64,000 nucleotides of DNA from Primulina eburnea (lineage: Eukaryota; Streptophyta; Magnoliopsida; Lamiales; Gesneriaceae): NCBI RefSeq assembly GCF_022965805.1, contig NC_133106.1:37065913-37129912 (forward strand). Direction: 5' to 3'. This document shows positions 1 through 64,000 of the stretch, one piece after another (the first letter of the stretch is position 1; every line of letters starts with the position of its first letter). A program made the position numbers and the translations under genes. The notes under the pieces are model-generated. The model was given only the letters and a program-made list of their open reading frames with translations, made no database searches and had not been told where the DNA came from.

Positions 1-1108
1 AAATATTTAATTATCTATCAAATTATTTTAAAAATATTTATAATTATTCTAAAAAAACAATAATATTATAATTATTACTAAAACTTTATTTAACATTAAT
101 ATTCAAAATATTATTACTATTTTAATTATTAAAGTAAATGCATATTTATAAATTTATTTTTAATAAATATATTTAAATTAATTTAATAAATGTAAATTAT
201 AATTATAAATATTTAATTATATATCTAATTATTTTAAGAATATATATTTAATTAATATTTGGGTCATTTTGGTCATTACAATAAAATTTACAAAATTAAT
301 TGTTTATTTTAAAATCATACCAAAAATCATGTTATTTATACCATCATACTATTAATCCATATTTTTTAATCACTCTAATTATTAATCATTTATTTATCCT
401 ATCACACGTAACAAACAGAGCCATAGTAATTATTATTTAAAAAAAACCACTGCTTTATAATCTTCCAATAATAAATAGCTCTGCACAAGCTCGTGCGCAA
501 TAATTAGACAAAGTGGGCCGCACACCTAATGCCAAATCGATTTGGGCAAGATGTCAATCGACCTTAAAACTAATTCGTTTAGTTTTAAATTTTAAATAAA
601 TTAATTTAGGCGGTTCGATGTTTGCAATTATCAATTAACTAATTAAATTAATAAGAACGAAACTTATTTTTATCTAATAATGTAGATGTTGGGTTGAGTT
701 GAGTTGAGTTTAAATAATTATCGTAATGATATTATCTTATCAGTTGATGTCATTATCAATTTTTTGCCATTTTACTATTATCAACGGTAAAAAAACAAAA
801 TTAAAATTATGACGTAAAAATCTGCTATTACTGTTTTTCAATATGCATTGTATAAACACCTGAATAAACATAATATCCTACAAATTATAGATATCAGTCA
901 AGTAAGTCACCTTTTAATATATGATTAAAATATTATCTAATGAGTGGCGATGTAGCATGCATCGACAGAAAAATGGCATGATTTTGATATGATTTCACAA
1001 CAATAAAACAATAATAATGCACAAAGAAAGACTTCCAAATCCTAACGGACAAGCTTAGTGGATACACATTGCAGATGTGGTGGACTTGCTCGCACCCTAA
1101 CACTCCAC
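1..1108. other. AT-rich upstream spacer
   Basis: Very AT-rich DNA with no coding potential and no transposon that I can recognise by its ends. The last few hundred bases are presumably the distal promoter of the V-PPase gene. Confidence 0.5.
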
Positions 1109-1122
1109 CTATATATCTATAT

Positions 1123-1158
<36 letters not shown>

Positions 1159-1171
1159 ATATATATATATC
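1109..1171. repeat. (TA)n microsatellite
   Basis: Nearly pure TA dinucleotide run with a few CTATAT interruptions. It sits about 30 bp upstream of the V-PPase TATA box, so length changes here would alter promoter spacing. Open frames across it are low-complexity artefacts. Confidence 0.9.
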
Positions 1172-1197
1172 CTTGGAATATTACTCAGAATGCGTGC

Positions 1198-1205
1198 TAT
1201 AAATA
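1198..1205 (+). promoter_or_regulatory. TATA box of V-PPase gene
   Basis: TATAAATA lies 128 bp before the ATG at 1333. That leaves room for a 5' leader of about 100 nt. It matches the usual plant TATA consensus. Inference from motif and spacing only. Confidence 0.6.
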
Positions 1206-1332
1206 CCAGGGACTCTCCCGTCCTCAACCACCCACCCCAAATTCGTTACAGTAGTTTCCTTCTTTTTCACTCTCGATTCACTCTTCATTCGCTTCATTTC
1301 CGCCGGCCAGAGCAGTTAATGTTCCGGAGAGG

Positions 1333-4300
1333 ATGGAGTCGTCTTCAGCTTTGCTTCCAGATTTGGGGACACAGATTGTAATTCCGGTGTGCGCTGTCAT
1401 AGGCATCGTTTTCTCGCTCGTGCAATGGTTACTGGTCTCGCGCGTTAAACTCTCGTTGGAAAGCAACGTCTCGGATTCTTTGAAGAACGTTCAGGATGCA
1501 CACGGTGATTACTTGATAGAGGAAGAGGAAGGGATCAACGACCAGAACGTTGTCGAGACGTGCGCCGAAATCCAGAACGCTATCTCCGAGGGTCAGTGTA
1601 GCTTTGATCTCAATGTTATATCGCTAGATCTGATTTTTTAAAGTTTGCCAAGTTCACTTTATTTCTACCTGAAATGCGTTAGTAGAATGTGTTGCGAGCT
1701 TTGGACGTCATTCATTTTCCTATTCATTTTCCTCACCTTTTATGCGAGCTTCTCTGTTTTGGTACTGAAAGAGTAAAAAACCATAAAGTTGTAGTAGGAA
1801 GTTGCTGCATTACTTCTTTTCAAAGAAAATCAGGTTATTAGAATTTCAGCTACGATTTTTGGATGAATAGTCGAAGAGAGACTTTTTCAGGTTTTCCGAA
1901 CCTGCTCCTGGAATTTGTTTTGCTGCGGGGACCGTTTAAAAAGGTATACGTAAATACGTAATGCTTGTTTATTGTTTTTGAAGTCGATTTTCCCTCTAGT
2001 TAAATAAAAAAAGAATACTATATTTTTATTTTTATTTTAAAAAATTTCCCACCCTTTTACATCAGAAAATGTTTTAATGTCCTTTCAAAAGATTTTTTTT
2101 AATGTAAAACCCTGTGACATGTCTTCCTCAACAGCTCTTAAACCATCTTAATAAATAAAACACAAAAAATAATTTACAAACATAAATTGCTTTAATTTAG
2201 ATTTTAAAATTTTCCCACTTTCAAGTCTGTGCTTCTGCATTTAAACCTGTGCATCCTCTTAGACTTCTACATCCAAATAATGAAATACACTGTTCTAGTG
2301 GTTTAGAGTTTACAATGTTGTTTTTACGTGAATATAATGCAGAATCTCGTACCATAACTTTCTGCGAAACTCATGACGTCTATATCAGATATTGAAAACT
2401 ACCAGTCGAATGAATTTTCATTTTATTTAGGATTTTTAATTTTTTTATAAACGTTAAACTATTTATGGTAAATCTTATTTTGGAGGATTTGGCTCGCGGC
2501 GAGAGGTGGATTAGGGTTTTACGAGTGTCAATATTGGTTTGATGTGTTGGTGGAGAGGTTCTTGTCTCCGTAATTGAAATTATTCAATTTCCCGTTCTGT
2601 TGGGGACGTTGTTGGGACGTACCTTCATTAATTAATTTCTGTACGATTTACGTGCAGCAAGGGAAGATTATCCTATTACTTTATTGATTATGTATCGTAG
2701 TCGAAATTTTATTATAATTAGCTTTCATCAGACAATTATGGATATTTCTACTCACGCCGTGTTGAAGCACGTGAGAAGATGATGCCGTGTGAACGCGGGT
2801 GTTTTACTTACCTGATTTTTTACTTTTCATCTCCCAAGCACGGAAACTTAACTTTTGTAAAAGCTACCTAGATCCTTGGATTGAATGGAGGTTTTAAAAT
2901 TAATAATTATATGTTGTCATTTAGTAGTGATGTATGCATGTGTATTAAAAAAAATTATTATGAATAATTTTTCATTAGTTTGAGATATTATATTAAAATT
3001 TATAACTATAAAAATGTTTTTTTATAATATTTTTTGTGTTAGGATGATTATTTAATTTAAGGTAAAAATTTGTGTGAGACGGTATAATGAGTCGCATTTT
3101 GTGATAGAGTCTTTCATTTGAGTTATCTATGAAAAAGTATTAATTTTTAAGCTAAAAATATTAATTTTTATTGTGAATATCACTGATAAAGATCGTGATC
3201 TCACAAAAGAGATACCCTTAATTTAAAAGTTCAAATATAAAGGAATATTCAATTTGGAATAAGATCGGTATTGAATTCTGTTTGACTGCACTTGGTTGCG
3301 TCAGCTTACGGTTTTTGCAGGTTCGATCGAGCAGAGGTGCGTATGTGCAATTTATTGATTTGGACCATCGAAGCGATTTGTTTTTGTATGGGTTCGCATT
3401 CTATTTTGATATAATGTAGTATAATCATGGCACAAATGAGTTAAGCATGATTGGGTTTTGATTTGCCTGAGATTAAAATATATGTTTTGCATACCAGGTA
3501 TTACCTCTTTCCTATTTACTGAGTATCAGTATGTCGGTGTCTTCATGGTTGCTTTTGCAATTGTCATTTTCCTGTTCCTTGGATCGGTTGAGGGTTTCAG
3601 CACAAAGCACCGGCCTTGCACCTATGACAAGGAGAAGTTGTGCAAGCCTGCTGTCGTAACTGCAATCTTCAGTACTGTATCCTTCTTGCTTGGTGCAGTT
3701 ACCTCTGTCGTTTCTGGTTTCCTTGGGATGAAAATTGCGACTTATGCAAACGCAAGGACCACATTGGAAGCTAGGAAAGGGATCGGAAGAGCTTTTATTG
3801 TTGCATTTAGATCTGGTGCAGTTATGGGTTTTTTCCTAGCCGCAAATGGTCTCTTGGTTCTGTATATTACTATCAATCTATTCAAGATCTACTACGGAGA
3901 TGATTGGGAAGGCCTTTTTGAGGCAATTACTGGATATGGTCTTGGTGGATCGTCGATGGCTTTGTTTGGAAGAGTTGGAGGCGGTATTTACACTAAGGCT
4001 GCTGATGTTGGGGCCGACCTTGTCGGAAAAGTTGAAAGAAACATACCGGAAGATGACCCCAGAAATCCTGCTGTAAGATGCCGCACACCTTTGAAAAGTT
4101 GGTGCTATTTATCAAGAGATTTAATGGTCGAAAATATTCGTTTTGTTTTGCAGGTGATTGCTGACAATGTTGGTGACAATGTCGGAGATATTGCTGGAAT
4201 GGGGTCTGATCTCTTTGGTTCATATGCCGAATCTTCATGCGCTGCACTTGTCGTGGCTTCAATATCCTCTTTTGGAATAACTCACGACTTCACTGCAATG

Positions 4301-6799
4301 TGCTACCCTCTGCTCATTAGTTCCATGGGAATTCTTGTTTGTTTGATAACGACCCTATTCGCCACCGACTTTTTTGATATCAAGGTTGCCAAGGAGATTG
4401 AACCATCATTAAAGAAACAACTTGTTATCTCGACCGCTCTCATGACTCTGGGAATTGCAATTGTTACGTGGACTTGTGTGCCATCAACCTTTACAATCTT
4501 CAATTTTGGAACCCAAAATGTTGTGAAGAACTGGTAAGCACCTACTAACTTTGAAAATTGAAATGGACCCTGATTGCGAAGAAATTCTTGTTTATCTGTT
4601 TGGACTTTTATTAACATCTGGCAACTATAGGGATATTCTTAGACGATCTTATATTGAAGAGGTCAACTTCCTTATATATGCTTCCTAGCAGTTGCTTTTC
4701 CTTCACAAATCTAAAAAAGGGGGTCGATTTGGTTGACATATGAAATGAAGTCTTCAATGTATATAGATTCTAATTTATGTTTTTCATGTAATTAGTGTCC
4801 AGTTAGTTTCCATTAATTCCAAGTTGTTCTCCACCACAAAGTACAAATCTGATCACCATTAGTTCTCATGTTTGCTTCTCTTCATATCTTTCACGACTAC
4901 CATGTTTAAGGCATAACCACTATAAATTTTTTCTTATACAACTCATTAACACGACAGGCAACTATTCCTTTGTGTTTCCGTTGGGCTGTGGGCTGGGCTC
5001 ATCATTGGAATTGTTACGGAATATTACACCAGCAATGCTTACAGGTGCTATGGCAGTTCTTTGTTCTTTCCTTTGACAAATATCATTTTGTTCCATAGTT
5101 TTCCATCTGTTGCATGGGCTTTTTTATCTTTCAATTATCTTCCAACTCCATTTTCTGAACTTTTGTATGCAGCCCCGTGCAAGAAGTTGCTGATTCATGC
5201 AGGACTGGTGCTGCGACCAATGTCATATTTGGCCTTGCCTTGGGATATAAATCCGTTATAATCCCCATTTTTGCTATCGCAATTTGCATTTTTGTTAGTT
5301 TTACCTTCGCTGCCATGTATGGTATTGCAGTGGCCGCTCTGGGCATGCTGAGCACAATTGCCACTGTTTTGGCCATTGATGCTTATGGTCCTATAAGTGC
5401 TAATGCTGGAGATATAGCTGAGATGGCTGCCATGAGCCACAGGATTCGGGAGAGAACAGATGCCCTTGATGCTGCTGGGAACACCACTGCTGCTATTGGG
5501 AAGGTAGCATATTCTGTTTTGTTCACCGTCTTAATACTTTAAACATGAAGATCTATGTTTTGCGCTCTAATCTTATTTTATTCCTTTGCGTTTTCTTTCA
5601 GGGATTTGCCATTGGATCTGCTGCACTTGTTTCATTTGCACTTTTTGGTGCTTTTGTGAGCCGTGCAGGCATTACAACTGTTGATCTTCTAACACCCAAA
5701 GTCTTCATTGGTTTAATCGTTGGTGCAATGCTTCCATACTGGTTTTCTTCCATGACCATGAAGAGTGTTGGTATAGCTGCTTTGAAAATGGTGGAGGAAG
5801 TTTGTTGGCAATTTAACACTATTCCAGGCATTATGGATGGCCACATGAAGCCAGATTATGCCACTTGTGTCAAGATTTCAACAGATGCATCTTTTAAGGA
5901 GATGATTCCCCCTGGCGCCCTTGTCATGCTAACTCCTCTCATTGTTGGAGTATTTTTCGGCTTTGAGACGCTTTCTGGTGTTCTTGCCGGTTCCCTTGTC
6001 TCTGGTGTCCAGGTACATGACTCGGATCTGTGCTAGAAGTGAACTTTTTAAGGCTCAATGATTTAATCGCTACGTTGACTACAACACTGAAATCTTATTC
6101 CCTTGTAACTTTCTAAGATTGCAATATCTGCCTCCAACACTGGTGGAGCATGGGACAATGCCAAGAAATACATTGAGGTAAGCGCTTTGTTTTAATAGTG
6201 GTAAATAAAGTTCACTATATAATCTGAATTTCAAATTAGAAGTTGCGCACAAGTCAGTTGGAGCTTAAACATGTGATTTAATCATGCTTGACTCGACTTG
6301 CTATACAATTGAACTTGAATTAATAGTCTGTTTATATTCAAAGTCAGACTAGCATGTATGGTGTGTATTGACTTATATGAGAGAGTTTGAAATGTTTGAA
6401 TTTCAAATAAGATCATTGGAAAAAGTATTGTGTTTAAGTAACATGAAAAATCATGTAAACATGACTTGAGCTTGAGTTGATTGAACTGCATTTTTTAACT
6501 TTGATTGAGCTGCGCCACTCAGCTTATTTCGTTATCCTAAAGTTTGATAATAGAGCACCTTTTCAGCTTCAAACTCCAATTTTGTCCCCTCTCAGGCTGG
6601 TGCATCTGCGCATGCGAGAAACCTTGGACCGAAAGGATCAGAACCGCACAAGGCTGCCGTTATAGGAGATACGATTGGAGACCCTCTAAAGGACACTTTA
6701 GGTCCATCGCTCAACATCCTCATCAAACTTATGGCAATAGAATCGCTTGTGTTTGCTCCTTTCTTCGCCGCTCATGGCGGGTTGCTGTTTAAGATCTGA
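1333..6799 (+). CDS. Type I vacuolar H+-pyrophosphatase (V-PPase), divergent copy
   Basis: Membrane proton pump that hydrolyses pyrophosphate to acidify the vacuole. Exons by GT-AG borders and phase: 1333-1591, 3498-4072, 4154-4533, 4958-5044, 5173-5503, 5602-6012, 6118-6177, 6596-6799, giving a 768-residue open frame against about 770 in Arabidopsis AVP1. Visible family motifs are DYLIEEEEG near the N-terminus, [38 protein letters not shown] and [13 protein letters not shown]. Oddities: the near-invariant GPISDNAGGIAEM reads [13 protein letters not shown] here (Ala at about 510, Asp at about 514), ATGLAID reads ATVLAID, KDTSGPS reads KDTLGPS, and VEEVRRQF reads VEEVCWQF. The Asp replaced by Ala is, from memory, a Mg-pyrophosphate ligand (D507 in mung bean). 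Intron 1 (1.9 kb) carries a MITE. The family call is certain; whether this copy pumps is doubtful. Confidence 0.93.
3069..3215. repeat. GTGTGAGACGG MITE, copy 1
   Basis: Starts with TTTGTGTGAGACGG and ends with CTCACAAAAGAGATAC, and shares the internal TTTTTATTGTGAATAT with the other copies. It lies inside intron 1 of the V-PPase gene. Confidence 0.7.
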
Positions 6800-6993
6800 G
6801 AAAAAAAAAACACCAATCGACTATAAAAATCTCTTAATTTTTTTTCAATCCTCCGTCTAATTTCGAATTATTTTTCGCTTGAGTTTTTTTCTTGTTGATA
6901 TTTCGAGTCCTTTCTCACGAGAATGAGAATTTTCTTTGTCAGATTGTAGCTTATCTGATTTTACTTATTGTTGAGTTGACGGAAAATTCGATG
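6800..6993. other. 3' flank of V-PPase gene
   Basis: AT-rich sequence after the V-PPase stop, presumably its 3' UTR. No canonical AATAAA stands out. Confidence 0.4.
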
Positions 6994-7024
6994 CTGCCCG
7001 TGCAGGCACTGCCTGCACGGGCAG
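6994..7024. repeat. Perfect 31-bp GC-rich palindrome
   Basis: Two perfectly complementary 15-base arms (CTGCCCGTGCAGGCA and its complement) around a single central base, in an otherwise AT-rich region. It would form a very stable hairpin in RNA or single-stranded DNA. Confidence 0.9.
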
Positions 7025-7028
7025 ATCC

Positions 7029-7051
7029 AAGGGCCAGAAAATTTCTGGCCC
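7029..7051. repeat. Second palindrome (GGGCCAGAAA arms)
   Basis: Two 10-base arms, GGGCCAGAAA and TTTCTGGCCC, around one base. It follows the first palindrome after only a few bases and directly precedes a Helitron-like terminus. Confidence 0.85.
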
Positions 7052-7062
7052 ATTTTATTTTA

Positions 7063-7090
7063 CTAGAAAAATGCACGTGCGTTGCACGTA
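7063..7090 (-). mobile_element. Helitron-like 3' terminus
   Basis: Read on the minus strand, a short hairpin (CGTGC, loop, GCACG) is followed by CTAG and then T. This is the hairpin plus CTRR, inserted before T, expected at a Helitron 3' end. Similar termini occur near 30.2 and 30.66 kb. The 5' end of this copy was not found, and the hAT element at 7301 may lie within it. Confidence 0.55.
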
Positions 7091-7300
7091 AAAACCTAAA
7101 CTGCTGAAAATATATGTACAAAATTTTGATAATATTTAAATGAATTAAAACATGGTTAATAACATTTATCAAATGAAACAAACTAAGCCATAAAAAATAA
7201 AAAATCTTGACCATAGACGGTATATGAATCAGAGAAATTATCTTATCCACTTGACACACTTTCCAATATGCTTCTTGGTTGATTTTGACAACTCTTTGTC

Positions 7301-7798
7301 CAGGGGCGGATCCAAAATGATATGTTTGGGGGGCCCGGTCTACCTCAATTCTTGAACGTAGAAAAAATTCCAAGAATCCTTGTCTTTCCTTCTGATGTGT
7401 CTCCGAACTCGCGTCCCACAATATTTCACTCGTCAGTCGACAATATAGCAGATGTTTTGCAAAAGATTATTATTTCAAATGGCTTTCTTGATTGTGTTTG
7501 TATTAACAAACTATAAAGGTTTTAAGTTGGGACTTTGTAAAAGCCCGTTATTTAGGTTTTCAAAAAAAAAATTGCAGAACAATGTCAAAAAACAGCGTAT
7601 AAAAAGAATTAAACATGGACCATATATGTAAACCTCGAAAGTCTTTAACCATTAGACTAATTATAGATACTTAAAATTTTGATGGGTTAAATAATATATG
7701 TACTAAATAATAAAATATATCTTACATAGTAAAAAAAAAAATTAAAAAAATTCAGGGGGGCCATGGCCCCCTCCGGCCCTACAGTGGATCCGCCCCTG
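7301..7798. mobile_element. Non-autonomous hAT-type MITE (498 bp)
   Basis: Perfect 14-bp terminal inverted repeats (CAGGGGCGGATCCA at 7301-7314 and its complement at 7785-7798) are flanked by an identical 8-bp target duplication TCTTTGTC (7293-7300 and 7799-7806). An 8-bp duplication with CAG-type ends is the hAT signature. No transposase domain is visible, so it must have moved using another element's transposase. The intact ends suggest a fairly recent insertion. Confidence 0.88.
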
Positions 7799-7806
7799 TC
7801 TTTGTC

Positions 7807-8991
7807 GTAGTTTGTTATAATATGCATATAACTATTTTGGTATGCTCAGCAAATATCTGATCGTCTATAGCTATAAGATTAATAAATTTTCAACAATTAT
7901 TTCTAAATCACTGTGAGAAAAATTACTTGAAATCTCTTCAAATGACTATATATTAGAATTGTGTCCTCATTTAATTTGACAAAATTCAAGAAAATCATCT
8001 TTGATCGTCATTTTTTGGAAGCTTTGCAATAATGATTGCGTGCATCATGTCATGAGGATGATATAGTTTCAATCTCATTTGTTGCGTTTAGAACATAATA
8101 TTATATTATTCATTGAAACAAAACAAATTTTCTTCTAGCGAGTTTATATTTTATTTTATAATATTTTATCTTGTAGAACGACATACAAAATTATTTATTG
8201 TATTTTAAAAATCTTGAGAATAGATACGAATAATGTAATTAAAATATGCATATGAGATATCATTCTAATATATGTCAAAGTATTTGTTTTATTCAATATC
8301 TCATCTAATAATATAACCATTTAGATTTCATGAGCATTTTACGATAGTCAAAATTAATTTGATGAAATATTGTAGAATTTTATTTGAATTTCAATATTTG
8401 GCTAAGTGAATTTATTTGACAAGAGTTTTCTATGCTACATCATATATGTTATAAATTAGCTGGTTAGACACTTTGACTAAAAAAAGAGACAAAAACAATC
8501 TTGTATCACCTCGAAATATATTGAGATAATATTGGAGGAAATAAAGTGAAACTGGCTCGATGTCTCAATAAAATGCACAGAATTCATCTATTATATTGTG
8601 TCAACAAAGCTTTAGAATTGTTCTCACTTCTCATACCATTATAAATAAAATGAAAATTATGTACAATTTGTTTTTCATGTATTTTTTTTCTGAATGAATA
8701 ATATTTTTCTTTTTGAAAAACTATTTTATTGAGAAATATTGACATTTATATGTCGCACAACCATGAAGTAGCAACATAATCATTATATAACACTTAATGT
8801 ACACATACAATTCTTCAATTTCTTCTTCATTGTGCTTCGTTGAAATTTAAATCTGAATCATTCTCGATCTTAAAATTTTGCTTTAAATATGATTTAATAT
8901 ATATGTATATGTTTCATGTTACTTAGTTGGACCTAATTTCAAATATATATAAAAAAATGTGCTTGAATTATATCATACAGAAATTAGGACA
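7807..8991. other. AT-rich spacer
   Basis: No gene and no complete element seen. It probably includes the body of the Helitron whose 3' end is at 7063. Confidence 0.4.
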
Positions 8992-8996
8992 TAGTA

Positions 8997-9345
8997 TGTA
9001 GGACTGAGCACTTGCCGTTTTACCAAAAGTTATAGCTAGTAGTAATGGTACAACTCAAATCTTTTAAACCGCGCAACAGCTCAAGTACCACGGTTCGGCC
9101 GCTCAACCAAGTAGGGACAATTATTGCACCCAACAATCTTCCTCCTATAATTGCACTCATTGCAATAAATGAGAATCGAACCCGTGACCTTGGCTCTGAT
9201 ACCAATTTTAAGACTGAGCGTTTGTCGCTTTACCAAAAACTATAGCTAGTAGTAATTGTGCAACTCAAATCTGTTAAACGGCACGACAGCTCAAGCATCA
9301 CGGTTCGACCGCTCTACCAAACAGGGACAATTATCGCACCCAACA
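8997..9345 (-). mobile_element. Complete TRIM retrotransposon (349 bp)
   Basis: Terminal-repeat retrotransposon in miniature. Two direct repeats of about 139 bp (8997-9135 and 9207-9345) flank a 71-bp interior. On the minus strand the upstream LTR starts TGTTGGGTGC, and just after it comes TGGTATCAGAGCC, the primer-binding site for initiator tRNA-Met. The element is bounded by an identical 5-bp target duplication TAGTA (8992-8996 and 9346-9350). It has no coding capacity. The LTRs have diverged noticeably, so the insertion is not very young. Confidence 0.88.
9192..9205 (-). promoter_or_regulatory. TRIM primer-binding site (tRNA-iMet)
   Basis: Minus-strand TGGTATCAGAGCC is complementary to the 3' end of initiator tRNA-Met and lies immediately inside the 5' LTR. 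It fixes the element's orientation. Confidence 0.8.
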
Positions 9346-9350
9346 TAGTA

Positions 9351-11199
9351 ACACACAACATATTTTTTTTATTTAACATGTCTTTTTTTTCATCCTATAT
9401 TTGTCGAAACTTTTTTGTTTAAAATTTGACGCATTTCATAGACTATATATATGAAAAACCAAGAAATTATATAATTCACAGAAACCATTTATTATTCTCT
9501 TCATAGAACAGAAGACCCAAAATACGTGGTTTGATTGGTGTACTCTCATACTTATTTTTATATAAACAACAAGACACATCATATAATATCAGAAAAATCA
9601 ATTACCGCCAACAATACTAACCAAAACGAATAAAAAAATCATAACACAAACAATCTCGATAAGGAAAAAAATGATAACTCAAAGTTTAAAAATAATTTAT
9701 TTAGTACAATAACAAAGAAATTGAAGTATATACGAACAATAAAAAGCATAAATCACTCTCAAATTAAATATTAACCCATATTATTTACAATTTGTATAAA
9801 TTTTCCAATGTTTTTTTTAAATAAAGAGAAGACGTCTTATTAATGTCATCGTTTTATAGATATTCATTCCACTTCTTTAAAAAACACAAATGAAAAATGG
9901 TGTCTTGAAATCATAATAAAACCATTTAGAAAAGCAGCTGTAAAAATATAATACAAAGTCACACAATTTTTCTTAAACCATAGAAAAATATTAGACTATT
10001 GACAAAATATATGTAGCAACAACAAAACATGCGTTAACTTGTAATATAATGAAAATTTATAATCATGCATAATCATTGGATTAGAACAAAATCGCATGCC
10101 AAAAATCTACTGGATATTATATATTTTAATAATTTATCCATATTTGTCGTTTACGTGAGGACTCTTAGACCTACCAATTTTTGTAGTTCACCTATTATTT
10201 TCATAACAAATAATATTACAAAAATAATATAAACAAGAACATAAAAACTCAAATTAAAATGCCTTCTATCAATCTAAGTAAAAAAATTGATTAGATAATA
10301 TAATAATGTCGTAAAAAATTTAAATATTGATTTATAGACAGAAGTTTGGAAATATATTTGTCCCAATAAATAAAAAATATTATCTCTTGATATTCTGAGA
10401 CATAAGGTAAAAACGAAGAAATATTTCAATTTTTTAATATTTTTTAAGTCACTTTAAACTAAATAATATAAACAAACAGAAAACATGCATTATGTGTTTA
10501 AAAAATAACAAAATATCTTAATAATAAAAAATTGAAAAATAATCATTTTTGTTGGATATTTGATTTTGTTTTCTCTTTTCTTTGTGCAAACAAACAAATA
10601 ACAAAAACAATCCAAACACAATTACATGATCAATACAAATGACATATAACAATCAAACATGTTAACGCTAGTGTAAAAAAACTCCTCTCATTGCAAGAAC
10701 AAAAAATGATCAAATAGAGCATATTATTTAGTAATATTTATTTAGCAGCATTTATAAAAAAATTGACTAAATAACTTAAAAACAATGTTTGAAATCTATT
10801 ACAGAAAAATATTTCTCTCAATCGTATATTTCTATTGACACATGAGGAGTCTGAAAATATTTTTATTCTAAATGAGAGAAAGAAATTTTGTATGACCTTA
10901 ATATTTATTAATACTTTATTTTTATTCAATCCGACTCATCTCTTTTGTCTTCCTATTATTATTTGACGGCAATGTATAAATTTAAGTATTTAAAAATTAA
11001 ATTTAAAGTAAATTAAAATAATAGTTAGTTTGATTGAGTTAAATACACTATTAATGATCTTATTAAACTAAAATAAAAAATGACTTAAATAACACCATTA
11101 ATATGACAAATTGTAATATAAAAAAATAAAGTGATTTTCTGTGAATTTGAAAAAAAAATAAAGTGATTTTGTGTGAATTTGATGTCAATGTAATCACAA
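9351..11199. other. AT-rich spacer without genes
   Basis: About 1.85 kb of very AT-rich sequence. I see no conserved coding frame, RNA gene or recognisable element ends. Confidence 0.5.
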
Positions 11200-11540
11200 T
11201 TCACATTCATATAAAGATATCAGTATAGATTAGTATAGATAGATAGATTAATTTAATTTTAATTAATTTTAAATTTTAATTAATTAATTTTAATTTTATG
11301 AAATAGAAAATGAAAAAGAAAACATGTATTCAATTCACATATTTATATTAGTATGGTATAGATATAGATATAGATAGATTTTAATTAATTAATTTTAATT
11401 TTATGAAATAGAAAATGAAAAAGAAAATATTTATTAATGATTAATATGAAAATATGTATTAATGATTAATATTAAATGAAAGTAAGGATATTTTTGTAAA
11501 TTCACAATTCAATTCATATATTTATATTAGTATAGATTTT
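11200..11540. repeat. Tandem repeat, ~105-bp period
   Basis: A unit containing TAATTTTATGAAATAGAAAA and TATTTATATTAGTATAGATA is repeated: ATTAATTTTAATTTTATG recurs at 11283 and 11388, and the CAATTCACATATTTATATTAG part recurs near 11509. Copies are imperfect and AT-rich. Confidence 0.7.
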
Positions 11541-11585
11541 TTTAAAAAAATTTCACCCCCCATGATTGAATCTTGACCCTTGATT

Positions 11586-11611
11586 GGGTGTGGGGCACTG
11601 CCCCCACACCC
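11586..11611. repeat. GC-rich hairpin
   Basis: Ten-base arms GGGTGTGGGG and CCCCACACCC around six bases, next to the tandem repeat. Its centre, GGCACTGCCC, resembles the centre of the palindrome at 6994. Confidence 0.75.
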
Positions 11612-12443
11612 AGGATCGACTTTACCGAGTTGACTATGATAATTGTTGTGATGAGGATGTTGGTGCAAATCAGCATCCTTCACAGGACAAGAGTGAGAGA
11701 TCAAATACATATTTTTTTTTTATTTTTTGTCACCCCTTAGAATTACAGTTTTTCTTAATTAAAAAAATACTAATGTTTTTCGTGTTGACTTCGTAATTTC
11801 TGCAACTATTTTTGTTTAGATTTAGGCTTTAGTTCAACAATTGAATTTTGAAGTCACGCACAGGCCAAAACTCTGCGCAGGGTGGTATTTTCTAAGAACA
11901 ACTAAACCTTGTTGCATCCTAAATAGCCTAAATCGTCCCAGAAGACTTACAATAACCTACCTGATTAGATTAAAAAGTTCTTATGTAATGACTTTTAATT
12001 GTAATTTAAATAATGCTTAACTAAATCAATTAAAAATTAACTAATATAGAATTCTCGACTTTAATTAAATAATAATGAGATTATATAAAAAAAACATTTT
12101 TTAGAAAGATTTACATACCGTCTTTTTATATATTTTTAATTTAACCATAATGATATTGTTCATGCCCAAAAGTTTGTGTATTATATTGGAATGATATATA
12201 CAGGTATATCTAAAGAATAAAAGTTTTATATAATTTTAATTTAAACAGAGGTAATATTCTTGATCTCCATTGTTCGATGTGTTTTATTTATTTTATAATA
12301 TTAAAAGTTCGTAAGTTCTAATAAGAAAAAAGTTCCGTTCAAAAAAAATAATAATAATAAGAAAAAAGTTTTATATAATATTTCGTTTTTTGGCGTAAAA
12401 TTTATCATATTATCTATGAGCTGAAAATCAGTCGCCGCCCACA
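11612..12443. other. Upstream region of TTM3
   Basis: AT-rich DNA before the TTM3 start. I looked for a small upstream CDC26-like frame and found none here. No clear TATA box was chosen. Confidence 0.5.
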
Positions 12444-13058
12444 ATGGAAGTTGAAGTGAAGCTCCGCCTCCTCTCCTCAGCCGCCCACGAGCACCTCTCC
12501 ACCGTTCTCTCCCCTCACCACCGCCAAACCCACCTCCAAGAAAACATCTTCTTCGACGGTCCCAACTCCGAGCTCTCCTCCAAACTCGCCGCCCTCCGCC
12601 TCCGCTTCTACGACCTCGACTGCCGCTGCATCCTCTCTCTCAAATCCAAACCCAATATATCTGCCGGAATCAGCCGTATAGAAGAACAAGAGGAGCCCTT
12701 TGATCCCATCATCGCCCGGCAATGCGCTGCGGAGCCCTGGCGTCTCCTCCGCTTCGACTCATCCTCCGACATTATTCGACTGGTGAAGGAGGAGTTTGAA
12801 GTCACGGAAGACCAGGGTCTGGTGTGTTTGGGGGGTTTCAGGAATGTGAGAGCTGTTTATGAGTGGAACGGGTTGAAATTGGAGCTGGATGAAACGCAGT
12901 ATGATTTCGGGACTTGTTATGAAATTGAATGTGAGACGCCGGAGCCGGAGATTGCTAAGAATTTGCTTGAAGGGTTGTTGAAGAGTAATGGGATTGAGTA
13001 TAAGTACTCGGAGGTCTCGAAGTTTGCCATATTCCGAGCTCGGAAATTGCCTCTGTGA
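12444..13058 (+). CDS. TTM3: Triphosphate tunnel metalloenzyme 3 (CYTH domain)
   Basis: Single-exon protein of 204 residues, close to the ~210 of Arabidopsis TTM3, which hydrolyses inorganic tripolyphosphate with divalent metal. The CYTH signature ExExK is at the N-terminus (MEVEVKLRL). Basic beta-strand motifs LRLRFY and ILSLKSKP supply tunnel-lining Arg and Lys residues. Acidic strands LELDETQYDFG and YEIECETPEPE would hold the metal, and the C-terminal SKFAIFRARKLPL fits the family. The first half is strikingly GC-rich compared with its AT-rich surroundings. In Arabidopsis this gene shares a bicistronic mRNA with CDC26, but no CDC26 frame is seen here. The start codon fits because the ExExK motif must be at the extreme N-terminus. 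Confidence 0.92.
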   Translation: MEVEVKLRLLSSAAHEHLSTVLSPHHRQTHLQENIFFDGPNSELSSKLAALRLRFYDLDCRCILSLKSKPNISAGISRIEEQEEPFDPIIARQCAAEPWRLLRFDSSSDIIRLVKEEFEVTEDQGLVCLGGFRNVRAVYEWNGLKLELDETQYDFGTCYEIECETPEPEIAKNLLEGLLKSNGIEYKYSEVSKFAIFRARKLPL

Positions 13059-13263
13059 GGGTAAACTCTGTTTTTTTTTCCTGACCTTAAGCTTTGAAAA
13101 TTTAGCTGCTTCCTGACCTTCAGCTTTGAAGGTAAGTCATTGATTCTTTCGATGCATTAGCTTGGGAGTTATTGAATTATCAACTTTAAACAATTAAGTA
13201 AAAGACTCTGAATATATGTCGTTGCGATGGTAACAGTGTGCACTCACATCTTCCGGTATATAC

Positions 13264-13331
13264 TATATAGGCAAACACAGAGAATGATCGATGCTATTAT
13301 ATAGACAAACGCAGAGAATGATCGATGCTAT
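13264..13331. repeat. Two-copy 34-bp tandem repeat
   Basis: Units at 13264-13297 and 13298-13331 share GAGAATGATCGATGCTAT and differ at two positions. It lies between TTM3 and the defensin-like exon. Confidence 0.85.
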
Positions 13332-13571
13332 CTTTGATAATTGTTCCAACTCATGAAACCCCAACACATAACTTTGATTTTGATGGCAATTGTAGAATCG
13401 AGATAGTACCTCTCAAAACCTGTAAATCGAAAGCAATCAAAGCAGCACCTTTAATTGAGTTCAATCTCAACATCACATGGACAATCATATAAAACAGAGG
13501 ACACGAATGTTGCTATCTAACGACATTGTATCTCTAATTTTCCCTCTTATCTGGAGATTAGAAGAATTTGC

Positions 13572-13889
13572 ATGCAAGCATTGGACGTAATTGAGATTGT
13601 TGCTGTAAATATTGTCGGTCAGTATCTGTCCATTGCATCATATGAAATTTTGTGTGTCCATGCTATTGCAGGAGGCCGATATACTTTGAGGAATCAGTGC
13701 ACTGTTCTGTTTCACGTTGGAAATGGCTTCTGTGACATCCAAGAATGTATTTTGACCTGCAAGCAACCCAAGGGATTTGAAATGGTTGGGAAGTGTGAAT
13801 CCATAGATACATGTTTGTGTAGGTATCCATTTAAGTTTATTGTGTTTGCTGTTGTAAAATTAAATTTTGAGATTAGAACTTTGAAATAA
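13572..13889 (+). CDS. Defensin-like (DEFL/LCR) protein, probably defective
   Basis: From about 13671, just after an intron-type TTGCAG, the frame has the cysteine spacing of plant defensin-like peptides: NQC, GFC, QEC, LTC, GKC, DTC, LC, then RYP. These are secreted, disulfide-bonded small peptides used in defence or signalling. Seven cysteines are present. At the place where the eighth Cys and a stop would follow CRYP, this copy reads Phe and runs on for 19 more residues. The part from 13572 to 13670 may be intron and signal-exon remnant; I could not find a convincing signal peptide. A homologous unit follows at 14307. The family call rests on cysteine pattern alone. Confidence 0.45.
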   Translation: MQALDVIEIVAVNIVGQYLSIASYEILCVHAIAGGRYTLRNQCTVLFHVGNGFCDIQECILTCKQPKGFEMVGKCESIDTCLCRYPFKFIVFAVVKLNFEIRTLK

Positions 13890-14306
13890 AGTGTGAATGT
13901 AGACATGTAGTATACCGTAAACGGTTAATTTTTTCAATAGAAATATCGTTTCTTATTCATATCCTGTATTCTTCCGATCCTCCCATTTGTGTACTTTTCG
14001 TAATATGGAATCTGAATCTTGAGATTAATTCGTAGCGGCCAGATTTTGCTCTTCAAGTCTCAAGTTTACTTGTTTATATCTAAATTAATCTTAGTCTTCC
14101 AATAGCTTGTTGTAATCTTTGCAACAAATTTTCTATGATATGTAATCATATGCGTTCAAATTGATCTGTCTCTGTATCTGACTAGCATAAAGGGGTTTGG
14201 CTGACATTTACAGAAACTCGAAACTTTCTGCACATTTTTGCTGTAATCTTCCCATTTTTTGTAATCTTTGAATGGGATTATATATCTTGCATGTTCTCAA
14301 AGTTAG

Positions 14307-14668
14307 ATGAATCTACTTGCTATAAGGGTGTCGTTTTCCACTTTGAATACAAAAACAGAAGAAGCTGATCGATTGTGTGAAGCTGGTCAGCGCTGCTTCC
14401 ATGAATCTCCTTCCTGTTCTCCTAGTTCTTCCAGGTTAAACCATTCCATTTGTTCAGTTTCTGAATTGCTAATGTCGAAGGTCCAAATAAAATGTTGTTT
14501 TCATAAACTTGCAGGTTGGGGGATGCTTTGCCAGGTCAGTACACCATTCAAGTTTCGGATACGAGCCGATTCTGTGACGAAGGAGAATGTGATACGAGGT
14601 GCAAACAGATGAAAGGAAGTGCTGCACCTGCGTATACTAAATAGATACATGTTATGTAGGTATCCATG
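14307..14668 (+). pseudogene. Second defensin-like unit, frameshifted
   Basis: Homologous to the preceding unit over its last ~150 bp: FCDEGECDTRCKQMKG here aligns with FCDIQECILTCKQPKG there, and both share the DNA stretch GTAGGTATCCAT and a following AAATAAAGTG. An acceptor TTGCAG at about 14515 and a donor-like site near 14434 keep a frame open. The first Cys is Tyr, one shift separates the CKQMKG part from the ATAGATACATGT part, and a second one-base loss separates that from the terminal CRYPC plus stop. It is therefore most simply a pseudogene arising by tandem duplication. Confidence 0.45.
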
Positions 14669-14759
14669 TTGAATATGTTAATGCTGGTGTCTTGTAAAAG
14701 TTAAACGAGTTATTTGTTAATGTGATGAAGACTGATATTGGAGCTTTTAAATAAAGTGA

Positions 14760-16290
14760 AATTAGATTTATATGTATTACAAGAACTTGATTGCATTACA
14801 GTATAATTTTCTGATGCACACTCAAAACCCATGAAATAAGTTTTATTTGTTTCAAATAATTTGCTTAAAAAATCTATATGTCGAAAAGTTATTTTCTCCT
14901 TGTTACTTGGCAGCCCAACGAATTCGTCCATCACCACATGCTTTCAAACACCAAAATTAAGATAAAATCCTTCTATTTTCTAACAACAATTTAACGAAAA
15001 AACTAATTATTTAGACACATTTTATTAAAAAAATGAAAGCTATTTTCTTCAAGAACTTCATCGTCTTCGTCTCATCGAGAATATCAGTCAAGTTCTTGGT
15101 ATACCGAAGCTAATGGCAAGAAACATAGCATCAACAACAGTCACAGAGGTTGCATCATAATAGACAGGCTTTAAATCCTCTCTTTATCCCTTTTGCATAC
15201 AGATTATTTCCTATGAACACGACCCCGTTTTGTAATAAACCTTTAAAGTTATGTTTCATATGATATTTTGGTAAATTTAACTAACCATATTTTATGGATA
15301 ATCTAAATTATTCTGCGAGTCTAAAAAATATTAAAAGAAAGTAGATGAAAAAATTGAAGCATTATGCTTATCTAATATATTAAAACTTACCTAGGGAAAT
15401 TGTGTGTCCTTTGTAAACAAAGGACGTTTGGCATACCTTCGTCGCAGAATGTACGTAGCTTTGAGTAAATGGTTTGGACAAACGTTAAAAAAAATTCTTA
15501 CATCAAACTTGCTTACATTCCGATTCCATTATTGTAATAATTTCACTACTTAGACCTTCGAACTTCTCCGATATTGGCAAATATTATCTCCTAATGACTC
15601 CAGCAAAGCATCTCTTTTTCTCTCTTCCTCAAAACTTCATGTATTAAACATAACCAACGAAGAAAAAATAAATTTAGTTGCAAACTCTAACTTCATTTCT
15701 CTTGTGCCATGGAATATATACATGTTTCATTTCTCTTAATGTTCATGCTGATAAGTCTTCTTTTTCAATGCATGATTCGTAAAAGACTAAAGATTCAGTG
15801 GGATGAAACAAATTGTGTGGAATATCTCGACAAGGCATAAAATCTATCGAAAGGCTAAAAAATCAGTTCTCCAGAAACAAATTCTAAGACGGGAATTTGA
15901 TGCCAAATAAAAAGCAGTAGGTTCAAGAAACATGAAACAAAAATATCTCATCATTGATGTAAAAATAAAAAATCGATCATTGAAGCTACCTGAATGGTTC
16001 ATCTTACATAACATCTATTCAGTCAAACTGTTAGTAATCAAAATGTTTCGAGTCACAGACCGAATTTAATTACAAGTCCAGCTCCCTAAACTGCATGTCT
16101 TCAAAGAGAAGTATAACAGAATGCCAAAAAAAAAACAGTCCGACTAACAGTCGGATGCATGTTTATTTATCAGTTTAATTTGCAAAAAGGAAGCTGTTTA
16201 CTACCAAATATAGACAATGCAATAGATAAAGAAACACACTGTAGGAAGGGAGGTGGGTGGTGTAAAGCTTGTGCATTGACAGCCAATAGA
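14760..16290. other. Spacer between DEFL unit and TPR gene
   Basis: AT-rich, no conserved frame. The segment close to 16290 is presumably the 3' UTR of the minus-strand TOPLESS-related gene. Confidence 0.5.
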
Positions 16291-19200
16291 TTATCTTTGT
16301 GCCTGATCTGAAGCAGAGACTCCAACTAAAGGCGTATTTGGTACACTACTCGAGGACCCGTTTTCATTGGGTGGTGACACACCCCATTTGCCTTCAGATT
16401 CAAGGGGTTCAATAACATGAACTGAACCATCCGACAAACCTAATGCAAATTGGTTCGGTTCTTGTGGATGGGCCGCGACCACAAGTGGGTGCTGGGGGTG
16501 CACGCTTGAATTGCTAGATGAAAGAAAAGAATGCTTTGGGTTAGGCATTAAAGATAATAAATTAACAAAATTCAAAATCCAGGTGAAATGTGTAGTTGAA
16601 ATAATAAATTAATTTGTTATTTTATTCTGAAGATCATCAAGTCGAGACTAGAATGTAAATATTTCGAAATTCGTTAGCTTGACAGACTTGCCTGACACTT
16701 GAAGTGAGATAAGCAGTAGGATTTATTCGACATCTTAAGCGGAGGTGTGCAGCGGTGAAAATGCAGACAGTAGAATCTAGGAAACTGGCATATATCAGTT
16801 GGCTATCACATGAAAATGTAGCATGAGATATAAGGGCTGCTGATTCACGTGGGATCCACTGAAATGAAAAAAATTACAAATCAAATATTCGCAAGTAAAT
16901 GTGTTTTCATTGATCAAGTTTTCATGGGGTAAAATATACCTGCTTTATGCATTCTAATTTAGTTGTCTCGTATATAGCAAGCTGAGTCTCATGTATAACC
17001 AGAAAGTGCATCTGGTCCTGATGAAACTGGACGCGTGTTTCAGATTGTGACATTGGTGGTGATCTTCCAGAAGGAAGTTGCAAATATTTTGATTTCTGTT
17101 TTTCCCATCCATCGGAGTTCCATACAATAAGCTGGAGAGGAACGATGTTAGAAGAATAATTCAATAAAGATGGGCGAATGACTCGCAAAAATCCTCAACA
17201 CCATTAAGCTTCAGAAAAAAATCAATAAAGGCCAAATAATAAAAGTCGTCCACCTGAGAATCTGCTCCTGACGAAACTAGAACATTCAATGCATGTGAGA
17301 AAGCCAGACCTGTAATTCTTTTAGAATGGCCTTTAAGCTTGCTTTTGACCTGTAAAATTTTAGATTAATAAGGCCACTTTGACTCTTAACGTTTAGGCAT
17401 AAGAATACCATTCACCAGAAAACAAACTATCAAGTGCCCTTATGTTATATACCTCATCTACACGAACATTATATATCTGTATAGTAGAATCATCCATGCC
17501 AATAGCAATTATATTATTATCTTGGGGATGAAATGCCAAAAATGTTGCGGCCGGTGGTGGAGGCATAAAAGTTGTCATGGTCTGACCTCGTCCATAAGAA
17601 ATAGAAAGAAATGAGTATGTGCGCAATGTAAAAAAAATGTGTGTATTTATATATACAGGCTCTTTGTTTGCTACAATGGTGATATACAGCAAGTGACGGA
17701 TGGCTACATCCAGTGCAATAACCACATATAGCAAAGAAATAATCGATAAAACTTTACCTTGAAAGTCATCATATTGAACAAAGAGATCTTTCCTCCAGAT
17801 GCTGACATAACATAAGAGTCATTTTTGGACAAAGCAAAACAAGAAACAGCCTCCTCGGGGTTCGTGTCTGTGATATCATTTGTCATCAAAATGCCACTTG
17901 ATGGTTGCCATAATTGAGGTGAAACACTAGCTGTTGCCTACAGATGAAATGCCCGATATCAAGATGATTTTATATTCCAAATGTGGCTGAATCAACTTTG
18001 TGAAATGCTGTGAAGTAAATTTGAACCAACTCCTACCTTTCCACTTGAATTACGATCATTTCGTTGCCATTTCCAAAGTAAATGGATCGCATTTGAAGCT
18101 AAGGCTAGTATAGCATTACCTGAATTAGTATATATCAACCTCGATATCTGAGATCAACACAAGAAAAACCTTGTTATACCAAACACATATAAGCTAATCG
18201 AGGTACACTAATATGGGTGAAAACAATAAGGGTGGAATTGGTAAATACATACAATTGTTAATGGAAGTGCTTAATGAATATTTATCTTATCGAATAATAA
18301 TAATATTAATAATAATAAATACATAAATATATCAGATGAAGAAATGCACTTGAAAAAGGATTCACCTTTGTTACTCGTAGATTCTCAGGGAGTCTCAACG
18401 ACCGACATTGTGAGGGTTCACTAATTTCAGTGAGCTTCCAAATCTTTGATTTGTCATTAGTTTCTTCAGCTATTCTAGGTTTCACGTCTCCAAGAATTTT
18501 TGCATCCCCATTCTAACATTAACCCAGACATATTTTATGAATGAAAGACGATAAACAAAATTCTTCAATACAGCTAAAACTGACAAAAATATGCCCGCAG
18601 AAAGCAAAACAAGAGATACCATTGCAGGGATACCAGCAGAGGCAACCCTGTCGGCAAGGCTAGCAGCACCAGCTACTGGGAGATGTTAGAATTGGGATTA
18701 GCGTAGGCTGCCACACTGATAAACGAGTATGAAAAGCTTTTAATTATTATCAACTCGGTGAGGTGGCTCTGAAGATATTTAAACAATAGAAGCAAATACC
18801 CTTGAAGCTTCAGATGATCTGGAAGCATCGAAAGCAAGATTTTCAAACTGGCGTAGTAATCGAAGACCATCAGCGTTTGCCAAAACTTTTATTCCATTTT
18901 CATTTGCAGAAACAGCCAACAGGCTACCATCTTTGTTGAAGCGTATTCGAGGACTTGCCTTGAATGTGTACAAGTAAAATCAAGATTTCACGCACACTTA
19001 CACACAAGCATATAAAATCACATAATCAAAGAAATCTCACAGGAAGACCTCCATCAGCATCAATACTGGTCAACAACTGAGTATTGTCCATATCCCAAAT
19101 TTTGATGGAAAAATCATCACCAGCAGCCAAGAACCTATTTTTAGTCGTGTCAAACTGCACAACCCCCATAGATCGTTTTCGGAAACCTTGATACGTTCTT

Positions 19201-22200
19201 TTGACTGCTCCTTCACTTTCATTCCATTCAACAATGTGCGATTCACCTTCTTTACTGGTCCCACAAGAGAACAACCTATACAATAAAGTTGCCAACTTAA
19301 AATCTGGTCGTAAGAGAAACAATTCCACATGATATCATCCTTGTAGCAGGTGATCGACCTTGTTCCATCAGCACTATAGGCCATGGTGGTGCAAAAACGA
19401 CCAGGAGCATCATAATCAACTCGAGATCCCAAATTGTCATACAACCATGCTTTAATCTTTCCATCAGAAGCAGTGGAAAAGATAAACTGAAGATCATGGA
19501 AAAACTTCATAATCAATAGGAAACTCAAAAAAGCAAGATGATTATGCCTCATCTTTTTAATAAATGTAATATGATGGATCCATTACCTGAATGCTCTCTT
19601 TATGGTGAGGGCAAACAGAATATACAGGAGCTTCATGACCTTCAAAAGTAAATTGTTTTGCACCATTTGTGGCATCCCAAACCTAGAACAAACCGATACA
19701 TTGTTCCCTAATATCAGTGTATTTTTAAAAAAAAGTATAGAAATTTATCTTTAACCAACCTTGATGAGCTTATCATCCCCACATGTCACCACGGAAAGCT
19801 GCTTATTGGGGTGTGAGAATGCAAGATCATTAACTCCACCAACATGAGCATCAATCTACAATAGCAGCAGTTGGTGCCAAAAAATTATAAAAGTGAAACT
19901 TCAAGTTAATAAAAAAGAACACTGGACTATACCTCCAAATGCTGACGAACATCATCGTTTCCATTATATGAATAAATATGTACAAGGTGTCTGGAGTATG
20001 CAACTCCTATATGGAAGAACAGATAAACAACGATTTACGTCATATTAAGCCATTAATTTTCTAATTATACGCATTCTTTATTTAATCGCAAATACCAAAC
20101 AAAGAACCATCAGGGCTCCAAATCACACGATTCACCAAGACCCCTGGATCTTTCACGAGAGCAGCCTAAGATAAACAACAAAACTTTGTGTTTCAAAAAC
20201 AAGTGCCTCAAAGATTTAGTTGGGATGAAATTGTAGTATATCGGAAATTAATTTAATAATGAGAATAGGTGGGCACCTGTAAAGGCATTGTACATGCACT
20301 CAAATCCCAAACTTTGAAGTTTTTCTGAACCAGCCTCTCTCTTGAACCAACTTCCCACAATCCAATATCTCCCATATTAGTACCAACTGGATTATAGCAC
20401 AGCAAACACCGTAAAGAGAATAAAAATCTTTAAACTTTTCACGTCAAAATTTTGTGAAAAAAAAAAGTCCAAGGATGTTGTGTTATCGGAGACCAAACCT
20501 AGAAGTAGACTCTGCTGGATAGGATGGAAATCCATGCTTGTGGGAGATGATCCTTGGATCAAATTCCGTGCCACGGTCTTGGGAAGGTCATCTGGCACAT
20601 TGAAAGACTGGCTATGTGCATGCCCGGGAAATGATACAGGAAGAACATTTACCGGTAGACTTACCTGCTAATCAAAAATAAAGATTACAATATGAAAGCA
20701 TTATCGGGAAAAAAATTCAGGGCCCAAGATTGTATCTACCACTTATCCAAATACCTCGTCAGAAATTCCCATAGGCCTGATTCTTTTACTTATATGATCA
20801 GAATCGCCCAATGGAAAATCAACAGAAGGATTTGCAGATGGAGTTCTTGGATTCTTCATGCCAGCTGCAACAAGAACATAATCATCATTAATAGAACAGC
20901 AGGGACCTATAGCAAGAAAATACTTCGACTCACATTATCGCTTGAATATCAGAGCATCGAAAAAAATGTCAAAAGTCCGCATAATAAAAATTCGACTTCT
21001 TTCCACAGTTCTAGAGGAAAATTAGTCTACTTCCAAGACAATTTTTCAACAGTACTGCAGTCTAAATGTAATCTTCAACATGTGAAACTCCATGACAAGA
21101 TTTAGATCTCTAACTTCAAAAGGAAAGCTACCAGCAATTGATGGACCACCAAGACCTAAAGGTCCTCCAGAAACAGACGGATGAGATCCAGTGGGGGGAT
21201 TCGACATCCAACCAGCAAGAGGGGTCTGAACTGAGGCTGGAGTTGTTTGAAATGGCTGCCGTATCAATCACAGGTCGGTAAGCAAGAAGTAACTATAAGA
21301 CAAGATAACAACTGCAGAAAATAATCCCAACCACGTGTGCACCCAGAGGAGAAAAGCCTCCGGGTTTTGGTACTGCACCAAGTAGAGGATTGTTAGCTGG
21401 AGAAGGAGCATGAACGCCATTTGACTGTCCACATGAGTGATCCACAAATAAAGTTTTGATATCCGGGTTTGGCCGAGGATTCTTACAAAGTTGGTGCTGC
21501 CAATTTAAGCTGCAGAATTAGCAGGTGTGAGTTTCTTCTTTGCATAGTAGTGAAAACTAGAAAATATGAGTCCTACAATGTGAATTTATCTGGTATAATA
21601 TAATATCAACAATTGATGTGACAAGAAACTAAACTCGAGGAGCATTTCAAATCACCGTGTAACTGTTGAGACAGTTTTTTCCAAGTCACGCATATGAAAT
21701 ATATTTCCTCACCACATCAAGAAAATGGGACATAATCAGCAACTAAAAATGTTGTGCAACAAAGAAAAACCAATTTATGACTAATTAAATTTGTCACACA
21801 TAAAAGTCTACCTTTGGTTGATGAGAGTACGGAGCCTTGAATTCTTGAGGTTTGGGAATTGTAACTTGTCCCGAAACAAGGGATTCGCTTCAATAAGCTT
21901 CTTCAGTTCAACCAGCATAATGGCACGGGCAGATTTTGTATCTCCGTATTTTGATAGTTGTTCATTCTCCCTAAGCAACAATGAACTTGCATAAAAGGCA
22001 TTCCAATAAATGTAATGGCAAACATCAACAAATAACAACTTCATCAATACCTGAAATTTTCTAATGTCAACAGCTGTGTAATCTCCTTGAAAAGGTCTTC
22101 ATTGAAAGATGCAAAAACTTTAAGATCCTTAACAAGGATTTCAACAGCTTTGGACCGATCCTGCCTGATTATGACAAACTCATGTAAGTTTCTATGTTGC

Positions 22201-22604
22201 ACTCCATTTAAATTCATCAAAATTAAAGTAAAATCTCACTTATCCAAAGCTTCAAGATACTTCTGTTTCCTAATTTCGAAAAATATCTTCATTGAATATC
22301 TATTGTCATCCACTTTGGTGAAACCCGAAAGGTATCTTTCAACCTCATCCCAGTTCCCATTGTGCACTTCATCCTCGAAATACTTCATGTTAAAGAAAAA
22401 TCCAGATTCTTGCTCAAGCCTATAATTAGGAACACTTCTATTTAATAAAAAGCTTATCCATCACAAATAACCAGAGAAGACAAAATACACACATGGGCAC
22501 ATGTATGATAAAAAATCAACCTACTTGTGAACAGTCTCTTTAAATTTCTCCTCATCCAAGAACTGTAGGATCAGGAATACAAGCTCTCTACTGAGAGAAG
22601 ACAT
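16291..22604 (-). CDS. TOPLESS/TOPLESS-related transcriptional co-repressor
   Basis: Nuclear Groucho/Tup1-type co-repressor recruited by EAR-motif factors (auxin, jasmonate and other pathways). Twenty-five coding exons on the minus strand: 22604-22525, 22419-22240, 22164-22051, 21970-21812, 21509-21335, 21255-21132, 20864-20755, 20664-20499, 20386-20277, 20165-20096, 20006-19933, 19855-19760, 19682-19587, 19486-19359, 19275-19041, 18958-18800, 18675-18620, 18512-18366, 18147-18037, 17937-17758, 17581-17453, 17349-17254, 17131-16940, 16858-16692, 16513-16291. LisH (MSSLSRELVFLILQFLDEEK), CTLH, a Pro-rich linker and two WD40 arrays are clear, ending ASDQAQR. By memory it is closest to the TPR4-type branch. 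Exon 24 uses a GC donor. Exons 16 and 17 join one base out of phase; all other junctions fit. A 5' UTR intron acceptor precedes the ATG near 22663. Confidence 0.93.
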
Positions 22605-22663
22605 TATACCAAACACTTCTTCAAGCCAGGGGAAATTTTCAAATGCTAATTTAGTCGCAGATC

Positions 22664-23520
22664 TGTAAAACCCACGAAAAATACTAAATATAAATCAAAT
22701 AAAATATAAAAGAAGAGGGTCATGTAACCTACCCACTAGACTTATTTAATTTTCAAACAGAGCATCTATTTAATAATTGCTTGACACAAGAATCAAAATA
22801 TCAAGAAAATATGCAAAGATCAAACAACCACGAAAAAGTACTCAAAAATCAAACCAGGCAAAAAAATCATCAACAAGACTTAACATAGACCTAGATCTTA
22901 TGTCATCATCGATCGGAAAACTCAAAAAACAAAAAAAATCCTTATTTTCCTTCGGTATCAACACAAGGGTTGGAACATGCACCGACAAAATACGAATAAA
23001 AAAGATTTTTAAAGAAAAAATCCGAGGTTAATTGAATGGATCAGAGAAATGAAAGCTACTTTAAAAACAACAAGAGGAATCCGAGATGCACAGAAAAAGG
23101 GAAACAAATGGAAAAATGAGAAAAGCAGATACAAACCCCCTAAAAAGCGAAGTCAAGAATCAATATTATGCGTCTACACTTGGAGAAGAAATAAAGTTTT
23201 CCACTTTTCAGTGGTAAGAAAAAAAACACCAGAACCCCCTTTGAAAAAAACATACACACACACTCCAACACACGGATACACACATATATATAAATATATA
23301 TGCAGAGGAAAAAACAAAGGTAAGAGAGTATACTTTCCAAAAGGGAAGTGATAGATCGATCTGTGGAGAGAAACGGCGAACCCGGGGTGAAGATGAGAGG
23401 GATCTCTCTTGCTTTCTCTCTCTACATATACTGATTGTATGTATTATACGTACATACATTTACTTACACGGTCTGTCAGTTTCTCTCTACTTTCTCTCTC
23501 CATTCTATCGTTGTTGATGG
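22664..23520 (-). other. 5' leader and UTR intron region of TPR gene
   Basis: Low-complexity A-rich and GA/CT-rich sequence upstream of the TPR start. On the minus strand the 23400-23510 part is GA-rich, as in many plant 5' leaders. The long frames here are not conserved proteins. Confidence 0.5.
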
Positions 23521-25011
23521 GAAAAAAAACTAAGAGGTTAGGAAATAGTGGAAATGATAAGCAGCTCTACTTATCATTCTGATAACTACGATACGTTATT
23601 GTGCTTATTTTTAAGAGGTTCATTGAACGTATCAATCAAGGTGGGGCCTATCAAGCCGGCCCCCTTATTATTGTTTTCGGCTCGGGATTCTCAGCTGGGC
23701 TTCGTGGGATTTGCTGAGCGTAAGGTTTTTATTTTTTTATTTGTCTTCTATCCCAATATAATTCAATTAAATAATATTTAATTTAAAAAATTATGATTTA
23801 TCCTTCTTCTTTTCTACAGTATAGACAGCAAATATTTGGTATATTAACAATTATCGTCACAAATATTTCAATTTAATTTTGATCCGATATGATTTTACAA
23901 AAAAATTAATGCTTAAAAAATTATTTATGAACACAAAATTTGACGTGATTCATTTAATGCATGTAATGGTCCATTGGATATTTATATAAATAAGGGTGTC
24001 ATTAGTGTGCTGCTGGGAATCTGGTCATGAGTTAGTCTTGAAAATAAAATTAAAAGAGTTTAGTTTTGAAATTAAAGAATGTGTTGCCATAAAAGATAAA
24101 ATTTATTTATTTTATTGATGCTTTTATTTAATAATAATGATATACATCGAAATTGAGTTTTGTTGATGATAATATATCTGAATATAATTTTTTTTATTTA
24201 AAAAAAATTATTTCCTTATAAAAATATAGTTTTCATATTTTGTAAGCATCTCTACTAAAAAAATATATATATGTAAGATAAAATTTGTATATATAAAAAA
24301 AATTGTGGAAAAGGGTGTGGATAGTAGGGCGAGAGAAATATGTGAACAGGGCGAGAAACATGTGTGTTACATTTGAATCTCGATGTTGTTGTTGTGTTGA
24401 AGTTTCAATCTTGTTGTTGTGTTGAAGTCTCAATCACAACATCTAATCAAAATTATTATTAGAGAGTTGTTTATTGAACTTGATTTCGGATTCACAAAAG
24501 TTTGCATTAATTGTTATTTAGTTATTTTCAGTGATAAAAGTTCAAGATGAACTATACTCTCTCATGTTAAGGAAATTGGCTTTTTATTATTCATTAGTAT
24601 TTTTATTATGTGTAAACTGACTATTTATTTTGTGAATTTTTTGTCCCGATGCACCATAATTGTTTGTTTCTTATTTCATTTACATAAAATCTCTGTGTGT
24701 TTGGACTATTATGCTGCATGTTGTGTTAGGCGTCACAACACCGCACACAACACTTAAATCTGAAACACACAAATATTTAATTATACAATTATTTTATGTT
24801 AAACAATTCTTTTAGTTTTGATGCTGATTTTTTTTTATGGATTGACATATTTGTTTTTTATGTATTGCTTTTTATTTCAAATTATTCCGAAAATAATAAT
24901 TGTATAATATTTTTTATGTCGATGGAACCCACGGTTGTTACCCTTCAATACGCATTGGATAACCCTTCAATTCAACACAATAGCATGCAAACATATTTGA
25001 TAATTGATAAA
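23521..25011. other. AT-rich spacer
   Basis: Promoter side of the TPR gene followed by AT-rich DNA. No gene or complete element seen. Confidence 0.45.
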
Positions 25012-25185
25012 AAATTGTGTGAGACGGCTAACAGATCGTATTTTGTGAGACGTCTCTCTTATTTGGGTCATTCACGAAATTTTTTATTTTTTATGCTAAA
25101 ACTATTACTTTTTATTATGAATATCGGTAAGGTTTATCCATCTCACAGATAAAGATTCGTGAGATTAGTCTCACAAGAGAGTTAG
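25012..25185. repeat. GTGTGAGACGG MITE, copy 2
   Basis: Begins TTGTGTGAGACGG and contains the family's TTATTTGGGTCATTCA and ATTACTTTTTATTATGAATATCGG; ends near CTCACAAGAGAG. Confidence 0.75.
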
Positions 25186-25896
25186 TCTTGATAATTTAGT
25201 CTGAAAAGTTTTGATAAATAAATTAAACTAACGACCATTGGTGTGTGTTGTATGTGTCTATAATGAACCTCTTAAATTTCACAATATATTTGAATACAAT
25301 AATAGGCATTGAATGTGTCATGTTTTCGAACGTCCTGCTTGGCCACGAGCCGTTGGGACATTTAATATTCCATCTAAACAATTAAATAATCTATAAATTA
25401 TTTATTGTTCCGTAGCTGTTCTCGTCTAAACATTTTATGCATGCTCTTCTTATTAAATGGGCCATTTCGTACACTAAAAACTTCTATATATTTTTATATT
25501 TTAAAAATATGTTTAGATTTTATAAATGCATATCATATCTAAAACCATTAACTGAAAAATTGAAGTTGTTTTAAATGAGTTATGAGAGAATGCCTGCAAC
25601 ATCTTCTTCTTTCAAGTTTTAATATATAAAGTAATTAAATTTACAAGTTATAAAAAAAGCGAGAAAAAAATCATAAGCTAACAATAGTTTTTCAAAACAG
25701 AAATAGAAAACTGAAAATCAGATTTTGATCATTGAGTGATTATAATGTTACTTTATTATTATGATTGTAGAAGTCAAATTTTGATCCATCATATTATAGA
25801 TTTTAATTAAAAAACTAACACATGATCTGAATTTAAGAAACTCACAATATGAATATTTTTGAAACCAAAAATTGATATTTTGTTAAGAATGACAAA

Positions 25897-26072
25897 AACT
25901 TGTGTGAGACGGTTTCACGAGTCGTATTTTGTGAGGTTGATATCTTATTTGAGTCATTCATGAAAAATTATTACTTTTTATGCTAAGAATATTATTTTTT
26001 ATTGTGAATATCGGTAAGATTCACCCGTCTCACAGATAAAATATTTGTGAGACCGTCTCACAAAAGACATAC
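25897..26072. repeat. GTGTGAGACGG MITE, copy 3
   Basis: One of the best preserved copies. It starts CTTGTGTGAGACGGTTTCAC and ends GTGAGACCGTCTCACAAAAG, so the two ends are inverted repeats of each other. Confidence 0.8.
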
Positions 26073-26089
26073 TATTAAGAATAAAGCTT

Positions 26090-26207
26090 TTATAAGATGG
26101 TTTGACAGATCTTTATTCGTGAGACGCGTCAAAATTATCTATATTTACAATAAAAAAATATATTAATTTTTACAAATAACTCAAATAAAATATTCATCTC
26201 ACATTTA
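26090..26207. repeat. GTGTGAGACGG MITE, copy 4 (inverted, partial)
   Basis: Reverse orientation relative to copy 3 and only about 20 bp from it. It keeps TTATTCGTGAGACG and TTTACAATAAAAA, but its outer ends are degraded. Confidence 0.6.
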
Positions 26208-26215
26208 CAAAGGCT

Positions 26216-28435
26216 CGATAAACAGTATCCACACTCATTCTATCCAAATAATTTAATTAATTTTTATGATATGATTGGTGCGCAATAACTTTATTAGCTG
26301 AGCAGATATTTTATCAATATTTTTTACTGTCACTCGTTGGCCCCACCTTACCACTTCGACAATTCAGTTGAGCATTACCCGACAGTCTTTGCTTTCGTGA
26401 TTATTATAAATAGTAAATTGCAGTACTCTATATTCATATGTATTTAGAGCAATAATATCAAATACCACGATATTTCATATAAAAATATCGCGAGAAAGTG
26501 AGCGTTTGGTCTCGGCAGGGAACGAATACAATGTCAAGTTGTCAGCGTCGGATTTGCGTTTTCAATAAAAATATTACGGTTTGTTCATACTTATGGTCGT
26601 GTGGTTCTCCCTGCTTCAATATCAAAACTAGCCTATGCCAACCTATCCTATATTTCTTTTTAAATTAAATAAATAAATAAGTATTAGTTTTTTAGAAAAA
26701 AAATGGCTTAATTTAATAATAACACTACGTAAAACATGAGATCGAGAAAGAAAATCTGTCCACTAAAATTTACATGACTTTTGCTATTTTTTTTAGTAAA
26801 CAGTTTTGCTTTGATCGATTCGATATTCGACACACTCAGATCACGTTCGTACGCATGTATACAAGTCGAATTTTTTTCGGTTGATAGATTGTTTACAAGA
26901 TATATATATAAGAATAGGGACCACGATAATAATGTGAATTGCTTACCAAACGAAATTGGATGGTAGCTGAATTAGAATACCCCCGTGAGGCGAGTCTTGT
27001 AATATTGTGGGTCAACTTAAAACACAGCTTCAACACAATTCCAGTCCAATATTATTTTATTTAATTATGTGTGCTTATGGTATATAATAAGGATCTAATT
27101 GCATCTACTCTGGGTCTCCAGATAAGACTATTTTTCGAAAGCTACGTTTGATTTTAATATGCTTATAATGGATTAAAATGATTTTTTTCAAAATATGATG
27201 GATTATTATATTGATAAAATGCATGTTTATCCAATTTGTGACCGGAAAGTATTTAATTATATGAACCATGTTAGGAGAGTACTGATCGAATAATGATGTT
27301 TGAGTCGATGTACGATTTAAAAATAATTTAAGTTTTATTGTTATCGACTTCAATTCGTTTGCGAAATGACACATAAATAAATGTAAATTTTTTATTTAAT
27401 CAGGTCATTTTTTATATCGTCGAAATAATCAATTACATGATTTTATTTTGGATGGTCGACAATTATACACACATCACCGCGTGGAAAACACTTGTTTACC
27501 TTCAGAGTCATAAATTTGGTTTGTGTTCATCGGGTCTGCTCGTCTCACCACACAATTTAAGTGTGTTGGGTTAAAAAAAATTCAACCAATTTAAAGGCGG
27601 GCCAACCATTGCAAGTCGTGGGCATAGTCGGGCTTGGGTTTGACTGCGAGTCTGAAATTTTTTTATACTATTGATTTATGTTGAAACATGTATTTTTTTA
27701 ATGAATTTTTTTTATTAATTACTTTTTAAAAAATGTTGACGTGTGAAATCATTAGTTAGAAATTTCATTGATATTTTTTATAAATATTTATTTATTTATG
27801 AAATGAAAATTTTAATTAATTATAATGACCTTTTAAATTTATTATATTTTTTTAGGTTAACTCGCCTAACAACCCACATTGGGGCTGGAGCCACTCCTTA
27901 CCAAGTCAAATTGTTGGTTTTTCTGTTTGACAACTGTATTTATCTCAAGAAGGAATTCCGTTGATGAAGTAAGTAAGCGTTCGATCAATTACAGTAAATC
28001 GACTATCCCTCTTCTCGGACAAGCTTATCACATAGAACTTGCTCGGTGTAGTTTACTTGACTAGCATGATTTACAAGTTATTACGTTAGCACGAGAGTTT
28101 ATCCAGTGTGAATCATAGAGTAATGACAACGTTTACCAACTTAATTTAAAAAAAAAAACAATTATTTGCCATGGCATTAGAGACCGAATTTAGGGACCAC
28201 AAATAATTTTGTTCTGTAGTTTGCATGATCTAGATAATTACATGGATTCAACATATGTGGCTAGAAAAAAATCAACTGAATAATAAAGAAACTCGTTTGA
28301 TTTTTTGTATCTCCTCATCCTACATGTGTTGTTGTGCTTGGAATTTTTATTAATGCCCGTGATTCGTTTCAACATCAAAGAACGCTCACATACTCATCAT
28401 TCTTGACACGCAAAATGGGATGCTCTATCGAATTA
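26216..28435. other. AT-rich spacer
   Basis: No conserved coding sequence. A less AT-rich part around 27590-28130 has short open frames but no domain I recognise. Confidence 0.45.
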
Positions 28436-28442
28436 TACATAC

Positions 28443-28500
<58 letters not shown>
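28436..28500. repeat. (CATA)n/(TA)n microsatellite
   Basis: About five CATA/ACAT units run straight into about 20 TA units. Frames across it are artefacts. Confidence 0.92.
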
Positions 28501-28505
<5 letters not shown>

Positions 28506-28659
28506 GTTATAAAGAGTTGATATCGGTAGATATATAATTTAAAAAAATTGATATATATAGATAATTTATGTAGCCATAAAAATGCATCTGTTTTTTTTTT
28601 TATAATTGAAATTAAGATCATTGTTTGAGAGAACCATGGCTACACTGTAGCATGTGCAG

Positions 28660-28870
28660 TGAAGATTATGCCCATGCTGAAACAGCAAGTGGTTTCAAAT
28701 ATTGTACAAGTTCGTAGAAACTCCAATAAAGTAGTCCATAATATTGCTCATTTTGCTTATTATTACCCTTAATCTTTTGTTTGAGTTAATGACGAGTTTC
28801 CTTCTTGGTTGAGTAGACTTATAATGGATGACTTTAAATAATAAAATTACGAGTTTTCCGTAAAAAAAAA
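28660..28870 (+). mobile_element. 5'-truncated LINE tail (degraded)
   Basis: The frame VRRNSNKVVHNIAHFA matches the conserved RxxNxxAHxLA end of the RNase H domain at the C-terminus of plant L1-type LINEs. It is followed by the usual EFPSWL and LIMDD text, an ATAAAATTA stretch and a terminal A run at 28862-28870. Stops interrupt the frame. Target duplications were not found. Confidence 0.6.
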
Positions 28871-29593
28871 CATTATCATTTTTTAAAATATATGTATTTC
28901 GATATTTCGCAAAATAATTGTTTTAAAAAGTGGAGTCTAATCAACAGATATATAAAAATAAAAGTCTCGTTAAAGTAAAATCTATCGTATTAAAGAAAGG
29001 GTATCAAGGCTCTTTTTCTTTCAAAAAAGAGAAAAAAAGAAGAAGAAAAAAGAGCATAATTGATGGAACCACTAGCTGCCACGTCCTGCTCGTCGTCGTA
29101 TCAATGCACTGGGAAATGAAAATCCTTTTTTCAGACGAAAAGATATATAAATCCACGATATATTTTTAGACGAGATGATAAAATATCAAAGAATTCAAAA
29201 ATATTACTTTTTATCTTATAAAAAAATAAATATATTAATAGCCTTTTAAAAATTAAAGATGAATTGGTGGAGGAAAGTGATGGATGGGGCCCACGTATGA
29301 ATATAATAAAAAAAATATATGCGGTGTAAAATAAAAGAAATAAAATATATATTTTTTATTACTTTTTTAAAAAGGAAGTAAATAAATGAAGAGCGGCTGC
29401 TGTCGACTGGTTAAGCTGGCTTGGCCGAGTTCAGTGGAGCCCCCCATTTCGGGTTTGATTCGTTCAGAGACCAAATCCACTTTATAGATGGACATTATAT
29501 ACTAGCATGTAAAATATTAAAAATCTATATAATTTATATTTTATTTTATAAAATTTATCATAAAAATTATGATGTTTATAAAAGATTATGTCA
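28871..29593. other. AT-rich spacer
   Basis: Purine-rich and AT-rich sequence without a recognisable gene or element. Confidence 0.4.
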
Positions 29594-30209
29594 TCTATAC
29601 TATTATATTAATATACTATTATATTAAGTGTGAGAGCACTTAAGGATAAACCAGATTACATCGGATTCTCTGATGACAGTGCAAGCAGTCATTAACCCAG
29701 CAGATGACTATGGATACAATGGGGTCTTTGCAACAAAGACTAGGAATTTTTGGCTTCTCATGCCCATTTAAAATTAGAACATGTCTTGCGCACCGCAAAT
29801 GGTGTTGCGCACTCGTTAGCCTCTTTTGCTGTTTCCTCTCCCTCACCTTTCGTGTGGATTTGTAGAGAGTTTCCTATTTGGTTAGTAAAGCTTGTAATCG
29901 AGGATCTTACTCCGATTTGAATAAAATTACATGTTTTTCTGTCAAAAAAAAAAGTGTGAGGGTCTCATAGTAACTACCTAGAGAGGACACCAACCTTTTT
30001 TTTCCACTTTTACCCTTATATGATATTAATATTACATTTTTGTTTTTTGTTTTTTGTTTTATTTCAACACACACTTTTATTTTTATTTTTTTCATTTCAA
30101 CCATTAAATATAAATTTATTCCCTCCATAATTTGTCAAATTTCATTTTAGTACATCGATAATAATAAAAAAGATTGTAAACACACGCAACGCGTGTGCAT
30201 AATAACTGG
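29594..30209 (+). mobile_element. Helitron-like element split by a LINE
   Basis: Begins A/TCTATACTATT and ends with a hairpin (CACACGC, AAC, GCGTGTG at about 30180-30197) followed by CTGG and T, the CTRR plus A/T insertion rule of Helitrons. The interior matches the inverted element at 30659-30920, for example TATGATATTAATATTACA. Positions 29635-29951 are a later LINE insertion. It is non-autonomous: no Rep/helicase coding is present. Confidence 0.65.
29635..29951 (+). mobile_element. 5'-truncated L1-type LINE insertion
   Basis: Flanked by a perfect 9-bp target duplication AAGTGTGAG (29626-29634 and 29952-29960) and ending in a poly(A) run. The frame ANGVAHSLASFAVSSPSPF, then ICREFPIWLVKLVIED, ending before ATAAAATTACATG is the C-terminal end of a LINE ORF2 RNase H domain. 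Only about 317 bp of the 3' end was copied, as is usual for target-primed insertion. Confidence 0.82.
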
Positions 30210-30658
30210 TATAAATTAGGATAAAATATTTATTTCCAATGTTTTTTCTTTATCTAGCGATTTACTGTTTATCGTCATCACGAGTTAGGTTTTAAATTTC
30301 GAGTTTTTTATGTCTTATATTGACATAATTATCCTTCATATTGACATATGACATCTTATATGAAAAAAAATCAAGATAAATCCACGAAGATACAAAATTG
30401 ACTTATTTTATTCAAATTTAAACATAAGAAAATTTGTTGACATCGTATCCAACTTTAAACAAGAGGATATAAGAATTTTCAATCATCATTAAATTGGTAT
30501 TTATTTTTTTTAAAAAAAAACTATTGTCTTCGTTCAAATTTGTGATAAAGATTCTAATCCGACTATACTCATAAAAAAAATTATTTTTTTATCAAACTTA
30601 TTATTCTTCATGTCCAATATGCATTGAATCGATATTAACTCTTACACACACATATATA
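30210..30658. other. AT-rich spacer between inverted elements
   Basis: Separates the two Helitron-like copies. No gene visible. Confidence 0.5.
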
Positions 30659-30920
30659 CTAGTTACTCTGCACACGTGTTTCGTGTGTGTACAATATTTT
30701 TTATCATTATTGATGGACTAAAGTGAAATTTGACGAAGTATAGAGGGATTAATTGATATTTGAATGGTTGAAATAAAAAAATAAAAATAAAAAGCGTTTG
30801 TTGAAATTTAAAAAAACAAAAACAAAAGTGTAATATTAATATCATATGAGGGTAAAACTGGAAAAAAAGTTGGTGTTAGTTATTATCATATATTCACACT
30901 TAATAATATAGTAAATATCC
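30659..30920 (-). mobile_element. Helitron-like element, inverted copy
   Basis: On the minus strand it ends with hairpin CACACG/CGTGTG and then CTAG plus T. The interior matches the 29594 copy in reverse orientation (GTGTAATATTAATATCATATGAGGGTAAAA). The 5' end near 30905-30920 reads ACTATATTATTAAGTGTGA and lacks a clear TC start. Confidence 0.6.
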
Positions 30921-33347
30921 GTGAGACTGTATCATAAAAAAATTAATTTTATTTTATTTTAGAATATATATAAATGGTTAGCAACGACGATATAAAGTTT
31001 AGAAACGAATCAAAACACAATCGTCAGTTCAAGATTTTGTTAGATCTTTGAAGAGGTAAAACATACAGACCCAAAATCCCTACCTTCCCAACATTTTCTG
31101 AGACCGGATTTCAAATCCTTCTAGTTTATCTATTTAGTTTTCCTCTCACGTCCGCCTAAATCCATCTCATCTCGAGTCACACACATCCTTGAACGATTCA
31201 ATGAGAATCACCCAAAAAATATTTTACGAGAAAATGTAAGAGATATCGGCTTTCGACATTATGAAGGGATCTCACGAGTTCATCACGCAGCATGAGATCA
31301 TGACATGAAGTCATTTTCTTGACTAACATATCCTAATAAAATCAATGAGTTTAACACACGTTAAGTTTTAATTATAAGTGCAATTTTATTTTTTATTATG
31401 AAAGCAATAGCTTCGCCAACTTTTCCCGATAAATTAAGTGAATCCGATATGAAACATTGGAATTATTCGCGACTGATTTAGTACCTGAAACCAATTAAAA
31501 TACTTCTGATTGGTTATAATTTGAATCATTCGTTTATATCGTACGAATATTATTGGTAGGAATATATATACTTTTAAATTACTTCTATTTTTTCTTTCTT
31601 TCTTTTTTAGATTAAAAACGCGTGAATTTTAATGTAAAATACCTATGGATCAACTTTTTTTTTACCAGGATAATAAAAAATTCGTAAGAAGAAAATAAAT
31701 AACTATGTAACAATAAAGACCTCAATTTATTATATCTGTCTGTATTTTTTTTCTTCAAAAGGTGAAATCGTTCACTTTAAGCGTCCCTCACCTCCGACCC
31801 GACAGAATTATGAGAAGCTACTCGTTGAGAGCATTGGCGGAGCCACATGCCCATGTACCCGGGCTAGCTCGGGTGACCTAATTTTTTTTAAAAATTTATA
31901 TGTAACTTTTGTATAATTTTGGAATAATATGATATTAGTTCAGATAGATTAATTTAAAATAATAAAAAATTTTAGAGTTTAAAATTCTAGTATGGACATA
32001 ACTATATTTATAGCTATGTCACTGGTTGAGAGCATTTATGATATCATATTCTTTTTAAAGTTTATGTTACATTTTAATTATAATAAAAATTGTTTAGGAG
32101 TATTTTGTCATTTTGTACGTCTAGCCCCCTCTCCCTCTTTATATATAGTACAAATAACATCAACATTATATGACTGATATGCATATTCCAAATAAGTACG
32201 TGTCTGATTTTATTTTATTTTTAAAAATATTTGATTATTTATCTTTTCATCCCAAAAGAATATTTATATTATATTTTATGGAAAGAAACTACAACTTAAG
32301 ATGTTTTTATATGCAATCTTTAAGCAATACAAACTTTAACATGTATACTAAGTCACCGATTATTAAAAGTAGCTCAATACTTTTTTGGACCGTCCCGTCG
32401 TTTATATAATGTTATTTACTTGATTAACATGATTTGCAAGTTTTTGTGTCGAAAAATATTGATAGCGAGTTTTTATATCATTAAAAAAATCGATACCTTT
32501 CATTTGAAGTTAAAAATTCGGGGCCGGCAAGGTTGTAGCCTGTAATTGGTACGGATTAAGCCCAGTTTCCATTCTATAACTAATTGGAGTGGCAGCCTAA
32601 GGAGAGTGATAAGACCTAAGGAGAGTGACAAGAGTAGATACCCTATGACCCAAACAGTATCCAATCAAAATTGTAACAAAAAAGAAATCATATACAATGG
32701 TCCTATCTCACTATATATTGTTATGTTATTTATATGTAGAACCGTAAATTCGAATTTGGCCTATTGCGTCAACATGTCCTGCCATTAAAAAATCGGATTG
32801 ACTTGTGATTTTTATTGCTCGTTTTGAGGTGACCGACACGAGTCAATGTGAGGTTTTGAATTTTGAAAGCGTCTTCAATTGAATGTTTATGTGATGTCGA
32901 AAAATATTGATGTAGAATCAAAAATACTATTCACATCAATATTTTCCAATTCTACGTTATCATTCCGTGAAAAAGACTAAAAATCAAATCATAACTTACA
33001 TTATATTACTGAAACACAAAATTGAATACTAACAAGATCAAAACACAAAACAAGCTAACTTAGCTAACATTTTGATTATTTTCCTATATTTAATGTTGAT
33101 TTTGTTTACGGTAATAATTTTGTAGTTTTAGTTCATGTTTTTTTGTCATAATTAATCGTAGTCTATAACTTTCTTTCATACACTTATTTATTTTATTACA
33201 CGATATTGGATCTATGATCTTTTTATAATAATATTTATAAAAATGGTATGTTTTTATTATTTTGTTTAACGTATATTACTAGACATCGGTAATTCTATTT
33301 AACAATATTATACCATCGAGAGAAAGGAACCAATTTTTAACTTTTGA
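30921..33347. other. AT-rich spacer, possible decayed transposon
   Basis: No conserved gene. GGCGGAGCCACATG near 31842 looks like one end of a hAT-type element, and AGCCCCCTCTCCC near 32110 may be its degraded partner, but they do not pair well enough to annotate. Confidence 0.4.
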
Positions 33348-33480
33348 CTAGATCTCTTGTGATATGGTCTCACGAATTTTTATCTGTGAGTAATACTTTT
33401 TCATGGATGACTCTAATAAGAGATACTGTCTTCCAAAATACTTTTTACAATAAAAAGTATCGATATTTACAATAAAAAAT
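33348..33480. repeat. GTGTGAGACGG MITE, copy 5 (inverted)
   Basis: Starts GATCTCTTGTGATATGGTCTCAC and contains ATACTTTTTCATGGATGACTC in reverse sense relative to copy 3. Confidence 0.7.
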
Positions 33481-33483
33481 TTG

Positions 33484-33615
33484 AGTAGGTCTCTTGTGAT
33501 ACGGTTAACCCTATCGATATTTACAATAAAAAGTAATACTTTTTTATGGATGACTCAAATAAGATATCTGTCTTCCAAAATACGACCTGTGAAAACGTCT
33601 CACACAGTTTTTACA
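33484..33615. repeat. GTGTGAGACGG MITE, copy 6 (inverted)
   Basis: Directly follows copy 5 in the same orientation and ends AACGTCTCACACAGTTTTTA. The shared GTCTCTTGTGATA start shows that the two are head-to-tail repeats. Confidence 0.7.
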
Positions 33616-34227
33616 TTAACTTTTATCTCAAAGTATATCTTAATAGGATCTCATAATGTCAAGCTCAATGATGATAATCCGAGAGGTGAAAGCAAAAATT
33701 TGCATTTTAAAAACTTCTCCGTTTTTTAAAAAAAAATATTACATAATTATATAAATCTTTATTTAAATAATAACTCTTGATGTAATAATAATTTAATATT
33801 TTAAATGTTTTTTTTTCATTAATCAAAAAACACCCTTTTATTATTTATCTGTTTGTTCAAAAACGATAAAACTATTTATCCAAAAGATAATATATTTAAA
33901 TAAAAGATGTGATTTTTCCCAACTATCAAGAAGTATAAACAAAAGTTCGCAAAACGCAAATTCATAGCTGAGACGTCGTAAATTCATTATTTCGTAGATT
34001 AATATCCTCAAATGAGGAACCATAGAACCCCAGTTATATGGATTTCGTGTTTTATACGGATTTGGTCTACCATACAAAGGATGAAAGTCAACAATTAACC
34101 TGAGATCTAGAGCCCCTTCAGAAAATGCAATAGATTACAGAAATCCCATATCGAACTTGTCATCGATTCTTCCGTGAGTATCTCCTTCTCTCTATTGATT
34201 TTGTGTGCATATAGCGGAAAACAATAG
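33616..34227. other. Promoter side of the AVT6-type gene
   Basis: AT-rich DNA ahead of the transporter. No confident TATA box or intron was assigned. Confidence 0.4.
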
Positions 34228-35661
34228 ATGGATAGCAATTACGCGAGATTAGATGTGAAAGATGGAAACTTCAGATTCAAGAATCCATTGGGATTAGGTT
34301 CTTTAGATGAAGAAAAACATGGGTATTTACATCCCAATACAGGGGATGATTTAGATGTTGATGATGTGCTAGACTTTGATGATTTACCCCTTATATTTGG
34401 GGAAAGAAAATCTGGGTCGGATATTTATGGGGCTGTTTTTAATCTCACCACTTCTATTATTGGGGCTGGAATTATGGCTTTGCCTGCCACAATGAAAGTC
34501 TTGGGCTTGGTTTTGGGTGTGATCTTGATTGTCTTAATGGGTATTTTGTCGGAAATTAGTGTCGAAATGCTGGTACGTTTTTCAGTTCAATGTAAGGCTT
34601 CGTCATATGGTGAAGTTGTTCAGGCTGCATTGGGTAGGACAGCAAGAGTTTTATCTGAAATTTGCATTATTGTTAATAATGCTGGAGTTTTAGTCGTTTA
34701 TTTGATCATCATTGGTGATGTTATGTCGGGTTCGATTCGGCATATCGGTGTTTTTGATCAATGGCTGGGACATGGTGTTTGGGATCACAGGAAGCTAGTT
34801 ATTCTTATAGTGTTGGTGCTTTTTCTTGCTCCCCTTTGTACTTTAGACAAGATCGATTCATTGAGCATGACATCGGCTGCTTCTGTGGCACTCGCAGTGG
34901 TGTTTGTTATTGTCGCATTTGTAATTGCTTTCATTAAACTCGTACAAGGGAAAATCGAGCCTCCAAGGATGTCACCCGACTTTGGATCCAAGAAAGCTAT
35001 TCTTGATTTACTTGTTGTGATTCCCATCATGTCAAATGCTTATGTATGTCACTTTAATGTGCAACCTATTTATAACGAGCTTGAAGGGCGCACCCCTCAC
35101 AAAATGTATCGTGTAGGAAGGATCACAACGGTTATTTGTGTTCTGGTTTATGTTTCAACTGCTATTGCCGGTTACTTACTTTTCGGAAAGGATACCGAAT
35201 CTGATGTGCTCACCAACTTTGACAAGGATCTTGGAATTCGGTTTAGCACAGCTTTGAGTTACATTGTACGCATTGGGTATGTTTTTCATTTGATTTTGGT
35301 GTTCCCCGTGATTCATTTCTCGTTAAGGCAAACGGTAGACACAGTATTGTTTGAGGGACTAAATCCGCTTTCTGAGAGCAGGAAAAGGTGTTTGGTTCTT
35401 ACTGTAGTTCTCTTGGCACTTGTGTATTTAGGTTCGACTATGATTCCAAATATTTGGACTGCTTTTAAGTTTACGGGAGCAACAACAGCAGTCTCGTTGG
35501 GTTTCACTTTCCCGGCTCTAATTGCGTTAAGGTTAAGCAGAGAAGGGAATGGGTTGAGCCGCAAGGAGGTGGTGTTATCTTGGTTTATGTTAACATTGGC
35601 AACCATAGTTAGCATTGCCGGAGTTATTGGCAATATCTATGGCCTTAAAAGCGAATCATAA
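34228..35661 (+). CDS. AVT6-type vacuolar amino-acid transporter
   Basis: Single-exon protein of 477 residues in the amino-acid/auxin permease family (Pfam Aa_trans; SLC38-like AVT6 clade in Arabidopsis). AVT6 members export acidic and other amino acids from the vacuole. The acidic cytosolic N-terminus (about 1-60) ends in GERKSGSDIYGAVFNL. TM1 contains TSIIGAGIMALPATMK, the signature glycine-rich start of this family. About eleven hydrophobic helices follow, and the loop after IMSNAYVCHFNVQPIYNEL is strongly conserved in AVT6. There is no signal peptide, as expected. Flanks are AT-rich with no neighbour of related function. The substrate is inferred from the clade only. Confidence 0.92.
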   Translation: MDSNYARLDVKDGNFRFKNPLGLGSLDEEKHGYLHPNTGDDLDVDDVLDFDDLPLIFGERKSGSDIYGAVFNLTTSIIGAGIMALPATMKVLGLVLGVILIVLMGILSEISVEMLVRFSVQCKASSYGEVVQAALGRTARVLSEICIIVNNAGVLVVYLIIIGDVMSGSIRHIGVFDQWLGHGVWDHRKLVILIVLVLFLAPLCTLDKIDSLSMTSAASVALAVVFVIVAFVIAFIKLVQGKIEPPRMSPDFGSKKAILDLLVVIPIMSNAYVCHFNVQPIYNELEGRTPHKMYRVGRITTVICVLVYVSTAIAGYLLFGKDTESDVLTNFDKDLGIRFSTALSYIVRIGYVFHLILVFPVIHFSLRQTVDTVLFEGLNPLSESRKRCLVLTVVLLALVYLGSTMIPNIWTAFKFTGATTAVSLGFTFPALIALRLSREGNGLSRKEVVLSWFMLTLATIVSIAGVIGNIYGLKSES

Positions 35662-36865
35662 CGGCCCTTTTTTTTTTGGTTTCTGTTTGTTAAAGGTCCA
35701 TCTTCTGTCGAAATGCAATGATTATTTCCTGATGCATGCTCTACATTTTCGTTTCCGCCACAATGATATTTGGTCGGGTCAAGATATACAGCAATACAGC
35801 TTTTTGTTGTAATTATTTAAAGCGAGGAACAAAGAAAAGAAATTTTGGTTATTTTAAGATAATGTCGAGACACGAAAACCAAAAATTGTTTCTTAAAGTA
35901 ACAGCTCTAATGGCAAGGTACGAGGATTGAGGAGCCAAGAAAGTCGATTTCTTGTTTCAGTGACGGGTATGTGACAAGAAACTCTTTCATTAACCCTTTA
36001 TACTAGAGTAAATTGCAAAAAATTCACCCTTTTGTGAATTATATAAGTAAACTTATTAAAATATGGGAGTTTCAGCTTCAAATTTTAAAATACAAACGAA
36101 ACATTTAACTTGTTTATTGTAGATCTTAACATATTTAAAAAAGCACAGAGTTGATTTTTGCAAGATACTCCCTTTTATTCCCTTTCTTTAGTGTCTACGC
36201 TACGTTCTACTATGCGTGTCGAGGTTTACTTTCAAGAAACTATTTTCCATGAAATTTTAGTATGCTTTTGGACATTTTTGTGTTTTTTGGAGCTGGTAGA
36301 GGAAATTTGTTACTTGAGTATCGAACCATAGATTTCGTCTCAAATTTAGGATATCGGTGTCAAATGTTAAACGACAATTGATTTTGGATGATTTTCATTG
36401 TGAAAGAGGTGTGCTTTGTTTTACCTCAATTCCTGGTACACTTGGGGGGGTCGAGCCTAAATCATGCGAGTTAATAGCGATTCAAAGCTGCTTAAAACTG
36501 GCGGGCACCAAATTTTGGTTTACTCGAAATAATCAATCAAAATAAATATAGTCATAGCGTAGGCTTGTTTTATCGGTAAATTATTAATATTTATTTGAAT
36601 ATCCAACGCCTTTGGTTAGTTTGATTTGATTCAATTTCAATCATTTTTCCTTTTTAAAAAGAAATCTAATATATAAGTGGAATAGATCAATAAATTGATT
36701 TTAAAATTTGAATTTTATGGAAATTTGGCTTAACTAGTTTGAATATTTTGAAAAATCGGTTTATATATTATTTAATGTCAAGTAACCAAAATTAGATAAG
36801 GACAGTCTCTCTAATTTCACATCCCTTATCAAATTTTCACTTCACGATCATTTTTAAGACAAAAA
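35662..36865. other. Spacer downstream of transporter
   Basis: 3' UTR then AT-rich DNA. A small open frame at 36357-36545 has no recognisable domain. Confidence 0.5.
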
Positions 36866-37040
36866 TTTGTGTGAGACGGTTTCACGGGTCGTATCTGTGA
36901 GATATATTTTATTTGGGTCATCAATTAAAAAGTATTATTTTTTATACTAAGAGTATTATTTTTTATTGTGAAAGGTATGGTTGACCCGTCTCACAAATTA
37001 AGATCCGTAAGACGGTCTCACATGAGACCCACTCCATTTT
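36866..37040. repeat. GTGTGAGACGG MITE, copy 7
   Basis: Well preserved: starts TTTGTGTGAGACGGTTTCAC, contains TTTTATTGTGAAAG, and ends GTAAGACGGTCTCACATGAG. Confidence 0.8.
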
Positions 37041-38210
37041 TAATATCACAATTTGCAGTCTCGGATCTCCAAATTATTATATCTCGACTTATCTCTTTTA
37101 TTCTCCTTTATTTACTAACGAATTTGATACAAAAATTTTGATCTCGAATGGTTGCGCTAAATTTCAATAATTAAGAGAGTGTTTGCATCTAGAAAAGATA
37201 TCAAATATATGGATACTGAAGAAGTGAAGAAAAACCATAAATGAGTAATATTTGAAAACAAAAGTGAAAAAAATCATAAACGACTAGTGTTCGATAAAAA
37301 AATGTTTCTAATATTAATTTTTTTACAGAACCATTTTTGTTGAAGTAGAATAAATATCCTACAGTTTTCATATTTCAACTAAATTAAGCTGAAGTAATGC
37401 ATAATATGAATTTAAAACACACAATCTGAATTTTTAAGTGAAAAACGAATAATTTGAAATTGTGATTAAAATAAACTTAAAAGAGAGAAGGAAAGGCAAA
37501 AAAGATTGCTGGACGGCGTGCAGCGAATCTAGTTGGGCCCGCGCACTTTGTATCGCCCATAATTTTTCGGCCCAAGAACAAAAGTTATATTTCTATGTTT
37601 ATTATTGTTTTCCCCTCCAAATGTTACCATGAAAATGGCCAAATCAATTGCTTTATTTGCTGTCTTTCGCCTTTCCCACGGAATGCGCTTCCCGAAAGCG
37701 TGATTGATGGTGATGAAATCCAATACTTGTTTTTGCTCGATCATACGAAAAGGGGCAAATAAATTATTGGTTAAGGTATGGGTTTTTTTAGCCTAATTCA
37801 AAGTTGTAAAACAGTTTTTAATTTATTATTTTTTTCAAAAAAAATCCACAGACTAAAGTAACCCCCTTCTTATATTGATATACTACCATCATAGTGTAAA
37901 ACAAATCAAATATATTTGGAAGAGTTTTTTTTTAAACATTTTTTTGACAAGAATCGGTTCCAAAATCCCCCTATAGTTTTGTAACAACATGTATCATTAG
38001 CCTCGAAATCCCCGAATCTCAGTTGAGCACTAAAATACAGACTCCCACCCATTAAAGCAAAATCGCACTTTGAGAAAAAGAAAGTGAGTGGATGTAACTA
38101 TCAAATCCGTCTTGTGCAGTTCTCTACATCCATATATGATGGTTCCAACCCATACTCTAAAGCATACCCTCAATATTACAAAGGCACGCACAAACCCCAT
38201 TAATTAGGCC
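37041..38210. other. Upstream spacer of SAM-domain gene 1
   Basis: AT-rich with a slightly less AT-rich patch at 37500-37760. No conserved frame found on either strand. Confidence 0.45.
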
Positions 38211-38786
38211 ATGGATTGGTTCTCTTGGCTGTCAAAGACAAGCTTAGACCCCTTTCTTGTCTACGAATATGCCCTGGCTTTCGCACAAAATGAGCTTGAA
38301 AAAGAAGACATTTTTTACTTCAACCACGACTTCCTCCAAAGCATGGGGATTTCCATAGCAAAACATAGGCTAGAAATCCTAAAACTTGCTACAAAAGAAA
38401 AAGAAAGCCCCCCACATCTCGTGTCAAGGTTACTCATCGCGATCAAGCAAAAGAAGTCCAAGTTTTCAACAAATTTTCAATCTTGGGCGTGTCGTGATGT
38501 GTCGGCACTAGCCGTCATGCCTAGTTTAAGATACAAGAATGCTAAGGCAAAGAAAAGCAAGAGGCTGATTGAGCCTAATAAGATCAGCGAAGCTCCACTT
38601 TTGATCACGAATGGTAGATGCCCTACACTTTTGCCTAGTTCGATGATGGACAAGTCTCTGCACAATGCTTTGCAAGATATCGAAAGGGATGATGAGAAAT
38701 TGAGTGAAGATTATGATGATTATTGGTCTTGTGTTGTTGAAGATATCAAGTGGGATTCAATGTTTCAAAACTTGAAACCAACTTGA
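38211..38786 (+). CDS. SAM-domain protein, tandem copy 1
   Basis: Single-exon protein of 191 residues. The first ~60 residues form a sterile alpha motif domain: MDWFSWLSKTSLDP, ELEKEDIFYFNHDFLQSMGI and AKHRLEILKLA match the plant SAM family that begins with Trp-rich MDWF. SAM domains mediate protein-protein or RNA contacts; the function of this subfamily is not known to me. The middle is Lys-rich and not conserved. The C-terminus has an acidic patch then DYWSCVVEDIKWDSMFQNLKPT, which is shared almost exactly with the next gene and so is probably a functional motif. Same strand as copy 2, 1.3 kb away. Confidence 0.85.
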   Translation: MDWFSWLSKTSLDPFLVYEYALAFAQNELEKEDIFYFNHDFLQSMGISIAKHRLEILKLATKEKESPPHLVSRLLIAIKQKKSKFSTNFQSWACRDVSALAVMPSLRYKNAKAKKSKRLIEPNKISEAPLLITNGRCPTLLPSSMMDKSLHNALQDIERDDEKLSEDYDDYWSCVVEDIKWDSMFQNLKPT

Positions 38787-40080
38787 AATTAGCCTGATTT
38801 TTTTTCCTTATTTTTTCCCTCGTGGCCTGTCTTCTTGTGTGATGAAAGATTGCTCATAGGTTCTTATGCCGATGTTAAAATTACATCGCGTACTTATTGA
38901 AGATCATGTTAAAACTTGTATATTTATATATTGTTTTGGTAGTGTTGTTTGTAGGATGCTTGCATTGTGCTAGTTTCCATTGATTTCATCCTTGGCCAGT
39001 TAGTAAGCAAGCCCGTGTGAAATAAAATAGGCCCAACTATTCTCGAAATTTCATCGACTGTTTTACTCCATGGCTACCTAAATTACTCACGGAAGTTCAT
39101 TTTTCAAAGTTTGAGAATAAAATTTAAACGAATTTCGTCTGTTAGATCACTAGAATTTTAGATGAACATCGATATATGTCGAAAATACAGTGATTCTCAA
39201 AAAATATTAGTAGTTGATTGACAACACTGGATATGAAACCAAATGCATAGAGGTGCACCTTTTTCGAAAACGAACACCCATGGGATCCTTGCCCAACTGC
39301 GCGATGGTGAAAAACCCAGAGTCATCCATCTTGCTATGAAAAAAGGACTTTATTTTAACATATACATAATACACAAATAATTTTCATATCACAAAGTATA
39401 TTTTATTAGATATATTTCAAACACGACTCCATTCATTAAAAAATAGTACTTTTAATTAGATATATGGAGAGAGACAAACCGTCACTCTACATAGTAGATC
39501 TTTTTCTCTCAAAACCAAATTCTGGTCGAAAACTATTATACAAAACTTATAAGACATAAAATACTATGTTTGGATTTGTAAAAAGTAACATTTAAAACCA
39601 CATCCCTTTTATTTTGGAAACAAATTGCCTTATAAACAACAATTTGAGACAATATTGTTTTTCTCTCTCTGTCATATTCTACAATGAATGATTCACATAT
39701 TATTATTACAGATATGCCAAGAATGTATATATTTTACCTTAAAAGTTGCGATTATGTTTTTATTAATTAAGCAATACATGACTCCAATCTAAATAAAAGC
39801 AGTTGCGCAGAAGTTGCCAATTTTCCATACGGGGACATTGCATTAATTAGGCCAAAGCATACAGTTTGATTTGTCACTCTCAATTCCAACTACCAACCAA
39901 TTTTATTCGGGCCAATTAATTACTAAGTGATCTGATCTACTTCCCAAAACACATCAAATAGCACACAGTATGAGCAGTCCTCGACCCTTTTGGAAATGAA
40001 TATTTTTTGTAATTTTTTGGTTCTGTGTACTCTCAGAATGCTCTAAATCACCCCTGCATTTGCAAAAATCAAACCAAGTC
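38787..40080. other. Spacer between SAM paralogues
   Basis: AT-rich. Contains the 3' UTR of copy 1 and the promoter of copy 2. No element ends recognised. Confidence 0.5.
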
Positions 40081-40731
40081 ATGGATTGGTTCGATTGGCT
40101 ATCGAAAACCAGCCTCGATCCATCTCATGTCTATGACTACGCTGTGATTTTCACTTACAACGAGCTTGAAGAAGACGACATGCTCTATTTCAACCATGAA
40201 TTTCTTCAGAGCATGGGCATTGCCGTAGCCAAACATCGACTCGAGATTCTCAAGGTAGCGAGAAAAGAAAAGGGAGGAAAAATAATCCACCCAATGCTGT
40301 GGATCATTCTCGCGATCAAGAAAACCAAGAATTACGTATTCAAGAAAGTCGAAGCTCTAACTCATCGCAACGATTCGTCTCTCTCACTTGTTAAAGTCCG
40401 AAACAACAGTTTGAGGTGGAAGGTATCGATGTTACAAAGGAACAAAAGGTTCTTGAGGGCAGGTATGGAAGAAACCAGGCCAACTAGGGAAAGAAATGAA
40501 AGCCACAAAATTGGGTTTGGTCAAAAGATTTTGATGCTTGGATACAAGGATATGCACGAGACAGATCACGAAAGCTCGAGCTCGATTCGAACTCCCAGCA
40601 GTACCGCTGAAACTAAGGTGAATAGTAGCTTTTCAAGCACATTGGGTCAGTCCGTAGATGGTGATTACTGGTCTAGTTGTATGGAAGAAAGCAAGTGGGA
40701 TTCAATGTTTACAGACTTGAAACCTACATGA
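40081..40731 (+). CDS. SAM-domain protein, tandem copy 2
   Basis: Paralogue of the preceding gene, 216 residues from the Met at 40081. I chose this start because it aligns with MDWF of copy 1; an in-frame ATG seven codons upstream (40060) is less likely. The SAM domain reads MDWFDWLSKTSLDP, ELEEDDMLYFNHEFLQSMGI, AKHRLEILKVA. The basic middle segment is longer and unlike copy 1. The C-terminus DGDYWSSCMEESKWDSMFTDLKPT repeats the conserved tail. Both ends are kept while the middle has diverged, pointing to selection on the SAM domain and the tail motif. Role unknown. Confidence 0.85.
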   Translation: MDWFDWLSKTSLDPSHVYDYAVIFTYNELEEDDMLYFNHEFLQSMGIAVAKHRLEILKVARKEKGGKIIHPMLWIILAIKKTKNYVFKKVEALTHRNDSSLSLVKVRNNSLRWKVSMLQRNKRFLRAGMEETRPTRERNESHKIGFGQKILMLGYKDMHETDHESSSSIRTPSSTAETKVNSSFSSTLGQSVDGDYWSSCMEESKWDSMFTDLKPT

Positions 40732-41033
40732 TAAGGAGCAAAAATGGTCACAGTTTACCAAAGTGGTCTGCAAGTTAGTCCAAGAACGTATAAGTACGCG
40801 TCGAAAGATAACGACAACAACATTTATGGAAACAAGAAAAAGTGGTCACAGATTTCTTGGGGTTCTTTATTTAATTTAATTTATATTGTTTTGTTATTTT
40901 CGTAATAATCTTGTGATGGCTCGTACACAAATAATTATATCAGTAGTAATAGGCATCACATGTAAGTGTCAAATCATAGGTCTCGAGCAACATTTGGTGA
41001 GAGTGACCTTTTAAATATTTATCTTTTTATAGA

Positions 41034-41190
41034 CAAAAATTTGTGTTAGACGGTCTTACGATCATATTTATTAAACGGATTTTTTATTCGGATTATCCAC
41101 GAAAAAGTATTATTTTTTAATCTAAGAATACTACTTTTTATTGTAAATATGAGTAAGATTGACCCGTCTCACATGAAACTCACTCTTTCA
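41034..41190. repeat. GTGTGAGACGG MITE, copy 8
   Basis: Starts ATTTGTGTTAGACGGTCTTAC, contains ACTACTTTTTATTGTAAATAT, and ends GACCCGTCTCACATGAAACTC. It is more divergent than copy 7. Confidence 0.7.
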
Positions 41191-42108
41191 TATATCTCGT
41201 GACTGGCTTGTGAGGACATATATAATGAATTATGTGTAGTAATTATGATAATTTTCTTGGTTTATGCGATATTCACAAACAAATTGGTTAGATCTGATAA
41301 TATTCGACAAATAATGAAAAAAACAGTTGTTAAAACTTAATTTAATTGTTAATCATTTGGAAAAAAGATATTGGTTAGGGCCATGGTGAATATTTAGGAA
41401 TTTGGACTAGTGGCCAACTAAAAGCTAGCATATAAAAATTTAATATGTCAGACAAGGGAAAAATAGTATTTTTAAAGTACAAAAGGTTTTACCGGCTCTT
41501 TTTATTTCAAGCTCACACTAATATATGTTTCTATCATTTAAATTGTATCTAAAAAACATTCTCACATAAAAAGATGAACTAACACCCAATTTTTTTCAAA
41601 ATAATCAAAATGTAGAAATTTAATCATATAATCTGAACGAATGGAAAACCAAATAACTTACGAAAATAAAACAATTTACAATATTTCATAATTCTTGCGA
41701 TCAATAATCATATACCATCCGTCATAGCCAACCCGTGAACTGATCATAAATATACTAATCATATTTCCGTAAAACTGAATAAAAAATATCTTACAAGCAG
41801 AAGAATATAATAAATACCCAGTTGTGCAATTTAAGCAGTCAATTTTTTTGTCAATCTAGAAGATCAAATTGAGGAAATCAAAATGACAATCAAAATTTAC
41901 CTTCTAAATAGAAATAAACACAACTAATCATCGACAGATTTCGGTTTACAAATAACGAAACTTGAAATTTCCCACTTAAAAATTGAGGAAATAAAACAAA
42001 GACTCTCCACGAAATATTTATATCTACAATAAAAAATTAATTCCTCATATCGTAAAAAGAAAATAATAATGCGAGCCCTTCACTAAAACGCAGAACTCTA
42101 TATTCCAC
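41191..42108. other. Spacer
   Basis: AT-rich, including the probable 3' UTR of the minus-strand serine-rich protein gene close to 42108. Nothing else seen. Confidence 0.45.
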
Positions 42109-42747
42109 TCAGCGAGTCAACGCACTGAGTTCATACTCACTCAGAACTGTACAGAATTCCGAAACCTTCACGCTTCCAGATTCTTCGTTCCTAGAGAGTG
42201 TGGATAACCGGCTCGGCCGCGGCTTGAAATTCTCACGGCGGCGCTGACTATGCGAGGACGGACGAATCAAAGATGCCAGAGCTCTCTTTACCAAATCGCC
42301 TTCAACGGTTCCGATTCGAACCAAGGAATTCGTCATCGCAGATCTCCGCATATTCAATTGATGATTAGTGGACCTATACGACTGTGTCTGGTTATTGACA
42401 TGCCCCGGGGAAAGGCTTTTCTTGTGTAAACTGCACCTGAAGGATCCAGGATGCGTCGTAGGAGAGCACGCACACGTCTTCCTCGGAGCTGATCCTAGCG
42501 GCCTGGGGTTCGACTTCTGGTTGTGCTGGCGGTGGTTGGAGGTGGGAAATCGAACAGTCGGGGAATCTGATCGGCCTAGACTGATACGGGTGGGGCTGGT
42601 GGAGCGGGCGAGGACTGGAGAGGGTCGGGAAACGAAATTGGATCCGGAGATGGAGGAGTAGCAGTAGCGGTTGGGCGAAAGGGATCGGTGGAAGTGGCTG
42701 TAGAGTGTGGTACCGTGAGAGGTCCTTGATTTCGCAGACGATGCCAT
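42109..42747 (-). CDS. Plant serine-rich protein (At5g11090/At5g25280-like)
   Basis: Single exon, 212 residues, Ser and Arg rich with low-complexity SPNR, SPTRISLGRSDSP-type repeats in the first third. The recognisable core is RKTCACSPTTHPGSFRCSLH at about residues 88-107, a Cys-containing motif conserved in plant serine-rich-related proteins of unknown function. The C-terminal half has MRRSAMTNSLVRIGTVEGDLVKRALASLIRPSS and ends in VSEFCTVLSEYELSAL. No signal peptide or membrane segment is visible. The gene is GC-rich relative to its surroundings. Function is not known, and only the family resemblance is claimed. Confidence 0.75.
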   Translation of the reverse strand: MASSAKSRTSHGTTLYSHFHRSLSPNRYCYSSISGSNFVSRPSPVLARSTSPTRISLGRSDSPTVRFPTSNHRQHNQKSNPRPLGSAPRKTCACSPTTHPGSFRCSLHKKSLSPGHVNNQTQSYRSTNHQLNMRRSAMTNSLVRIGTVEGDLVKRALASLIRPSSHSQRRRENFKPRPSRLSTLSRNEESGSVKVSEFCTVLSEYELSALTR

Positions 42748-42798
42748 TGATTACGACTTTTCGATTGTAGAAACTAAAGAACGTTTGTATCAAGGGAC

Positions 42799-42806
42799 AA
42801 TTTATA
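42799..42806 (-). promoter_or_regulatory. Proximal TATA-like site of serine-rich gene
   Basis: Minus-strand TATAAATT lies about 52 bp before the ATG, which would give an almost leaderless mRNA. The distal site at 43047 is more plausible. Confidence 0.3.
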
Positions 42807-43046
42807 GGAGGAGGAGGAGATGGCAGTTGCGTAAATATTACGCGAGGGAGATTCCATTGCAGTTGGTTAAGGATTTGTAAGGGGTTTGGTTTCCTGTGGG
42901 CACCCACAACAAAAGTATGGGATTGTGGAATAATCAGTTTAGGATTCTCACGTCTCCAACAGCGCGTTACTGCGACGTGTTCCGTGGAAAAAACTGGTGG
43001 GCTGTGCGTGTTCCTCACGGAATGATGGCCCCTGGGGTGGGACATG

Positions 43047-43055
43047 TATTTATAG
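43047..43055 (-). promoter_or_regulatory. Distal TATA box of serine-rich gene
   Basis: Minus-strand CTATAAATA, a full plant consensus, would give a leader of roughly 270 nt. Confidence 0.5.
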
Positions 43056-43227
43056 ACTGACACGTGCGACGATAATGCTTGTGCTGGTGAAACTAGAGGC
43101 GGCGATTTGCTGGTTTCGATACATTGGCCAGCGTTCCACGACTCTTAACACTTGGACAGAGTCTTATACACCCAAGCAATTCTATCATCAATCGACAGAT
43201 GCCGAATTTCTAAAATAAAAACAAATG

Positions 43228-43380
43228 TGAAAATTTGTGTGAGACGATTTAATGAGTTGTATTTTGTGAGACATATATCTTATTTGGGTCATCTATAAAA
43301 AAATATTACTTTTTATGCTGAAAATCGGTAGGGTTGATCCGTCACAGATAAAGATTCGTGATATTGTCTCACAAAAACTA
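43228..43380. repeat. GTGTGAGACGG MITE, copy 9
   Basis: Starts ATTTGTGTGAGACGATTTAA, contains TTATTTGGGTCATC and TACTTTTTATGCTGAAAATCGG, and ends GATATTGTCTCACAAAAAC. It lies about 400 bp from the viral insertion. Confidence 0.75.
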
Positions 43381-43774
43381 CTCAAAACAAATTTACCAAT
43401 GACGTTAGAACAGGAAAACACATTAAAATTTCGGGATATACCTCAAAATATTTATTCTCAATTTGAATATCCAGTGCTGCCTAAAATGCAAAAAAATAAA
43501 ATAAAATAATTCAGTGGTTCATCAATCTTTTTATAGATAATAAAGTGGACCGAAGGACTAAACCTTTGAATCGAAAGAGACAATTCAAGACAAACCGAAA
43601 TGATATCACACGTTGATTTTATTGCCATAATTTCATATTCTTCGCCTTTATTTCTTGCAACGCCGGGAGAGAGTTGCGGGCTTTTTTCGATTGGAACTCG
43701 ATCGGATGGGCCTCCACAAATATCCTTTGTGTTTTCTAAAATACATCATTCATCTAATTATTGGAATAGTTTTT
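43381..43774. other. Left host flank of viral insertion
   Basis: Mixed-composition host DNA with no gene that I recognise. The last 12 bases before and into the virus form the repeat described at the junction. Confidence 0.5.
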
Positions 43775-44083
43775 TATAAACTGAAAAGAAATGGGATTAC
43801 CTTGATAAGTTCCTATTATACCTGTTTCATCAACATGAGTTAAAGGATAAATTTGATAAATAAAAGGAAGACCAAGTATTAGTTGGCTAGAAATGTCTTT
43901 AGCTAATAAAAAACTGGTTTGAATACAGTTTTTATCTTTGCAAATATAAGCTTTAGGTAATTTGTAATTAATTTCTAAAGGTTCTCCTCCTGCATGAGAA
44001 AGAGAATGAGTAGTTTTATGAAAATATTTTGTAGGAATTAATCCTTCCTGTATAACATTTAAATCTGCACCACTATCTATCAT
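43754..44083 (-). CDS. Viral aspartic protease, 5' part of pol (truncated)
   Basis: The N-terminal part of the pararetroviral polymerase polyprotein. The ATG at 44083 overlaps the coat-protein stop as ATGA. The catalytic aspartic protease triad text appears as IDSGADLNVI, and the flap/hydrophobic strand QLILGLPFI follows about 60 residues later. The frame runs into host DNA at the insertion point (43775) and stops at 43754, so the RT domain is missing here and lies at the other end of the insert. This is a true truncation caused by linearisation of the viral circle. Confidence 0.85.
   Translation of the reverse strand: MIDSGADLNVIQEGLIPTKYFHKTTHSLSHAGGEPLEINYKLPKAYICKDKNCIQTSFLLAKDISSQLILGLPFIYQIYPLTHVDETGIIGTYQGNPISFQFIKNYSNN
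43766..43777. repeat. 12-bp junction repeat, left
   Basis: ATAGTTTTTTAT occurs here and at 51597-51608, straddling both virus-host junctions by 2-3 bases. It is a candidate target-site duplication or microhomology used in integration. Confidence 0.6.
43775..43816. repeat. Viral terminal redundancy, left copy
   Basis: 42 bp identical to 51557-51598. It encodes the same protease-end residues at both virus ends. Confidence 0.92.
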
Positions 44084-46551
44084 AGCAATAAATTCTTTTT
44101 ATAAGAATTATCAATTAATAAAGTAATATTAGTATACCATTTTTGAGATATAATCATACTCAAAACAGATAAATGTTTCTGATTATTATCAGGAAATGAA
44201 ATATCTTGAATATTTTCAAAACTTTCAGAAATTGAATTATTATGATTTTCAATGACTGAAATACGATAATTTAAACTATTATTATTATCATGTAAAAATT
44301 TTATTTGTTGTTTAAGATTATCAATCTCTTTAACTAAATCATGTATAGTAACTGGATTTTGTTGACTATATTTTTTCTGTAAAAGATTTTTAATTTCTTT
44401 CATAGAATAAGGTTGTTCTTGTTTAACAAGAATGTTATTATCATTATTGCTTGTTGAAGCAGTATTCTCCATTTGATCTATGATAGTGGATTTTAATATT
44501 GGATCCTTAATCATCTTAAGGAATTCTAGAATATTATTGTTAGTTAAAACATTAATATTTAAATCTTGAAATTGAGACATAAGTTTATAAAACTCATCAT
44601 TTTTATTATTATCCTCTATAGGATTAATACAAGATTTTCCTTGTATACAATTATTGCATTCTTCTAAATCAGAAATGTCTGATTCATTATCCAGAATTTC
44701 TTCTGAATTATAGGATTCTGAGGAATTCTCAGTTTCACTATCAGAATTATTATTAGAATCCATTATTATTTTAAATAATGTTTCTTTTAGATTATCATTT
44801 ATTTCTAAATTATTAATTTTGTTTTTAGCCCAACATTGATTAGCATAATGTCCTGGCTTTTTACATTTTCTACAAATTATTAATTTGTTTTTGTATTTAT
44901 CTTTTTTCCTATCAGCTTTAGCTGATTCACGAATTTCTTTTCTTTTCATTTTTCTTTCTTTTTGTCTTTCAGACAAATGTCTTTTCTTATAAATCTTATC
45001 ATCCTTATCTTTAATTTTCTTCTTACCTTTATTAGGTAAGTCCATACCAAATTGATCACAAAATTTTCCTAACTGTTTTTTCTCTAGTAAATTTTGTCTC
45101 TTAATTTGATTATTTAATTTTAATTCATTACAGAGAGCTAAACCCTCTTGAATACAAGTATTAATCAAATTACCATAAGTATAATTATCATAAGAGATAT
45201 TTATATCATCTTTTCTTAATACTTTTCTAACCCTTTCAGCAAATAAGAAAGGTAAGCCATCTATGAATTTAGCTTTCCACAGACTATTATTACAGTCTGG
45301 AATCTCATAAATTCGAGATAAGAAAGTATCTTTATACCATCTAAAATCAGTAAGTGTTTTACATTTTAGATTACTTAATAAAGTTCTAATTTGTTCACTA
45401 TTATCAGTGAATTTTCCTGTGAAATGTTCAATCATAGTTAATATTAATGTATACACTACATTTTCTAATTGAATATTATTTTCCATTTTTATGGAATTAA
45501 AGATTTCATCTTTTTGAGAATAATTTAAATAATTATCCCACCAACCTTTAAGTTGGCCAGTAAATCCTGCTGTTATCATTTTAGCAATATTCTTATCAGT
45601 ATTACCTGATGATTTACACACAGTACTATACATTAACATTCTGTGAGCAGTATTATAAATTTGCCTATCACTATAACCATCAATATTCCATTCATAAATA
45701 TTTTTCCCATTATAACTATTAGAATAAATATATTCATTTTCTTCAATGAGAACATCCATGGGAGTAGGTTTATTATAGTAATATTTGGATGTAGTAGGTC
45801 TATCAGCCCATTTGATTTTATTAATTTCATTATCAGAATGATTATTAATCTTATCTAAATCTTCAGACTCTTCATTAAGAGTATTTAAATTAAGATTTCT
45901 AAATTTTTCTTCTAATAATTTTTCTATATCAGAAACAGAAGATTTAAATTTAAAATCTTTAATATCAGGAGGGGATTGAATGGATGATGTAGCAACAGAA
46001 ACAATATTATTTTCTGGTTCTTCTATATGAACATCAGGTTTAATTTTATTAATAGCTAAAATAATTTTATCAATACGATCTTTAAGAGAATTAATCTCTT
46101 CTTCTATAATCGTAAGATATAAATTTGTGTAATTCTGTTTTTCTATTATCTGATTAATATGTTTAACAGTGATTTGTAACATATCATTCTCAAATAATTT
46201 TGAAAAAGCAGTAAAATTTAAAATTTTATTATTCTTTTCTATAATAAAAGATTGTTGAGGAGGATAAACAGATTTTTGAATCTGTCCTGAAGAAAGTTTA
46301 TAATTTCTTTCAAGAATAGAAATATAATCTATAATAAATGTTTTAAAAAACCAAGGAACAAAATGTATAAGTTTATTCTGGTTTTCACAATATTTATAAA
46401 ATGTTGAAACAATATATTCAAACTCTTCTTCAGAAAAACTTTTAAAGTACCAATTTCTGAAAGATTCCCATTTGGGTAAATAAAATTCTGCATTGATCTT
46501 TGCTCTAGCAGAAGATCCTTTAGTAAAATCAATCTTTGATTTACTATCCAT
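44080..46551 (-). CDS. Viral coat protein (capsid), 823 aa
   Basis: Structural protein of the pararetrovirus. A CCHC zinc knuckle, CRKCKKPGHYANQC, at about residues 560-573 is the caulimovirid coat signature for nucleic acid binding. It is preceded by a very basic stretch (KRHLSERQKERKMKRKEIR) and followed by an acidic, Ser-rich segment and a coiled-coil-like C-terminus. A central region with WWDNYL and AKFIDGLPFLFAERV fits the retroviral-type capsid fold. Start ATG at 46551 overlaps the movement-protein stop as TAATG; the end overlaps the protease ATG. The frame is complete. At 823 residues it is large for the family, so it may be processed into several proteins. Confidence 0.85.
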   Translation of the reverse strand: MDSKSKIDFTKGSSARAKINAEFYLPKWESFRNWYFKSFSEEEFEYIVSTFYKYCENQNKLIHFVPWFFKTFIIDYISILERNYKLSSGQIQKSVYPPQQSFIIEKNNKILNFTAFSKLFENDMLQITVKHINQIIEKQNYTNLYLTIIEEEINSLKDRIDKIILAINKIKPDVHIEEPENNIVSVATSSIQSPPDIKDFKFKSSVSDIEKLLEEKFRNLNLNTLNEESEDLDKINNHSDNEINKIKWADRPTTSKYYYNKPTPMDVLIEENEYIYSNSYNGKNIYEWNIDGYSDRQIYNTAHRMLMYSTVCKSSGNTDKNIAKMITAGFTGQLKGWWDNYLNYSQKDEIFNSIKMENNIQLENVVYTLILTMIEHFTGKFTDNSEQIRTLLSNLKCKTLTDFRWYKDTFLSRIYEIPDCNNSLWKAKFIDGLPFLFAERVRKVLRKDDINISYDNYTYGNLINTCIQEGLALCNELKLNNQIKRQNLLEKKQLGKFCDQFGMDLPNKGKKKIKDKDDKIYKKRHLSERQKERKMKRKEIRESAKADRKKDKYKNKLIICRKCKKPGHYANQCWAKNKINNLEINDNLKETLFKIIMDSNNNSDSETENSSESYNSEEILDNESDISDLEECNNCIQGKSCINPIEDNNKNDEFYKLMSQFQDLNINVLTNNNILEFLKMIKDPILKSTIIDQMENTASTSNNDNNILVKQEQPYSMKEIKNLLQKKYSQQNPVTIHDLVKEIDNLKQQIKFLHDNNNSLNYRISVIENHNNSISESFENIQDISFPDNNQKHLSVLSMIISQKWYTNITLLIDNSYKKNLLL

Positions 46552-47735
46552 TAAATACTAAAATTCATTTCTGAAACTGTATCAGTTTCTCTAACTTTTT
46601 GAAAGTTACTTTTATGAACTATATTGTTTTGATTTATGATTAAATCATCTACTGTATTAGTAGATTCTAATTCTTCTCTAATTTGAGAAGTAGAAGCTCT
46701 AGAAGTTTGTGGTATATCTACCATATAATCTAGAGGAGAAATAAAAGAGTGACTAGATCTTGATCTAGCATAAACAGAAGAGGGTAATAATCTTCTTTGT
46801 TCATTATTAAACTGTATTTGAACAGTTCCTTCATTAGTTTGTATAACTTGTTCTAAATCTCTATTTATTATAGGATTTTTAGGAACAGCTTGTTCAATTA
46901 TCCAATTTTCTGGAAATTCTATTTCTTCCCATTTTATAGATCTACGAGTTGTAATGTTAGATCTATTAAAATTAGTTTCTATAAGAATAGTTTCATTTAA
47001 TTTTTTATCTATTCTTTTACACATATGATTCAGTGTAAATAATGGTTTATAGTATATACTATAACAGATACATATAACTTCTGTTCCAGGAGTATAATTA
47101 TAACCATGAGTTTTAACATTTAATGTTAAAGAATCTAATATATTAATATCAGACAAAGATAAAGATAAATTTGGATAAATATCAAAATAAACTGGACCAT
47201 GTGCCAGACTAGATTGAATTATTCCCATAAGGGATTGTTTCCAATTCAAATTTCTCCCATCTCTTAAAGCTGCTATGAAGCTTTCTGGTAAACCTTCTAA
47301 TGTTAAAGGTCTAAAAGCAATTTGAATTAATCCTATATGAATAAATTTATAATTTTTCATATAAGGCATAATATCTTTATTATTTAATAATCTTATTACC
47401 ATTTCATTATTATGAAGAGGTACAGATGATTCTGTAGTTTTAACTACTTGTTTAAAACCAATTTTTTCAAAAGTTCCTAACTTATAGATCATTTTAGAAT
47501 CTATCTTAGGAATAGTCCATTTATTCAATAAATCTAAATTTTCAGGATAATCATATTCTTCATTTAAACTGTTATGAACAGTTTCTTTCATACTGAAAAT
47601 ATTCATTTGAATAAAAAGTGCTAAATTATTAACCAGACTATTTCCATGGCTCTGATACCATCTGAGGCTTGGAATCAAAGAGGAATCTGATATGTGGCAT
47701 TGTTTTACCAAACTTTTCCTTAGTGGCTTTCGCAC
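46551..47735 (-). CDS. Viral movement protein (30K superfamily)
   Basis: Cell-to-cell movement protein of the pararetrovirus, upstream of and coupled to the coat gene. The core IHIGLIQIAFRPLTLEGLPE followed by ALRDGR, then LAHGPVYFDIYPNLSLSLSD, is typical of caulimovirid 30K movement proteins. The open frame begins at 47735 (394 residues), but the first 43 codons cover the tRNA primer-binding site, which normally lies in the intergenic region. The Met at 47606 (351 residues) is therefore the likelier start. The C-terminal third is Ser/Thr-rich and variable. The frame is complete. Confidence 0.83.
   Translation of the reverse strand: MRKPLRKSLVKQCHISDSSLIPSLRWYQSHGNSLVNNLALFIQMNIFSMKETVHNSLNEEYDYPENLDLLNKWTIPKIDSKMIYKLGTFEKIGFKQVVKTTESSVPLHNNEMVIRLLNNKDIMPYMKNYKFIHIGLIQIAFRPLTLEGLPESFIAALRDGRNLNWKQSLMGIIQSSLAHGPVYFDIYPNLSLSLSDINILDSLTLNVKTHGYNYTPGTEVICICYSIYYKPLFTLNHMCKRIDKKLNETILIETNFNRSNITTRRSIKWEEIEFPENWIIEQAVPKNPIINRDLEQVIQTNEGTVQIQFNNEQRRLLPSSVYARSRSSHSFISPLDYMVDIPQTSRASTSQIREELESTNTVDDLIINQNNIVHKSNFQKVRETDTVSEMNFSI
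47644..47660 (-). promoter_or_regulatory. Viral primer-binding site (tRNA-Met)
   Basis: Minus-strand TGGTATCAGAGCCATGG is complementary to the 3' end of initiator tRNA-Met, the universal caulimovirid minus-strand DNA primer and the conventional genome origin. It lies 38 bp upstream of the preferred movement-protein start. Confidence 0.85.
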
Positions 47736-48308
47736 ACATGGAAGTTATTGGTTTCCAGCCTATATACCATTTTCAACTCAAATTGAGCTAAGAAAAGGAG
47801 AAATTTAAACTCCAGAATAATAATGAATATAAGATTCTTGTTTGGAATTTTACGAAACATAAAAGGATTTACGAAAGATATACCAGAGAAATTAAACAAC
47901 AGAGGATTTATCGAGGGCCCAAAGAATCATAAATTCATAAAAAATCACCCATAAACGCCTTAAACGCCATTTCTCGGCTAAGCAGGCTGAAGGGCTACAA
48001 CATGAATTTATTCTTCCCGGATAAACTCGAACCTTGTGTTAATCATTTCCTGGTTCATCTTCTTACCTTATGTTTTAACCAAAGACTCTTATATTACATT
48101 AGATTCCAGAAATTTAAATAAATCTTTTATTATATCAATCTGATTCCAAGTTACAAATAAATATAGATCATGTCATAGTAAGGAAAATAATTTAGCACGA
48201 ATACTTTAGCCTGTCATTCAGGCTAATCACTGAAATATTTAAATTAAAAAAATAAAAACAGAAAATAAAAACAATAAACTTACAAGGTTGTAAGCAGAAC
48301 TTCAAACT

Positions 48309-48314
48309 TTTATT
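48309..48314 (-). terminator. Viral poly(A) signal
   Basis: AATAAA on the minus strand, about 85-90 nt downstream of the TATA box. In caulimovirids the signal is passed once and used on the second transit, giving a terminally redundant RNA. Confidence 0.65.
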
Positions 48315-48397
48315 GATAACTTCAGAAGGGTTGTATACAAGAGAGAGTAGAGAGGGGAGCAAACTCGACCGTGTTCCTCTAAGAACACAGAAATAGC

Positions 48398-48407
48398 CTA
48401 TATATAG
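48398..48407 (-). promoter_or_regulatory. Viral promoter TATA box
   Basis: CTATATATAG on the minus strand in the intergenic region, correctly placed upstream of the poly(A) signal and leader for the pregenomic RNA. Confidence 0.7.
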
Positions 48408-48601
48408 ATAGAAGAGCCGGACATCAAACCCCGGATTCCATCTTAAAATAAAAATAGTAAATGCTTTATTAAAGCAAAAGTAACATGGTTACAAAATTCA
48501 AAAAGTAAATAGTGATATGCCACCCACTTTTTGTCATGATATGCCATGATGATGTGTTATTCCACCAACTCTTGAATAGTGAGATTCCACTTTCAACGAT
48601 T

Positions 48602-50008
48602 CTAATCATCTTTGGTATTATCTTTGAAAGATTTCTTCAAACTTTCAAATATATCCTCAATTTGAGATAATTGAGGAATATCCTCATCTGGATCCTGTGC
48701 ATCATGCATCTTCATTAGATGTATGAATTGATTATCACTGGAATCTGAAGCCATTGATTGATCTGATTTTGAATCGGAGCATCCTATATTCTTATAAAGA
48801 TCTTTTTTCATTTCATCAATGTAGATTTCTACCATCTTTTCTTTAGAATAGATCTCTGAATATTTTTGAGTCAGAATTTTAAATGGACTCATTGCATCTT
48901 TTTCTTTTTGTTGTTGATTCAACAAATCTTTCTGATATGAAGAAATTTTTTCTTCCATTTGAAGTAAGGTGTCATGACCATGAAGTTTTCCAGATACTGG
49001 ATCTTCTCGTAACATTTTATCCCAAAATTTTGTAGAGCTAGTTCTCCATAGACAAGGGATACCTTCATCTGTATAACCAAATTCTGGCTGCCATTTCCAG
49101 ATCCATGGAATACCGAATTCCGTGAAGAATAGACATAAAGTCTTTCCATCAATCCAATGTTCAGAAAAACTTTTTGTAATAATTGGTGCAACATTCAACC
49201 AAGTATCGAATGGTTTTATAAAAACCTCTGGCAAAATCTTTGCTGATGGACCAAATATTTTCCACCAAATAAAAAACCAATTTGGAATAGGATAATGGAA
49301 AACATTTTCACAAATCTTAAGAAACCATGTATGTTTCCTTTTTTCATTTTCATACAATAAAGTTTTATTAAAACTTTCAATATAATCCCAGAAATTGAAT
49401 TTAAAACTGGTTTTATGATTTTCTGAGTAAAACTCTTTTTCAACCAATGGAGATATACCCCATTCTTCAATAGATATAATCTTTTTGATAATAAACTTAG
49501 AGAAGTTATAACTTCCTTTTTGTTGAGTATTACTGAAAAAGTGAGTAATATCAACACTTTTTGTAGATATGAGAAGATTCTCATAATATCCTCTTTGCTT
49601 ATAAGCACCATATACATATGATGTATTGGTAAAATATCTTTCCATAATAATCCAAGGAGTTTTTTCCCATTGGATATCTTTTTCTTCTATAAGAAGAATT
49701 AATTCTTTATGTTTTGACTCTGTATAAAGAGCTGTATCATTATCATCTTCTTTGATGATATTAGCATATGATGCTGAAGACTGAGAATCAGAATTATTTT
49801 TCTGCTTTTGTTTCAAGAATTCTTGAAATTCATTGTATAACTCATTCTGCTCAGTATTACTGGCTGATGACGAATTAGATAAATTCTGGGCTATTAGCCT
49901 CTGTTTACCATGTTGAGCAATAATATTAGGGGGTTTTCCCCTGCCACCTCGCCCTCTATAAGAGGACTCTCCTCTGCCTCGAGAGTACATATCTGTAGAT
50001 GAAAACAT
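48602..50008 (-). CDS. Viral fourth ORF, possible transactivator/inclusion-body protein
   Basis: A 468-residue frame that starts directly after the RNase H stop (TAA followed by ATG). The N-terminus is RG-rich (RGRGESSYRGRGGRGKPP), suggesting RNA binding. The middle is Trp-rich: WFFIWWKIFGPSAKILPE, then FGIPWIWKWQPEFGYT. The C-terminus is acidic and Ser-rich. Similar GIPWIWKW-type proteins occur, from memory, in other integrated plant caulimovirids. Position after the polymerase is where CaMV-like viruses keep ORF VI (transactivator/viroplasmin), but I see no clear sequence match to that family, so the role is a guess from position. Confidence 0.7.
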   Translation of the reverse strand: MFSSTDMYSRGRGESSYRGRGGRGKPPNIIAQHGKQRLIAQNLSNSSSASNTEQNELYNEFQEFLKQKQKNNSDSQSSASYANIIKEDDNDTALYTESKHKELILLIEEKDIQWEKTPWIIMERYFTNTSYVYGAYKQRGYYENLLISTKSVDITHFFSNTQQKGSYNFSKFIIKKIISIEEWGISPLVEKEFYSENHKTSFKFNFWDYIESFNKTLLYENEKRKHTWFLKICENVFHYPIPNWFFIWWKIFGPSAKILPEVFIKPFDTWLNVAPIITKSFSEHWIDGKTLCLFFTEFGIPWIWKWQPEFGYTDEGIPCLWRTSSTKFWDKMLREDPVSGKLHGHDTLLQMEEKISSYQKDLLNQQQKEKDAMSPFKILTQKYSEIYSKEKMVEIYIDEMKKDLYKNIGCSDSKSDQSMASDSSDNQFIHLMKMHDAQDPDEDIPQLSQIEDIFESLKKSFKDNTKDD

Positions 50009-51598
50009 TTAAGATAAATATTCTCGAGTTAAGAAATCTGGTAGATGATTATCTTCACCTTTTTTATAAATGATCTCAAAATCAAAAGGAGCTAAATGAG
50101 CCTGCCATCTAGCAAACATTTGCTTAGACACATCATGTTTAAAATCTTTATTAAACATAAATTTTGCAGATTTGCAATCAGTTTTTATAATAAACTTTTG
50201 ATTATATAAATCATCTTGAAATTTTAAAATACATCTAACAATAGCTAAGATTTCTTTTGCTACTGTGGAGTAATTTTTCTGAGCATTATTCCACTTTCCA
50301 GAATAAAATCTTATAAGATATTCTTGTTTTGTTTGAGGATCTTTTTGTTTTAAAATTCCTCCAAAACCTATATCTGAGGCATCAGTTTCTACAATTTTAT
50401 CACATAAAAGATTTGCCAGCATAAGACAAGGAAGATTTTTAACTTTATCTTTAATAATTTGAACAGCTTTAGTATGCTTATCTGTCCAAGGTAAAGGATT
50501 TTTCTTCAGTCTATCATATAAGATAGCAGAATCTTTAGTAAGATTTTGAATATAAGGAGAAATATAATTTAAACTCCCTAAAAATCTTTGTAACTGAGTT
50601 TTATCAGTTATTATATCTGGAAATTTTGAACCAAATTCAATACTTCTTTGGATAAGAATTATTTTCCCTTTTTCAATCATATGACCAAGAAAACGAATAT
50701 TAGTTTGGAATAAAATCATTTTAGATTTTGAAATAACTAATCCATTTTGAATAACAATATTTTTAAACATTTCTAAATGTTTAAAATGTGTTTTAATATC
50801 ATTAGAAAATACTAAGATATCATCTATATAAACAATTATAAAATTGCTATAGTTATAAAAAATATCATTCATAATTTGTTGAAATTCTGAAGGGGCATTT
50901 TTAAGGCCAAATGGCATTACTGTCCATTCATAATGTCCTATTGGAACATTAAAAGCAGTTTTATATCTATCAGATTCTTGTATTTGAATCTGCCAAAATC
51001 CTGATTTTAAATCAAATTTGGAAAATATAATTGCATGAACTAATCTGTCTAATAAATCTTTTTTATTAGGAATAGGATGCCTAATCCATTTCAAAACCTT
51101 ATTAAGAGGTTTATAATTTATAACTAATCTAGGAACTCCTCTTTCCTGCTCTGAATGTTTATTAACATAAAAAGCAGTACAAGACCAAGGAGATTGAGAA
51201 GGTTTTATTAAACCTTTATCTAACAAAGAATGAATTTCATTCTTGCATAATTCTAGATATTCAGAATTCATTTGACAAGGACGAGCCTTGGTTGGAATAT
51301 TTCTTTCATTAAAATCTTCTTCATATGGAAGAGAGATAATATGCTTCTTACGATTCCAAAAAGCATTTGGTAAATCATTACATATTTCTAATGAAAATTT
51401 ATTATAAATAATTTTTATTTTTTCCTGTAATTTAGGATTCTGTAATTTTTCATCAATTGTGAGAAATTTTATTTCTTCTTTTAAAGAGTTAATTTGAAAG
51501 GTTTTTCTTTCAATCTGTTCTTGTAGTTCATTTAAAATTCTATGAACAGGTTTAGTTATAAACTGAAAAGAAATGGGATTACCTTGATAAGTTCCTAT
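50009..51598 (-). CDS. Viral reverse transcriptase-RNase H, 3' part of pol
   Basis: Main part of the pararetroviral polymerase, open from the insertion end at 51598 to the stop at 50009; the first internal Met is at 51271. RT motifs in order: PRLVINYKPLN, FSKFDLKSGFWQI, PFGLKNAPSEFQ, the catalytic YIDDILVF, and FLGHMIEKG. RNase H follows with VETDASDIGFGG, the conserved Glu in YSTVAKEILAI, IKTDCKSAKF and the terminal HLPDFLTRE. All catalytic Asp/Glu residues are present. The protease part lies at 43754-44083, at the other end of the insert. It is followed with no gap by the fourth ORF. Confidence 0.93.
   Translation of the reverse strand: MGTYQGNPISFQFITKPVHRILNELQEQIERKTFQINSLKEEIKFLTIDEKLQNPKLQEKIKIIYNKFSLEICNDLPNAFWNRKKHIISLPYEEDFNERNIPTKARPCQMNSEYLELCKNEIHSLLDKGLIKPSQSPWSCTAFYVNKHSEQERGVPRLVINYKPLNKVLKWIRHPIPNKKDLLDRLVHAIIFSKFDLKSGFWQIQIQESDRYKTAFNVPIGHYEWTVMPFGLKNAPSEFQQIMNDIFYNYSNFIIVYIDDILVFSNDIKTHFKHLEMFKNIVIQNGLVISKSKMILFQTNIRFLGHMIEKGKIILIQRSIEFGSKFPDIITDKTQLQRFLGSLNYISPYIQNLTKDSAILYDRLKKNPLPWTDKHTKAVQIIKDKVKNLPCLMLANLLCDKIVETDASDIGFGGILKQKDPQTKQEYLIRFYSGKWNNAQKNYSTVAKEILAIVRCILKFQDDLYNQKFIIKTDCKSAKFMFNKDFKHDVSKQMFARWQAHLAPFDFEIIYKKGEDNHLPDFLTREYLS
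51557..51598. repeat. Viral terminal redundancy, right copy
   Basis: Identical to 43775-43816. Identity of the two copies is compatible with a recent insertion, though 42 bp is too short to date it. Confidence 0.92.
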
Positions 51599-51608
51599 AG
51601 TTTTTTAT
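51597..51608. repeat. 12-bp junction repeat, right
   Basis: ATAGTTTTTTAT, identical to 43766-43777 at the other virus-host junction. Confidence 0.6.
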
Positions 51609-51887
51609 TTTTAATTTAATATATATACTCGTACGAAATTAATTAGTTAATTCATAAGTCAATTCATTTTTATTATATAAATAATAAAATATTTCATTGA
51701 TTATGTAAGTTGAGCATTAATTTACAATTAAATAAAAGATATTGATTATTAAATATTAATAACGAGGAGTGAATTATTAGAAAATTTGGAATTTTCAAAA
51801 TATTTGCCATAGGAAGATTGACTCGTGAGTTAGTTAACCAGACTTCGAACTCCTTTATTACGGGATCGAAGCGACGGATGTAAAACA
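51609..51887. other. Promoter of the BRAP2/RING gene
   Basis: AT-rich host DNA between virus and gene. The insertion lies about 290 bp upstream of the TATA box, so it may have displaced older promoter elements. Confidence 0.5.
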
Positions 51888-51895
51888 TATAAATA
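51888..51895 (+). promoter_or_regulatory. TATA box of BRAP2/RING gene
   Basis: TATAAATA, 64 bp before the start codon at 51959, giving a short leader of about 35-40 nt. Confidence 0.6.
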
Positions 51896-51958
51896 CTTGC
51901 TCAGGTCTTTGCACAAGAGAAACTAGAGATTTGCGTAGCACTTCAACCACTATCAACA

Positions 51959-54900
51959 ATGTTGGAAGAGACTTCAACTAGTGCGAGCGCCGCTGCCTCG
52001 GCGGAGGATTTGTTCTGGTCTAAAACCGCCGGAAATCCTTCTGTAGACGTATCCTCGCCATCTAATGCGCCGTCGGAAATCCATTTTTCTTCTGGAAACC
52101 CTAGAATCGAGGAAACCAGAGGCCTCATGCATCTGTACCGCGACGCCGCCGCTCCATCCTCTTTCCGTCTTCCTGTAAAATAATTTGACTTGATCGTTAT
52201 TTCATCGAATTACCGCTCTGTAACAGTAGTTAAGAAATCTGTAGATGATATATTCGAACCTGATTTTTTCTTCCTCTGTGCTGAGCGATTTAGTTTTTCT
52301 ATCCATATAAATAAGCGATTCGGTTTCTTTTCTTGAATATTACGTGTATTCAAGAAGCCGAAGATACTTGCGTTAATATAACCGTTTTTATTGCTGCTGG
52401 TACCATTCCATGTGATCTGCATCTGCACGTTCACGAAAAAAGGTTTCAATTTTGTTAATTAAACAGTTAATTAAAAAAATTAAGATTATATATCATATGA
52501 CCAAAATTGATCGGTGACTTGCATAACATACATTGGATACGTGTAAACACGAATAGAATATATATGTTTGTTTGATTGACTCTTTAATTTTGCTTAAACT
52601 GCTAAATAAATGACTCTCCCAAGCGTTCAGCTTTTCTTCTTGTTTTTTGTGTGTGTGTTTTAGGATGATCGGAAGCCGCTTATTTGCGTTCTAGGGGTGC
52701 CTAATCACATGACGTATTCAGACTTTTGTAAGTTCTGTGGTTCATTCATTCAGCACATGTTGGAAATGCGAATCGTCAGGTCGATACAAGAACTTTGTAG
52801 CAGCTAGTTTAATATTCCACTGTAGAAATGATTTTTCTTACACATGAAAGTTTAGGACCGAGGGGTTGGAGGATCGCTACAGTATTTTAATCAGACTCGA
52901 TTATCAGAATTCAGCTGATTCTTTTTACAAACATTTCCATGGAAAATGCTTTTCATCACTTGAGGTATTTTTTCCTTGGCTGGTTATTTTCTTTCTGAAT
53001 TACTAAAACTTTTATGCAGGAATGCACTTCTTATTTATTACTCTATATATGCTTCACTCTGAACACAGGAGGAGACCTGCCACGTGTTTTTTACTGCTGA
53101 TATACAGTATACTGGATCTATTGAGCACTCACAGCCTTCCACCGGAAGCTCTGGAGAGCAGCCTTCTTGTCCGGTTTGTCTTGGTACTGCATATTAGATG
53201 TTAGTTGTAATACGTTCTGTGCTTGACTAACTTTTGTAACGTAAGAAATATGCAGCTTATGTTATGCAGAGGTTATTGCGTTTTTGGCTTTTGACATCAC
53301 CAAAGCTTGTGGTAGTGTTATAATTGTTGCTGGAACTTTGATCGTTATAGCTGAAACAAAATTGTTGCTACCATGAACTCAAGTATAATTTTGCACGATA
53401 ACAACGAAAATATAGGTTACTCAAAAATGAGTTGATAAGCTGTTGATCTTAGTTACAAATCGGATTCCAATTACAAGTATTTGAGCTTTCTTAGTCTTCT
53501 GTTCTATATCTTTCACTGTGTAATACTGATAGTATTATTCTACAGTTCCAAGAAAAAAATTGAACTGCTGAACCAAATTAGTTGCCTATTGCAGAGAAAT
53601 TAGACCAACATTCAGGTGGAATTCTTACTACTATCTGCAATCACTCCTTTCACTGCTCTTGTATTTCTAGATGGACAGATTCTTCCTGCCCGGTAGGTAT
53701 TATTTCACCACTCTTGGAATTATTTCAGCTACGATGAAGGCTACCTTAGGTATTTTACTAATGATGTTGATTACCTAGGTATGTCGTTACTGCCAGCAAC
53801 AGCCTGAGAAATCAATTTGTTATGTTTGTCAAACTACAGACAACCTCTGGATGTGCGTCATTTGTGGTTTTGTAGGTTGTGGGAGGTAAAACATCTGGTC
53901 TGCCCCATCTGAGTTACATAATAATTTCTGATTTATCAGGAATTATTGTGGAGTGATGATTCGTAAAACAGAGGAAATTTTTATTGGTTTCTAATTATGT
54001 TATTTGGGGTATAGAAACAAGGATGGACATGCTGTTAGCCATTGGAAAGAAACACAGCATTGCTATTCCCTTGAGCTTGAAACTCAAAGGGTGTGGGACT
54101 ATGTCGGAGACAACTACGTTCATCGTTTGATCCAATCTAAAACTGATGGAAAGTTGGTTGAGCTAAACAGCCATTGCACACATAAAGATGATGGATGTGG
54201 TGATTGTTTTGGATATGGTGACACTGTTCCAGACGGCGGAGTTGAATCTGTACATTTTTAACTGACTATTTTTTTTCTCTCACCGGCTTCATTCATGATT
54301 TGAAATTTCTTCCTTGCAGATTGTTAACGAGTACAACGAGCTTCTTACTTCTCAACTTGAAAATCAGAAAAATGTTAGTTCCTCTGTCTATTATCATCAT
54401 CTAATGTTGATGGTATCTTTGTTTATTATGTGAGTATTCTCTACTTTGGAATTTGGATACAGTATTTTGAGTCTTTACTACAAGAAGTTGAAGAAGACAC
54501 CGAAAGAGAATCTTCTGCTGCTGTCGAGAAAGCTTTGAGTCAAAATTCAAAGTTGCTGAAACTACAGGCCAAGCTGGACAAATTCTCTGAAGAAAAGAAA
54601 TTTCTCGATGATGTGACTAACTTTTTGAATTTTCTCTAGATTTTCACATCTTAATTTAGTAGCATTGTCACATCGCTGTCCAAATTGGATTGAAAAGTGT
54701 AAAGAAGATATGGTCTAACATGAGCTATTTTACTATGTTTTGAAACTGTGTCATATTTACTTTTGTAGATCAATGACAATCTTTTGAGGAACCAGAGCAT
54801 ATGGGAATCAAAGATAGATAAAATCGAAGAAAGGTAATACTCTTCAGCCTAGAGATATGGACAGACAAAATGTACCTATGTTGATATTGTTAGATTTTAA

Positions 54901-56044
54901 CGTCCCAGCAATTCAGCTGGATTTGTAAGGTCCAGCATAATCTTTTTTATATTTACTTTTGCCTGTATGAAAATGAGACTCCCTTTATCTTAAAAATTGC
55001 TAATCTTTAGTTCTACGTCTGTGGTGCTTTAATTGTTTGCTCTGCTTTCCTTAGAAACATCTGTAAATTGAGCTAGCAGCAAGAGATCTATTATACATAG
55101 TTACATTCGCCGATCTAAAACCTCCTCTTTTAACTCTTTTTTTTCAATTTGAAGGGTTTGTGCCAGGTGTGTTTTGCGCTTGATGTTATATGTTCTCGTT
55201 CCGTTAGTGTCGTGACAGTAATTTTTTTTCCGTGGAACCAATTAATTTAATGCACGTATTTTGCAAAAACTGACCTTTAACGAAGTGGTGCGGTGCAAAC
55301 AGTTTAGTATTTACGACTTTACGTTTAAGGTGTTCGTACCATTTTGAGCATCCAACTACGTCGAAAGCTTCAATTGTTCTATTCCAAATTTTCGTAATAT
55401 GCTCATTTCTTATTCGAATACATGATAGATTGTTGTAGTCGAATCTTGGTTTGGTGTTAATTCCTGCTGTACGATGACTGGCGTAAATTTGTTTATTTTG
55501 AGCTTTTTCTGAGGTTTTGATCTTTTTCTATGCTAGGGAGAAGAAACTTCTAAAACTCAAGGATAAGAAAATTGAGGAGTTGGAAGAACGGGTAATGCCG
55601 AATAGATTTTCTCATCCAACTGAGCTTTTCCCTCTATCTATGGCCTGCATTAATTTTTTTTTTGCTATATTTATTTTCCAAAAAAAAAAACAACTCTGCT
55701 ATATTTTGTGGTATTGTTACATTGAAATGGGCTTTGGCCATGTGTTTCATGGTTTACAAGTTTTTGTCAGCGTAAATTTTTGTAAAGGATTATAATTTAT
55801 ACCCAAGAAAATCTGCAAACTCTGCTGCTGTATTATGTATGGAGTAACCGATTCTTACAAGTATGTGCAGCTAAGAACTTTGATGGAATCCCTCGAGGCT
55901 GCGAACGCGAAAGAGCAAAAGAGTACAGAACAACATCCAACAACTTCAACTGTGCTCAAGGACGAAATTATGCCCGGACCTATAGACTCGTCCACTAAAG
56001 GAGCCACAAAAACGACTGCCCGGGGAAAAGCAAGGGATAAATAA
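51959..56044 (+). CDS. BRAP2-domain RING/ZnF-UBP E3 ubiquitin ligase (BRIZ-type)
   Basis: Twelve exons: 51959-52174, 52664-52779, 52856-52964, 53069-53183, 53595-53692, 53779-53885, 54015-54249, 54320-54373, 54463-54612, 54769-54833, 55537-55591, 55871-56044. All phases fit, giving 497 residues, near Arabidopsis BRIZ1/BRIZ2, which form a heteromeric E3 ligase needed for germination. Domains in order: Ser-rich N-terminus; BRAP2 RRM-like domain (about 75-165: [29 protein letters not shown]); RING from CPVCL (about 180) through [22 protein letters not shown]; ZnF-UBP ([33 protein letters not shown]); then a long coiled coil (about 340-455) and a basic tail. All zinc ligands expected in the RING appear present. 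BRIZ1 versus BRIZ2 was not resolved. Confidence 0.93.
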
Positions 56045-56559
56045 ACGGAGGCTGCTTATAGTTTTCGAGCTTTCAGGGACCATGCTATTGTTGAATAATT
56101 GAAGTTTTTTGTTCATAACTGTGGTCTGTGGGGGAGACATGGGTGATGCCGGAATAGACACACGCGTCCTTTTTGCCAAATATATCAAATTTCTTTCTCA
56201 ACCCAGCTCGCCACATAATATTTTTATTTATATCTAAAAAGTAAAGTATATATAAAACGAAATAAAGATGAAATTATTATTCTAAACATAATTAAATTTT
56301 ATATAAAAATTCAGTATATTTAAAAGCAAACTATTAAATTTTAATATATAGAAGATATAGACACGTATCACTATCACCTGCCAGAAAAACAACACATAAA
56401 TTTATTAAAAAAATAAAATAAGATATAATATAAATAAATTAATTTAATAAACAAAAAATTTAAACACCAAAGCCACTTGACAACCGAAACCTCCATTCCA
56501 CAAGAAGCCCCCTTCGAAACTCCTCCTCACACGGCAGCGCCGCCCCTACCGAGCAAAAG
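56045..56559. other. Spacer between BRIZ-type and AOAT genes
   Basis: 3' UTR then AT-rich promoter DNA. The final ~80 bases before 56560 are GC-richer and likely the leader of the aminotransferase mRNA. Confidence 0.5.
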
Positions 56560-59296
56560 ATGAACTTCACATCTCTGCTGTCCCCCAACTCTTCAAGTTC
56601 GCTTTCCCTCCGCATTTCACTACCCGTTCGGCCCTCCAATTATCACTCGCCGCCATCAGCATGCCTTAACGTGGACTTGCGAACACCCGATTTCAATCCA
56701 AATCCATTGATCCAAGCGAACAAGAGTGCAGAAATAATTGCCGAAGATAAGAAATTTATCGTGGGGACATATGCTAGGGCGCCGCTGGTGTTGTCAAGTG
56801 GTAAAGGGTGTAAGCTGTACGATGTTGAGGGACGAGAGTATCTAGACTTAACTTCTGGGATTGCTGTGAATGCCCTCGGTCATGGGGACCCGGATTGGGT
56901 GGCTGTGGTCACGCGGCAAGCTTCTATTCTAACTCATGTCAGCAATAATTATTACTCTGAACCACAGGTAATGTTTTTTTCCCGGTGTTTTTTGTTTAGT
57001 GTTTCATTCTGAGATAACGGGCTGCTTTATTTCTGGGAAAAAATTGAATTTGTGCTGTAGAATTTACTTTCAGTTGAAACTATCCAAATGTAAACATATC
57101 AAGTCTTGTGCAGTTTGTATCCAAAATTTTCTGAAAGCAAAATGTCATTTGATACTCTTTCCCCTTTTGATTTATATAATATAATAAAGTTGGGAGGATA
57201 AAAGGATAAATGCATTTGAATGTCTTATTCTACAAAGATTACCTTTTTTTTTATGATGATTACCTTTTACAACTATTACTTTGAGGAAGTGTTTGACCTA
57301 AAATTATGCAAGCCAAGTCCAAGAAGATGTATAAGCCGATATGATAGGAAAACAATTAATTATTCAAAATAATTTGAATGGGTCTGGTAGCGAGTAGTTC
57401 CGAGGAGAAGATCGTGAGAGGAGGTGTGGATAGTGACAGAAAGTGGAGAAACTCCCCGGAAGTTGAAACAAAAAAACAATTGACATACAGAGGATACACA
57501 ACTCAACATCCAAACACTTGAAAAACTCTTCGCAAAATTTCAATTTCATACTCATGCATTCTAGTCTTTTTATTAGATTTCTAAGTATTTTAGGACATCT
57601 TCATTTCACATTTCAGCAAGTTTTATTATAATTTTTATGTCTTGTGAATTCTTACTGATTTGTACATAATTATGTCAGGTGTTTATCAAAGTTATTTTAC
57701 ATTATTTCTCTTTGTTTTTGGGATATTATTTTCTTAGAATATTAGAACTTACAATCAAATTTGGTTCCTGCCGTTTGTATTCTTAGAATTTAAATTTTCA
57801 TTATTTTTCCTTCAAATCTATGCACTTATACCTTGCACACCCGCATCTACAAATTTTGTGCAAATAGGAAGCTGATTGTTTAATTGATGGCATAATGGAT
57901 TTTGATATGTCGGAGTTATTAGTTTGTTTCTATTACTTTTTATTTGTTACCAGAATGTTAACTGATAGTTGTAACTTCAGATAGAACTTGCGAAACATTT
58001 GGTTTCCGGCTCTTTCGCCGATCGAGTCTTCTTCTGCAATTCTGGAACTGAAGCTAATGAAGCTGCAGTTAAGTTTGCTAGAAAATTTCAAAAAACTCTG
58101 CGCCATGATAAGGAACCACCGACGGGGTTTATTGCCTTCACAAATTGCTTCCATGGAAGAACAATGGGTGCTCTTGCATTGACAAGCAAAGAGCATTATC
58201 GAACTCCGTTTGAACCTGTAATGCCTGGAGTCACTTTCTTGGAATATGGTGATATTCAAGCAGCTACAGAAGCAATTCAAAGTGGAAAGATTGCTGCAGT
58301 GTTTGTGGAACCACTTCAAGGAGAAGGCGGTATACATAGCGCGACAAAGGAATTTATCTCGTCACTCCGTGTGGCTTGTGATAATGTTGGGTGCCTTCTT
58401 GTATTTGATGAGGTAAAAGATTAATTTTAAAGATTTTATCATCACCCGTGCTTGATTAACCTCAATAATGCATTCTTGTGACCATTTATTTGTTAGAATT
58501 AAGATGTAGTTGTGTTGTTGTCACCGTGTTTTTCAATTGCTTGAATAGAACATGAGAGCAAAATACATATAGGGAGTAGAAAACAATTCATTTTTTAAAA
58601 AGCGTTTATTCATGTGTCTCAGATACTCTATATGATATTGTCCGGCATTAAAGTAGGAAATATGGCGTGGGTCATGAAAAAAGAAGTGATCTTGAAGTAT
58701 GCTCACAATGAACGACCGTTACTATGTCCTGGGTCATCTTGTGTTAATGCTCGCAGGTACAATGTGGCTTGGGCCGAACGGGGTATCTCTGGGCACACGA
58801 AACTTATGGCGTATACCCAGACATAATGACCCTTGCCAAGCCTCTTGCTGGAGGTCTTCCCATTGGCGCAGTTCTGATGACTGAAAAAGTTGCTGCAGCT
58901 ATAAACCACGGTGACCATGGTAGCACATTTGCTGGTAGCCCGCTTGTCTGTACTGCTGCAATTACAGTGCTGGACAAAATATCAAATCCTAGCTTTTTAT
59001 CTAGTGTCCGGGATAAAGGCAAGTATTTTAAAGATTCGTTAATCCAAAAGTTGGGAAAAAACTCACTCGTGAAAGAAATAAGAGGTTTAGGTCTCATCGT
59101 GGGTATGGAACTTGATGTATCTGCATCCCCTTTGGTCGATGCATGCCAACAATCGGGACTCCTTGTCCTGACTGCAGGGAAAGGAAATGTGGTTAGGATG
59201 GTCCCACCTTTAATTATCACGAAGCAGGAACTTGATCAAGCTATTGAGATCTTGGTCAGATGTATGCCTGTGCTCGATCAGCCTGTTAATCCTTAG
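56560..59296 (+). CDS. Acetylornithine aminotransferase, plastid (WIN1-like)
   Basis: Class III PLP aminotransferase that converts N-acetylglutamate semialdehyde to N-acetylornithine in plastid arginine synthesis. Three exons, 56560-56967, 57981-58412 and 58757-59296, all phase 0, encode 459 residues, the usual length. The first ~50 residues are Ser/Pro-rich with few acids, typical of a chloroplast transit peptide. Visible motifs: [18 protein letters not shown], the PLP phosphate-binding [49 protein letters not shown], and the Schiff-base lysine in TLAKPLAGG (Lys at about 308). The C-terminus [13 protein letters not shown] is also standard. Nothing abnormal in the frame. It is convergent with the minus-strand gene that ends at 60103. 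Confidence 0.95.
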
Positions 59297-60102
59297 TTTC
59301 TAGCGTGTCTCACTGGAATTTGAGAGTTCACGTGGTATCTGGTATATCAAATAATTAATGTAAAAGTGTTATTTGCGTTTCTTTCAGTTGTAAAAAGATG
59401 ATGGTCAAATTTAATCTGTGTTTTTTCAAAAATCATGTCCTAAAATGGTCATTAGGTACCTTACATTGGCCCCGTTTCTCGAATGTGTCAATTTTTTTTA
59501 TACGAAGTGTAGAGCGAGTGTGCATAGAACTTCTTGGAGCAAGTCCAGTTAGTTTACATGCTTACATCCCAATCATTTGGCAGTTTGTGTTCATCATTTT
59601 CGAAATTAAAAATTTTTGAAAATACCAAAAGCCTCTCTGCGATATTTTTTGCGTATATTATTGATTGCCGCAGAGATTCCAATGCCTAATTACTCTTGTT
59701 CTAGTTGCCAAATAACACGATTTGAATAACAAATTTTAAATCTATATACCATCAAGAAGATGCACAGGGATACACACGGTTGATTCACAGATTGACGCAT
59801 GCACGAAGCATTATCTAAAAAGGGAAACAATCTACATCTAGCCTCGAAACATTTCCAGAAAGGAAGTAGACATTGAAGAAAATAATATGACGTCATTTAA
59901 CAGTTGATCCGTTTGACAATTCCCTGGAACTTTCGTTCGCAACTAAATAAAAAGAATATATCCCAACTACAGGCAGTACTTTCATGTTGTAACATGTAAT
60001 TGACTCTCATCAGATAGTTACAGCAGTTTCGTTCTAAATCAAGGTTAGCCCTTATTCCACATCGGGATTCTGTCGTTATATTTGTTATTTCGTTTACTTA
60101 TT
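59297..60102. other. Convergent 3' region
   Basis: Contains the 3' UTRs of the aminotransferase (+) and of the coiled-coil gene (-). No further gene seen. Confidence 0.5.
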
Positions 60103-61945
60103 CTAGCTAACCTCACAAGCAACTTCTAGGTTGTGATCTTCCTCAAACGGCATGTTCAGGTCAGGAACCAGAAATTTAGGATTAAATGCAGCAATTTCCT
60201 TCTGTTTTAGAGCGGTACAATGGAGAAGAGCATCGCTGTTTAAGATTGGTGCTGCTACCATAGCAGGGATGGAATCAAAAGCTGTTTGCTTTTGCTGAAG
60301 TTGAACTGAAATCATTCCCTTGGTTACGGATGCCATTCCTCTATCATTATGGAGTTGCAGTTCAATCTGTGAAAAAGATCGTTCCAAGATGAGAAATGAG
60401 GGAAGGGAACAAAGGACCAAATTTTTTTATGTTTATGCTAAGCAGTCGTCATAGCTTTCCGGTGATAAAACCTTCTGCAAGACACCCTGATGATTACTTA
60501 TAGCATAAGCTTTATGTACAACTAGAGATAGCAGAAAAGTATGTGAATGAATATAATCATTAAAACTGAGAAAACCGGGAGTTCTAAAGTGACATTCAAC
60601 AAGCATAATAATATTCCAATACCAAGATATGGAAATGACAGAGAAGCACAAGAAATGAAGCATTCAGAGCTTAGCTATTTATGCAACTTACACTTCAAAT
60701 CTTCCACACGTCAGGAAAAAACAGTGAAGTCTATATTGAATCCAATTTGGAATTTTACATGATTTAGCAACTTTACAGGTAGATTTTGAAAAATGTCTCA
60801 TATCAGATGTATATTTATGCAAAGTTTACTTTATCCAAGTATACTTCAGGAGAAGACCACTGCCAAAACCTAGGCATATTTCTAAAAAGTCGCTACTAAA
60901 TTTCCAGTGCATATCCCGACCACCATGCATTATCTACTTGAGATCACATCCACTATCTGTACAATATAATACCATATAAATATTCATGAAAAGAAAGTAC
61001 ATCACATCATTTACATGAAGTAGTTTTGACAAAAGTCTAGTTTCTGAACCAAATGGAGCATTGATAAGAAAAAAAACCAAATGGAATAAACATAATAATT
61101 GGAAAAATGAGGGAGTTCAGGCAATTGCACCTTCGTCCTCTTCAAGCTTTCATTTGTAGCCCATTGTTTCTCCAATCTTAGGCGCAAGGATGCTATATCC
61201 TGAATAGTAAGAGGGTTCGTGCTTCAATATTTTTAGTTTTGAATGTGCATAAAATTTATGTTGGGGCATAAAAGCGACAAAAGTAGGTATCCTACTCTTT
61301 TCAACTCCCTTCTTTCTTTAACAAGCAAGTTTTCCTCTTCTTTGAGTTCAACCAATGTCTGCACATAAACACCATATACAGTAAAATCGTAAGAAGTCAA
61401 CTCCTGAAGGTTAATGCTGCTTCTTTTGTTATTCACCACTTTCTCAAATATTAAAGAGTACCACATTTTTTCGAGAACTATTAAAGAATCACTTTTGCAT
61501 GCATAAGCTATATAAATTTTAGCTTTCAGTCGACATGTAAACTTCACTTTGACAAAGAAATCCCGGTTCCTAAAAGCCGAATCAAGATCATGACTAATTA
61601 CACAAGCAAGGCAAGGCGTTCTTTTCAGCTCCGGGACCGGAACTGACATCACCAACTCAGTTATTTTTCTCAAAGTTGGAATAATTCACCTTTGTAATCA
61701 GCATCATACAGGTATTTCTAGAGTACATGACATCCAAAAAACATAACGACGGTGGTCAATGATTAAAGAAACTCTAAAACAGCAACTATTGTTTCTTACG
61801 ACTTAGTAACTGCATCGGTTATATTGAATGTTTGAGCTACCAAAGCATTTCTCGACATAAAATCTAAGCAAGCTTAATAACCAAATAGATTCACCTTCTT
61901 TTTTCGTGACCTCTTGAAGGAGGATTTCTCGCCGTCACCATTAGC
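60103..61945 (-). CDS. Coiled-coil nuclear protein with EAR-like DLNMP motif (5' end not found)
   Basis: Four minus-strand exons with correct GT-AG borders and consistent phase: 61945-61895, 61358-61296, 61199-61131, 60366-60103. They encode a basic start (GEKSSFKRSRKKK, a likely nuclear localisation signal), then TLVELKEEENLLVKERRELKR and DIASLRLRLEKQWATNESLKR, a coiled coil, then a variable region ending in LVPDLNMPFEEDHNLEVACEVS. DLNMP fits the DLNxxP EAR repressor consensus that binds TOPLESS-type proteins, although only sequence suggests it here. Exons upstream of 61945 encoding the true N-terminus were not identified, so the entry is partial. I recall similar unnamed plant proteins but cannot give a function. 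Confidence 0.6.
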
Positions 61946-64000
61946 CTGTAAGATAAAACACAATCCGTGAGTGATTCAGTGTATATCCAGTTTGTAGAGC
62001 TATTTTAACCATGGTGAAGTGTAATAGAAAGAACAATTTAATGTTCCTACATATGCGCCACGGGTGGCAATGTAACAAAAACCATTATAGACTTGTCCGT
62101 TTCTATAATTTTTGACAATTTTCTTACATATAAGTTGAAGTGAAAGAAAGTAGAGAAATGGTTGTTTGTTCATGGCCGGGACTTTTTATTTCTTTATGGT
62201 AACCAAAGGAGAAAAAAAGAATAGTACTCAAGGATATATTATTCATGAATAAACAGCCTACACAACTCAAGTTCCTGTTATGTACCAAGAATATTTAGAA
62301 AAAGATGTCTTGAGCAGATATAGGTATGTTTTGAAAGATGAATTGCCCTCATTTCTTGAGACGAGGAAACTGATCTAGCCCCAAATAAAGTACAAGGATT
62401 AAACAAAGACGTGGAAATGCAAATTAATCTAGGAACTCAAAGTTAGTTGAACTGTTGAAAACGTTGATTTGGCAACTCATTAGCAGCTTACAACCCATAG
62501 TTTGGTGACAAAAAGTGGACCCCCCCTCCGACTACAGAGCTAAACCCGCACCATGCACTTTTTCACACGTTTGCATCAAATCATATTCTACTCATTCTAT
62601 TATCCAAAAACATTCATATACAACTAACCTTTATTTGAAGAAATATCTAGTTTCCAGGAACTCAAAAAAAAAAGATACAGATCAAACAGGCGAAAAGAAA
62701 AATAGCCCACCATAATCAACCCTTCTCAGATAATTTAAAAGTAATATCTTAATCTGCGACTGCGTCGGAAAATCCAAGAAAAACGACTCAACCCATATTC
62801 CTTACTGGAAAATGTATGGTTTCTAACTTCCAAATCCTATTCGCTCCACTTGTCCATACATATACCTAAAATCTACACTGCTACGCCTAAGTATTTAACT
62901 TGATGCGACTTAATACACAATCAAACGCATTTACAGTCGATCCATATCGGGAAGCCTTAAAAAGTAAAGACACTCGTTCGTATCTCCTAAAACGAAACGA
63001 AATTTTAAATCACATATATAATATAATATAATATAATTATTGAAAAAAAGTGTGAATTGAACCAGATAAAAAAATCGAATCATCCTCTAGATTAAATTCC
63101 CATGTTGACCAAATGCTTACAAGAAGTCCTTTTTCCCCCTTTTCCAAGCCTGTTTAGAACAAGTATTTTTTCTCTCTTTTTGAAGCGACAAGTCTTTTTT
63201 ATTTCATTTACATTTCAACGGTGCCTCGGATTGTTCGCTTCGAGTGTACACACGTGGCACATGATGGTTAGATGATACAGACAAGCACAAACAGATAGAT
63301 ACATACATACATACATACATAATAACTAGACTGGATATATACTTGCTTATATGTTTGCCGAAAAATTAATAAAAAAAAAAAAGACTCGGGGTTCATGCTT
63401 CAGGCACATTGGATTTATCCCCTAATTTAATACTAACGAGACTTGAATTTCTTTATCTTTAAAAATAAAGAGTTCAACCACTAACAACACTCCACCAAAC
63501 AAAACGCAGACCTATGTCCCCACCACCGCTTAAACAGGGCACCATACCCCCTCCTCCATTGATCCCTATACTCAAAAAACCTTTCGAGTCAAATTATAAT
63601 ACTACTATACTATTAAAATAAAAATAAAAATAAAAATTAAATAAAAAAACCCACCTTCCACATATTATTCTTGTTCTGTTTTCTTGGGCAGTAAGCTCAG
63701 AAATTAGAAATTTATGGTCCAACAATTAGGGTTTAGGAACAAAGTTTGACTTAGCTGGCTTTCAGCCTAATCTAAGCTAATCTATATATATATATTTATA
63801 CTGAATCCACGAATTCTTAGTTAGATCCACTGTTTGGGTATCGGATCAGAGCGAGGCTAGAAACTTTCCAATATGTATGGTAGGAAAAATGAAACGACGC
63901 GAATGCCCTTCGATTCTGTCAACGGAAGATTAAATAAGGCGCATATTATTAATGGGAAGAAGATGTGCTGCTGATTGCTCAGCTAAAAAATTAAAGTGAA
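61946..64000. other. Right end of window, no callable gene
   Basis: Should contain the missing 5' exon(s) of the minus-strand coiled-coil gene, but I could not pick them. A CATA microsatellite sits at 63298-63320 and a short TA run near 63785. A minus-strand frame at about 63840-63925 could be the end of another gene, but support is weak. Confidence 0.35.
63298..63320. repeat. (CATA)n microsatellite
   Basis: About five to six tandem CATA units. Confidence 0.85.

Follow-up and report, generated by a model that had tools for sequence, protein, structure and literature searches.

A circularly permuted endogenous caulimovirid, with a probable target-site duplication, in the genome of Primulina eburnea

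The window analysed here is a 64-kb stretch of the Primulina eburnea genome (C6:37065913-37129912), taken from an assembly of 812 Mb in 1224 contigs. It contains an element with pararetroviral genes, which are read from the minus strand. The features of the element and of its borders are as follows (window positions).

43766..43777, plus strand: 12-bp flank word, probable duplication, left copy; the last 4 bp could be viral as well
43774..51598, viral sense on the minus strand: circularly permuted endogenous caulimovirid, consisting of a single 7782-bp unit and 43 bp more
43774..43816, minus strand: 43-bp terminal repeat, left copy
43774..44098, minus strand: protease part of the polymerase frame, 107 codons, cut by the left end of the insert; the frame starts at the CP/PR break
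44080..46551, minus strand: coat protein frame, 823 aa, with DUF7588, DUF7746 and a caulimovirus coat domain
46551..47606, minus strand: movement protein, 351 aa (PF01107; E-value: 4.3e-17)
47607..48601, minus strand: intergenic region, with a TATA box (48406-48401) and AATAAA (48314-48309)
47649..47660, minus strand: presumed initiator tRNA-Met primer binding site, an exact 12-base match in the intergenic region
48602..50008, minus strand: ORF4, 468 aa, a conserved protein without a known domain
50009..51598, minus strand: RT and RNase H part of the polymerase frame, 529 codons (PF00078, PF17919, PF17917), cut by the right end of the insert
51556..51598, minus strand: 43-bp terminal repeat, right copy
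51597..51608, plus strand: 12-bp flank word, probable duplication, right copy; the first 2 bp could be viral as well

The movement protein (MP) and coat protein (CP) frames have one base in common, which is part of both the MP stop codon and the CP start codon. The CP has the coat domain PF22909 (E-value: 1.1e-8, above the cutoff) and a match to a CCHC-like zinc knuckle that falls below the curated cutoff (E-value: 0.0018). The C-terminus of this 823-aa frame runs into the N-terminus of the protease (PR), and the left protease piece has an IDSGAD motif, read by eye, which is similar to the motif of relatives. Four frames (the protease piece and PR-RT linker not among them) were scanned for domains, and none contains an integrase. 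ORF4 has no match in the PDB and none above the cutoff in Pfam, where a single sub-cutoff match is found, in 1 of 23 members (E-value: 0.01). It has 22 relatives, of which all those with plant names are from asterids (Erythranthe, Sesamum, Penstemon, Solanum and Catharanthus). In the Catharanthus relative (P0142), apparent CP C-terminal sequence, judged by eye, precedes the same domain.

The 12-base motif at 47660-47649 is presumably the tRNA-Met primer site. Matches with up to two mismatches arise by chance; the exact match sits at the expected place. The leader is approximately 760 nt long (if its start is assumed at 48370) and contains many short uORFs, with the AATAAA at 48314-48309 as the leader polyadenylation signal, and its fold is strong (z of -6.8 against 20 shuffles). 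An Rfam scan of positions 41000-54000 gives no match, and no tRNA genes are found in the 64-kb window. Elsewhere in the window (8990-9345, minus strand), a similar direct-repeat pair, seen by eye, flanks a perfect tRNA-Met primer site (9204-9193); we take this structure to resemble a small non-coding TRIM-like LTR element.

The element has a 30K MP, a coat protein, RT and RNase H1, no integrase domain in the four frames scanned, and a tRNA-Met primer site, and on these sequence characters its membership in the Caulimoviridae is well supported. Caulimoviridae have circular dsDNA genomes of 7.1-9.8 kb. The 7782-bp permuted unit falls in this range, the circle being known here from sequence alone. 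Endogenous caulimovirids are a known kind of object, and those described (florendoviruses in PMC4241990; PMC10377300) are similar to this element in their MP, CP, RT, RNase H, protease motif and tRNA-Met site, as well as in their many copies, AT-rich sites and tandem copies.

As judged by published descriptions, the gene plan of the element (MP, CP-PR-RT-RH, ORF4) matches neither Wendovirus nor the florendo- and petuviruses. Wendovirus, as described in PMC9794742, is similar in size (approximately 7.7 kb) and in having four ORFs, the last of which is conserved and of unknown function, just as ORF4 is without a match. However, its CP ORF comes first and is followed by the MP with a first protease, such that two proteases are encoded in two ORFs. 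In the window copy the MP precedes the CP, one protease motif is seen and the MP ORF has no protease family match. Florendoviruses and Petuvirus likewise have fused CP, PR, RT and RH, and florendoviruses also have an extra ORF of unknown function, according to the account in PMC10377300. Their MP is described as part of one polyprotein (a single ORF in petuvirus, PMC9719215), whereas here it is separate, and a sister frame of 1443-1450 aa leaves no room for it. RT clustering within a genus is set at 55% amino acid identity in the published work available. No exogenous virus is named among the 120 listed of 1177 RT relatives, and scans of IMG/VR with the RT protein and with the alignment find no relative.

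A protein search of the genome with RT-RH, in which the best 100 of 37,092 first-look candidates were scored (the window's own match included), indicates at least 100 related copies. An open reading frame 1443-1450 aa long encloses 17 of these best 100 scored matches (in one case the match itself contains a stop); from its length, this frame would comprise CP-PR-RT-RH. In the window copy, the sister-type frame is split into the 823-aa frame and a protease-RT frame. At the CP/PR boundary, a single base distinguishes the window copy from 34 of the 35 loci compared (30 of 31 distinct copies), the exception being L020. The protease motif lies within the first 450 residues, in one frame with the protease N-terminus, in 9 of 120 listed relatives from other plants. 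A programmed frameshift at the CP/PR boundary was considered and rejected because the sister copies read a single frame there. An initial sequence-only reading had described the coding frames as free of internal stop codons. This is correct for MP (351), CP (823), PR (107), RT-RH (529) and ORF4 (468) taken singly, but the frames are not intact, as the CP-PR-RT frame is broken at the CP/PR boundary.

The proposal that the insertion is relatively young is borne out by its few private changes. Differences found only in the window copy (12 of 4117 compared sites) correspond to approximately 0.4 Myr at the assumed rate, which is an upper value because some of them may predate the insertion. One disabling change in 6834 coding bases sets an upper age limit of 0.4-0.9 Myr (assuming neutral decay and indel ratios), and the identical 43-bp pair limits the age only to approximately 5 Myr (assumed rate of 7e-9 per site and year). 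The insertion is thus probably younger than approximately 1 Myr. RT pN/pS between the window copy and the others is 0.05-0.47 (28 of 29 comparisons used; L025, with a 3-nt indel, was left out). As the RT differences are mostly synonymous, the copies diverged mainly during virus replication. CpG decay was dropped as an age clock. The insert is AT-rich (27% G+C vs 33-37% in the host stretches compared) and has a CpG observed/expected ratio of 0.23 at 43774-51598 vs 0.79-0.97 in host stretches, with no excess of TpG or CpA, and so the depletion looks like a viral trait and not like decay.

The insert is bounded by an exact direct repeat with a start-to-start spacing of 7782. The repeat was already recognized as identical at both ends in the sequence-only reading, which gave its length as 42 bp instead of 43. 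The 43-mer has no further plus-strand occurrence anywhere in the 64-kb window. In 27 of 29 sister RT loci (L002-L030; the exceptions are L026 and L029), the sequences on both sides of the 43-mer are joined through one copy of the repeat. Because these loci are continuous through the 43-mer, the window copy is a circular permutation that was opened in the PR-RT linker, which upholds the earlier view of a single 7782-bp unit opened in the protease-RT gene. By the same evidence the repeat is not a viral LTR and was duplicated on the opening of the circle.

The end positions of 30 other copies provide a comparison for this opening. These copies are ones that, on inspection by eye of the 100 scored RT matches, had no other listed match nearby, although some of them do have neighbours (seen for c14 and c19). 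For copies c1-c10 the reading covered 5 kb to either side of RT. Copies c11-c30 were read in 401-bp windows at the expected primer-site edges, with one longer stretch each for c11, c17, c20 and c22, and ends elsewhere in these 20 copies are therefore missed. Most of the sampled ends lie in the intergenic region. The tRNA primer site is a known minus-strand discontinuity, and an end within 15 nt of its first base is found in 6 of the first 10 copies and 11 of the next 20 (17 of 30 in total). The first ten copies have 15 ends, 6 within 15 nt of the primer site (P = 2e-11) and 13 within 800 nt (P = 8e-8), both against a uniform expectation. Further viral DNA adjoins the ends of c21, c27 and c30, and in c10 a rearrangement precedes the end. 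The window copy departs from this pattern: neither of its ends is at the tRNA primer site or in the intergenic region, and both lie almost on the opposite side of the circle. In rice tungro bacilliform virus-like elements, as far as described in PMC526188, ends similarly cluster in the intergenic region and at open-circle discontinuities, and flanks are AT-rich. They differ in that none of the segments is described as having virus structure, and in that the window copy is without an intergenic end.

Two ends that fit one circle are present in 7 of the 30 other copies. Their deviations from unit length are -28 (c9), -10 (c13), -1 (c23), +7 (c20), +9 (c26), +96 (c24) and +369 bp (c6), compared with +43 bp for the window copy. 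Of these, c20 has an internal deletion, and c13, c23, c24 and c26 are known from their ends alone, with unread interiors. Copy c2, which would be at -128, was left out of this count because its left side adjoins other viral DNA. A whole single unit had been regarded as an exception among integrated caulimovirids; with 7 of 30 copies near unit length, it is no exception in this genome. Endogenous caulimovirids are described in the published accounts available as mostly fragmented and rearranged, with sites of the (TA)n type and small gains or losses of sequence, whereas here there is a whole unit with a probable host duplication, and flank duplications occur in sister copies as well. What sets the window copy apart is the position of its ends, away from the primer site, and the probable duplication of host sequence.

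The insertion lies within a region of approximately 1.4 kb between two divergent host reading frames. One is a gene with BRAP2, RING and zf-UBP domains, whose start codon (at approximately 51959) is about 360 bp downstream of the insertion, and the other is a divergent ORF without a Pfam match (start at approximately 42744), about 1 kb away. A neighbouring transporter gene is 94% identical to its Primulina huaijiensis counterpart, which points to a probable host in the Gesneriaceae. A short repeat (about 150 bp, 43230-43376), which could be a SINE or MITE, lies approximately 400 bp to the left of the insertion. It has 45 further scored matches elsewhere in the genome, and 39 of these are 82-90% identical. 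Two SAM-domain ORFs are located near one another at 38211-40728 (plus strand).

The word ATAGTTTTTTAT adjoins both outer junctions of the insert (43766-43777 and 51597-51608) and is found nowhere else in the window on either strand. As 2 bases on the right and 4 on the left are possibly viral, the certain host duplication is 6 bp, which may be its true length, and the maximum is 12 bp. Displaced cuts in the flanks of the window copy reach at most 6 bp (0 of 225 reach 12 bp), and none of 4000 random host pairs has a 12-bp word. Against a duplication, blunt cuts at one host place do give words of at least 12 bp in 0.4% of trials. Local tandem words of at least 12 bp are found at 34 of 56,078 host positions. 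The 12-bp flank word is a probable, though unproven, target-site duplication. A search of the assembly with the left flank (best 40 of 4711 candidates scored) yielded no empty allele, as nothing in this flank recurs apart from the repeat of about 150 bp.

Twelve two-ended copies were compared in this respect (the window copy, c3, c6, c8, c9, c11, c13, c17, c20, c23, c24 and c26). Six have flank words of 10-19 bp (window copy 12, c3 10, c8 15, c20 15, c23 13 and c24 19 bp), and each of these words exceeds all 225 displaced cuts in its own flanks. Copy c3 is marginal, with a 10-bp word at its outermost junction vs a displaced-cut maximum of 9, and its inner left junction gives words of 5-6 bp. 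In c23 and c24, a few extra bases lie between word and virus. The other six copies (c6, c9, c11, c13, c17 and c26) have words of 3-6 bp only and thus no duplication, which indicates that duplication is not a fixed part of the process. The five long words other than that of the window copy (c3, c8, c20, c23 and c24) are all in AT-repeat DNA, a setting that the displaced-cut control answers only partly, and the window copy is the only example outside such DNA. Copies c2 and c4 (words of 5 and 4 bp) were left out because the left side of c2 adjoins viral DNA and the left junction of c4 is an insert inside the virus; if both are included and c3 is taken at its inner junction, the count is 5 of 14. 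No report of target-site duplications in endogenous caulimovirids was found in the open-licence literature searched, and for the bird hepadnavirus insertions examined in PMC2946954, the text available reports no flanking direct repeats. The recurrent flank duplications are the unexpected part of these results and are worth following.

The origin of the window copy that best fits these data is entry at the DNA level, in which a viral circle was opened and taken up where the host DNA had a staggered break, by end joining with fill-in (probability of roughly 0.6). Two single-strand breaks in the PR-RT linker, approximately 43 nt apart and on opposite strands, would have turned a unit-length viral circle into a linear molecule, and fill-in of the staggered viral ends would then have produced the 43-bp terminal repeat. 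This linear viral DNA would have been captured by end joining at a staggered break between the two divergent host frames. Fill-in of the host break probably duplicated 6-12 bp, with possible microhomology of 2 and 4 bp at the joints. The sequence data show that the unit is single and permuted, that 43 viral bp are repeated, that both flanks share a 12-bp word and that most ends sampled in sister copies are intergenic, often at the tRNA primer site; we infer the staggered cuts, the fill-in, the end joining and the role of the 12 bp as a target-site duplication.

In the main rival to this scheme, the virion DNA would have had a second natural discontinuity at this point, and a plus-strand gap with a flap of approximately 43 nt and a nick opposite would have given the 43-bp repeat. 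One end of c5 is at 51539, only 17 nt from the repeat (chance of 0.02 for the two non-intergenic ends of the first 10 copies), and the rice elements, in the account given in PMC526188, show another cluster of junctions within the long ORF, likewise at a discontinuity. However, c5 is itself rearranged, and its support is weakened by the further non-intergenic ends that were found later. Opening at a polypurine tract was rejected, as there is no such tract at the opening site and the best G-containing tract (51136-51147) is more than 400 nt away. A 600-bp query also runs through the site in 40 of 40 scored matches; these are the best 40 of 534 candidates, which hides broken copies, and the window's own is not among the matches listed. 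A second natural discontinuity is thus an unlikely source of the repeat. The exact repeat, the permutation and the whole unit could also be accounted for by a Campbell-like route in two steps, in which the host site already held 43 bp of viral filler and a circle recombined into it by a single crossover. Short viral filler fragments of this kind are plausible, but 43 bp is very short for homologous recombination, two events would be needed at one place, and the sister copies vary by small gains and losses around one unit with no shared repeats, which together make this route improbable. Tandem copies at a spacing of approximately 7.8 kb are present in the genome, and so the insert might be a piece of a linear concatemer or tandem array that is 7825 bp long by chance. 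A uniform concatemer fragment would have an excess of 43 bp or less with a probability of only 0.6%, and several other two-ended copies are also near one unit. Such length deviations fit opened circles better than pieces of a concatemer, which we consider a slightly poorer prospect than the two-step route.

Another alternative is the machinery of retroelements, either a LINE endonuclease acting through target-primed reverse transcription or an integrase borrowed from an LTR retrotransposon. LINE insertions have duplications of variable length, which the variable flank words of 10-19 bp resemble, and there is a T-run at the site of the window copy. Integrases produce fixed duplications of 4-6 bp and fixed element ends. 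The words seen here are 10, 12, 13, 15, 15 and 19 bp long in 6 of 12 copies, the ends are variable, and no integrase domain was detected in the four frames scanned; the variable duplications and ends argue against an integrase. Borrowed integration machinery is one of the two hypotheses presented in the review PMC10377300, as far as its text is available. Target-primed reverse transcription is opposed by the nature of the ends. Whether at the reverse-transcription discontinuity, as in many other copies, or in mid-gene, as in the window copy, they are the ends of DNA rather than RNA molecules, and the junctions inspected lack a poly(A) tail. Retroelement machinery is therefore very improbable as the whole explanation, and a LINE endonuclease could nevertheless have made the host break. 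An assembly artefact, in which two separate insertions or a misjoin supplied the two ends, is made possible by the at least 100 similar copies in the genome. It is just as hard to credit, as the contig is 39 Mb long, a matching outer 12-bp word is not expected from a misjoin, and nothing else in the assembly matches the left flank next to the junction (among the best 40 of 4711 candidates).

A broader and more tentative proposal is that caulimovirids, which have no integrase, enter this genome by a semi-regular route of DNA capture. Near-unit linear genomes, mostly opened at the reverse-transcription discontinuity, would be joined into staggered breaks and leave duplications of 10-19 bp, and the window copy would be a circle that was opened at the PR-RT linker and entered in the same way. 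Were this so, caulimovirid integration would be a more orderly process than so far described, and the staggered cuts would point to a host nuclease. A 2023 review (PMC10377300, section 3.1) describes as speculative how caulimovirids get into the genomes of plants. The window copy offers a hint about the entry into plant genomes of viruses that lack an integration enzyme, and the question becomes countable in a single assembly through end positions, length relative to the circle and the presence and length of duplications.

Clusters of near-identical copies are located at C12:4.93-5.00 Mb, C17:13.85-13.91 Mb and C7:27.51-27.55 Mb, several of the copies lying in a frame of approximately 1443 aa. 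In the C12 and C17 clusters, several copies are spaced by approximately 7.8 kb and both orientations occur. Copy c4 (L037, C3:17344937-17349937) contains a non-viral stretch of approximately 3 kb (406-3363), on both sides of which viral positions 48387-48391 are present. Judging by this arrangement, the stretch seems to have entered the provirus later, duplicating 5 bp.
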